Source of the DNA: Antedon bifida
Lineage: Eukaryota; Echinodermata; Crinoidea; Comatulida; Antedonidae
Direction of reading: 5' to 3'
Assembly: GCA_963402885.1 (NCBI GenBank)
Contig: OY727098.1
Location: forward strand, 6,939,001 to 7,003,000
Length of the DNA stretch: 64,000 nucleotides
In this document: in pieces, positions 1-64,000 of the stretch
Layout of the letters: each line of letters begins with the position of its first letter
Numbering within the stretch: position 1 is the stretch's first letter
The notes under the pieces: model-generated
The model's database searches: none
Told to the model about the DNA's origin: nothing
What the model saw: the letters and a program-made list of their open reading frames with translations, nothing else
Translations under genes and position numbers: made by a program

Positions 1-1315
1 GTTGATTTTTTCGACACTATAGTGACCATAGAAAATGGTACACTCAAAACTGACCTATTCCGTAAACCCACGGATAAAAATATGTACCTGCTCCCTAGCA
101 GTTGTCATCCCCGACACTGTACTAAAAACATACCGTACAGTCAAGCATTAAGTATCAGACGTATCTGTTCTTCAGATTTAGATTTTCAGAATCGTACCGA
201 AGAACTAACCGGACATCTCCGGAATAGAAATTACAAGAATGAATACATCGAAACTGCTGTAAAGAAAGCAAAAGATATCCCTTGATGTCAAACACTGACG
301 TACAAACCACGTCAGCCAAATTCGACCAGAGTGCCATTGGTCACAACCTATCACCCTAGGTTGCCTCCATTACGGGCTATTATTGAGAAACATATGCCCA
401 TTCTACAGTCCACAGAACGTCTCAGGACTGATTTTCCGGAACCACCTGCATTTCGTAGACCTCCCAACCTTCGTGATATATTAGTCAGATCCAAATTTAA
501 GAGTGAAATTAACTCTCATGACAGCCAAAATTTGGGCAGTCACCTTTGCGGCAAATCTTGCAAAACCTGTTCATTGGTTGATTCTACTGAAAAATTTAAG
601 AGTAACCAAACTGGCCGCATTTTTCGGATAAGACAATCAAATAATTGTCTAACCAAAAACGTCATTTATCTCATATACTGTAATATTTGTGGTAAACAGT
701 ACGTCGGGGAACCAAAAAACACACTCTGTATGAGAATGACACAACACAGATCAGCTATCAACCTGTAGCCGAACATTTTAATTCAGCTGGTCACTCAATT
801 GCAAATTTTAGAGTTATTGCAATAGACCACGATGTCAAATGGAGCGACAAAACTCGCAAAGACAAAGAAAACCACTGAGAATTACTACTTAAAACCACAA
901 AACCTGTTGAACTTAACATTAGGAGCATACTCCTAGATCGGTAAAATTATTCCACTGACTACCAAAATTTCAATTTCAGTTTCAATATTAACCACCATTT
1001 TAGCTGTTTTTTAGTTCCATTCCAAAATTGTTTATATCTCTACCAAGCTACCTTCTTTGTTTTCTACTCTTATTCAGTCTCCACCCACCATTCACCACCC
1101 TGTCTCCTTTTGTTGTATTTCTTTTATTCCTGTCCACCACCCAGGCTGTTTTACTTTATCGTTTTGATTTAGCTTTTCGCTTTTTTTGTATCTCCATTGA
1201 GATCCAGCCACTGATACCCACAGCATTGTCTTTTTTTCAGTAATTTGTCTTATCCGAAAGCCAGTTTGGTTACTCTTAAATTGTTCAGTAGAATCAACCA
1301 ATGAACAAGTTTTGC
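1..1315 (+). mobile_element. Penelope-like retroelement, broken 3' part
   Basis: The plus strand encodes a fragment of a Penelope-like element ORF that enters from beyond the left edge. About 22-285 resembles the end of the reverse-transcriptase region. About 331-768 contains the FRRPPNLRDILVRSKF linker motif, a CxxxCxxC cluster (CGKSCKTC) and a GIY-YIG-type endonuclease core (VIYLIYCNICGKQYVGE). From about 770 to 960 the coding match decays, and 960-1240 is pyrimidine-rich tail. Around 1250-1314 a short piece matching about 556-627 of the same element lies in inverse orientation. The copy is degenerate and not intact. It sits directly downstream of the lone first exon of a deaminase-like gene, so it may lie in that gene's intron 1 or mark its truncation. 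Confidence 0.8.
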
Positions 1316-1474
1316 TCGTATATATATATATATTGCAAGTGCAAGTGAGCGTACTTGGACAAAGTAGATAGTATAATTAGCAGAGAAGCGTTGCCCGCGT
1401 GAAATGGAATATATATATTTAGGTTTGCTGCAAAAACGCACAACAATAAACAAATGAAATTCAGGTAAACTTAC

Positions 1475-2248
1475 TTACTACTCCAGTTTGGATTTTATGT
1501 CCATCCTCTGGTGATTCTAACCTCTCTATTATACGCTTATCTTGTGTTGATAAGTCACTTGCATATTTTATATATTGACCGTGGAATGTAAAATATACAC
1601 AAACCCTGGGTGAAACCCACTGCCAAGAAAATGCCTTTAAACGTCTTTGAAGTTGAAAAACAACCTCCTCAGAATTTGGTATATATTGTGAATACAACAT
1701 TATGTCTGGATTATCTATCCTTTGCCAATCTTGGTGCATTTTTTCCATAATAGTATCGCTTAAGAGAGCATCTACCATTGCAGTTGTAAATCCTGTATCA
1801 GTTGCTGTTCCAGTATTAACAACGAAGTAATTTCCAATACGGTTATGTGCAGGGGCTGAAAAGGTTGTCGTTGATTTGGGATCGGGATATAAACAGGAGC
1901 CATCAGATGTATGATAACAGTACACACGAGTTGTGCTGCTATGATCTGTATCGTGGGTATAGTGGTACAAGTAGCTTATCGGGTAATATAACCATCCACT
2001 TCTAGTACTCCCATAGTAGTGGTATCGGTGATTGCGGTCCAGTATCATGATCACCGCAAATTGATGTTTGCCTTCTTTTGCAGAAATTTTAAAGTGTTCA
2101 GAAATTTGAAAGTAAAACTCACGATAATCACCTCTTTGATATGGAGATATATAACTGGAAGAGTGCGTTTCCTCTACCAATAAAAAGACAAAAACAAGAC
2201 ACACAAACACACGAAATGGTCCCATTTTTAGCCACTTTCCCAGCAGTT
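1475..2248 (-). CDS. Third deaminase/SRCR/fibrinogen-like paralogue, first coding exon only
   Basis: This is the first coding exon (ATG at 2225, end of exon 1475, 751 nt, phase 1) of a copy closely matching exon 1 of the gene at 10991-4976. The acceptor at 2248 (cttttag) just upstream of the ATG and the donor A|GTAAGT after the Gly-Val-Val codons are both conserved. It encodes a signal peptide ([20 protein letters not shown]) and a deaminase-like domain without HxE/PCxxC residues: the place of PCxxC reads IPNSEEV. No match to exons 2-9 is visible in 1-1474, which holds a Penelope-like element instead. The rest is either beyond the left edge or lost. The open frame and intact splice sites argue the exon is still under constraint. 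Confidence 0.75.
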
Positions 2249-3287
2249 CTAAAAGACAAAACTGAGTTTGACGTTGACAGTGTAAGGACTAAATAAAGTG
2301 TGCCAAATAACATGCATATTCCTTTATTTGTATACTGTATGTATGATTGATAATTTAATTTATAACAGGAAACATATCATTTATATCGAGGGTTTACTGA
2401 AAATTAGACGAAAGACAGACCTCGATTTACAGAATACTCTATGTTATAAATTTACAAAATATTATTATGACTAGGTTTAATGCGGCGACGTAAAGAGGCA
2501 ACACAGGTGCAATTTTATAGAATATGATGATTCAAGCTATTGTCTAGTTGAACAATGATTAACGATTAATTATTATCAATGAAATAGATTTTTTTTATTA
2601 CACAATTGAAATAATCATATATACTATATAGTCTATCAACTCAAAAAAGTATTTCCTTAAAATAATGTTTTTTTTCTTTTCATTTTCTTTCTTTCTTTTT
2701 AACTATAGGAATTAATAAATAAAACCTTCTTTTGTTAAAGAAATTAATAATATAGTTTCATGAAGAAAAGGTTTTGTTTTAAAGTATAAGACTGGTTCCA
2801 AAAGTTAGGCCCATTGAAATACGAAAGATTATTTAGATACGACAACATAACAAAATAATCTTGATGAAGAAAAGAAAATGATAAAAATAATAAAAAACAT
2901 AATTAAGTATTGCGCCGGTTTCCATCAACACGTCTATGCTCATTAACACAACAATGCAATGAATGAAATCATGTAGTAAAAAGTCCGAGCAGATGACAAC
3001 GATTTAAAGGAGTTCAATGAATTGACAGATTTAACGTTTTGGTTCCAGAAGAAATGGAGCTGCAAAAGGTCGTGGTAGGGTGAATATACATCTGTTTGGT
3101 GATCGCGAACAGGTAGGTAAATTGGAGATGGATGAAGGTCAGAGCGGTAGTAGACAAAAGCAAGTATTTGAATAACACTCCTGTCAGGAATTGGGAGCCA
3201 AAAAATGGGTTTTATGTGTTTTCTGGCTAGTATGATCAATATGAGAGAAGAAATGGCAATGCTAAACAAGTTGTTAAATGCTTTTAG
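2249..3287. other. Intergenic stretch, no gene seen
   Basis: This is AT-rich DNA upstream of the partial first-exon copy, with homopolymer T runs near 2660-2700. I could not find the noncoding first exon that the paralogue at 10991-4976 appears to have. A 108-codon minus-strand frame at 3269-2943 has no recognisable motif. Confidence 0.4.
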
Positions 3288-4159
3288 ACCGGCAGCCCAA
3301 AAACATTTGGTTAGATGAGCTAGGTACCAATATCTGACTATTTAAGTGTGTTGGGGGTCACTTGAAGTCAATGAAAATGGGAGTCTGCTGGGTACCCCCT
3401 GCTGCGTCTAGAGCGAGGGGACCCCGAAACGTGCTAAAAAATCGGCCCCGGTTATATGAGAGAGATACCACCTAATTTTACCCCCATGGGATGCCCATTG
3501 GCATCCTTATACCAGTATCACTAACGACAGACTTTTTCTCTGCTGCAAGGACCCCCGAGGGAGGGCCTAAAATGGGGTTAGCATAGATGAGTGAGGTACC
3601 ACTCAAAATTAATGCCCAATGAACAAGTTGTGTTCATACAATACTAAATGGATAACAACAGACTAATTGTCTGCTGCACCGCAAGTGCCAGACACCCTAA
3701 AGTTAGACTAGAGACCCCCCTTCCCCCAACTAGCCCAGCTTAGATATTGTAGATACCACCAGCAACCAATGTTATATGATTTAGCACATTGTAAGCAATA
3801 CCAAATGACCTATTACAGACTATTTGTACACTGCCCTGGCCCTGGCAGACCCCTCTAAAGTTAGACTAGAGACCCCTCTTTCCCCAACTAGCCCAGCTTA
3901 GATATTGTAGATACCACCAGCAACCAATGTTATATGTTTTAGCACATTGTAAGAAATGCCAAATGACCTACAGACTATCATGGTGGTAAAATTAGGTGGT
4001 ATCTCTCTCATCTAATCGATTTTTTAGCACGTTTCGGGGTCCCCTCGGTCTAGACGCAGCAGGGGGTACCCGGCAGACTCCCATTTTCATTGATTTCAAG
4101 TGACCCCCAACAGATATTGGTACCTAGCTCATCTAACCAAATGTCTCTGGGCTGCCGGT
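3288..4159. mobile_element. Non-autonomous DNA transposon with about 190-bp terminal inverted repeats
   Basis: The left end reads ACCGGCAGCCCA and the right end is its inverse, TGGGCTGCCGGT. Similarity continues inwards for about 190 bp on each side (for example GAGCTAGGTACCAATATCTG and the CTGCTGCGTCTAGA...GACCCCGAAACGTGC block, inverted near 4020-4110). The internal part holds two direct repeats of about 125 bp, roughly 3698-3825 and 3850-3975. No transposase frame is present. I could not fix a target-site duplication. It lies between paralogue copies of the deaminase cluster. Confidence 0.75.
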
Positions 4160-4803
4160 TTATTTGTTTTTTGTTCATTAAAGTAACTGTTTGATTGAAT
4201 TAGTATTCGAATGAGTATAAAACCAATTTAAAAAAGTGAGCATAAAAACACTAAATTGTATAAAAAGTAATAGATACATTTTAGACATCCCAATCCGATA
4301 GAAAATTAAGTCTGTGCATGTATACTTGCAAATCTTTATTCATCTACTTCTTAAAACTACGTAGGCTATTATCTTACCATGGTACCATCCCCACAAAATG
4401 ACTGACATCGTACTAAAATGCTTTGTAGGCCTACAAAGCTGAATCGATGTACAATTTACAACCCGTATTGCTCCGGCATCACGAAGCGAAAACCATTTAT
4501 TATTTTCGGACTTACGAAAATTTCATTTGGTCACTTCATCAATTATAACCACAGTTAATTAATACTCATGGATCTGGTAAATTATCAACAATTGTTAGGC
4601 ACCTATACAGTAATATCATAGAGTGTGGAATTTAAAGGTAAAAACAAAGATAAATAAAATCAAACTTTAAACAGACCATATTCTTGTTTGTTTGTATTGT
4701 ACAAAGATAATGATTTCGCCTATAAAAAGATAAACTACAGTGAACATGATTTAACCAAAGACGCTTGATATTCAGACAATGGGGTTCCGGTTGAATATGT
4801 TAA

Positions 4804-4806
<3 letters not shown>

Positions 4807-4873
<67 letters not shown>
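4807..4873. repeat. (AT)n microsatellite
   Basis: A nearly uninterrupted AT dinucleotide run of about 66 bp lies downstream of the stop codon of the gene ending at 4976. Confidence 0.95.
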
Positions 4874-4874
<1 letters not shown>

Positions 4875-4975
4875 TTAAATAGGACACTTTTCAATCCAAT
4901 GTTTGCTCAGAGTCAATATTCATTATTGTGACATTAAATTGGTATATTCGATAATTAGGGACAATCTACCATTAA

Positions 4976-7900
4976 TCAATTAGGATCGGCATAGTCACCT
5001 CCTCCTCTATAGCGTCCACTAAAGATCCCTATTACAGGGTAGATCTTCATTTCAATCGTCTTTAAAGGAGATCTATCGTTCTTCCAGGTGTACCAGTATA
5101 TGACGTCGTTAGGGTAATACGTACTTCGTGCATGGCTACCGAAGTATTTTCCATTAGGATTTGTATTCCCACACAATCCTCCTGTACTAAACCACCATCC
5201 TGCTTTTCTAGTACCAACACAGCTGCTATAACTGAAGTAAAAACAAGCAATTGAAATGATAATAAATTTTATATATTTTTTCTAATTTAAAAAATTAAAT
5301 AAATCATACGCATTAACAGCATGAAACTTTTCATTATAAACTAAATGTCGTTCGAGGATTTGGAGTCAGTGAAGTCGAAAGAGCCGTGAGTTACAACTCT
5401 GGTCACCTCACTTTCTTTTCAATTTATTTTTTATTGGAAGGCAAGCAAGGTAACTATGATCAAGCTACAGCTAACAACAATTAAATTTGTCCTTGTGAAT
5501 TGTAGCATTACGGCATATGAACCAGAAGACTTTAATGAAATGACTTAAAGTAAAATCGTAAGTGTGCTGTAAATTAATAGAATTAAAAGTACAGTAAGTA
5601 TATCTTCGATTAGTTACTTTACCTGTAACCAGCATTAAGCCTATCCTTGGTACTGAATGGCTGATCTACGTTTGAGTTGCCATCGAACGTAAGTGGATCT
5701 GATTCGCCCATAGAATCACCAGCATCTCCTCCAACAAAATCACCAAGACGAAGACAGTACGGACACTCGTGGCTAAACCAAAGAAATAGTTTAATAATAT
5801 GCCAGACGGTTTGCTACTATGAATGATCAGACCCTGCTTCACCAACAAATTACTTAACAACATTTTTGTTTCAATAAGCATTCTGTACAATTATGTTCGA
5901 GTAAATAGTCCAGACAAGGTCCACTATCTGACTTACTTAGTTCTCTGACACGCAAAGTTACTATGTAGTAGTACGGTAACTATTATTATTTACTTGTTTT
6001 AGACAGTATGGTAGTATCCGACAGTTTAGGTAAAGTTGTACATTTTTAAAGAAATGTCCTCCTTTTTTTAAATCGCAACCAATGCATACTGAATTTTAAC
6101 AGAACCTTGCATTTAAAATGGGCATGTGTCACGTTCGTCAAAATAATTGAATTTAAAATTGAGTTACTGAAAATACAGTTTCTAACCTTTCACTTTCCAC
6201 CCTGAAACTCTCGTATATAGCATGTGCTGATTTTCCGTTGAAGTCTGTCATATCAATTCGTAGACGATAAGCTTTGGTGTTTGTTAAGGTGTAAATTTTC
6301 TTCAAGCCTAACCAAAAATTAGCATCTAGATCACCAAAACCTTCTTCATACTCAACCCAATTCTGAAGATAACAACAAATTATATGATAATAATATTTTA
6401 TGTAAATCTTCAAATAGGATACTTTAAAGAGGGAAGCTGAGATTAGTGATATCACTGCTTTCCACTGGGGCAATCTACTCATAACATACATCAAGTTAAG
6501 TCTAAAGAAAACCTTATTCATCAAACTAATTTAACAATTCCAAATTACTATCTAAACTCTAGCATGTAAAAATAAACATGAAAAGAATAGACCTACCTTG
6601 TAGAAATCAACATCATCGTCTTCTCTTCGCTGGATTACTGTCCAACCACCGCCATCTGTATCCATGTCACAGTAAGCTTGGAATCTTGACGAAGACGGGC
6701 CTATTTCATATACACCACTGTCTACATCATCATCATTATTTTCAAAGCCTACATAGTCATTATTCGATCGAAAAGCACTACAGTCAAAGGGCTGTTCTTG
6801 GGATGTGCCTGTGTCTTGTCCACCTGGATCACCTTTGGTGATAACAAACGGAAACTATAATTAGCATACAGTAAATATACGATTTATCTTCGGTTTTATC
6901 AGATGCTAAAATGTTGTTTTGACCATTATGAAAATCTATTAAAATAAGCACAAATTTATAGCACCGCACTTTATCCAAAAATATGTAGATTTATGTAAAT
7001 TAATTATCATCGGCACCGCCCTAATTTGTATTGTAATTTCTTATTTTGAAAGCAACAATCTGATCATTACTACGCGTCATCATGCTGCTTAAATCTCTTC
7101 AATACGTTGTGGTAATTAAGATGTAGTGGTACAGTACTATCATAATCATCATCACTACGCCTTATAAGAACATTACCATATCCATCGAATGTATTGCCAG
7201 CAAAAGGCTCAGTATCTACCACGTCATCATCAGTATCACCATCACCATCGTCATCATTATCAAGACCAGCATATACAGCACATCGTACTGACGCTGCCTC
7301 GCCTGCTCGGCAGTTTGTTCTTCCAAGTCCACTACTTGGACACGAAAAGATAGAACTCTCAGTTCCTTTGCAACCCAAATCATCTAAAATGTATTTTCCA
7401 GATCCTGAACCAAAATGAGATCTTGTCAGAGCTTCTTGTGCAACTTCAAAGTTGAGTTGTCTGCAAGCAACAGTTGCATCCTATGACATTTAAATTAGAG
7501 AAACAATTAGCATAATTTCTGAGGACTGTCATTTGTTAAAAGAAGATTCATCTAAGGAAGTGACCGACATCAACGGAAGTTAATCCAAATTAATTTTGAC
7601 AATTGCCAACGGTTGTGGGAACATTCATTTCTATTTAAGGAAAAACTAGCAGTGCTTTATGACGCGTCGTATATAATGAATAACAGTCATAAAAATAACT
7701 CTGTTTATTTTAATTAAACAAAAGTTAAGTTTTATCTACTCTTTACCTTCAAATCGAAGAAATCGTCACAAACAAGAAGCCAATCTCCGTTATCGTTCCT
7801 GGCTTCTAGACGTCCCTCATAGTAAGCATTACCGTCGACCAGACGAAGGTTTGAAGTTTCGTACATACTTTCTGTTTTTAAAACGAAACAACTTTTACCT

Positions 7901-10900
7901 TTATTTAGCTCTTAACTACCGTACTAATATAAACAAGAAATATCTGAATATACACAGTAACAGCATATGTTTGATACTAACTAAGTACTCAATTAAAAAC
8001 TTAACATTCACTTAAAATATTCATAAATTAATTTTCTATTAGATAAAGAATGTAAAGGGGAATATAATTGTGCATGAAACCAGTAATACAAATTTATATT
8101 TAAAGCAAAAACAATATAGGTAATAATAATTGATAGTACCTACAACTGTAAAAGGGAAATTGCCTCAATACAATCAGGGAGAACAACAACATACAACTGA
8201 TACAACCTACCCTTATAAGTACAATGCCAATCGTAACATCAATTATATTGTATACAATACATTTAAAAAAACATCATAACGGTCTTAAGTGATAAAGTCT
8301 TATAGTGATTATTACCATATCATTATTTGTGTAATTTTTAATGTACTTTACATATTGCTACTCGTTCGGGATACACATATTTGAAATGAATATTAAATAA
8401 AGAATATACCTGGCTCTTCGTCTAAGGTACACAGGAATCCTTGTTTACCCTTATCTGGGCACTGTGAAGGAATAAATTGGTAGCGCGAAATGCCAAACTG
8501 AAAGCTCTCTTCTGTTGTCGCTCCTCTATCATTTAGCGGTGGACCAATGGCACACGATGCAGAATTACATCCCTCAAGACAATATATATACTCCTCCGTA
8601 ATTGTTGTTTTAGAAGCACATGCGCAGTCCATGCCTATATTTCTATCGAGCCAATTCTGCCAACAGGTTCTGTAAGAATGTTTTAAAACATAAAATAGAT
8701 AATTACTAAGTGACAGTATTTCCTTAATTCTTCTCCATTTGGGCCTACTACAATTTTCAGTTAGAATTTAGAGGAATTTATCTTTTTCTAACTATTGTTA
8801 GCTTTATTTGGCTATAATTATCTATTCATGGGGCTTAATTGTCGTAATCGTCAGCGGTAATTTTCGGGTACAATTTTTCTCTTTTTTAAATTTCCGTAAA
8901 CTGTTTGTTGTTTATTCATTCACTGTTGTACCGTAATGTTTGTAGAATACCATGTTTATTAGTTTTAGGCTCATTAACATAATATCATTTGTTATGGATT
9001 AATCATATCATTTAAAAAAGCGATGCCTACCTTTTTTCTTCAACAGAAGCTGACTGGGAGTGACACTGTGCATATATTGAGTTGATAGAATACGCCACCA
9101 TTGCAATTGATGAATCTTCATCACAGCAACAACAAAGTCTGAAGCATTCCGTGTAAGCACGAAGACAATGCATCATGCACGTTTGAGTTGTATCACAGTT
9201 ATCAAATGCTTCTCGGCGAACTCTATTATTTATCTGACAAATACCCGATTTTTTTGGGGATCCAAGATTTTCATCAACTATACCCTTACTCACATAAAAC
9301 GTCGCAATATCAACATTATTCATTATAGGACGCCATGTGTCGATTTGAACATCGGGTAAATATTTACCAATCGTGGTATATGCTACCGAAACTGCTGCTG
9401 ATGCCAATACACCTGTCGTAGGCCTAAAGTTATTGATGATTTCCTGTGAACAGTACTTGCATGGAAATATCCACGTGTAAATAAGAACTTCTGGTATCCA
9501 TGTTGCGCTATACTCACGTGCAAACTCGTTTTTCAAAGCTGTTAAATAATGGCGCATAATACCGTGCTCGGAGTGTTCCCAGTTTCCTGATGAACGGTCA
9601 TAGCCTTCATAACTTCTCTGATTAGAGGACTTTAGATTGTAAACAACGTAGTTTCCTATCCTTCCAGCGGTTGGATTAGACGTTGAGGATTCTGCGTTTA
9701 CTAAACTGTCACTACCATAAATTTTTTCGTTACGGTCACCTGTACGCCAGACATACATATACTTCTTTGGGTCACGGATCCACGCGTTGCGAATATCGGG
9801 GTTCATGAGCAAAAAAACGGCAAACTGGGTATGACCTGATTTTCGTGAATTCTTAAATTCAGCGTGTATTTTTGTGTAGAAGTTGTAATAATAGTCTGAT
9901 GTAGCTGAGAATAAGATGAATACCATTTCATTAATATTTTCTAACATAAAATAATAAGTGTATATCTTGCAACAAGCGCAAAAAGAAACACAAAATAAAT
10001 AAATAAAATCCTTTATCTTTGTTTTTGCTAATTTAAGTTAATTTCAAAGGTTTCAAACATATCAAACATACTCGACCGTAATTCGGAATAATTAACATTT
10101 ATTTATCTAAAAATACTATATTTAAATATGTAAATTGTGTCAACTGCTTGTTTCACTGCATTTACAAATAGGTTTTCGGGAAAGTCAGAATAAAATTATG
10201 CTCTAATCTAAGCATAAAAGAAACGAAATTCAGGTCAACTTACTTACTACTCCAGTTTGGATTTTGTGTCCATATGCTGGTGATTCTAAAGAATCTATTT
10301 TACTCTTATCTTGTTGCGTTAAGTCAGCTGTATACTTTATAGATTGACCGTGGAATGTAAAATAAACACACACCCGGGGTGAACGCCATTGCCAAGAAAA
10401 GACTTTTAAACGTCTCTGAAGTTGAGTAACGACATCATCAGAGTTAGGTATATATTGTGAATACAACATTATGTCTGGATAATCACCGGTCTGCCAGTCT
10501 GCGTGCATCTTTGTCAAAACAGTATCGCTTAAGAGAGCATCAACTATTGCCGTTGAAAATCCCGTGTCAGTTGATGTTCCAGTATTAACCACGAAGTAAT
10601 TTCCAATACGGTTATGTGCAGGGGCTGAAAACGTTGTCGTTGATTGGGGATCGGGATACAAACAGCCAGCATCAGATGTATCAGAACAGTATACACGATT
10701 TGTGCTGTCATGATCTGTATCTTGGGTATAGTGGTACAAGTAACGTACCGGATAATATAACCATCCATCTCTAGTACTCCCATAGTAGTGCTTTCGGTAT
10801 TTGCTGTTCAGGATCATAATAACCGCAAACTGATTATCTGTCTTTTTTGCAACTTTAAAGTGTTCAGAAATGTGAAAATAGAATTCACGATAATCTTCTC

Positions 10901-10991
10901 GTTCATATGAGAATATGTAGCTGGACGAATACGTCTCCTCTACTAATAAACAGCCAAAAAGAAGACACACAAACACACGAAATGGTCCCAT
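4976..10991 (-). CDS. Secreted tandem-deaminase-like / SRCR / fibrinogen-related protein (complete, 1042 aa)
   Basis: Nine coding exons: 10991-10244, 9904-9031, 8669-8410, 7871-7747, 7480-7177, 6832-6597, 6362-6187, 5772-5623, 5231-4976. All junctions are GT/AG, phases agree, and the total is 3129 nt. Domains: signal peptide; deaminase-like domain A (about 25-249) without catalytic residues; deaminase-like domain B (about 250-470) with HSE at 360-362 and PCKYC at 397-401, 34 residues apart, preceded by the strand VLIYTWIF as in AID/APOBEC-like folds; furin-type RVRR at 477-480; Cys-rich region with [12 protein letters not shown] with six Cys split over two exons (about 636-745); acidic Asp-rich linker; fibrinogen C-terminal domain (C788 onward; [23 protein letters not shown]). 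Secretion and the folds are well supported. Deaminase activity is inferred from the motif only, and substrate and role are unknown. An immune recognition/effector role would fit the SRCR and fibrinogen modules. Confidence 0.9.
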
Positions 10992-11013
10992 TGTTAGCCA
11001 CCTCCTCAGCAGT

Positions 11014-11830
11014 TCTAAAAGACAAAACTGAGTTTGAAGTCGACAGTGTTAGTGCGAAGTTAATTGTGCCAAAGATTCCTGTACCCTTTTTATACGATCT
11101 AATTTATAACAGGAAATCTATAATTGATATCGAGGGTTACTGGAAATTAGCCGAAAGACAGACCTCGATTCACAGAATAGTCTGTGTTATGAAAGCAAAT
11201 AGGTATGGAAAGAATTTGAATTAATATCCTGTTTGTATTTTGAAAATTTTTATAAACATTAACAATTCTCTCTTTGTATAATTTAAGAAGTCCGATTCAA
11301 ATATTGTCGAACTGTCAACACACAGAATTTAATTTTAAGAAGAGGTTAATTCAATTAATGATCTCGTGGAACGATCAACAAGAAATTAAGTTAATTTATG
11401 TTTTCTTTTTAAATTTAATTATATTTTCTACAGTAAATTAGAAAATTATATCGTTCTAAGTTCTATCGCCAAATTGATCATTTATTTCATACTTATACAC
11501 TTCTTTCTTTATTGTTTAGTTATACAGTGGCATATTGTGTATGCTATGAGAGAATTGTTTCAAAAATAAAATATTGACTTGAATACAAATACCGTACATT
11601 AGTTCTTCTTCTAATAATAACAACACAACAAATAAATTGACCAATTACAATCGAAATATTAATATACATCTACATTTGATTAATTAAGTTAATTTTAAGT
11701 AATGTTTAATAAGAGTAAAACTGAAAGGTCCTTACCTGTGGAACGACGAATGAGAGATGAAATCCGACAAATCAGCAAAAGTTACTTGAGAAATTCCATT
11801 ATAAAATAGGGTAACTTTTTAAATAGACGT
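11014..11830 (-). promoter_or_regulatory. Promoter and noncoding first exon of the 1042-aa gene
   Basis: The acceptor at 11014 (gtcttttag) lies 22 nt before the ATG, so a 5' noncoding exon is expected. A fitting one ends at 11736 with CGTTCCACAG|GTAAGG. About 80-90 nt further upstream is a TATA-like box, TATTTAAAAAG on the minus strand (11825-11815). The transcription start would fall near 11790. This is prediction from signals only. The same layout recurs at the Cys-rich peptide gene (29547-29480). Confidence 0.5.
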
Positions 11831-13530
11831 CTCATGGCAGACAAAAGTGTATTGTAAGTACTAAGTACTAAACATAATAATTATGAAAACACAATAGTAA
11901 AATATGTTAAATAGTGGGAAAATGTTAATAAAAGAGTTAATTGTTCGATATAAAATAGTACTTATTTAAAATATTGGAATAGTCTAATTATGTTTTGGTT
12001 GACTGCCCTGGTTGAACTGTGTTAAATTGTTTATCTCATTGCTGCTGCATGAATTCATTTATCACGTTTTGTTTATTACATACTGAGATAATTAAACAAA
12101 TAAATAACTTCAAAGACTACCTACAGATGGCTAGTTCGAAAATAAAAGTTACCAAGGTAAAATAAGATTGGCCTAAAGGCATACTGTAATAGTATACTGT
12201 CCTTGTTCTAGGCCTAATCATGGCGAACAATTTATTTCTCCGTGTTCTAATGTCAAATAGTCCCGGTTAAAGTTTGACAATCCAGAAATGTTTTGACGTG
12301 TCACCTACCCTTCAATATTGAAATAGTAATATGATTTTTTTTATAAAGTATTGTTTCATTTATTATTACGGTAAAAGAACTGAAAATAATGCTAATAATC
12401 ATAAATGATTTATAATATATTGATAACAACATAATAATATATTTACAATTTTGTCTAGATATTAATTTAAGCCAATCTCATTCATTTCACCACTCAAATA
12501 AGATAACACACAAGAATATTATGTTATGAAAATCTGAAGTAATACTATTACTATAGGTAATTGAGTCCCGTATGACTTCATCCTTAAGGCCATAAGTACA
12601 ACAGGACGTGATATTTTAAATTAAATTAGATTGAACGATAAGTGACTGTTCTATTCAATAGTCTAATGATATACCATTATTTACTAAAAGAGTAAATTCT
12701 AAGAAACAAAATATTTAATTAGAATTGAGAGTTATAAAAAAAAAACTGTTTCTGTATGATGAGGTAGCAACCCTGTTTAAAGGACTAACATAGGACTATG
12801 TGAGCATTAGTGTAACCAGAGGAAACCTACTCATTAAATCATAAATGAAATCTAAGTTGTAAGCATTGGAAGGAAGAAAGAGTATACATTATAGCGGTGC
12901 GTATTTTTCTCTATAGTTCACTATGTCGGTCGGTCGGTCGGTCTGGTATCACTATGCGTTTTAGCACGCGACTTATGGCTGTTGGCCTTGTTGTAAGTAG
13001 GTCTAACTAATTGTATTTCTTCATTTTAGATTAATTGGAAAAATTTAAAGTTCATTTCATTTTCATTTTTTTAAAAATTTATTATATTCAAAAATGTCCT
13101 GGGACTCCAAAAGCAACAAAGTCACCACAACATGATATGTCCGGGGCTCCAGAAGAACTTGACATAGAATTGTTTATCAATATAAAATATACATTCAAAA
13201 ACATACACAATATTGGTAAAATAAAACACACATTGTGATAATGATATATATAGAGAGAAAAATAAGTGCACAACCTCTAGCACATTGTTTGATCTCTGCT
13301 TTGCAACTTTTATTAAACACCGATATTTACAATCTTAATTTACTCAATTATTTTCAATATTAGGTTTCGTTTAAGTGTTTAGTTATAGTTACATTCCTTG
13401 ATTCTGAAAAACAACAGCACAGATACTAGTTTAAAAAGTTGAAGCAAAAATTTAAGCTTTCTTTTCATCTCAGGAATGGCATTTCATCTATTAACACTTA
13501 AAGTTTGAAAACCTAATACAGTACTATGAT
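11831..13530. other. Intergenic DNA, no gene seen
   Basis: This is AT-rich spacer between the promoter of the 1042-aa gene and the orphan terminal exon. The only structure I recognise is the dispersed CGGT-core repeat near 12898-12995. Open frames at 13035-13273 overlap on both strands and show no domain. Confidence 0.5.
12898..12995 (+). repeat. Dispersed repeat with (CGGT)n core, copy 1
   Basis: The layout is CTATAGTTCACTATGT, then four CGGT units, then TATCACTATGCGTTTTAGCA, CGCGACTTATGGCTGTTGGCC. The copy at 25926-26032 is its reverse complement with a longer tetranucleotide run. Related copies occur at 27161-27250 and 58386-58466. Confidence 0.75.
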
Positions 13531-13779
13531 TTAACCGTAATTTGTATAGTCGCCAGTCGTTTGTCCTGTAAAGATTCCTGTTACAGGGTAGATTTTCATT
13601 TCAATCGTTTTTAAAGGAGATCTATCATTTTTCCATGTGTACCAGTAGATGACGTCATTGGGGTAATACGTACTTCGTGCATAACCACTGAAATATTTTC
13701 CATTAGATTTGTATTCCCACACAATCCACCTTTACTGAACCACCATCCTGCTTTTCTAGTGCTCACACAGCTGTTATAA
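13531..13779 (-). pseudogene. Orphan copy of the last (fibrinogen-domain) exon, frameshifted
   Basis: This is a near-identical copy of exon 9 of the two full-length genes, with a usable acceptor (gttgtag at 13780) and the same final reading frame ending at 13531. One base is missing where the others read AATCCTAATGG (here AATCTAATGG, near 13708), which breaks the frame between CGNTN and GKYF. No other exons of a fourth copy surround it. It lies between the 3' end of the 1036-aa gene (15756) and the promoter of the 1042-aa gene. It is most simply a remnant of a deleted or unequally recombined copy. Use as an alternative terminal exon of the upstream gene is possible but would give a truncated domain. 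Confidence 0.8.
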
Positions 13780-15702
13780 CTACAACCAGATAAAACCAAT
13801 AAAATAAAATAAGTCTAATTAGAAAATTTATTTAGTTTTATGGTGAGTGACAACGTTTGACACTATTTGTAGTGAAGCTGTAACTTGGTTGGTTAACATG
13901 CTTGCCTTCCAATCCCAATATCCAGGGTAGGGTTCAGACTACCAGAATGGCAACAATCTATTTCATTTGTGTATTTATTTGGAACAGACACAAAGTAAAT
14001 GTAATATTTTTAGAGCAAAATTATGCAATAGCAATCAATGCATTTAAAGATATTTTGTCCCCCAAAAACATGAAAAATGAAGATTAATTAAATCAGACTT
14101 TGAATAGGTTATTTAGTAGTTTTGATAAATTAAATCACTTCCGTATAAAAAACAAACAATGTTTTCACTTATAAAATGACATAATAAATGGTTAAATTCA
14201 CCCAAAACTCCATTGGCTGGCAGCCAATTTTGCCTAAAATTACAGTTTTTTCAGGTAAATAAATTTTGTTTAGATCCAATTTTTTGCCAAAGTGAATAAC
14301 TATTATGTGACATTAAAATGGCACATTCAACAACAAAAAATGTAAACATTTTTTAGGGGGACAATACAACTGACTGATTTTTTTTTATTAATACTATAGC
14401 ATACACTCGCTTTTCTCGTTGTCTTGTGTACACTTGAGCCTCAGGAAATTAGTACATCGATAGGTATAAAGGAATGAGTATGAGTAATACCTACCTCACG
14501 CATTTCTTACAAACTAACACATTAGGCCTAACTGTTAATTTAGAATAGGTAAGCGATTCTTACCGCCATAAATGCATAGTAATCATAGTAATGATGCATA
14601 TCATGCAACAGCCCTGATGTTTTATGATAATGTATTGTACATATATTCAATTTAAGCTTTTTCGTTTTTTTTTTCGTAATTTTTTTGTATATTTTTTGCG
14701 TTCTGTTAAACTACTGTCATACATTGCATAATTTGCATGTGTCACTGGCTCCAACTTTGGCCAAAAGTGCGAGTCAGCGTTGGCTCCAATGAACCGCATG
14801 CCTAGCTGGCTTGCAGTTTGTCAATACCCGTAACGTGTCATAAGAGCATGTCGTGGGTGCAGAAGTGTACTTTTAATCCCAACCCCCTCCTCCTCTGTCG
14901 CGATGTAAAAGTAGGTCCCTAGTTTAAAACCTTCTCATACAATGACGGTCATAATCGCAACCACCTCCTAGGGGACAGTTCGAATGTAGTTTAAAAGGTT
15001 CCCAGTAGGTCTACAATTTCTTTGATACCCAATATGTATGGATGAATGCGGTACTTGGAGGAAACATTCAAATGTACAGTAGTATCATCTATCAATCGTC
15101 AGATGCGAAGAATAGAAAAACAAATGAAAATTATAGATAGTTTGTTATGTAAATAGTTTTCTTCTTTATTCAAAAGAACAGAAATAGCAGAAATGATGAC
15201 AAATTCATGTGAATAATTATGACAAAAGCTTATGAAAGTATAGGGGCGCTAAAGTAAAGCACGGGAAAAGATTTAAAAAAAAAGGTTGTTTAATATAGTT
15301 GAGAGAGATTATTGACAGAGTTAAGTTCCGTTATATTTTGGGAATAGGTCGGCTTGCCTGTAGTTCATTAACATAGAAAATAATGCATTATTCAATATAT
15401 CTGCCTCAGCAGGCCACCTAAAATTAAAATTGCTTTACGATTTGAATTATTTTTTTCTGGTGGAACTAGCCTTAAAGCCCTCTGGGCTTAGTTATGTTTC
15501 TCCAGCATAAGTGCATTATAATTTAAAAAAAAAACACTGTAGTGTTATTTCACAATGATGTATCTTATGAAAATAAATTGAATTGAATTGAATTGAATTC
15601 CTTGAATCTAAACATTACTGATAACATATATAACAGTTTGATTGTAGAAGAATTATAATATAAATTAACACAGAGAGGCCTATTTAGCTTAAATGCTGAT
15701 AA
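13780..15702. other. Intergenic DNA, no gene seen
   Basis: This is AT-rich spacer downstream of the 1036-aa gene. It contains a retroposon-like tail of TTGAA repeats (about 15576-15600). No coding exon or paralogue remnant was recognised between 13780 and 15702. Confidence 0.45.
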
Positions 15703-15708
15703 TTTATT
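15703..15708 (-). terminator. Polyadenylation signal AATAAA of the 1036-aa gene
   Basis: AATAAA on the minus strand lies 48 nt after the TAA stop at 15756. It gives the gene a short 3' UTR. Confidence 0.6.
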
Positions 15709-15755
15709 TAAAATACTATATAGTTTTATCGGGGATGTGTCTCCCTGGTTCAATC

Positions 15756-18700
15756 TTAACGGCCATAGTCTCCGGTTGTTCTTCCACCAAAGATTCCTGC
15801 TACAGGGTAGATCTTCATTTCAATCGTTTTTAAAGGAGATCTATCATTCTTCCATGTGTACCAGTAGATGACGTCATTAGGGTAATACGTACTTCGCGCA
15901 TGGCCACCGAAGTATTTTCCATTAGGATTTGTATTCCCACACAATCCACCTTTACTGAACCACCATCCAGCTTTTCTGGTACTCACACAACTCCTATAAC
16001 TAATACAGTACAAGATAAAGAAAACAATTGGTATTATTTTACGCCGTATTGTGTGCGACAGCATAATTTCGCAATGTATTATTATGTTCATCATTAAAAT
16101 ATTTAAGAAATCTGTTGTAAATAAAATGTATTAATTGATGGAATTAATTCTGGAAGTTACGTCACCTGTTACCAGCGTTAAGCCTATCCTTGGTACTGAA
16201 TGGCTGATCTACGTTTGAGTTGCCATCAAACGTAAATGAATTTGAATCTCCCATTGAATCACCAGCATCTCCTCCTTCAAAATCTCCTAGACGAAGGCAG
16301 TATGGACATTCATGACTGAAAATAATCCAATATATATATATATATATAATAAAGCTGTTGACAACTATTATTAGATAAAAGGGTGCTATTGAAAAAAGAA
16401 GTTATGCATATCTTTGACAAATATAATATTGACAGTGACAATGACAATATACGACCATTTCAAAGGTTTAGAAAATTTAGATGCAGTATAATCTACAGTA
16501 TTATTGTTTAACCTTGAGCTTTCGATCCTGAAACTGCTATATTGAGCATGCGCCGATTTTCCGTTGAAGTCTGTCATATCAATTCGTAGACGATATTCTT
16601 TGTTGTTTGTTAAGACGTAAATTTTCTTCAAGCCTAACCAAAAATTAGCATCTAGATCACCAAAACCTTCTTCATACTCAACCCAATTCTGTTCAAAAGT
16701 ATACATGCAAGATGAAAATGTTGAAAAAACATAGGATTAGTCATTTAGAATATCCAAACATTCTCCAATACAGTTTATGGATTAGGGTTTGTAGTCGAGA
16801 CATAATTCCTAAAATATTTATTTCAAGTTTCAAGTAAAGTGTTTAAGTTCTTGCAAGAAACAAAGTATTTAAAAAATGACAAAAAGACATTTTTACATAC
16901 GTTTATAAACCTAGGGTCAGTCGGATAAAAAAGCCTGCCAAATGAATTCCTCAATTCACAAAATTTCATTTTACCATTTACCTTGTAAAAATCAACATCG
17001 TCGTCTTCTCTTCGCTGGATTACTGTCCAACCACCGCCATCTGTATCCATGTCACAATAAGCTCTAAATCTTGACGATGGACCTATTTCATATACACCAC
17101 TGTATACATCATCATTGGTATCATCATTATTACCATCACCGTCTACATAGTCAATACTCGTGGATCGAAAAGCACTACAGTCAATGGCTTGTTCCTGGGA
17201 TGTACCTGTGTCTTGGTCATCTATGTCACCTTTAAATAACATTTATATAAATTATGTATGTTAATCCAATGATGGTTATGTGTATATATTTTTATTTATC
17301 CGAATCTTATCATAGGCAACGTACTCACTATTAAATGTGTTTTTTTCGTGTTCTATGCTCACAATACAGTATACATTTATTATTATTTTCATACATAGAG
17401 TATACATACAGTAACATTTTTAATTTACTTTTATAGTTTAATTGTAATATTTAAATAATAAATGCTGATAAAATACCGTAATCAGGTTCGAATTCTTCTT
17501 CTACGTCATCATCAGTATCACCATCACCATCATCATCATTATCAAGACCAGCATAAACAGCACATCGTACTGACGCTGCCTCGCCTTCTCGGCAGTTTGT
17601 TCTTCCTAGTCCACTACTCGGACACGAAAAGATAGAACTCTCAGTTCCTCTGCAACCCAAATCATCTAAAATGTATCTTCCAGATCCTGAACCAAAATGA
17701 GATCTTGTCAGAGCTTCTTGTGCAACTTCAAAGTTAAGTTGTCTGCAAGCAACTGTTGCATCCTATGAAATATGAATCAATGATACATTTTTATTTATCC
17801 TTTTTCATTTATTCAAATCATATTTAGTATTCTCTCTTTGACGAACGATAACTAAATTCTAACTCATAAAATAAGTTTCAAAAGTGGTTGTAAAACCACG
17901 CTGTAATTAAGAAACACATTTTCAGATTTGTGTTTACCTTCAAATCAAAGTAATCGTCACACACAAGAAGCCAATCTCCATTTTCGTTCCTGGCTTCTAG
18001 ACGTCCCTCATAGTAAGCATTACCGTCGACCAGACGAAGATCTAATGTTTCGTACATACTTTCTGTTTGTTGAACAAACGATAAATAATATTTATTTCAT
18101 TTTTCTCTCTTAGCTCTATATAATCTTTTTATCTTCTCTCTATTGTTTAATACACTAATTGTTTACCTTTTATCTCTTCTTTATTGAGTGTACACATGAA
18201 TCCATGTTTACCCATGTCTGGACATTGTGATGGAATAAATTGGTAGCGCAAGATATCAACCAGAACGCCCTCTTGCGATGTTCCTTTTTCATTTAGTGGA
18301 GGACCGATGGCATAGAGTTCTTCAGTGACTGCTTCAAGACAGGAAGTATACTCCTCAGTAATTATTGATTTTGAAGCACATGCGCAGTCCATGCCTATAT
18401 TTCTATCAAGCCAATTTCGCCAACATGTTCTGTAAAGAAAATACACTGATATTGTGTTGAATTCAATTCTTGTCATTATTATTATTATTATCAGTGGTAA
18501 GCCAATGGAATGAACTCTACCTTGATTGATAAATTATTAGTCCTTAAACACAGTACGATATATAATATTTGAGTCTTGACTGGACGGGGTAGGCCTTTCC
18601 TCACTGAATATGCATTGAAAATCAAGCTTTTTTTTTTCAATAAATTTTGTTAATATTTTATTTTACCTAAGGACTAGAGTGTTGTTTATTTATAAATTTG

Positions 18701-21022
18701 ATTATACAATTTTTTTCCAATTACTTTTATGTTTTATGTGGTATTATAATATAACTATAACATCAGTCTCACAGTATAGTCAACTGGATAGATTGAAAAT
18801 AGTCTAAAGCAAACTAACCTTTTTTCTTCGATAGAAGCTGACTGGGAGTGGCACTGTGCATATAATGAGTTGATAGAATACGCCACCATTGCAGTTGTTG
18901 AATCTTCTTCACAGCAACAACAAAGTCTGAAACATTCTGTGTTAACACGAAGACATTCCATCATACACGTTTGAGCTGTATCGCAGTTATCAAATGCTTC
19001 TCGACGATATCTATTGCTGTTCAACTTACAAACACCAGATTTCTTGGGCGAATCGAGATTTTCATCAACGATACCTCTGCTTACATAGAACGTTAAGATG
19101 TTGTAATCGTTCATTTCAGGCCGCCAAACATCAATTTGCACATCAGGTAGAAATTTACCAATCGTTGTATAAGCTACTGAAACCGGTGCTGTTGAAAATA
19201 CACCTGTAGTAGGCCTAAAGTTATTGATGATTTCCTGTGAACAGTACTTACATGGAAATATCCACGTGTAAATAAGGACTTCTGGTATCCAAGTTGAGCT
19301 ATATGCGTCGGCAAACTCGTCAGTTAAAGTAGATAAAAAATGGCGCATTACGCCATGCTCGGAATGTTCCCAGTTCCCATTAGAATAGTCATAACCGCCA
19401 ATATCTCTCTGATCTTCACTTTTAAGATTGTATACGACATAATTTCCCATTCTGTTACTTTTTGGACTGGAAGTTGTTTCATCAGCCAGTGATATATGCT
19501 CAGTTCCATATACTCTATCAGTACCTTCATTAGATCTGTAATAATACATATAGTATTCTGGAGAACGAATCCAATGGTTGCGATTTAGGGGATCCATTAA
19601 AAGAAACACTGTAAATTGGGCGCGATTTGGTTTTCTTGATGTCTTAAAATGTTCATGGATTTTGGCATAGAAGTCGTAATAATAGTCTTGTGTAGCTAAG
19701 CATTTGAAAAAGAAGAAATCAAAGTTAATCCCAACTACATGATAACATTTTAATTTAGGTACCGACATAATTTCAAATTATTATTGAAATCGAATAATAG
19801 AACCTGTACTAATAAAGTACTGAAAAGGCTAATCTGTAAGCTTATAAACAATAATGAGATAATTATATATTAGTGTATGATAGTGACATTGATTTATTCG
19901 TGGTTAAATACGGAATTGGCAATATTCAGTGTTGTATTCAAATCAAATATTTCAAAACTCAGAGTCACTTTAACTTTACAGTATGATTGACAGTTGAAAT
20001 AAATTCAATAACATTTGGTAATTTGTTTTTCCTTCCATGCAGTGTGACTCTGATGCTCATTTGTATTTTCAATGATATAATTATAAGAACACGACTTTTA
20101 CAAGGTCTGCTTAAAAGCTTTAGGTTCAGGCCTATAGAACTTGCCTCACTGTTTGCAGTGTATTTACAACAAGGCATAAGTTGCAAATACAAAATATTCA
20201 AATATTAAAAGCTTACATTATAGCTAAAGCATGATAAACGAAAGTATATATAATAATGCAAATCTTTAATGTATACTTACTCAAAACTCCAGTTTGTATG
20301 TGCTGATATCTTGCAGGATTTTGCAGTCGGCCTTCCCTTTTCGTATCAGATACTGTCATTAGGTAAGCACTTTGAATTACATTTCTATGTACAGTAAAAT
20401 ATACACAGACTCTACTTGATCTCCAGTTCCAAGACCAATTCTTTAAATAGTTTTGCATACGGCTCACTAAATTATCAGTAGAAGGAAAGTGGTGGGTATA
20501 TACCATTATGTCTGCGTCACCAGTAGCAAATTCGCTCTGCATAAGTTTTTGAAATTTTTGATCGAACAACGTGTCTACCATGTTATTTGTTAAGGTGTTT
20601 GTTTGTGATGTTCCAGTGTTTACTACAAAGTAATTACCAACACTTGCTTCTGACGGAGCTGACGATTCTACCGATATCGGATCCGGATAATAGCATTCTT
20701 TTGTATAGGTTTCGAGACAGTATTGCCGGCTTGTTATTGTTCTATCATTAGGGTCGGTGTAATGGTATAAGTGATGAAACGGCAAATCAAGCCAACCTTC
20801 TCCCGCGCTTCCTTTATAATTATAACGATCATTTCTGTTAAGAAGCATAATAACTGCAAATTGAGTTTTACCGCTCTTGGCTGCTCCACTAAAATGTGAG
20901 TATATTTTGTAAAAGAATTCACGGTAATCTTTTTCTTCATTTCGACTTATAAATTGAGCTGAATACGCTCTGTCCACAATTGTACAGACGATGAACACAC
21001 CAACTAATGATGAAAACTTCAT
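15756..21022 (-). CDS. Secreted tandem-deaminase-like / SRCR / fibrinogen-related protein (complete, 1036 aa)
   Basis: Nine exons: 21022-20281, 19695-18819, 18429-18167, 18062-17938, 17762-17477, 17229-16982, 16688-16513, 16315-16166, 15999-15756. Phases are identical to the 1042-aa paralogue and the total is 3111 nt. I chose the ATG at 21022 ([21 protein letters not shown], a good signal peptide); an in-frame ATG at 21055 would precede it. Domain A lacks catalytic residues (HFPSTDNL in place of PCxxC). Domain B has HSE at 358-360 and PCKYC at 395-399. RYRR furin-type site at 476-479; Cys-rich region; six-Cys SRCR; short acidic linker; complete fibrinogen domain. The SRCR and fibrinogen parts are almost identical to the 1042-aa paralogue, whereas domain A is strongly diverged. 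Domain assignments are from motifs; enzymatic activity is inferred. Confidence 0.9.
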
Positions 21023-21059
21023 ATTGAAATCAGTACTATCAATGTACCATAACAAAAGA

Positions 21060-23323
21060 TGTACGGTCGGTATAAGAGTAGAAACGTGTTGTAACTATTG
21101 AAGGAAAATAAGAACTGTTTACTTCTCAGTGATTCGTATTTTGATGTATCACTTCATGTAATTGAATTAGGCTAAGCTGCAGGAAGTTTTGACCATTGAT
21201 TGACAAATAACGTGCGAGGACGAGAGCACAAAACGTGCACATTTCAGAAACATATGATGTATAGTATAAAAGCCAGTATTTATGTTGCCAAAAAGTTCAT
21301 ATCAATTTATTGGCACAGCAACAGCGTAAATAAAAACATTTTTGGGCAAACATTATGTAATATATTCCTTTTAAACTTAGGAAGAAGTAGGTAGTAGTTC
21401 CTTAGATTATTGGTTATGACCTATTGTTAAACATAATACTAAGCTTACATTCTGTAGAGGACCACAGCAGAAACTTATGAGAATTTTGTGTATTATGTAG
21501 TTCTTCATTAATAATACAGCTATATAATTACTCGATATTCTAAAAGTTCAGTCCGAATTCTGTGAATTGAGCTTATTTTTCAAATTCCCTATTTGCATGT
21601 AACCCTTGATTTAAGGCATGTCTTCCTGTTTCAAATTAAATTACTAGAAACAAATCAGTAACTTCTGCGTTTGAAGGCTGTGATTGTTATTCCTACACAC
21701 GCAGATTAAGAGTGACATATCGTGAAGACACTTTTATTGAATAAGTATATTTTGTTGATATTGTAGTTTGTATAGGCCTACCTACTTTAGAAAAATCAGG
21801 TAGCTATAATCAGGTCATATAAGCATGTAATCACATCGTCCAAATCAACCGCACGTCGCCGTCCTTGGTCTGACTTTTTTCTCTTACCAACATATGTAAT
21901 AAATTCAGGCTAGATATTCGAAGTTGAATAAATATATCTATGTTAAATCAAATTTAGACAATTTACATCAGAAAAGAAATAGTCAAACAAATCGGTTCAT
22001 CGGGTTGCCCTTGATTCGAGCTATCGAGAAGAAAATGGTATATCCGAGTGTAGCCGAAGAGTTACTGTCAGAAATTATGTTCGGAAAATCAAACCAGCTG
22101 TAATTCGTCACTGTTTCTAACGACTGGATCAAGAGTCCATCATTTCAAACAATGACCGACATACCAACCACAAAATTTCAATGGTGCTGGGTGCATGATC
22201 ATCGTTAAGGTACAGTACAGTACTGTAAGTTACCTTGGCTTTTATTATTAATCATATATCGAAATTGAATTGAAACCATTTATTACACACAATATTTCTT
22301 GAAATATATTTTTATCGGCGTACAAAGAAAGCGTCCGTAGTATAGCTGGATGATTAGGATAATAACTCCTAACGTATTATTTAGTAGTCAAACACAGGTG
22401 CATTTGATTTCTCTCAATGACGTCATCTACTGTTTTTCAATCTCCATTTAATCTGCCGGAACATTTACAAGAATGTGTGATGTATTCAACATTCATATAA
22501 AGAGCTCGATTACATTATAATAAGAGACAAAAAACAAATAGATCATAAATTTGCGATACTTTTATATCTTCAATGAACTGACACAGGTTCACATGTTTTC
22601 AGCTAACAACACACAGAACACTCTATCTCATTAAAATGCTTATTTATCAATAATATATTATTATTAATTCACAATGAGTACATTTTTACATTTATATTTC
22701 CACCATGGTGCTAGCCATAATTTATCATCATTCTATATAATGTTAAATATGTTTTAAACTATATGTTGCTGAAACATATTCAGTATCACCTATTTGAGTC
22801 GAAAATTTACGTTTTCAAACTAAATTACAATGGCCCTCTAACATAGAAATACAAATATATAGATACACGTTAGGCAAATATAACTCTAAGTAGGCCTACG
22901 TTATCGAATACCATGTTTCTTCTCTTTTACGTACTATATTGTGCCAATGAACTTGCAGAAATAGTTAAATCATTCTAGATTTTCTTTCTAATTCTGAGAG
23001 TAAATCTCATGTTCCAAAAGTTTCTTTTTGAACTAAAACATTCACGCCATAATAAAAATAATCTATAGTGTTATTGTAATTAACACCGAATTGTAACGTT
23101 TAAGAGGGTTTACAAATTTAATATTAAGATGCCCCCAGATTTTTAAGATATAAAACTTTCAGTGACGACTCACTAGAGGCACAGTATATACATTTGTTTA
23201 TAATATCCTTCGACATACCTAACCCATCCAAGTCAACATTTACCACCTAATTATCGAAAGTTTTCCATCTAACTCAAAATGATTTTGTATAAAATATGAA
23301 ACGCTCTTATTATTTTCAATGAC
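21060..23323. other. Intergenic DNA, no gene seen
   Basis: This is AT-rich DNA between the start of the 1036-aa gene and the 3' end of the Cys-rich peptide gene. It must hold the promoter of the 1036-aa gene, but I cannot place it. Only short unsupported frames are present (for example 21200-21394). Confidence 0.4.
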
Positions 23324-23324
23324 T

Positions 23325-25654
23325 TTATTTCGAAGCCAATTCCGTACATACATGTTTTAAGTCAATTCCTACGTCACTAATACATTCAAATGCACATTTC
23401 TTTTGCTGCTGTTTGCATTTACCAGCACAGTAAAAATCTTGTGATAAGACGCATGCCTTGGAGCAGTCTACGAACTCTAGGTTACAGAATCCGCTGTAGC
23501 AATCTACAAAGTCAAACAAGTTATATAGTTACGTAGACATACACACTTTGAACAGTGACTATGAATGTACAGAAAACATAAACAGAACTGTTTTGAATAA
23601 CAATTAAAACTAAACACTTAACAGAACGATCATGATGTAATTGTGATCATTTTCTTGATCGAATTGAGATAATGATAACTAAGTATGCCTGTGTAGAAGA
23701 TGTAAACGATGTTATTGATAATATTTGTGAAAATTACACATCAGGCCATATGATATATCGATTTTCTTAATGAATTGTACTAAATAATTATCATGTTTTC
23801 ATTGAATTAACTTCTGAAATTGCAATCATTATTGATGTCATTTGCATGAATAGGTCTATTATTGCTATCATCTAGATTTAATTGAAGTGAAATAACGTTT
23901 TAGTCTCAACGATTATAGACAACGTCATATATAAGTCTCCATCCTCAGATGAGAGCGCGTCGTCTTGTACTAATTAGTCAGTACAAATTATTTATTTTTA
24001 AACATTCTTACGTAATTTTACTCTCTATGGACCAGAGATTCCGAAATTAAAGATTGAATGACTGAATGAATAAATGAACTTCTAATCCCTTTATGATCAA
24101 TCATGCTATTCAATAAATCGTAAATAAATAGCTAAAAATTCTTACCAAAAATGTTTTCTACATCCTGTAGTTTAACTGCAAACATGTCATTTCCTTTGGA
24201 ATTAAACATTGAAATAATATTTGTGTTACTTTATAACAAAATAAAGTAAAAACAGCTACTACATAATGATCCATTCACATGGAATCATTGTAGTGTCTTT
24301 GTATCCACATAATGAAGTGCGCCGTAAACGACGTGAAGTAAGCCAAAGTTGTCGTTGAGGGCGTGATTGAAATGGTAATTATAATAAATATAATGAAAGT
24401 TGAAAATAAGCAGCTAGTTATTGTCATTTTTGTCAATATATCTTTAATACACATAATTGTTTTTTTTTATTAATAAAACCGAGATAATTACAAGCTATAC
24501 GTATGACCAATTTGTTATTCGGTTGACCGGAGTACGCCGTTCCGGCCACTTCTAGCCAAGTTTCAGAACATATTGTTTGGAGTATACTATTGTGTGCATG
24601 CTATATTATCTTCTTTTTTTTTCAATTTCGCCACAATAACGCAATATACTTATACGTGTAATAATTCAATTTTAAAAAGTCTATTTAATTTTTATTTCTA
24701 TTTTCGCTTATTCTTTCAGATTGAATTCGTAATTATTGTAGAATTAGAACCTACCTGATGATGAACTTGCTTTCTTGTTAACCCAGAAAACTGTAAAAGT
24801 GTTACAAACTTATATTTAATTAATAACTTCTTTGTTTTATATAATTATTTAGGTTGGAATATACCGAGAAATTTATGCAGACTCTGTATGTTTACAATAA
24901 ATTAACATATCAATAGATACAACGCAGACGTGAATTACCGACAAAGTGGCTGTAAGAACCCATTATTTATTTATCAAACCTTTGTTTTCTGTATTTTCTT
25001 TCCATTATTATAATGTAATAATATTAACATTTATGTATATCAAAAAATAACTGATTTAATAAATATTATTTTAATGTATGTGCAATATTTGTATACAGTA
25101 CTATGAAAAAATTTTGTTTATGTACTGCCTTAAATTGATAACTTGATCTATATTATTTTATTGTATTATATAATAATGAATTATTGTAAATCAAAATATA
25201 TGCATACATTAACGAATTATAGTAATTTAATCATGAATATATTATACCTCTTTTTAAAGGTGATTCGTCTGAATTTCCATACGGTACGGATGTTACTGTA
25301 ACAAAACAATTTTTATTTAGTTAAACATTAATAATTTTAATTAATAAAAGTAATTTTCAACCATCCAGTTATACCTATTTTTTTGATATCTGCTAATGTG
25401 ATAATATTTTCAATTAACAAAACAAAATTATAACAAAAAAATGGTATAACTATTCAAAAAGAGTAGGGGATCGCCTCCCGGTGCGCTGACTGGCCAGGCA
25501 CTGCACTACTGGTAGGTTCATAAAGGGCCTAAATCCAATATTCCCAGTTTCCAATATTGGATTTATAAAACCAAATTATAACTCATGTACCTGTTTGAAA
25601 TGCTATGGCAATAAGTACGCAGCATGAAAAGACATTTCCTACATTAAAAGGCAT
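23325..25654 (-). CDS. Small secreted Cys-rich peptide precursor (118 aa, five coding exons)
   Basis: Exons: 25654-25591, 25295-25248, 24790-24755, 24175-24146, 23503-23325. All four introns are phase 1 with GT/AG ends, and the total is 357 nt including the stop. The product has a signal peptide (MPFNVGNVFSCCVLIAIAFQ), a basic/Ser linker (SPLKR, NKKASSSS) and a C-terminal 59-residue Cys-rich module with nine Cys. That module has three CxxxC units (CSKAC, CAGKC, CAFEC) spaced by 7 and 6 residues, suggesting disulfide-braced helices. The acceptor (ttttttacag) abuts the ATG. The stop codon lies inside the likely polyadenylation signal (AAATAAAG; AATAAA at 23329-23324), so the 3' UTR would be very short. 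I do not recognise the family. A toxin-like, antimicrobial or signalling peptide are all possible. Its Cys spacing resembles the Cys-rich stretch after the deaminase domain of the neighbouring cluster. Confidence 0.75.
24010..24080 (+). repeat. Retroposon-like 3' tail, copy 1
   Basis: CTCTATGGACCAGAGATTCCGAAAT, then AAAGATTGAATGACTGAATGAA. Similar tails occur near 33525-33585 and 42545-42600. The sequence looks like the 3' end of a LINE/SINE family ending in short A/T-rich repeats. It lies in an intron of the Cys-rich peptide gene. Confidence 0.55.
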
Positions 25655-25925
25655 CTGTAAAAAAAAGAAATAATAATAATAAATTGTAAAGTAAAGTCAA
25701 ATATCATTCATCTTCCCTCTGCATAGAACTTGATTCTTTCACTTTAATACATTCGATGTATTTTCACCGAAACTTTTTTTTTATCAGATCTTGAATGCAC
25801 AGTGTTACCATAATAATTTATAATAATACGCAAATATGTCTATTCTAATCGCAAGCTTTCAACAATAGACTTTATTTTCATTCATTCGTGCTTACGTATA
25901 ACTTAACAAAAATAATAACAAGGCC

Positions 25926-26035
25926 AACAGCCATAAGTCGCGTGCTGAAACGCATAGTGATACCGGACCGACCGACAGACCGACAGACCGACCGACCGAC
26001 ATAGTGAACTATAGAGTCGCGTCCACGCGACTAAA
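25926..26035 (-). repeat. Dispersed repeat with (CCGA)n core, copy 2
   Basis: This is the reverse complement of the unit at 12898-12995: GGCCAACAGCCATAAGTCGC, then GAAACGCATAGTGATACC, an expanded CCGA/CAGA tract, and CATAGTGAACTATAGAGTCG. It lies in the first intron of the Cys-rich peptide gene. Confidence 0.75.
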
Positions 26036-27160
26036 AATCTACCTGACAAAACACAGTAAAATTAAAATTTCTTACAATGGCGCAACGTAAGTTGACCGAT
26101 CAAACTGCTCTTTTATTGGTCAAATTACGTTGCGTTACTTGTAACGTTTTTGTGTCGCTTCCTTGAACTAAGCTTTACAGTTAATAACAGCGAAGACAAA
26201 TCGAATATTGTAGAAAAACCTACTTGTTCTTATACAACGTAAGCGTTATACCATATCATCTAATGTTTATATTATTAAATAGATTGAATATTTATTTACT
26301 TGCTCTTACAATAGAAATTCCGATTTCTAGTAAATATAGACCTAAATTTAGAATCAATAAATACATTCATACATTATTCTGCTAGAAACTTTGCAAATAC
26401 ATTCTTTTAAAGGGTATGCGCACAAAAAAAATTGTGCAATGTATATTTTCAATTACTGTTTGCACATATTTTATTTTCTTTTTTATCGTAAACATTGGTC
26501 TATAGTAATTTGTAAATTATTCTGAAGCTCCAGTTTGTAAGCAATAACACAATTAAAGTATCTACATATTAGTAATTATTTTAAAAGTACCATATTTTTT
26601 CGCGTCTACCACATAACAAACGAAGACACATTTCTTGTATCAATGAAAGTTAATACCATATAGTCTTCATGTTTAAAGGAAGCCGTCATACAATTATACT
26701 AAATTAATTTCAACCTACAGCTATCAATTCATTAGGATAGACTAGTGTTCCGTGAATAGTACTGGGCGCTTACGTTTCGAATATTAGCACTAAGTAAAAT
26801 AGCAATTATAGTAGGAACAAAACGAGGTTGAAGTTTTCGATAGCTATTCCATATTATATGTAAATAAATTGTATTTGTTAGAAGCGTATTGCTAAAAAAA
26901 CAATTGTTACTTGGAAAACTACTTTATTTATTAAGTCGATAAACTGCTATATATTTCACTTAGATCAAGGAGTTATTATAATAACTCCTTGCTTAGATAT
27001 AAAACTGCGTATATTTTGAATTATTGGGAACTCTCATTATCTTCCTCTGTTTTTTTCCTCAAATAGGTAGACCTTATATTTTAATTTTATTTTTTAACTA
27101 TTTTGTACTTAAGTTCAAATTCTAATTATTATTGTCTCTTAAATTAGTTAACAAGGCTAT

Positions 27161-27250
27161 ATACATGGCTGCAGTCGCGTGCTCAAGTTAGTGTTTACCG
27201 ACCAACCGACCGACCAACAGACCGACATAGTGAGCTGTAGAGTCGCGTTG
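27161..27250 (-). repeat. Dispersed repeat with (CCGA)n core, copy 3
   Basis: ATGGCTGCAGTCGCGTGCTC, then AAGTTAGTGTTTACCGACC, a CCGA-type tract, and CATAGTGAGCTGTAGAGTCG. The copy at 58386-58466 is the closest relative and is inverted. Confidence 0.7.
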
Positions 27251-29479
27251 CTATTGTTTTGTTGTGAATGTGTACACCGAATCCTCATTTTGTACACGGA
27301 GAATGATACATATAATTTCATTGTTTAGTGTTTTGTGTTTTTTATTAGAAAATAGATAATATAATAATTATTATGCTGCGTCTAAATTAAGATTATTGAT
27401 GTAACATATAACATTAGTACAAAAACTATACATAAATTAATGTAAGTCTTTGATTGATATTTAAAATGTTGATCTTTTTACCATCATTCAATATCAACCC
27501 TGCTTATGGGCCTTTGGTAATACGCCATAGTCTAGCGCAAACGATTAAACATGTTAATAATTAAATTATCTAGTTAATTAATATATTCATAAAGATGTAG
27601 GCGTAAGAGCAAAATTTATGACTACTTGCTGATATAGTAATGGTAAAGTACATTGCTTGCATGTTTGTTCCTCGGCTGCTACACATCGAGATATTGGAAC
27701 CTTACAAAACGCATCATTTAATTGTGAAACCAAAGAAGAACGTTCCAGTTGACTATATTTCTTTAAATTACGGATTGGTTTTATCAGGTAAATATTTTTT
27801 CCGGTCAAAATTTTGGTCGAAGTAAATAACTAATTTGACAGAAAAACTGACCCAAAACCCGAAAAAGGGGTTTAATTCTTTATTTCAGAGGGACAATATA
27901 TCTTGGAATAAAATGAAATTTAATTACAGAATTATCAATTGTGGCTTCCAAGTGAGTATATTCTAATTAGAAATAATAAGTGGGCGATGGTTTGTTTAAC
28001 TGAATATTTACTTGTTGCTATCAAAGTTATTATATGATATAGACTTGTTGACGGAAATACAATTTAATTACACTAGTTTTGGCACCAACGAAGATGCATA
28101 CGTACCACGCAATTACAAATTTAATTTATCAGTGTATTTGATAGACATACAATACACGGATTGATTAATAAATAATTACATTATCGGGATAAATCTTGTC
28201 CTCTTTATTTGATTTAAACTTATGAAATTAGAATCTTTGATATAAAAAAAAGAAAGAAAATGTTCGTGATCCTTTAAATTTGCATAAATCTGAGTTTCAG
28301 ATTAAATACTTAATTAATTTGAAATACAGTTTAAAAATAATAGAATGGTATTAGGTCTTAATATTATATTTTTAGAATGTAAATTCATTTTTATGTAAGT
28401 ATGGTAATCGATTTTATCTTTAATCGAATTTTAAAATTCGGAAAGAGTTTCGTTCTAAGTCTTTCTAATTCAAATTCGGTGTTTGATGATAAAAGAGAAA
28501 TCAAGGTTTCTTTTTTTAAATCTATGCAAGAAAGTCGTTGTAAATCAGATTGATTGTTAGTATAGATAATGACTCAACCAACGTTATCTGAGAGACAGAA
28601 GGAAGTCGCAGTATTTATAAAAATGTAATGTTAGTGTAAATCAATATTTTCTTTTAAATCTGCGAAAGAAATTTAGTACACAGGATAGAACGATTCAATA
28701 ACATGTGAGCAAAGAAGTTTCAATCTATAGTAATTGTATTTTGGTTGAATGTATGGAGTGAATAATTCAATCAATGTTTTTTTTTTAATCTGAGCAAAGA
28801 TATATACGTAGATTGAATGTTAGGGAGATAATAGTTCTATGTTTTATTCTACACAAAGAATTCAAAATCTATAGAAAGAAAGACTTTTTTATTTGAAGGA
28901 AGGCATCCTAAACATATTTATTAGAATGTCGAATTTTAATATAGAGAAACTATTTTTTTTTATTTAGAAAGAAGGCAACATAAACGCATTTATCTGAAAA
29001 TTGGATAGAAAGACCTGCATGAGTTACGACAGCATATAGAGAGTGAGTATTTTAACGAGTTTATTACTTTAATACTTCTCACAAAGATACCATCAAGATA
29101 GAACAGTATTATCTTTACAGAATATATGAGTATGTATGATTATTATATTATTATATTGTAATGTGTTTTCTTTAAATTATGTATCTTTTGTGTATTATAC
29201 TAAAATAATAAGGGTGAGATTACTCTCCCGCTCTTCCTTGCTATTGCGCATTATTTTCAAATAAAAGAATGGATTTATTACTTATGGATCAACGTTTTAT
29301 GCTGATCTACAAGCTGCATTGTGATTAGGATACAACTTTCTATTCCCTTCGGAAACATTATTTTTAACGAAATATAAATTATGTCTGTTATCTACATTAT
29401 TATAACACATTGACTGAAAAATCCAATAAAGTATAAAGGAAAAATAGAATCAAAGAACAGAAGATCAAAGAAGACTTAC

Positions 29480-29547
29480 CTTTGGAACGCTTGTTGAAGA
29501 CAGCTTGGGTACAAATGGAAGATATTTGGAATCTCAGTCTTTTTATA
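29480..29547 (-). promoter_or_regulatory. Promoter and noncoding first exon of the Cys-rich peptide gene
   Basis: On the minus strand a TATA box (TATAAAAA, 29547-29540) is followed by about 60 nt ending in GCGTTCCAAAG|GTAAGT at 29480. That donor can join the acceptor directly in front of the ATG at 25654, giving a 3.8-kb first intron. The exon end CGTTCCAAAG|GTAAG closely resembles CGTTCCACAG|GTAAG of the 1042-aa gene. This is a prediction; transcript data are not available to me. Confidence 0.5.
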
Positions 29548-31343
29548 CGAAAGATGAAAAGTTATTCTGACGTCTACAAAATCAAGTTACTTCCGAACAA
29601 CGTAGGCTGAGAATGAGAGAAGTAAAGATAGCTTCGATATAGATATAGAACTGTAATGATTGGTCTCAAGGTGAAAAACAAACTAAAAAAATGACGCTTT
29701 CACTAATTACGTAATTTACACTTAATGTTCATCATTTGAAACAAAAATACTACTGGTACCTCATTGGCTGCTGAGAATACGTCATCAAATCAGGATTCTT
29801 AATTGGTCGTTTATAAGAAGCCGTACAATTGGATGACTTAATTACCAAAAGCAATGTGCGCTGATGCAGGAATCGCGAAGTTACGTTTGCAGTTCAAACC
29901 TAATCTAATTTGACCAAAATTAACCAAACCGCTTCAATAATACACCAACATGTAAAACTATAGACAAACAACTGTTAATAATAATATTGAAAACCCCACG
30001 TGATTTTAAATATCAGATTTATTGAATTTCTATATAAAATAATCAAAGTAACAAGCATATTCCTTCAACATATTTTATGTAGTAAAACTCTTTAGTGTAT
30101 ATCAACAATGTTTTTTCCCAATTATGTTTAGAATAATTTCCGGAACTATTTTCAATTATTCTGAAAGTGTTTTTAATAATCCAAGATCATTGTTAATCTT
30201 TCATTACGATGTGCTGATGGTTGCGGATTTGCCAATACACATTTTATACGTTAAAACAAATCCGTAAAATTCACATTGAGTTATACACAATGTATCAAAG
30301 ACACACTATGAATACAAAAATCAGGTAGGCCTATCATTATTAGAATTCAAAATAAACACGTGACCAACAAAAACGGAAACAAAGCGCTCAGAAAGTGAAA
30401 CACGTAGAGCAACAGAGAGCGTATTTAGGTCCATATTGAAGATAACTCGAGATTTTAATCAGCTTCTGTGTTAGAAAATATCGATTCTATTGAAAAACAC
30501 TAATATGGTATGTTTATGCATATATACATAGCTATTGAACAAAGAAATCAGGACGATAATTTGGACAGTTGTGAATGTTATCGTGCAAAACAAAACAAAC
30601 TTAGGCTACACTAAGATACAAAGCAAGCATGTTGCCAAGTAACACATCAGTATTGATTGGTTATCCATATTTTACTCAATTGTTTCACAGTATTCATTAA
30701 CATATGATATGTTATCTTGTATTCTATTACATGTTTATTGCAAGTGCACTAGTATTTATACTTTTTAATGTAGTTAGCCTTAACGTTAGCTTAATTATAG
30801 TACTTCAATGTGACTGTGAGAAGTAGAACACGGTCAAAGAAATTATTTAGAGAAATGGATTTTATACGATGACGCCTACTAAATGAAATTCATGGGCTTT
30901 TGAATATCTATTGCTAATTCCGAAAACGGGCATTTTCAATACAAACAAAATCGTAAAGAAAACGTTTACAACAATTCAACAATTTTGATTTTTATACCAA
31001 CTGAATAAAAAATGAAAATCGTACATAATTTAAGATTATTCGTTAGTTTATGAGCAAGCATTAACTTATCCCAAACAATGACCTGCATACTCAGCATTAA
31101 ATGTTTGACAAATGATGTAATAACAATTTATATTAAACTATATTGATTTCCTTCAATTGCGATTAAGGAGAGATTAACACAATGGTCGTCGAAAAAATCC
31201 GTAGGAACGCGAATGAAACGTTAGTAAAGACCATTACCAAAATGACATAAAGCCATAAAGATATTTTGTTGGCACCAAAATGAAGATATATGTGAAGATC
31301 TGTGAAGTTCGTATACATGATTTAAGAGCACATTACTCCGTTA

Positions 31344-31525
31344 AGGGAGCATTCGATATGCGACGACCAACCTAGGTCAGGTCAATCGATGTATCGTAGG
31401 TCGTCGTCTGGACCTAAGCATCAAACATGTGTCGAGATGGGAAGCGAGGATCCGCGTCCCAATATCTTCGCATGCGCACAATGAATTAACATGACGTAGT
31501 TTGGTCGTCAGTTCGGAAGCTCCCT
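31344..31525. mobile_element. MITE-like element with imperfect inverted ends
   Basis: The left end AGGGAGCATTCG ... CGACGACCA pairs with the right end TGGTCGTCAGTTCG ... GCTCCCT. Length is about 182 bp, with no coding capacity and TA-containing flanks. The ends are imperfect, so family assignment is open. Confidence 0.5.
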
Positions 31526-32999
31526 ATAGAGTTTTGTACACCGAAACTGTCATTTCCACGTCTTACATTTGACGTAACCTAGGTAAAAATACCAATGATA
31601 ATATGGAACATTATTCAACTAGTAATAGTTGTGAAATGAATGGTTCTAAATGTGTATATGCAGCTATTGAGACAGTTGAATAGACACATTGTAGGCCTAT
31701 GCTTGTTTCAGTGTAAATAACGTAGACAATTTAAGGTGCTGTCATAACAAGAAATTAATTGGAACAGTAAATTTACATTATCTATTAAGTAATTATTCAT
31801 TCATTCTAAAAAAAGAAATAGTACTAATAGGAATAAGTATAATTTTCTATAGTATTGTTTAAATACGACTGATTTACAGGAAAACCATCGATTTTATTAG
31901 TACTTTTGCATCATTGGGTAGCGCCTTAGGGGTTTGGTCCGCTTACAACCGAACATTATTAAATGGAGCCTAGGGGTTTCAGCCCGATAACTTTACACAC
32001 GGGAATGGCTTGCTTATTAGTTAATCAGGTTTTTACAATATAGTTCTAAATAGTGTAACATGGCTGTCAGATTGTATTAGCGAGTGATTATCTTGGAACA
32101 CAAGGTATTCTGTGTAGGATATTCTGTAGTAGATATATAACGTCGTTGGTAATCAAATACAATCAGAAAGGTAATCATACAGTTAAATACACTGGTTAAA
32201 GACGTATTTGCTATTTTATATTTAAATTTAAATACACAATTTGTCTCAATAAGCATTAAGAAATAGACACGCATCGAATTTGCAAGGAATAAATACAAAT
32301 TTGAGCAATTATTGAGGAAATGTGATGGATATCAACCTAATCTACAAATGAGCTCTAAACAGGTAGTGTGTTATGAATATTATATGAATATTTTCTATCC
32401 GTTGAATCATAAACATTCAAAAATGTGTATACAATTATTTTTATATGATCTATACTCCATTAGCAAATACTTTACAATGATGTGGTTGTCCATTATTACG
32501 CGAGGAAATGCTACACAATGTGTTAGTAGGCCTACTGTATCTTGACGATCCGGCAGCCTATAATTTAACAATTTTCTCGAGAATAATTACCCGCCATAAA
32601 CATAATACATCTATGTTTTTCTTATCAATCTGATGATGATGTCCGCATGTGTTTCGGCACTTGTTTGACCATCTCTTTGTTTGTGGTACTCATTCACTTG
32701 TAGCCCCGGGCTACCAAACTGAAATAATAAAGTACACGCTAAACTTGCACTGAGCCATCAAATCAGAAAGTGATTTTTACAATGTCTCATTTCTGGTCGT
32801 TTATAGATAATCATTAGGTTTGAAACAAGAGTGGAAATCGGGAGAGAAATCCGAATGATATATGTTACGCATACACCGGAGGCTACTTCAATGGGTTGCT
32901 GTACTTTTGGAATGAAAATAAAGAAGATTGTATCTACAGTATAGCTAGTGCTATATACAGGTGATATTTTACATCGGTACATGCAATTAATCTCCCTAC

Positions 33000-33415
33000 T
33001 TTATTTCATAACCATTTGGACATTTTTGACATTAGGAACATACTTCCAGATCGTTAAAATGCATTGACATATCTGACATTCACTCATTTTCATTATTAAA
33101 CATCATTTGAAATGTTATGTGTCTTCGTGTTCATTGTGAACACCCAATTATGATGTTTATGATATCTAATTTACTGCCTTCTTGTTTTCTATCCTTTTCT
33201 CTCTAATCCACATATTCACAAATCTGTGCTTCCGTTGTTTTACTTTCCTTTTCTCAAAACAACTCATGCAGCTCCCGACTACTTCACATTTCTTATTTCT
33301 TTCCAAGCACTCTCATCAGCTCTGGCAAAGCAATAGATTTTTTCTCAAAGCTTTTCACTTTATCTCTGTCTGGTTCTTTCTAAGATACCCACAGCCTTGT
33401 CTTTGAATTCAAATT
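33000..33415 (+). mobile_element. Degenerate Penelope-like 3' tail
   Basis: The text ACATTAGGAACATACTTCCA, GATCGTTAAAAT and the pyrimidine-rich stretch ending ATACCCACAGCCTTGTCTTT parallels the tail of the element at the left edge (about 915-1235). It is a broken fragment. Confidence 0.55.
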
Positions 33416-33524
33416 TTATTTCATAATTACACATATAAATACCAAGGTATAAATATAAAAATGTATCTCTCGTTTGATTATTAGTCAGTTAATTAATTAA
33501 TTTTTATTTCATTTATATGTAATC

Positions 33525-33585
33525 TTACTTTCTATGGACCACTATGGACCAGAGATTCCGAAATAAAAGATTGAATTGAATAGAA
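33525..33585 (+). repeat. Retroposon-like 3' tail, copy 2
   Basis: CTTTCTATGGACCACTATGG, then ACCAGAGATTCCGAAATAAA and AGATTGAATTGAAT. Compare 24010-24080. Confidence 0.55.
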
Positions 33586-33933
33586 ATTTATTTATTCCAT
33601 TTTTTAGCTCTTCTCTTTTTTTATTTTTCTACGAAAGTGATTAACTTTATTAAAAATACAAAATAGCCTATTGAAAGTCTGATTTATCAATCTTCGTTGT
33701 TCATGTTTTTGGGGGACACAACATCTTGAATGTGTTGTGTTTCATCAAAGAGTGTTTAATGTTTTAAAATATCATTTGCCATGCTTTCTAAAGCTTAACA
33801 CTTACTAATAAAATATAAATATAAAAGCGACACGTCTATTTCCGAAATACAGAGAGGTAGATACATAGGCATAATTGATCAGGTCCATTCTGTTATAACA
33901 TAAATATGACATACAACAGTATCATAATATTAT

Positions 33934-34175
33934 TTAAATGCAAACGCCTAGTTTGATGTTTGAGTTTTTCCAAAAGTTAAACATGTTCACATCGACAGGA
34001 TGATTCGGTGCATGCTCAAGAAGATCAATGTAACTATTCGTGACAATCAGTATTTGAAGAGAAAGTGGAGAAATACAACTACTAAAAACGTAACTGTTGA
34101 AACTTGCAAAGCATAACCTTCCAGTCACTCCAATGTAGTCTTCTACAATCCCCCTAAATTTGTTGCAAGCGTAAC
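33934..34175 (-). mobile_element. Penelope-like GIY-YIG endonuclease relic
   Basis: A minus-strand frame reading CYACNKF and then DYIGVTGRLCFASFNSY looks like the Cys pair plus the YIG strand of a Penelope-type GIY-YIG domain, ending at a stop at 33934. It is an isolated broken fragment in the opposite orientation to the tail at 33000-33415. Confidence 0.45.
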
Positions 34176-34840
34176 ATACATTTGAAACTAAATGTATTCC
34201 GCCATTGATGGTAAATCAAATGATAATGATGTAACCATTTTAGACAATACTGTACCAACATATCAGTCAGATCAAAGTCATTGAGAACACAATCGCTAAT
34301 TATATGAAGATCGAATAATACGCAAATCACGATGTTGTTGTCGGATTAAATGATATGGTCACCTTTCCACATTAATTCTTCAAGAAAACAGAAAACATTT
34401 TGTTGATTAAAATATGATATTATAAATATTACGTATGTGTGTAAAACCCTTCAACCCTGTACGCAATGGTTCATTGCAAACTCTGACTATAAAAACCTTT
34501 TTAGCTGGAGAAACTGTTATGCCACGGTAATGATTATGTAAAGATTTATATAAACAATAGGCCTACAATATTATTTTTGGTTTTATTTATACAAATTTCT
34601 GCAAAATAAGAAACATAGATTTAAAACGCATGGAAAGGTCAAACAGGTGCTTAACAGATAATAGTGACTATTGAGTCTAATTGTCATTCTGTCCATGTTC
34701 ATTATAATATTACTATAATTATTATGTTTTGAGCGTGCGCATGCCAATTTTTACTCAACAGCGGCCGCGACATGGGTTGCATCGTGAAAATGCTGTTATT
34801 GTCATGTATGTTGCGACAGTGAAAGGAGTTGTGGAAATGT

Positions 34841-37800
34841 TTACCTTGTGTGGGATGTTCCGGCTGATTGTATACTATAAAGCTTGTCACCGATACGTAG
34901 CTGAGTTTTCTTACGTCTTGATAACCTAAATAGTAAAAACACGTAAATAACCCATAATTTAATAAACAGTAATATAATAATGCACAATTCGGTTTCAAAA
35001 ACACATATTTAAATTCGGTGGCCATTGAATGAATTATTTCATCTTGGTCTGTATTTAAAGCGCGTACATGCGTCATATCGTGTTTTTATTGATATTAATC
35101 AAATTTATGTATTTTGATTGATTAATTTGTTTTATGACCAATCAATTATTATAATTTGTAAGATGTTACGTAGTAATTAGATAAATGCAGACAAGTGTAT
35201 GTGTATTTCACGACACCTACGGTATACATAGTTACATAACTAATTTAACTAAAATTAGTTTAGTATACGACAGATTCACAAGTGCTTCTAATTAGTGAAA
35301 AGTTGTAAGAAAAAATCTAAGAACAGAATACTGATAGCACATACATATAAATACATGATAGTAATACAATGAAGATAGCAAAGTGTTCCCGGAATAGGGG
35401 GTGGTCGTAGTGTTGAAATATAGGTTTGCTCCTCGTTTATCCACCAACAACAATATGTTATCGTACATGTTTTCGATTTATCAAATATATAAATTCAATT
35501 TCCAATTGTTTCCGTTATCAGCTAATCTTGTACAACGTAGTATTCGTGTACAGCGTAAAGTTAATAAAGTTACATAGTTGACGTAAAGCATGTACAATAA
35601 CGTCACACTTTTCAATAACAAGTAAACATAACGTCATATTCTTACAAAATAGTTTAGGAAGGTAAACCCAGTTAGCCTAGTTGTGTATAGAAACAAACGA
35701 ATAACAAAAGTTGTAGGTTTTATTATTAAATCAACTTTTCTTCTAAAATAAAATAGAGTGCTTTACTGACCATTTTAGAAAATTTTAAAAAATTATAAAA
35801 AATCCCATACGATTGTAATATGCACAATTGGTATTCGCACATCATTTTTGGACATGGTGAAAAAACGTCTTTTAGATTCCTTTGTGCAGCAGCAATTTAG
35901 TAGCAGCCGATTCTAGGTACGGTGTCTAGATTTCTCCAGTATCATAAGAAAATTCCATCTTGCAGCATCACATTTGTTCCACGTACAACCTTAACTAACC
36001 TTTAATCTAACTTTACATGGTATAGGTACCGCATGTGATACACATGAGATGCTGTATTACGACATCTTCCTATGATGCTAGGCAAATAATATTGTCGATG
36101 TGACAGCTCAGGGAATCTGGTAAATGTTAGATTAATTCAATATAGGCAAAGGTGCAAACTGTCTGTGGTACACCCACACTCAAACCGGTATAACAGCGAA
36201 TCAAGTGATCATTAGTGTGTGCATACGTCATCTCCTACATTTACTCTAATTTTGCATTTTAGTTATACATTTATAATATTGTTTTGACGTATGTCAATCA
36301 ATGGTGACATCTGATATTGATATAACAGTGTTCAGTGCATTAGTGGAAATCATTGAAATAAAGTTTCAACTACAAGAGGCACACTCAATTCTAGTCTAAC
36401 TACATCACAACACGAAGTACAACAGTTGTACCAACATACTCACTTGTTTAATGTTATTGTAGTATCATTTGATGATATTATCGGATTGCTAAGTGACGCG
36501 TTTAAACGAGAAGAAACCCTCGTGTGTGATCTGTAAATTAAGGTATATTACTAGGTTCTAAACGGCATGGTATTTCATTCTAAACACAATAATAACATAT
36601 CTATAAAACCAGGAACTACATTTCTGACTAAAATGTTTTTTATTAATATTAGTCATTTATCTCCCATACATACACATCTCCCCCATATGACCATGTGTGA
36701 TAATGTATTTTTCAAAACTCAAAACTTGGGAATATATGTGTTTCGGCTGGAGAAAAAGTTCTTTTTTTACCACAAATGGGTGGGTTCGTTTAGAATTGCT
36801 CTGAGAGTTTCCAATGATCAGCTTCGGCCGATGAACTTAACCCTTGTAAAATATTGTTGAAATAAAATAAATGAAAAACCTCACGTAAAAACAAACCGAA
36901 TGTTCCATTGCCACGGACAAACGAATTTCTAAAATAGTCCTTGGCAATATTCAGAATAACCCATACCATTGTATTCACCACTTACGTTGATCTTTGATAT
37001 CTAATATGAGACTCGAGTTCCTGCTTCCAGGCTACTGTATTATTCACGCTGGGTGCTATCTGAGCTTGTTTTTTACTCTTTGGTAACGAACTTGACCAGC
37101 GTCTTTGTTCGACTGATGTTTCAGCAGCAAAATTATCCTATCGGTAAATAATAATACACTGGTCAATTGTTAAGCGTGGTTCCCACTAGAACGCAACGCA
37201 GCGACGTATCGACGCAAAGTGCTTTATTGCGTAATCACAAGTGGGAACCGACGATGCAATAGTGCTGCAAACATCGCAGGTTTGAATCCACGCAGGCGGG
37301 GGCAAACACAATTATTAGAAGTGCATTTGCTTACGTTGCGTAGATTGCGTTACGTTGCGTTCTAGTGGGAACCATGCTTAAATACCCCAAATGATAAATT
37401 AGGCTACCACATGATAGTCTAGTCTACCAAAGTCAAAATATGTTCTTGTTTGCAATATAAGTATCGTTACTGTGTTCGTGCTACTTAGTTTTGTTATATA
37501 TAAAATAAGGGAAATGAACTGATTACATTATAAAGTTTTCATTTCATTCTCGGCTTAAGAATTTAAAAAGATTAAAGCCATTGGAATTTCTGAATACGTC
37601 ATCGTAAATGAAATTCTCCATTTAGCTAATACACAATGCGCTATTTGTTTTTTGTTACTTAACTAAAAATCATCAAACATTGTTATGTGAAGAAACATAC
37701 TAATCGAACCAAGGGTCAAGGGTCGAGGAAAAAGAATCGTCAGCACATAATTTCGACTAATCTACAAAAAAACAAGACACGCATTTACAGATTAGCGTCA

Positions 37801-40800
37801 TTTAGTGTGCAATTTGTGCTAACAAGTAGAAAAAACATTAGAAAGGTTTACTAATTGATACTTACAATGCTAGCGACAGTCATGATTTTATTTTAGCTTA
37901 CCGATAATCTTGAATTGCTTTTGGAGAGAAGACGGTGATGAGGACCGTGAAGTTTTTTGTGAGCTGATTCTATGGCTCGATGAAGCGGAGTCTTGTTAGT
38001 TGCTGCTCTAAATGCTGGTGGACCACGATGCTGTAAAAAGATAGTTGAGTAACATAAGAATACCACGATAATACTACTTGTTATTGTATGCACGTATATA
38101 TAATTTATCGATATTACTCTATATTTAAAACAGTATAGGTATATGTTAAAACCAAGCACATTGGAAGAGATACAAATGCATGCGGTAGATCCGTTTTTTA
38201 GTTTCGCGGGTTTTGTTTGTTTTTATTATTTTTCTGCACACACACACATTTACAACTAAAGAACAAAATTACACTATTACAAAAAGAACAAGAGAACAGA
38301 AGGAGGCCAAAATGTTTGGAGGAAAACTTTAGGTCATGGCCACCAGATTAAAATAAATAAATATAAGTATATATATAAAAATAGAAAATAAATAAAATAT
38401 TGAAGGTGTAGTGTCCATGTAACTTTAGCTTTTCTGAAACACTTTTGATTCAGTGATTCATTCGGGGGTACATCAAAATACAAAAATACAATACAAAATA
38501 TAATAATATTAGTAAGTAGTTAAAAGTATTATACACACAAATATATACACAATTATCTTTAGTTAGTTAGGATTTATCCTTGTCATTTACCCATTTATTT
38601 ATAAAAATCATTGTGCATTGTCTTTAAAGTTCATGTTAAACATTAGCGATTCCACATATAACCGTATTCGAATTGTATTTAAAATGATATACTATTTGAA
38701 GAATCAGGAAAGAACAGTTATTCTACATTTCAGAATTTAAAGTAGACTTAATTGTCAAAAATATCCCGACGGTGTCAAAGTCATTAATTAGCTTATAATA
38801 ATAGCCTACCACCTTTCTGTTAACTCTTAATGACATACGGTAGTTTAACGGTAGGCCTAACGTCAGATTCAAAGTATGAAACAGTGCCCAAATAGTAGAT
38901 CGAAATAATACTGTAGGGTGTGATTAACCTAATTACATTATTTCGTATCACTTTTCTAATTTGATACAATAATTATCACATTTTGTTTTAGTAACACATT
39001 GCTATTAAACTGATAGTAGTTAATGGTTCAACTTGTTGGTGCAAAAAGTAAAAACGTTACAACGATAATATTAAGTGCGCCAGTGAATCAACTCCGGATT
39101 AGTGTGCTATGCAAGTCATTCTCACCTGACGATTTTTAAAATTCTTCTTGAAACCAAAAATAGTTGTATAGAATTCCTGTAGGTGTGTGGGGGAAGTCTA
39201 ACGGTCAAGTAAAAGGGGGATTATCATGTTTATCGAAGCCAAAATATTAGAGTATAATCATCAGTATAATTGTAACATAGAATAATATATTATGTTGAAA
39301 AAGAGCATTCCATTGACCTCTTTTTGCGCACTATGACACCTCGATAATAGAAGAGTTGAACTTGTAATACGAAGATGTAGGGAAAGTATTATCAGGACAA
39401 TTTCATCTCACTCTTTTGTATTATTCCCTTCTAATAATTCAATTAGGCCTATTAATATATAAATAAATATAAAACAGGCTTCTATTAGCTAACAATGTTC
39501 CACTTCTTAGTTATTGATACATATGATTAACTGGAAGAGTTATATTTTGAATAATGTTAATAACCAACCTTTGGAATATAGTTAGCATCGATGTCATTAC
39601 TTCTAGAGTAGGTGGCATAACCAGATAAAGACGTAAATGAGTGGGTAGTGTCTTCTTTGGGGTCATTCGTTTGCTTTATCAACGTTTCATCGGCGGATTT
39701 TGACGTCTTTTGTGGCAATAACGGTATCCTTGGCATGCTAGCAACGTTTTTAATTTCATTGCCACTATTACTAGATTTATGATTCTGATTAACGGGGGGC
39801 AGACCAGGAGATAGTTGAATATAAGTTTGATTATCAGGCAAACTGTGCGTTGTATTTTTTGATGCATCACCATTCTCATTCGCCAGAGCTGTAAATACAA
39901 TATCTCTTTCATTGGCGTAATTCCTCTCGATACGTGGATGACTGTGTAACAAATCACCAATACTAACGTTTGCTGAATTTGGTAAAACGTATTTCTTATG
40001 TAATTGCAGATGATCCAGATTATAGTTAGAAAGAATGTCATTAACTTGGTTGTTATTGTTTGTAGGTTGGTTAACAGATACATTTGTTCCAGGTTTATGT
40101 TCTTCTTTTTTTGTGTAGGAAAATTTTATCTTGTTCGTTAACGCAGAAATATCCAGCGGAACGTCCAAATATGTATCGTTTGCAGATAAAACATGTCGCT
40201 TTGGTTGCGTACGAGTTTGCTTCTTTTCAGGTAAACTGTTTGAAGAGATTGGTCTTACTTTAACATAGTTCGTTTTTTTATTAGTTTCTTTATGTTTTTC
40301 TTCTTTAAAATAAGTTTTTCTACTAGGATTATCAACAAATGCTGTTGCATCGACTGTATTTTGTTTCACATTGCTTGGGTATGTTTCATTCCTTGTATTC
40401 TTCTCTACTTCTATGATTGATTTTTCCAAGTCAGTGCCATTCTTTTCAGATAATTCTTCTAATTTTAAGTTACCATTACAATCTGATTTTTCAACTGCTT
40501 TGTCAACTTTTCTTTCCTCTTGTTTTTCCAAGCTATCGTCGATGAAACTTTCCCAGTCTAATATTCCATTGCAGAAATGTTCGTTTGAACAAAGATATTC
40601 AACGGAATTTCCAGAAGTGCCTAAAAAAGGAACATAATATAGCTTTAGTAATTTTCTAGTCAATTATACGTTAGGTTATTAAAAATGTTTTATAGAGACA
40701 ATTCTCCTAAAGGTGGTTGTAATCTGTAAAGATGGCATGTAAACACGAATCATATAAAGCTTTGAAACGAAGATACAATAACGTGCTTGAATGGATAAAC

Positions 40801-43591
40801 TGTAGAAAAAATAATAAATGTGTGATGAGAAGTATATACAGTAATATGTATTGTTATCAATATGTTTTTCATGATTTATTTATTCCCGTATTTATAATCA
40901 ATGCCTCCATGGTAGTATATCTGACAAATGTTCGTTGGACTATTACCAGTATCTGAACAACAACCAATAACACCGGACATTTTACTTATAGTTTGTAACA
41001 ATATTTATGTTTTATTTTCAATTAACTTACTTTCTTTATATCTTCTCTTACTCCAAGCCTCAATACCTGTAATAAGAAACAACAGAGAATTGTTATATAA
41101 TTTGTATAGTAATTCTTATTTAGTATTTGGAATCTATAAACTAAACTGTAAGCAAACGACTTATCTTAACAGGCTCCCATGCTGGTATATACAGTAATCT
41201 AATTAAATATGAGACCTTGTCACAAGTGGAATTATTAAAATCATACACTATAGAAATAATAGCCTGACTTTCAATGATTTTCTTACCAATGTTATACGTG
41301 TCACAGTCTGGCTTAACTGACCAACCGATAAGCTTCTCCCATTTTCTTGCCTTCACACTGTAAAAAGTATTCAAGTTTAAACTTAAAATATATTATACTC
41401 ATGTCAGTTGGACACTGGTAATACTATCAAATCATTTGGAAAACTATGATAGTAAATGAATATTTTATCATTATTAATTTAAAACTAAATAATAGATATG
41501 ATTTATCTAACGAGATTTTTATTTAACGATGCATAGTGTTACGTCATGTCACCTATTTTGTTTATTAAAGCGTGGTTCTCACAGAATGCAACGCAGCGAC
41601 GTATTGACGCAACGTGCTGTATTTAAACTTGGTGGGAATTTTCTTACGTTGCATAGGTTGCGTTACGTTGCGTATCTAGCGACACATCGTAACGCAATAT
41701 ACGAAACGTAATAAAATGCCCTTCCAAACATTGTGTTTGCGTGAAATCAAACCTACGATGTTTGCAGCACTATAATTGTGTCGTCGGTTCCCACTTGTGA
41801 TTACGAAATACAGCACTTTTGCGTCGATACGTCGTTGCGTTGCGTTAGTGGGAACCACGCTTTAGTATTTGAAGATATAAAGAACATTCACTTTGTCCAT
41901 AAAACGAATAAAAGCAGGCCATCATTACATCAAAAAAATGTACCCAAAACTTGTTTGCATGCAATTGAGGTTTCCAGAAGACAATGTAGGTTCATACAAT
42001 GAACCCATCGGTAAGATTTATTCATCCTTTTATCATTGGCCTATCTGAAACAATTTGTGTTATTATAATTTTCAATATCAACAAAAAAAAACACACTAGG
42101 CCTATATTGTATTCGTGCATTTCATACATGAATAGCGATGGGAGATGCATTTCGTGTCTAGAAACAATAATCAAATTGTAACGTAAAAGATTTCGCCGCA
42201 TCGAAATACGATTAAGCAATTCTCGCGTGGATTGCTATTACGGTGATTACTATTGTCACACAGAATATAATTAAGTTGTAAAGCGACCTAGAAGAACATT
42301 ACATTAGGTAGGGTACTTCAGACAGATAGTCTGTCGCAAAAGTGTCGAAGAATGACAATGCAGATTTGTGTACACGTATTAACAGGTACGGTACGAGGTA
42401 ACATCACATTTCAATTTTTGACCTCAAATAAATATAAGACACACTAAACCGCATACTCAAAATGTCATGTTAACTCAAAACCAAACTTAGTATGTTTTTT
42501 CTTCAAATTCGTGTTTTATAGATACTTAGATTAAGCTTCTTTTTTTTTCTATGGATATATTATGTAATCATGGTATTCCGAAATAAAAAGATGAATGAAT
42601 TATATTTATCTACCATCCAAAGATGTATTATTAGAGCCAGATATTCTATTCCACTCACCCCAACCTTTTTTACGAACTGGTACGCAGGCACTCCATCCAC
42701 TTTTTAAATAGTATAAAAAGGAGAAAAGCGATCTACAAACTTGAACCCCCAACCCCACAAACCCGTCACCCTCAATCCCCTCTTCGGCTTGACAGACATA
42801 TTATGACTGTTCCTATTTCATTCTGACATATTTTTTCTTTATATGTACAGAACCATGGGCTACTGAATTTTGTTGAACAGACGTTCCTCTGCAGGCACCG
42901 ATTTTTATTTTATTAAATTAGCCTTTCCATGTTCAAGGACAAGTATAATATTAAAAAGAAATACGATAGATTAGAATATGATCGTACAGCGATGTAATCG
43001 TTCATGGATTAACCATACCAAAAATACCCTTGTTTTGTTAACAGTGAATAAATAGTGTCCCCCTGGCCTACGTGTCGGTTCACGGATTATTTAGCCTAAG
43101 GTAGTCGTTGCTATGGTTACATTTGTAAACCTGCTACAGCTTGGAATGTACGTCTTATATGCATAGTATTATAATTATAGTACTGTACAGATATTTAAAT
43201 TTAAGAACATACAGGTAAAAGATATGTGATTTAGTTTTGGCATTATGGGGATGGCAAAATATAGTCAATAATTCTTCATGTGGTAATGCACCTCCTAACA
43301 GTACATTCATTTCCAAACGGAAAGAAAACATGGGTAGTAGGCCTATATCAGATGGTTCATGTGATTTTGAGCTCAGCTGGTATACACACGTACTTCTAAT
43401 GGTAACTCACATTGCAGAATAATGCTCATAACTGTATAGGTATATATATAAGTTGCTCTTCTTATGACCATCAGTAGGCCTACTTGAATATGTAGGGCTA
43501 AATAGACACGCAATGTCGACACTTACCTGTTAACACTGGTAACGGGTTTCTTTGTAGTCTGGTTCCGTCGATGCATAGGCCTATCTATCAT
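34841..43591 (-). CDS. Unrecognised hydrophilic protein, seven exons (522 aa)
   Basis: Exons: 43591-43527, 41357-41287, 41066-41052 (15-nt microexon), 40620-39569, 38030-37902, 37137-36986, 34925-34841. Phases run 2,1,1,0,0,2 and match at every junction, and the total is 1569 nt. An in-frame stop precedes the ATG at 43591. The short N-terminus contains RKWEKLIGWSVKPDCDTYN. The 1-kb central exon is rich in Lys, Asn, Ser and Glu and looks disordered. The C-terminus is basic (RRKKTQLRIGDKLYSIQ, then SAGTSHTR and stop). No signal peptide or TM helix is seen, so it is probably intracellular. I do not know the family. The donor of exon 4 is a weak AAG|GTTGGT; if it is not used, the frame ends four codons later at 39557 and the last three exons would belong elsewhere. 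Confidence 0.65.
37173..37378. mobile_element. TA-flanked MITE, family AGCGTGGTTCCCACT, copy 1
   Basis: The terminal inverted repeats AGCGTGGTTCCCACTAGAAC and its inverse at 37359-37378 are flanked by TA on both sides (37171-37172, 37379-37380). Inside are further ACGCAACG/CGTTGCGT repeats. The element is 206 bp, noncoding, and lies in an intron-side position just upstream of exon 6 of the 522-aa gene. TA duplication suggests a Tc1/mariner-type mobiliser. Confidence 0.8.
41568..41862. mobile_element. TA-flanked MITE, family AGCGTGGTTCCCACT, copy 2
   Basis: This has the same ends as the copy at 37173-37378 (AAGCGTGGTTC ... GGGAACCACGCTT), with TA on both sides and length 295 bp. The inner part is partly inverted relative to copy 1. 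It sits in the first intron of the 522-aa gene. Confidence 0.8.
42545..42600 (+). repeat. Retroposon-like 3' tail, copy 3
   Basis: TTTCTATGGATATATTATGT, then GGTATTCCGAAATAAAAAGA and TGAATGAATTA. This is a diverged relative of 24010-24080, in an intron of the 522-aa gene. Confidence 0.45.
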
Positions 43592-45271
43592 ATTAAAATA
43601 GTCATCGGTCGTAGAGTTTCAAATAAGGTTTAAAATGTCGAGAGCAAAGTTTCTCAATCTTCCACGGGGTACTACCATCTTTAATCAATACACGATATAA
43701 CTTTGTCTTCTTCTTAACGATCGTTTAAGACCCTGTTCATTGTGGACATGTTTGCCTGCGCTATGTATAATACAATAGCTTTTCACACATAATAATAGAC
43801 ATGATAATAGGCCTATTCGTGTAATCAGCCTGCCTCAGTGTTTCGTAATAATGACCTTTTTCTTTACGCTCGATCAATGAAGGTAAACCGATCGCTGAGT
43901 AGCCTACCTAAACTTGAAATATCGACTCAAATCATTTAATTAGCAATTTATTGACCATTGATTATTTTTTCTCAAACTGAATGTGTCATACAATCATCAT
44001 TTTATTGATAGTCACGATTAGCGATAGATATTTTCACATTGTATTTAAATGTGAATACAGTTGAATAAATACAGTACAGTATGTGGGTTAGCACCCGCTC
44101 GTACAGTATCTTATAATGACAATAAAAAGCGTCTACAGTTTCTTGTCTGCAGGCTGTAACCTTTAATCATACGAGCTACCGTAGTCACATGTGGGGAATT
44201 GGGGTACTTGAATAAACATACTCTCTGTTCTAAACAAAGAATAAAAGTAAACATCACAGTAAAGCGATCGTTAATATCACATACACCAAACGGTCCAATC
44301 ACACAGATTGCATTATAATGCCGATATTTATCTCTTTTATCGCAACATAATTTATTGGTATTTAAATACAAATCAAACATTTCAAAGTTCACAAACACTC
44401 CTTCACAGTAAAATACAAACCGTTCAAACATATCGGTCCAGCACGACATGATGTTCAATTTCATTAGTTTTACATTAAATACGCATATTTTACAAAAACT
44501 ATTTATGCGATTTATTTTTACAAAATTATATTCCGTTAACACTAAGCAACTTTGCACACACTTTTTAACTTGTTACTATTTTATTATGTTAGTTATTAAG
44601 CTCTACATTATCACACATTATGTGACAATAAACGTGACGGCAGTGACGTATAGCGAGCCACTCACGAGCGGCGGCGGCAATCAGCTTGAGATAACTCGTT
44701 TGAAGGAGTTTAAAAACTAATTCATAAATATCAGGTCTTTTCTATACTTCTTGGCTTGCTAATCTGTCGTACCAGTATTATAACTTCAAAACAAGTTGTG
44801 CTGCTGGTGCGTTATAGGCTAATATCCATAAGAATATCACGAGGGGAGGAGAGGGCGTGTATTCATGAAAATACAACATTATATTTGTGTTTTCTCCTCG
44901 ACATAAAAAATTGAATGTTTTGAAATACTGTAAACATGTGAAGGCGTTTACAGTGCATTGACTCTATTCAAGACACCCAAGTCTATAAATAGGTCCAATT
45001 TTCGAAATTCATTCATTCGAAATTTATATCACGGTAAGAAAAAACAGATTTAGGAGGGGTACTGTACAAATAAATACACTTTTAAAAATAAAGTATTTGC
45101 CAGTGCATTATTTATTAATTATGTGCAATTACAATACATAAAAACGTGCAATATAATGGTATTTTTTCGATATTCAACCGTTGCACCATTAATATAAGTA
45201 AGTATATAAGAAAGATATATTTTCCAAAAACGAATAAAAATGTCTAAATGAAGAGCATATAGGCCTAAAGT
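43592..45271. other. Intergenic DNA between the phosphatase and the 522-aa gene
   Basis: This must include the promoter of the 522-aa gene. A short GC-richer patch with GCGGCGGCGG lies near 44655-44690. A 148-codon minus-strand frame (44557-44111) overlaps a plus-strand frame and shows no domain; I do not call it a gene. Confidence 0.4.
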
Positions 45272-45603
45272 CATAATAACACGAATAGTATAAAGTCATA
45301 ATAACACGAATGGTGTATAAAGTAATAATAACACGAATGGTATATAAAGTCAAATGACACAAATGATATATAAAGTCATAATAGCACGAATGCTGTATAA
45401 AGTCAATAACACGAATAGCGTATAAAGTCAATAACACGAATAGCGTATAAAGTCATAATACAAATGGTACATATAAAGTCATCCATAATAATACGAATGG
45501 TATATAAAGTCATAATAATACGAATGGCGTATAAAGTCATAATAACACAAATCCTATATATAAATTCATAGTAGCACGAATAGTATATACTATATAAGGT
45601 CAT
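45272..45603. repeat. Minisatellite, about 12 units of 25-31 bp
   Basis: Imperfect units of the form AAAGTCATAATAACACGAAT plus GGTATAT repeat about a dozen times just downstream of the phosphatase stop codon at 45705. Units differ by small substitutions and length changes. There are no unique spacers, so this is not a CRISPR array. Confidence 0.9.
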
Positions 45604-45704
45604 TTAAAGAATACAATTCTTTTTTAATAGGCATGTTCTGTAAGTATACCTATTTACTATCGTTCTAACAACTATTTTGCCAAGTAACAAACAACCTTCA
45701 ACAC

Positions 45705-48700
45705 TTATTTCTTATAAACAGTTGGATTTTCATACAAATGACAGTGTCCAATGTATGCTGAAATAATCTCATAGCAAAAACTGTACTGGTCCTGAAAAAA
45801 GCATAAAAAAATCGAAATAATGAATGAATATCCTGATAATGAAAACAATATTTTTGTAAATGGTATTTCTAAAATATCTTAATAATATCACTATATATTT
45901 AGTTTAATACTAAATACAGCAATATATTGTATTTAGTTTGTATTGAGCATTACAACAACAAAGTACAGCAATATGTAGGCCTATTATATTTTTTAAAAAG
46001 AAAAATATTAAGATATTAGGCCTATACAAAGTTTCTAAGGGAAAACTAATATAGACACCATTAGCAAAAGAAATATAAAATGGAGGAATTTAAACTAATT
46101 ACAAAGGATGAAACTTCAGTCTATTGTTTGAACATTAAATCTTGGGTAATCTTTGGTAATTAAATCAGAAAAATACGTCGCTGCCTCGAAACACTACTGA
46201 AACTGGACCTAGTGAGAATACTCGAAACTACCACCATTTTCGTAGGCATGCTAAATGCATTGAACTAGACCTTTTCGGTTTGTGAGGACGGTTTACTTAT
46301 ACGGACAAAAATCAAATAAAATAAACTTACAATATTTTGAACTAAACCTGGTCTGTTTGTCCGCATTTTTTTAACCGTTTGAAAGACATCAATGATATTT
46401 TCCAGTTTCATTCTTTCAACAATTTCTATTATTGTGCAGAAGATGCCGGTCCTACCAACACCATTGCTACAAGAAAAAAGATACAAACTAAATTAATTTC
46501 AATGTGTAAAGTGAAAAAGGTGCAATATTGGTATACATCAACGTTATATTGTTAACATACAACTATAATGTTGTGTATGATGAAATACTGCGCCTTGTAA
46601 AGTTTGTGAGAAGATCAATAATGGAGGTCATACCTGCAATGAACAGCTACTAAATTAATTTCAATGTGTAAAGTGAAAAAGGTGCATTATTGGTACATAT
46701 ACATCAACGTTATATTGTTAACATACAACTAAATGTTGTGTATGATGAAATACTGCGCCTTGTAAAGTTTGTGAGAAGATCAATAATGGAGGTCATACCT
46801 GCAATGAACAGCTATTGGATGACTGCCATGATGATATTCATGTTGGTTCTTACCAACCAGCTCCAGCACCTCTAATAAGGTTATGGGATTTTCTGGAATG
46901 TCTTGGCTAGTTGGCCATCCATATACTTGATACATCGTTACTGTAGACATATTATCCTGAACCATAGTTGTAGAAACAAGTATTTTAGCATTTAATTTGT
47001 GTATATTTTAACCTACATCAGTAAGATTAAACTTGACCAAAAGTTATAGAAGTGAAGTACAAACACATATCAAATAGCTTACCGGCTTGTTATTGTTAGT
47101 GATGCTGAATTCTCTAATAGTAATTGCTCCTTTTGATTGATTTGATGTTAAAGTAACAACTAAAGGACCATATTGTTCAGTAGCACCTTCTTCATCCATC
47201 CAATACTTAGCATAAGACTATAAATTAATTATAAATAGGAATATATGAATCAGCTAAGATAATATTTTAATGAAAAAATGGGAAAACATGCTTATAAGTC
47301 TGGTGTCGCGAATCCTGCTGCTGCAGTGTTCGCCACTTTCTCACGCCTCAATTCTCTGTCCAGAGAGCTGATGATGATACTTCTACCAATCATGATCCAA
47401 TCCATTTCATTTGCACATGATGTTGCTTGACGTCCTCGTGATCATTTTTTAGTAGTTATATATAAGCAGCAGCCACTAGGATATAGTAAAACATGTGTTA
47501 TTAGGAGAACATAATATTGAGAAAATATTCAAAATTCTTACCGGATCATTTAAATCCATGTCATTGAGCATGACAACCGAACGAACGTTCCAGTCAAATA
47601 TTAAACGCCACATATCTTCAACAGTGTTAGGTAAAGGCATCTGAGTTGCTACAAACTTATTGTTCTTCTTGTAACCCTGCAATTTTAATAATTAGATGCT
47701 TTTTTATTCTATGTATCACTTTGTGCTGTAGATCTGTATTAACTATATTAATTGTATATGTTTTCTTACATTGACAAAAGACGCATTGATATATGCATTT
47801 CCTCCAGTAGAACTCTGTGTCAGCAAATATGGACGATAACGATCAACTAGAAAAAAAAACACCCCACACCGTTAAGGCCAATTTACACAAACGAGCGGTA
47901 CCGGTAAGCGGAAAACTGCGTAGTTTATCCACGTAGAATCTGTACGGGGGTTTCCGCTCTGCGTTGTGTGTAAATGGTCATAAGGAATAAAATAGATTCT
48001 ACAGTTTTATTATCGTTATCACTCGTCTGTGTAAATTGGCCTTTATGCCTATTAGTTTAGAAAAAGCATAATGGAATTTCTCATTTAGGTCGAAAAAATG
48101 CTGATATAGTTTTTAGAATTGAAAATTACTACCATTATTTGGAAACCAGGCATATGACATTTAGACATTTGTATAATACTACACAAGCTATACAGTAGAG
48201 AGTCGGGTAAGTTTTTAAGTCAACTTAAACGTTGGTATGATTTTCTCCGAAATATACTTACTTGGTACAACGTCAGAGAAACGATTCTTGTTTTCGTTCT
48301 CTGGTAAAAGTGCCGTTTTACAGTGATCCATTGCAGGATGAGGAGTCACAAGTTGTAGAATCTAAAAAAATAACACATTATAAACACAAGTTTCTGGCTT
48401 GCTCAACACAAGTTTATCTTGGTTTTTCCTTTTGATTTTACTTGTTGGGACCTTGCCACTTTCAAAACTCAAAGAAATATATTACCATTTTTTAAGACAC
48501 TTCTTTTTTTTCCAGTCTGTTTTGTTCTCATAAAATATTTGTAAAATAAAAGAAATGTTCTTTTTTTGAAAGAAATGAATGTTAACTTGAATTGAATTGA
48601 AACATTACATTGACTTATTATTCAACCAACCTCAAACTCCTTATTCAAATAAGACGTATTGGTATGCGGATTAATACGCTTTAATTCAGAGAGACGTTCT

Positions 48701-51700
48701 TGGAAATTACTTGCATTCATAGCAGTATCCTCACAAAAGCTGTATTCCAATAGGACATCATAGATAAACACATATTGATCCTGAAAATAATGATAATAAT
48801 ATGATAATAACGTATTAAACAATGTCTTTTATTTTGATCAACTATAGTGTTGTGAGTACGTTGTCTTTTACTAAAAACTTGACCAAAAAATGTAGAAAAA
48901 AGATGTGTATGTTTTTGTTGTTTATTATAAATTACGTGGGTCTACACATACATCTACGTTAATGGATAATAATATTTGTATTATATTTTGTTAACATTTT
49001 GTTATCAACCGAAAAAGTCTACAAAGCATGATTTAGTTGACTACGACTATGACTGTATTTCATTGCATTAAGTTTACTTTTAAAACATGTAATGGGAAGA
49101 TTGTGTATCACTACAATTTATAAAATTATTTTAAACTTACAGGTGTGTACACCATGTTGATTCGTTGGTCTCTTAGTTTACGTACATAGTTGTAAACGTC
49201 AACCTTTTGTTCTTTATCAACCATTTCCATCATACTGTTGATAGCAATAAATGTTCCTGTGCTTCCAACACCGGCACTAAATATTTAAAAAATTAGTTCA
49301 GGAGGATGGTTATACAATTCTATTTCTCGTACATTGATTTATAGTTTTAGTATATTTTTTTTCCATGAAAGCCTTGTAAAATTAATGTAAGGAAAATGGG
49401 TTTAATTGGTATAGGCTTTATAATTTATTTTAACATTTCTTTGATGTTTTAAATGTTATAATATCTATTTTTTTTTATCATGCAAGTGCAACTTGTTATT
49501 AATAAAATAAGTACCTGCAATGAACCAAGAGAGGAGCTGGAGCATCCGTGGCACTGCACTTTACCTCTTTGATAAATCTTAGTACAGCATTCGCAGAAGG
49601 TGGCACGCCCATATCTGGCCAAGTTGTGAAATGAAATTGCTTGATGCATCTGTAGTCAACTTCCTGAATAGAAATACATAGTAGAGTTTATGCCTGAACC
49701 TTGTAATATATTCTTAGATGTTTGGACATCGTTTATATACGGTAAATCAGCAGACTTCATTACAAACTATATGCATGTATGATCAGAAAAAAATACAGAT
49801 ATACAAATAAAATCTATAGAACTGTTTATTTGATTACAAAGATAAATATATAGATTTAAGTCCCAACATATAATAGGATTAGAAAAACATAAATAAAAAT
49901 ACGAATACAACGCCACGCAGTTTTTCCCAGTAGACAAGCCCTAATTTACTTAATGAAATAATAATAATAATAATGAAATACTTGATCGTTAGGGGCTTTT
50001 ACTATTTAAAAACATATATTAATTGACTTATGATTTACTCTGGTAAATTAACATTTTTATCATAAGATCAGTATGATTAGTATACAATATCGTTACGATA
50101 CATACGTCTTTCCAAACTTTCAAGTACCGAATCTTGTGGTCTGCATAGCCTTCAATGGCCTCTAGAAGAACGTTAAATTCTCCATACTCAGCTACAGGAC
50201 CCATGTTATCTTGCCAATATTTCTCACAGACTTTCTGAAAGTAACAAACAGTTCGAAAGGTCTGCAACACTGTATCGATTGAGAGGATTTGCTAATGATT
50301 TTACATACATATGTTGATAGATTCGATGTAATTAATGATTGACTAAGAGTATTTACTGATTTCTGAATTGTTTTTTAATCACAAACCACTGTAGCAGAAT
50401 AACGCATTTACTTTGGTGACTCAGTGTCTTTTATTTTGTATTTTATTTTATAAATTAATTGATAATTTTCATTAAAAAGGCCTAAAAGTATTTGTCTTGA
50501 TTTTAAATCTTATTTTACTATACATGATTCATAGCAACTAAAAAACAAAATAAAAATCGATCTTCAATCAGAAGAGATGATTACCTTATCCGATTCAATA
50601 TTACTCAACATCACAATAGTTGCGATATTCTCTTGCCAAATCAAACGCCAAAAGTCAATCAACGAAACCTTATTAGGTCCTGAAATTAAATAGTACAAAT
50701 AGCAATACTGGTTAATTGAGGTTCCAGTTTATGTTTAAATAATTTACACTACATGCAACAATATAAGATTAAGATAACATTAAGAATTTAAAATATGTTT
50801 TAATTATGAAATATAAAAGCAAAATATCTATTTATAATGAATACTAATAATTTTCACCATATTTTAAAACTTACCCTGACTTGCAATGTAAACATTATTC
50901 CGCTTGTATCCCTAGAAAAATAAACAATTGAAATGGTTAGTACAGTTTCAATATACTGACAGAGGCAAGACATTCTGGTATATTAATGGTTATGCCAATA
51001 ATAAATTCATATATTGTAACCTTTCGAAAAAGATGTTAAGCAATTGAAAATGGTCAACATTATGTTGAGCATGCTTTATCTTGGACATTTACAAGCAAAG
51101 AATTTGCAAAGTTTACTGAAGTCCTTACTTTGGAAAGAGAGTGTTTGTAACACATTACTTACATGTACATAGCAAGCATTAATGTATCCAGATTCTGTGC
51201 CATTTCCTTCAAGAGTGACTCTCGAGTGATCATCTTTAAGTAAAAAGTTCAACAAAAGTAGATGTTTACAAGAGCAATATACTGTATCTCTGGTAGATTT
51301 TCCTATTAGTCATCCCATTCCTCCTTTCCCAACCAACACACTACGTAGCAGTGAAAAAAATATTAAACATATATACTTACAGGCAAAAATATTTTTAAAT
51401 CGATTCTTTGAGCTGTTTGATGGTTGTGAAGCTACTTCCCATGGATGAGTCTGTCCTTTTGGAAGAGTCTATTACAATAAAACAACCAGAAATAAAGAAA
51501 CAGAAGATACAGATATAGGTTAGGCCTACTATACTGATAATAGATAAGTTTATTGCATTACAATCATGTAAAAAAAAGACAAAAAACAACATACCCCATA
51601 TTCTTTTAGAAGACCATCCAGTAGATTCAATCGCTTCTTGGCAACAAAATCTGGGAGATCATTCATGCCAATTGGTTGTATGGTTTTAACGTTCTCATAC

Positions 51701-54700
51701 AATCTTTCGTCAAAGTTTTCAGATACTTCGGGAATAACTGATAAGTACTTAGCTTCCAATTCTATAGCCTCATACATTGATTCTTCAATTGGTTTTCGTA
51801 AACATTCGTAGGATTGGCTATTTTCTGTCATATAATATAATTAAAGTGAATGTGCAGACCTGATGTGATTGTCATTATAGTTATTTTCATTATACCAATG
51901 AAATATTTTTGTCGATTATTCTACAGTACACAGCATCAACAAATGTCTTGATCTTGATATACCACGTCTGTATCAACTACCCATGACCATAAAAGTATTT
52001 TAAGAGTGAAGTGGTATTTATAAAAAGGTAACATTTACTACAATTGACCTTTTTAGTTAGATATAAAAATAGAACGTAATTACAAAATAGATCTTGAAAT
52101 TACTTGTGTGATCATAATACAATAAGACATAAGCTATGCAAAATAAAACAAAAGGAGCTTCTAAAACTGCAACTGAAGTAAACCTATGTTGAATCTTGCT
52201 ACACCATAATAATAATATTAAAATAGTTATTACAGTGACACATTCGGGAACTAGCAAAGTCAACATCTTAAGCCGTAAAGTGTTAAAAGGTGTTTTGCCC
52301 CTTACTCGTTTCATGAATGTGTATTTTTTGGAGTTTCCCTAAACAGGAGTGTCCCCGGGTAAAAGGATGGATTCTATTTTATTATTGGGCCGTATGATCC
52401 TATGAGTATGCAACTATTCATTCTGTTGTTGCCTGTACCTGAAATATCATTTGTTGAATCATTTCTATTTCCTGCGTATTGCATATATGTATCTTCCTTT
52501 TTAGAAGACCGTTTGCGATTTCTGAAATTAAAAATGTCATTCTGATTTGAGATGATACAAAAAACATATAACAATTTAGGAAATATTATAATCATACAGT
52601 AAAAACTTTCAAATTCATAATAATATTATGAATTTGAAAGTTTTTATAAATTATAACAAGAACTATTTCTTACTAAAAGCGCTTCTCGCTTATTGAAAAA
52701 TGTTTTTTATTTCAAATGTTTTTGAATGTGTCATTTTATTGTCACATAATAGTTATTTTACCTGAAAAAATGTAATTTAAAGCAACAAATACTTAAATTG
52801 TCTGTCAGACAATGTTTTTTGGGCTTCTTTTCTCTTTTTATATGTGAATAAATATTTTTTTTGTTACAGAAGTGAATACTCAATTTCTGTCACTTTAGTT
52901 AATTTTATTGCTAAGGTCAAGTCTGGGGGTTACTTCATCACCCTAGATATTTCAAGTGTGAAGTATCCTATTACAAGCACAAACTTTAATGGACTGTTTC
53001 GATAATAAATATCTGACAGTGAATATACCAACTGGAATCAATAAATTATAGTGGAGTTTCCATTTTCGCAAAACTGTCGTCCATAGAACTATAACTGCTG
53101 CTTGCTTTAGCTTCTACTGACGTAGCGGGCTAGAGCAGCAGCGTGAAAAATCAATCAATATCAGTAGACCAATGAGACTATTTCGTACAAGTCAATCAAA
53201 TATTTTTAGTGAAAACATTTTCCTTTGGATTCGATTAGTTGAGATATTTCATTGATAAACGACGACTGGTCTCCTGGGTTACACACCAAGAGCATCTAGC
53301 AAGTGGCATCGTAACAACACACAACAATTGACGAAGTCTAGCTCACAGATTGACGAAACTGTCTCGAAAGGTTAGTTATTTTACTGGTTTACAATTAATG
53401 AACTATATCTCAAAATATGTATAGCCATACAATATCTACAGTGTTTTGTGTATTTACATTATATGCGATTTTCTGCTCATAAACATCATAAGATATTTTA
53501 TTCTAATTATTTCTCATAATAATGTTCATTAAGAGCAAAAAGTGTAGCTAATTATTATCCAACAACAATCCTTACCGAATAATGCAGAAAATCAAAATAA
53601 CAGCAATACAAAGGATAAATAGAATACCAATAACAGCACCAATTATTGCCGAATTTGACTTATCTGTAATTGTAAACAGTATGGATATCATGATGAAAAT
53701 AGTATTAAAGATAGTTTGTAAAATATGATATATGCATTTATAAAATAGGTCTATAAGCAATGTTGTATAGAATAAACCACACCTTTAATAGCTATTGTCG
53801 AGAAACTCCAATTTCCAGCTCCAGCGCCATTGACAACTCTAGCCTGTTTAATAAACGAGAAAGTGTCGGCATAAATTCAATACTGTAAACTGTACTATAT
53901 AATTGTAAACAAAACGGTGTCAATTTTTAAAGCAAGAAAACTAATGCATGGAAAACAATATAATACATCATACATCATGTTCTGGATAAACATTTTACAA
54001 ACAAGACCGGAAAGAAACTTTAAGCCTTTACCAACTACTGTATGTTTTATATTTGCAGGATCATGCAAATGATAACAATGCAATCGTTGACATTATGTTC
54101 GATTTTGATATAACTATATGTTTTCCCTTTCCAAATTTACGTGTGCCACACATAAAGGTATGAATATGAATATGTATATGTAAATTGAATAACAAATAAT
54201 TTCTGTAATGATTGCTTCTCACACAGTTGACCTTTTGTATTTGAACTTAATTGAAAGATATAATATTTGGTAGATAATAACAAACCTATAAATTAAATAT
54301 TTTAATAATCAATGGGATAAGGAGACACAATTTGAAATAATTATGTATTAATTATTGGAGAAATGAAGAAGGAATTTATAGAAGAACAGAAAGCGCAATG
54401 ATAAAAAAGATATGTGGTGTTAAGCTGGCAGAAAGGATGAACACAAAGGAGCTCACGAAACATATTGATCTGGAATGTAGATCGTGGAAGTTGTTATGAG
54501 GAGTAGCTTGAGATGGATTGGATATATTCTTTTTTTTTCTTTTTCGTGGGGCGACCATCAGTAACAAATAAAATTACAATTCTTTTTTTTAAATACTGTT
54601 TGAAATATCAATAAAATAACTATAAAATATTACTGTTACTACAGTACATTTGTAAAGAACACTTAATAACAAGCTTACATATACAGTAGCTATTAAGATA

Positions 54701-57700
54701 TAATTAAATTATTGTTCTTTCACATTCATCCATTTCTTGTTAGCTTTATTTATATTATAAGTATATTGATTTTCAATCAAACTTTCCAAGTTCAACTCGG
54801 AACAAGTTCCAAACCACTGTTGATTTTATTTTTGAATGTTTTTCCACAGATTTAGTAAAATTGGATTTATATATTACAAAAAGTGAATATTGCTACAAAT
54901 TCGTTGATATTTTGACTTTTTCTTCCATAGCACACATTCTAAGAAAAAAATGAAGATGAACCAGGGAGCTTGGCATTTAGAAGGTAGAGGTAGAATAGAA
55001 AGGGGAAGGTCAAAGAAAGCAGGAAGGTTGGAACAATATGTGCAAGACAGGAGGAAGTGGAGAGAAGGTGTAACACTTTGAAATGGTTGACAGTCAGTAG
55101 AGGGAAGAGGAAGAAAACTAATGATATTATTGTGACTACCGTACTTACACTAACTTCATAATCTCCTGTGTCTAAATTTGGTATCCTATAGCCTTCAATT
55201 ATGTCTTCACCTTCATTCAAAATAATTTGTTGAATCCCCCATTCGTCACCTGAACTATATTTGACATCATATTGAATCATGTTTCCATAGAGATTGCGGG
55301 TAACCGAAGGAGACAGCCGTACAGATACTACGAGATACGATTTTTTATGACTTGCTTCGACTTCTGGAGCTGGAGGCTCTGAAAGGTGATACAAGTACAT
55401 TCATTACATTGTAAACAAATAAAAAGAAAATAGAAATAGAATAACTATAGATAAAGCAGTAATTTATATATTCGTCTAGCCTGATATATTAGTTTTATAA
55501 TAAAGATATGTGAACATACATTTCAGTAAAATACATTTATGTTTTTTTGGAGAAAGAATGGAATGTTATGCAGAGTGAAGAGAAAATTGTTGATGAATTA
55601 GGGACATGGATATTAATTTCAACTTGTGTGTGTGTGTGTGTGTGAGGTTGAATTCTCATTTGTAATAGGGATTCAAACTTACGACGTCTAAATCATCGGT
55701 GTTTAGACTTAGAGCTTACGCTGATGGCTATAACTACAAAGAAATTAAGTGGAGCAAAGCATTTGACTACGGTGCGTAGTATTAGGACGTTTGTGCAAAA
55801 CTCTGTTTGACTGACTCCCCATGATGCAAACATTATTCGACTAATGTAAAATTGAGTAATAAAAAGAAACTATTACTATAAATATATAAATCTATTAGGC
55901 CTACACTGCACACAGAAATACAATCAATAAAATCAAATAATGAGTTAAGAAAAACTTACTCTCCTCAGGTGAATATTCAATTATGATTCTTGGTATACCA
56001 ATAGAGTCTTTGTTTGTTGCTGTTACAGATATGGTGTACTCTGTGTATGTTTCAAGATCTTCTAATGTGTACGCTAGTGTTTCAGTGGTGAGATTTGTTG
56101 ATAAAGACCCATCTGAAAGTCTATAAGACACTGTGTAAGACACTATGCCAGTGGAACACTTTGCCTCATCAATCTAAGACATAAATAAAATACAAAGCTC
56201 TCATATATGCACCCAATTAAAATCGTTCAATTAAGCCTTATGAGTCAATACAGTACAGGATGTTTAAGTGTGAAATACTGATATATATTTGCAACATGAC
56301 ATAAACATTTTATTATTTATTATTTTTGTCATTCAAAGTTGAAACATTCAGATCATATAGATAAATTAATACTCAAAAAGTCAGGCAGTATATGTATGGA
56401 TGTTAATTAGCATTAAAATATTATTCTTTTTCCTTGTATAGATACATACTGTTAGAGGTTTCCATGACATTTCAATTTGTTTTGGCTTCTCGAGACTGCG
56501 ACTTGTACTGACATCTGGTGGTGATGGTTCTAAAATAATATAATACAAAAGCATGTAAATAAAGCAATACAAACATAAAATAAATTTCAATTATTAAATA
56601 TCAATTCATCAGGAAAAAAATCCACGTTATACTTTGTTTTCCAAACGATGGAGTACAGCAATACATTTTAAATTATATTATATATTTAACATTATTTCCA
56701 CAAATTGTAATGTTATCCTACAATTTGGGTTACAAAATCTGACTAGGTCTTACGTCTATTCTACTTACAACCAAACAAATAAAATAATATAAAAAGAATG
56801 AATCTAAATAATAAATTCCACTTAATTCTGTTGCGGGTTAATCGAACGTAAATAAATTAAGTCATTAAATTTACTCAACTTCTTATTTCAAAATATATAT
56901 TTATTTTGTTTACTATTTAAAAAAAATTGATTTATTTACCTCCACAAAGTGTTCTGACAGATGTACTTTTACTTCCCAGTGAACCTTTACCTCCTTCACC
57001 CTCCCTTACAGCTGCTACTACAAAGGAATAACTCTGTTCATAATCTAAACCAGTAACTGTTGCTGAAGAAGTTTGGCTGACTTGTGGTATTTCCATCCAA
57101 GTGGTGTCATAGTAATACACAACATATCCTACAATAGGCCCATCACCAGAATCACCTCGTTCTGGATCCCACTCACGCCATGTCAATTCCACTGATGAAC
57201 CTGTGACTGATGTCACACTTGGTCTTCCGGTATATGTAGGTAAACCTAGAGAAAAAACATAGTATAACAATCTGTACACTTTCTTTTCCTCCTATAATCA
57301 CTACAAAATTGGTGTTGACATATAATAACAAATCAAACAGCATTATGATTAATGTAATATAAAAACTAAACAGATCAACTGTATGAGTACGAGAAGTTGA
57401 AATAGTAAATCTATACTCAATTCCTGTGTCTGATTATTAGGCTACTGTGTTGCACACAATTCTCAAATTGTTTAATAGCAACAATAGTGTTGAAAAGAAT
57501 AATACCTGGCATGTGATATAAAACCATCCAGTAAAATGATACATTTAAATGTGTTATCAAAATCAATGAAAAGTTGAAAACAATCCTTACTAAACAGATC
57601 AACTGTATGGGCACGAGGTATTATGAAAGAATCCTTTGAAATACTAAATGTGTACACAATTCCTGTATTAGCTACTGTTGAAAATGAAACTGTGGTGTTT

Positions 57701-60700
57701 GTTGCAGATTGTACACGTTTAGTTTCAGCAACTGGTACAGAATCAGCTTGCAGAGTAATATTAACATCTGTGATATCCCCAAAAACATTGCATTGAAAAG
57801 TTGTTGTTTGTCCTAGATTTACTTTAACATTGCTTGTTGAAGTGATTCCTAAACAAATATAAGTTTTGTAGTCAATGAAGGCATGTTGAGGATGAAATAT
57901 TCTATTTAAAATACTTTTCTTGATATAGCGTGTGTCAATCCAAACAATTTCCATAATATTTATTATATCCATTCAAATGAGGCACTTAAAGGTAGATCAA
58001 AAAATCATTCAGTGCAACATTTGTGAAACTGTTTACTTATTCCCCTTCAAATTTATGTTAAATTCAATTTCGATAGCATTAATACAACATATAGAAATTT
58101 ACAACATTACAATTTGCAACAAAATTTGGTACAAATTTAATATTGTTGCTTGAGATGTGCAGAGTGACCTGTCCTTATCAATCATGCACTTACTTGTAGT
58201 ACAAGAGTTTGGCAACCAGTTTTCATTGCATCCACCATCACATCCAGTTTCATGATGACAAGAATTTGAATCACAGTTGCAAGTCAATTCACACATGTTG
58301 CCATATGTTCCTGATTCACATTCTTATTAATAACAAATAAATTAAATAAAGAGGTTGTTTAATCTGTATATTTGTATTTTTAGATCTCACTATGTCGTCG
58401 GTTGGTCGGTCGGTCGATGAGTTGGTCGGTAAACACTAACTTGAGCACGCGACTACAGCCATGTAAATGGTCTTGTTTAAGTTCTCCTATATACTTATTT
58501 TTAAGATATGTATTTAAAGTGTACTTCCAAAACAATGATGCATTGTTTTACAAATACAATGAATACGTATTTTTTTTATACATCATCTATATATACATTT
58601 ACGTAAGGGAAACATTCTGTAAATCGTGCGTTGCTTCTAGAATGTTTACTCGGTGGTATATAAAGTTCGTACTTTCGGTACTGATTTTAACCAGCTGATG
58701 TAACCCTAAATAAATAATTTTGTTTGACAAATCCAAAAGAAATTACTCACATTCTTTAGCTTTCGCCATCTTGTCTGATGGCTTGATCACAAGTGATCCG
58801 GTCCACTGCTACTTCCTGGAAATCTGTTGTTATTTCCAGGAAGTAGCAGTGGACCGGATCACTTGTGATCAAGCCATCAGACAAGATGGCGAAAGCTAAA
58901 GAATGTGAGTAATTTCTTTTGGATTTGTCAAACAAAATTATTTATTTATTACCTACAACAATCCTACAAAATGCGCTTATTCACTGATGTAACCCTGTTT
59001 ACTAATTAAATCGAGGTAGATAATTAGTTATTGACAATATTAAAACGAATTTAGGTTCAACGATTTTCCTGAAATAGGGGTGTTTTCGGATCGTGGTATA
59101 CACTGTCTAATTGATGTCCATCTTGAAAAATACCCGCACACAATAATACGAGGATGCTTCGCATTTACCTATCTCCTCCTATGATTATTATTATTAAAAT
59201 GTTGATTGGTACTGGTGATTTAATCAATTAATTCAATACAATAACAAGAATTAATTAATTCCTTGAACTGCATATAAATCAGACTTTTAAAATGAGGATA
59301 ATAACGATAAGTGAGAGTAATTTGAGACTAGATGGTACGCTCCCTTCGCTTGCGTACCATCTAGGTCGTGCCCAGATGGGTCTCGAATACACAGTAAATT
59401 CAGCGTAAGGAAACTGGAGTACCGCATTGTCGTTTACAGGAACGAATAAATATACACGGTGATTTATGTAGTCAAACTAAAATTGGCACCCTGGGAATTA
59501 CTTCCGAAAGAAAATCTTCTCACAAAATAAGTCCAATTTGTTGTTCATTAGGGTTGAGGGATGGGGAAGAAGATGGGTGCAAAGAGGAACAATGTTTTAA
59601 TATATTCTTTATCCACTCAGTAACGAAATATTTGTGTTCATGTTTTATAAATAATATACCACTGAACACAGTAAAACATTTCTGATTCAATACTTTGTTG
59701 AAACTATCACTGTCATTTTGTTGTAGACCTATTATAAGGTTTGTTTGTTTCTAATAAAGATAAAAACAAGAAAAAAGAGAAAATATTAATAATTTTATGA
59801 ATAAAAAAAAGAGTAATGATATACATTTTATTTATAGAGGGCGTATCAATTTGATTTCTGGTGTACGTGCGTACAATTGATGGGCTAGTGCAGCTGTTCC
59901 GCCGTACCACGCCGAGAATGTTAAAGAGTCGATATCCAATCGAGTTTGAACATTACCATAAAAGCCACAGTGGTCTAATGGTTAGCACAGCTGCATATCA
60001 AGCAGAAGGTCCGGGTTCGAGTCACGGTTTGGGGCGACTTTTTACTTTTTCTCATTCTCACAGACATATACAATACAATTATTGTATTAAGCTCTACCCA
60101 TGGTATCGAGCACTTTCTCCAGTTGATCTGGCTTTCTACTTAGTTATATATTAGTTTCTCCATGATGTTAATATATGTAAAGCAGTATCTTTCAGCGTAT
60201 TACTGCCGTTACTTACCTTCACAGTATGCGTTGCTATATGCATGGTATCCTTCAGCGCATTTTCCATTACTACAAGTACCATCCGCCTTATCACAGGCAA
60301 CATTGTCCTTACAATGGCAAATGGAAGTACAGTTACCACCAAAGTAACCAACTGGACAGACTACAGGAACTGTAAAGAGCGAAAAACTACAATTGTATAA
60401 TTACAATAAAAAATGTATACGGTTTGTAAAAATACATAAATATACCAGAATACCATAATAAATGATCCAAAAAAGGTGTATTATTAAAAGTGCGTATTAG
60501 GGAGATACTGGCGTTTGCGGATAATGAAATTACATTACGGGTATACTTACATACTGTACATAGTTGTTTCATCGTGTTTGTAATATACAAACTTATTATG
60601 CTAGTTACATTAATTATGATAATATTTTATAGCGAGCAAGTAACAGAAACACAGTACCTTTTTTGGCTTCTGACACTACAACACAATTTTGGCTTTTAGT

Positions 60701-63700
60701 CAAACTTTGGTTTTTGTTAAAAGATAATAATTTATAAAAGTTTACAATAAGATTACCATTTATACATGTTTTCTCAGACAATGCAAATTGTATTGTTTGG
60801 GTACAGATGTTGTCATTCTAATATTTAGTTTTTATCAATAATAACATCAGTAATCAGTATCTGCAATAAAATATTAGGTTCTACATTATGGTAATACATA
60901 TTTTCTGTACTGATACCTTGACAATTAGTTCCAGACCATCCATCAGCACATCCTCCAGATGTACACACTCCAGTATACTGGTTACACCCACCTGGGTTGC
61001 AGTGACATTCTTGACTGCAACCTGCACCAAATTTACCAGTTGCACAGTCTGGAGGTTGTAAACAGTATGTATTTATTTATTATATTGCAATATTATTATT
61101 GCTTCAGGGACGTTATCCACTAATATGGTTGTTCAGATCCACCCCCTTTCGACACAATTGCTAAATAATTCTATCAGCATCAATGAATTATTTGTTGATT
61201 TATTCACGAATAATTATCATCAATAGAGTGCTAATGACTTGCTTGTTTGTTCAACTATACAGTACACCACCAACACGGTCCGCGAAGCATTGACAATAGT
61301 TTCCCTCTCGCAAAATGCATAGCCTCTGCCCTTTGCAGTTGTATTTTAATATAAAAAAACAACTAATTTAAAATGCTGTGTTGAATATGTAAAACTGACC
61401 AAGGCATTTTATATAATTCCAATTTTATATTTAATTGTATTAGGCCTACTTAGATATTAACTCATTTAAATTTAATTTCTTCATTATTCATAGAAGAAAT
61501 ACAATAATACACATAACAACGATCTAAATTACGGCTGTTTCATAGTGACATAAAGTAGTGAGCCCTCAGTCGGTGAAACTGAAATATTAATTAACACATT
61601 AAAATGTCACGCTTTACGTGCGTTTAAACAGCCGTGAAATCAGTTAGTACTCCATTCAAATTATTATTATTATATTTATTAGTCAGAGTTTATATACTTA
61701 CTATAAAATATTTAGATAACTATATAAAAATTTACTATCTCATAAAGTAGGCCTACTTCGGATGAACTAGATTTGAAGTCGTCACGGTGACGAGTTAGGC
61801 TATCGCGCAACGCGTCGTAACGTAACGGCTAGTGATCCTGAGGTCGTGGGTTCGAGTCCCACCCAAGAATTACTTGCGTAGTTTTTCGCAAGTATTCTCA
61901 ATGTACTTAGCATGAAGTACAAATTACATCAGAGTAGGGAAAAACATCTGACCAATGATATTATAATTACAAAATATTTTATATTGTGTTAATAAATTTC
62001 AAAATCCTCTTTTCTCAATCTCTAATTTTGGTAAACTGTTTGCTAAAAATACATTTTATTATTTCATCTAATTATTATGATATCACATTACCTGTTAAAC
62101 ATTTCAGACCAGTATAGCCAGTTATACAGTCACATCCATATGGATCAGGCAGGCAGATTTGAGAACCTTTGCATTGGGCTTTGGTATCAACTCTAAATGT
62201 ACATCGCCATTCACAATTAGGTAAAAGTCGATTACCACCACACGCTGGTTAAAAAAAATACAATATTTGTTTAGAAACAAATTATTGCTAAATCAATATT
62301 GAATTAGTTTCTGTAAAACCTTCAAAATGGTAATTTTGTTCAAATTCAACAACATTTTGTGCTTGAATATTCATACTTACTGGTTATACAGTTGTCTCCA
62401 CTAAAACCTGCAGGGCAAATACAGTCACCCGTCTTATCATCACATACGCCACCATTGTAACACTTATTACAAAAACCTGTACATCGAGGAGGACCCCACC
62501 GACCAGATGTGCATCCTATATGATAAGTAATAGTTTAGGTGTTTAATTTCACATAATAGACTATATTCACTTTGACCAAAAACTGGATCGAAAAAAAAAT
62601 ATTTAAACTAAAATAAATGTAATTTAAAGCAAAAACAAAATATTTAAATTGTCTGTCGGACAATGGTTTTTGGTTAAAATTAAACTTTAATTTTGTCTTT
62701 TTATAAGTTTTTGGGTGTTTTTATTACAGAGTGAATAGCTTTATTAAAATTGCAAAATGGCCCAAGAAGGAATGCCAAGTTAAAGTCATAGATACAAAGA
62801 CGGGTTCCTTCTCTCACTTAAGTAATTTATGATATTACTGCAAAACACGTTAGTGGACAAATAGTTTGGAATTAATCGGAATAATATTTATTATAATGCA
62901 TTCCATGAATAGGAAATAACCTCGATTATCAATGAATGTGGAATCATGACCACTAACCTCTAACTATCAGTTCAATGAATGAATGTTGGAATTGCTCTCT
63001 TTCAGTTTCAAAATGAAGTTCATACATTCCAGCATTTTCAAGTCCAACATTTTCAAATGTAACGCTTGATTGATCATAAAGGTAGTTGTAGTTATCTAGC
63101 CTATCACCATCCTTTCTCCAGATTAATTCTTCATTATCAGGATTACTTTCTACATCAAATGATACAGTGACCCTATCTCCTATTGAAGCTGTGATACTTG
63201 TTTTGTGGTTTGTTGGTATTATAACGGCTGAAATTAAGTTAAAAATGGAACAACTCTACTAACTTCTGATTTTACATAATAACAGATTTATACTTTTGGT
63301 CCTCACGAACGTTTTGCAAAGTGCATTATGATTTAGAATAAGGATGTAGAGATATGTTAGACAATTAGTTCACGACTCTAAAAATGTGTACCAACATAGA
63401 TGAAGGCTAACTTTGTTTGATTTTTTAACCACCTCTTCGGGGTGCCATTTCCAATTTCAAAAAACAATTGGAACACGTAACTTTGGAAAGTAGCCTGGAT
63501 TTGTTTAATTAATCTCTTGGAATAGTATTAAAATAAGTTTTGTCATTTAATAATTTGTGTGAGGAGTAGGAAGAATAATTAGAAAACCTCAATTTGGAAC
63601 ATACGATGATGTGTGTTGCAGATAAAAACCTATAAACATTGCTATACTATACAAAGAAAGAATTACTTACAATCCTGAACGGTTTGAGTATCAACGATTG

Positions 63701-63982
63701 TAGTGTACACAATAGTTTCTTCACCACCAACAACACCTTTACAGTAATAAGCACCAAACGCATTTTCACTTCCAATAGGAATAGGTAATATTCTAGCATT
63801 AGGAAATCCACTATGAACTCTCCCAGGCTGTTCTGCAGTAGAATCAGAGCGGCTCGCTATCTTAAATGCTCTTCCTAATGTTATTGTCGTACCAGCTTCA
63901 CTTGGGTAGCATTGGAATTGTTCATAATTAGCAAAAGGTGAGCCAACGTTTAAAATTGTTAAATGTGTACCAGCTGCAAAAC
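45705..63982 (-). CDS. Receptor protein tyrosine phosphatase, Ig/EGF/FN3 ectodomain, tandem PTP domains (5' partial)
   Basis: 31 phase-consistent exons are visible: 63982-63671, 63227-62958, 62515-62381, 62244-62092, 61048-60917, 60369-60217, 58322-58194, 57848-57591, 57245-56940, 56529-56450, 56173-55960, 55378-55149, 53843-53783, 53663-53576, 52521-52439, 51824-51595, 51468-51381, 51233-51163, 50911-50875, 50679-50585, 50234-50106, 49663-49515, 49276-49141, 48780-48631, 48361-48262, 47846-47770, 47676-47542, 47217-47083, 46956-46799, 46466-46331, 45791-45705 (about 1504 codons). Order: two Ig-like exons, five EGF/Cys-rich exons, an Ig-like exon, FN3 domains, TM helix ([20 protein letters not shown]), then PTP domains D1 and D2. 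D1 has TWPDMGVP and [10 protein letters not shown], with P-loop Arg replaced by Ser. D2 has GWPTSQDIP and [10 protein letters not shown]. The Ig-EGF-FN3 order resembles Tie-type receptors. Both catalytic domains look compromised, so a binding or scaffolding role is plausible. Confidence 0.9.
46488..46815. repeat. Tandem duplication of about 162 bp across a phosphatase splice donor
   Basis: Copy A (46488-46649) and copy B (46650-46815) differ by only a few bases. Each contains an intron piece, the donor and the last exon bases encoding A-V-H-C of the D2 P-loop (TGCAG|GTATGACC). Copy B is joined to the full exon (46956-46799). Copy A carries an extra isolated donor and Cys codon (46636-46638) inside the intron. 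Confidence 0.85.
47874..48044. mobile_element. MITE in a phosphatase intron
   Basis: The inverted ends AAGGCCAATTTACACA ... and ... TGTGTAAATTGGCCTT, flanked by TA, enclose about 170 bp of noncoding sequence that also holds imperfect internal inverted text (GCGGAAAACTGCG / TTTCCGCTCTGCG). Confidence 0.7.
55626..55644. repeat. (TG)n microsatellite
   Basis: A short TG dinucleotide run lies in a phosphatase intron. Confidence 0.85.
58386..58466 (+). repeat. Dispersed repeat with (CGGT)n core, copy 4
   Basis: CTCACTATGTCGTCGGTTGG, a CGGT-type tract, then TAAACACTAACTTGAGCACG and CGACTACAGCCATG. It is inverted relative to 27161-27250. It lies in the phosphatase intron 58323-60216. Confidence 0.75.
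58707..58948. repeat. Perfect long palindrome: 117-bp arms, 8-bp spacer
   Basis: The arms 58707-58823 and 58832-58948 are exact reverse complements around the spacer CTGTTGTT. Each arm, read outward, contains CAAGATGGCGAAAGCTAAAG followed by AATGTGAGTAA, which resembles a short start-codon exon with a splice donor. The motif GATGTAACCCT occurs just outside both arms in direct orientation. It lies in a phosphatase intron. A fold-back insertion, a template-switch duplication or an assembly artefact are all possible. Confidence 0.95.
59328..59364. repeat. Short hairpin, 13-bp arms
   Basis: CTAGATGGTACGC and its exact inverse GCGTACCATCTAG are separated by 11 bp (TCCCTTCGCTT). It is noncoding, in a phosphatase intron. 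Confidence 0.7.
59966..60045 (+). repeat. tRNA-like SINE head
   Basis: The A-box-like GTGGTCTAATGGTTAGCAC and B-box GGTTCGAGTCA are spaced as in tRNA genes. The acceptor stem does not pair and the T stem is imperfect, so this is a tRNA-derived retroposon head rather than a functional tRNA. Confidence 0.6.
61795..61870 (+). repeat. tRNA-like SINE head, second type
   Basis: It has an intact B-box GGTTCGAGTCC within a perfect T-arm (GTGGG TTCGAGT CCCAC). The A-box and acceptor stem are not recognisable. It is inside a phosphatase intron. Confidence 0.5.
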
Positions 63983-64000
63983 CTATAAGAAAATAAATAT

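Follow-up and report, generated by a model that had tools for sequence, protein, structure and literature searches.

A predicted secreted deaminase-like protein with SRCR and fibrinogen-like domains in the crinoid Antedon bifida

Gene A and its tandem copies

Gene A lies within the window, a stretch of 64,000 nucleotides of Antedon bifida (contig OY727098.1, positions 6,939,001 to 7,003,000), where it runs on the minus strand from 10991 to 4976 and joins nine exons into a single frame of 1042 aa plus stop. GT-AG ends are present at all eight introns and the exon phases are consistent, which bears out the nine-exon frame and the coordinates (4976-10991) of an initial sequence-only reading. The encoded protein comprises, in this order, a predicted signal peptide, domain A, domain B, a Cys-rich part, an SRCR domain, and a fibrinogen-like domain. 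The features of the locus are as follows:

10991-10244, 9904-9031, 8669-8410, 7871-7747, 7480-7177, minus strand: gene A exons 1-5
6832-6597, 6362-6187, 5772-5623, 5231-4976, minus strand: gene A exons 6-9
10926..10991, minus strand: predicted signal peptide, residues 1-22 (12-residue stretch with a hydropathy of 3.17)
10245..10925, minus strand: domain A, residues 23-249, degenerate deaminase-like (profile and tblastn match to domain B)
9243..9904, minus strand: domain B, residues 250-470, AID/APOBEC-like with full motif (Pfam, structure model, structure searches)
9567..9575, minus strand: HSE, residues 360-362, its histidine predicted as zinc ligand and its glutamate as catalytic residue
9450..9464, minus strand: PCKYC, residues 397-401, predicted zinc cysteines and sole cysteines of domain B
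9195..9239, minus strand: C472...RVRR...C486, furin-type site between two cysteines
9031..9194, minus strand: first part of the Cys-rich region (CLxxxxECxxxCCCC), common to relatives on a second contig and running into exon 3
8410..8669, minus strand: exon 3, remainder of the Cys-rich region
7177..7871, minus strand: exons 4 and 5, SRCR domain and acidic linker (Pfam SRCR 6.3e-22)
4976..6832, minus strand: exons 6-9, fibrinogen-related C-terminal domain (Pfam Fibrinogen_C 1e-52)
15756..21022, minus strand: gene B, complete tandem paralogue (nine exons, phases as in gene A, 1036 aa, same motifs)
1475..2225, minus strand: gene C exon 1 (exons 2-9 left of the window)
13540..13790, minus strand: isolated last-exon piece of this family, frame-broken and likely a relic

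The copy at 2225-1475 had been considered as a stray exon, a reading that was rejected when the wider genome revealed the complete gene C at 6932546-6941225 of the same contig (C11), which encodes 1049 aa with motifs as in genes A and B. It was furthermore rejected that gene A unites two fragments of different genes, because exon order and phases recur in all three genes and NCBI models join the two halves. These models stem from the crinoid Antedon mediterranea, whose three proteins are the closest in NCBI (98, 88, and 95 % identical to genes A, C, and B, respectively). One of them, P0001, has the length of gene A (1042 aa) at 98.3 % identity; two (1042 and 1048 aa) span the same domains end to end, and the third (762 aa) is without the N-terminal part. 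The full-length query recovered these proteins; a homologue search with exon 2 alone, a method poor at finding full-length relatives from a cut piece, returned none, NCBIfam matched 0 of 4 proteins, and phage records gave no match.

As the initial reading had claimed, the N-terminus contains a hydrophobic core resembling a signal peptide, a secretion call that was made by hydropathy alone. Beyond this segment, no 19-residue window averages more than 1.14 in hydropathy, and a reading as membrane receptor was rejected because the protein shows no membrane-like segment on this scale.

Domain B and its degenerate copy

Domain B carries HSE-x34-PCKYC in six of six proteins (genes A, B, and C and the three A. 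mediterranea NCBI proteins, from two assemblies), in agreement with the pattern HxE-x(24-36)-PCxxC that marks the AID/APOBEC-like deaminase superfamily. Among 20,000 shuffles of the whole gene A protein, the H[AVS]E-x(24-36)-PCxxC pattern appeared in 2, and the motif residues H, E, P, C, and C are retained throughout the six proteins. Each of these has just two cysteines in domain B, both inside the motif (P0003 is without the domain start), at a total of 34-37 cysteines per protein in genes A, B, and C. The residues ahead of PC are TWIF, in place of the SWS carried by classical AID/APOBECs. dN/dS in domain B amounts to 0.28-0.40. Genes A and C have a basic domain B (pI 8.7-8.9), whereas that of gene B is acidic (pI 5.5), and charge-based binding of nucleic acid is therefore not common to all copies. 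The spacing of HSE, 34 residues, and PCKYC, already pointed out in the initial reading, was confirmed and fits the published motif H[AVS]E-x(24-36)-PCxxC (PMC5956068).

Pfam matches to the trimmed domain B of gene A and of gene B comprised five families, all of them deaminases and all below cut-off: NAD1 as the best (E 0.00091 and 0.0017, respectively), followed by APOBEC2, SNAD4, dCMP_cyt_deam_1 (a small-molecule deaminase family; E 0.015 to gene A), and APOBEC_N. Four of five matches were deaminase families in gene C, the fifth being GH101_N (E 0.13). The NAD1 (PF18778) match covers HSE...PCKYC in all three genes and reaches 19.8, 18.9, and 19.5 bits in genes A, B, and C against a cut-off of 27 bits; the SNAD4 profile likewise stays under its 27 bits (16.1, 16.4, and 14.4), and no other SNAD model matched. 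In the untrimmed exon 2 of gene A, NAD1 is the sole Pfam deaminase match, while the full-length protein matched no deaminase family. Three shuffled controls yielded zero deaminase matches and one unrelated match.

The structure model of domain B, built by AlphaFold from a 5-sequence alignment, is weak (pLDDT 52.8), though better than a single-sequence prediction of exon 2 (pLDDT 40.3). With this model as query, all 50 Foldseek matches listed are AID/APOBEC chains and none is a CDA or dCMP deaminase, at a best E of 0.027 among them and low TM-scores. VIA-align returned 46 of 50 rows that are deaminases by title, two of these (8wlw and 5xkp) by inference, in a mixture of AID/APOBEC and small-molecule kinds. 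No deaminase chain of the PDB was recovered with domain B, either by sequence or by profile search; the profile built from the three domain Bs gave no chain at all up to E 10. Summed up, domain B very probably adopts an AID/APOBEC-like deaminase fold, as suggested by family profiles and the conserved motif. The initial reading, which had inferred this fold and proposed structure prediction of residues 250-470 and a search with deaminase family profiles, is upheld by the kind of match in either case (AID/APOBEC chains and five deaminase families), but not by their strength, with Foldseek E values of at least 0.027 among the matches listed, pLDDT 52.8, and every profile score under cut-off.

Domain A is, by profile comparison, a homologous copy of domain B without the motif: the two profiles match at a probability of 97.2 (E 3.5e-11), and tblastn links the domains at E 4e-9 to 1e-5. 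Domain A has no Pfam match, and both HxE and PCxxC are absent from it in genes A, B, and C alike. The "double deaminase" proposed initially is correct in that both domains are related, but only domain B is motif-complete.

Putative cysteine loop, recognition domains, and a second cluster

All six proteins carry RxRR flanked by two cysteines where the deaminase half gives way to the recognition half, with RVRR, RYRR, and RSRR at one position, that is, with the basic residues fixed and the second residue varying. As read from the translations, this shared loop is a new observation here.

The claimed SRCR and full fibrinogen C-terminal domains are both borne out by Pfam, with 78.2 bits against a cut-off of 26.1 for the SRCR domain of gene A (six cysteines at residues 662-736) and 179.6 bits against 22 for Fibrinogen_C. 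Immune proteins with SRCR domains form diversified recognition families. The closest solved chains of the fibrinogen domain are tenascin-R, ANGPTL2, and FIBCD1. In fibrinogen-related lectins of the ficolin, tachylectin, and FIBCD1 type, the calcium site adjoins the ligand pocket. By sequence alignment, DRLNA of gene A is placed with DRDN of tenascin-R and with DRDSD of FIBCD1, residues that presumably function in calcium binding, and classical lectin binding is therefore not assured.

Another contig (C8) harbors a second cluster of diverged relatives, and the deaminase-SRCR-fibrinogen order recurs behind three of its four ORFs in the form of SRCR and fibrinogen pieces. The initial reading had mentioned neither this cluster nor the tandem paralogues nor RxRR between its cysteines. 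HxE is absent from all three distinct proteins of C8, two of which retain PCxxC while the third has LCVSC; none matched a Pfam family. They nevertheless persist as long open frames, and the architecture can therefore serve without this active site. In addition, they possess a second deaminase-like domain, whose profile matches their own first domain (probability 91.0, E 1.1e-6) but neither domain A nor domain B of the C11 genes (probabilities 13.8 and 2.6). A profile search with these relatives added recovered only the same three A. mediterranea proteins (7995 most word-sharing candidates scored).

Candidate roles and relation to known systems

That gene A encodes a secreted deaminase-fold fusion is highly likely, and domain B is somewhat more probably than not an active base deaminase; if active, it would probably be targeted by the C-terminal modules. 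Taken together, we tentatively favor, at close to even confidence, an immune effector that aims itself, its recognition modules placing a base deaminase on nucleic acid that belongs to microbes or infected cells. The extracellular effector aimed by lectin-like modules of the initial reading is thus partly supported, in that predicted secretion and domain make-up agree with it, while activity and aiming are putative. What the sequence itself displays is the domain order, the tandem copies, the retained motif, and RxRR between two cysteines; the mechanism built on these is hypothetical. Domain B would bind zinc via H360, C398, and C401 and, through E362, deaminate cytosines of a single-stranded DNA or RNA substrate. 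Domain A may be its non-catalytic partner; double-domain APOBEC3s, for example, pair a catalytic domain with such a partner. A furin-type protease may nick the RxRR loop, leaving the deaminase chain disulfide-tied to the recognition chain, and the SRCR and fibrinogen-like domains would bind the target surface. The least certain step is access to the substrate, which might be extracellular nucleic acid or that spilled by damaged cells; alternatively, the protein could be taken up and the deaminase freed by reduction. A version that we regard as unlikely is an animal-encoded A-B weapon, in which the deaminase half would be cut from the SRCR/fibrinogen half at the furin-type site of the cysteine loop and held by the disulfide until reduced in the target, sending a mutator into microbes, parasites, or infected cells.

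Less likely than the favored effector is a pseudoenzyme: a soluble recognition or matrix protein would have retained the deaminase fold for binding or assembly, with nucleic acid, glycans, or subunits as partners, and no base would be deaminated. The absence of both motif halves from domain A in all three genes and the C8 proteins without HxE and without a Pfam family point this way; against it, the five motif residues are kept in all six proteins although 87 of 217 aligned domain B columns differ among genes A, B, and C, and dN between genes A and B is lower in the motif stretch 355-420 (0.118) than in residues 250-325 (0.427). Less plausible still is an extracellular deaminase of free nucleosides or nucleotides that tunes purine or pyrimidine signals in the body fluid or starves microbes. 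The predicted secretion, the match to dCMP_cyt_deam_1, and the acidic domain B of gene B are in line with such a role; however, four of the five gene A Pfam matches are of the AID/APOBEC type, with NAD1 as the best, and so are the Foldseek matches listed, even if VIA-align mixes both kinds.

Very improbable, finally, is an unrelated secreted domain, in which HSE and PCKYC would be coincidental or make up a metal or disulfide site of some other kind. While the deaminase profile scores below cut-off, the weak model, and the failure of sequence searches to match a solved deaminase leave room for this view, the related families converge, across three paralogues, on one stretch of the trimmed domain B (residues 74-176), the motif spacing fits the published pattern, and the strand-helix order of the model, for all its low pLDDT, fits a deaminase, as do the 50 Foldseek matches listed.

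Among known systems, secreted AID/APOBEC-like deaminases (SNADs) share with gene A a signal peptide, in the latter predicted by hydropathy, and the AID/APOBEC-like zinc motif. Their delivery to infected cells or extracellular parasites has been proposed by sources that call activity and role unknown (PMC8201067, PMC11004436); NAD1 has been reported from fishes, amphibians, lizards, and marsupials (PMC8201067). Gene A differs in its degenerate second domain, RxRR cysteine loop, SRCR, and fibrinogen-like domain; these descriptions mention no recognition domain fused to SNADs, and "fibrinogen" occurs 0 times in PMC11004436. Sea urchin SpAIDL and brachiopod LaAIDL are invertebrate deaminases with H[AVS]E-x(24-36)-PCxxC, at least some of them active on polynucleotides; they have been put through rpoB and KanR mutator assays. 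The two tandem deaminase domains of LaAIDL1 resemble the layout of domains A and B, whereas SpAIDL1 and 4a have 193-194 aa as compared to 1042 aa in gene A, and the terms signal peptide, fibrinogen, and scavenger are absent from that paper (PMC5956068). Invertebrate FREPs are, like the gene A family, diversified and equipped with a fibrinogen-like recognition domain, which they join to one or two IgSF domains rather than to a deaminase-like one (PMC7588048). AB-toxin-like chimerolectins such as the fungal defence protein CCTX2 likewise unite effector and recognition halves on one chain, but with other folds and in another organism (PMC13324453); the effector half of gene A is deaminase-like by prediction. 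RxRR between two cysteines is laid out like the nicked loop of A-B toxins, which have a protease site within a disulfide loop that separates effector and binding halves; bond and cleavage are putative here. No description of a deaminase-SRCR-fibrinogen architecture was found among the CC-licensed PMC papers listed, and the gene A family would represent a variant of secreted AID/APOBEC-like deaminases with recognition domains added.

With deaminase, recognition domains, and a possible release site fused, a single molecule would allow the question of SNAD delivery to be tested, its binding half pointing to the target, its loop to the trigger, and a mutant in one glutamate to the chemistry. The A-B weapon, if true, would give secreted AID/APOBEC-like deaminases a route of delivery such as has been proposed for them. 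Should the protein be inactive, it would clearly exemplify a deaminase fold put to new use in binding, one genome holding both motif-complete and eroded copies. If the favored self-aiming effector holds, a DNA- or RNA-editing fold would stand among the secreted recognition proteins of crinoids, which would bear on how editing enzymes entered animal immunity.

Gene A and its tandem paralogues

Gene A, on the minus strand at 10991-4976, is composed of nine exons with GT-AG boundaries at all eight introns and translates as a single open frame of 1042 aa. The sequence-only reading, which had described 4976-10991 as a secreted protein that joins two deaminase-like domains to SRCR and fibrinogen-related modules, was right in its anatomy.

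Parts of the gene A product (minus strand; coordinates are residues)
1-22: predicted signal peptide
23-249: domain A, a degenerate deaminase-like copy
250-470: domain B, predicted AID/APOBEC-like
472-486: cysteine loop with RVRR
Ending at about 630: Cys-rich region
640-736: SRCR domain (Pfam, far over cut-off)
Between SRCR and fibrinogen C-terminal domain: acidic linker
806-1023: fibrinogen C-terminal domain (Pfam, far over cut-off)

All nine exons are repeated with identical phases in gene B (21022-15756, 1036 aa), and gene C (1049 aa) again has the same phases, with exon 1 at 2225-1475 and the remainder to the left of the window. Positions 13540-13790 hold an orphan last exon whose reading frame is broken. 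Searching the genome with exon 2 gave nine matches: these three genes in full on this contig (C11), plus six incomplete copies on a second contig (C8). Comparison of genes A and B (window 4976-21022) gives a dS of 1.55 in domain A and 0.11 in SRCR, pointing to homogenisation of the 3' exons, perhaps through gene conversion, alongside divergence of the 5' ones. Elsewhere in the window, exons at 46265-63255 (minus strand) resemble, in ORF translations judged by eye, a receptor with Ig, EGF, FN3 and tyrosine phosphatase domains.

The full-length query retrieved three proteins from the crinoid Antedon mediterranea, each annotated as "uncharacterized protein [Antedon mediterranea]"; these NCBI models were predicted independently and link up the same domains. 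Over its full length, P0001 (1042 aa) differs from gene A at 18 positions (98.3% identity); identity is 95.0% between P0003 (762 aa, lacking its start) and gene B, and 88.0% between P0002 (1048 aa) and gene C. The last pair, being below the other two, either changed faster or does not represent true orthologues.

The fibrinogen domain is closest to those of tenascin-R, ANGPTL2, and FIBCD1. Calcium-dependent lectin binding is uncertain, as DRLNA replaces the aligned DRDSD of FIBCD1, a site that we take to have a role in such binding. The module is common in the genome, with at least 163 matches in an exon-by-exon count and clusters on C7, C8, C9, C11, and C14.

Deaminase-like domains and the cysteine loop

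Domain B carries the AID/APOBEC-like deaminase superfamily motif (HSE-x34-PCKYC), and none of the six proteins (genes A-C and P0001-P0003) has lost any of its five motif residues, with only 130 of 217 columns of the domain invariant among genes A, B, and C. Its dN/dS is 0.28 (A-B), 0.40 (A-C), and 0.29 (B-C), and dN between genes A and B is 0.118 in the motif stretch (355-420) versus 0.427 in residues 250-325. Each of the six has just two cysteines in domain B, both within PCKYC (P0003 without the domain start), out of totals of 37, 34, and 34 in genes A, B, and C, respectively. Since domain B stays below the Pfam cut-offs of both NAD1 and SNAD4, it was assigned to neither family. Domains A and B are matched by hhalign (probability 97.2, E 3.5e-11). 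Domain A evolves faster (dN 0.547 between genes A and B), and neither HxE nor PCxxC was found in it.

In all six proteins, the stretch linking the deaminase half to the recognition half contains an RxRR flanked by a pair of cysteines ([31 protein letters not shown] (EEFDN in P0003), [15 protein letters not shown]). The second residue of RxRR varies and the basic residues are constant, a pattern as expected of a furin-type site. Putative cleavage at RxRR, together with a putative disulfide across the loop, would yield a nicked protein, and the layout presumably resembles that of A-B toxins.

N-glycosylation sequons (N-x-S/T) are absent from five of these proteins and occur once in the sixth (shuffle means 6.6-9.4), which is odd in a secreted protein; this depletion was noticed post hoc in mutually related sequences, and the C8 relatives show no clear counterpart.

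The C8 cluster and competing readings

We tentatively favor a predicted secreted base deaminase aimed via its own recognition modules. Its chief rival, a pseudoenzyme that keeps the deaminase fold without deamination, is less likely and is made serious by the C8 cluster (C8:26288001-26338000). Four long family ORFs (591, 591, 537, and 520 aa) are found there, each with a CLxxxxECxxxCCCC signature. Ordered tblastn pieces (as distinct from spliced models) of SRCR and fibrinogen follow three of them on the same strand, the second of these with a single fibrinogen piece; tblastn detected neither behind the fourth. The first C8 domain matches C11 domain B (probability 96.4, E 1.1e-9; repeat comparison 96.2), with PCSSC falling on PCKYC. 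Among the three distinct proteins, this domain has PCxxC in two and LCVSC in one, and HxE is missing from both domains of all three. The second domain matches the first (probability 91.0, E 1.1e-6) and neither C11 domain A nor B. A Pfam search of the three (one entered without its first 69 residues) returned no family. RVRR immediately follows a cysteine in two of them and is lacking in the third. The boldest reading, a putative nicked A-B deaminase weapon, we consider improbable, more so than the pseudoenzyme. The combination of deaminase, SRCR, and fibrinogen domains was not found described in the CC-licensed PMC literature consulted, which did not include Krishnan et al. 2018.

The two 591-aa ORFs (C8:26298255-26300027 and C8:26305755-26307527) are identical and 7,500 bases apart; the pair stems either from a duplication in the very recent past or from an artefact of assembly. 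Similar ORF pieces near both clusters (window 286-768 and C8:26321538-26322482, both plus strand) resemble, on visual inspection, a single mobile element.

Given the features of the C8 cluster, the architecture of SRCR, fibrinogen, and deaminase-like domains likely predates the C11 tandem and has likely been retained both with and without the complete motif.
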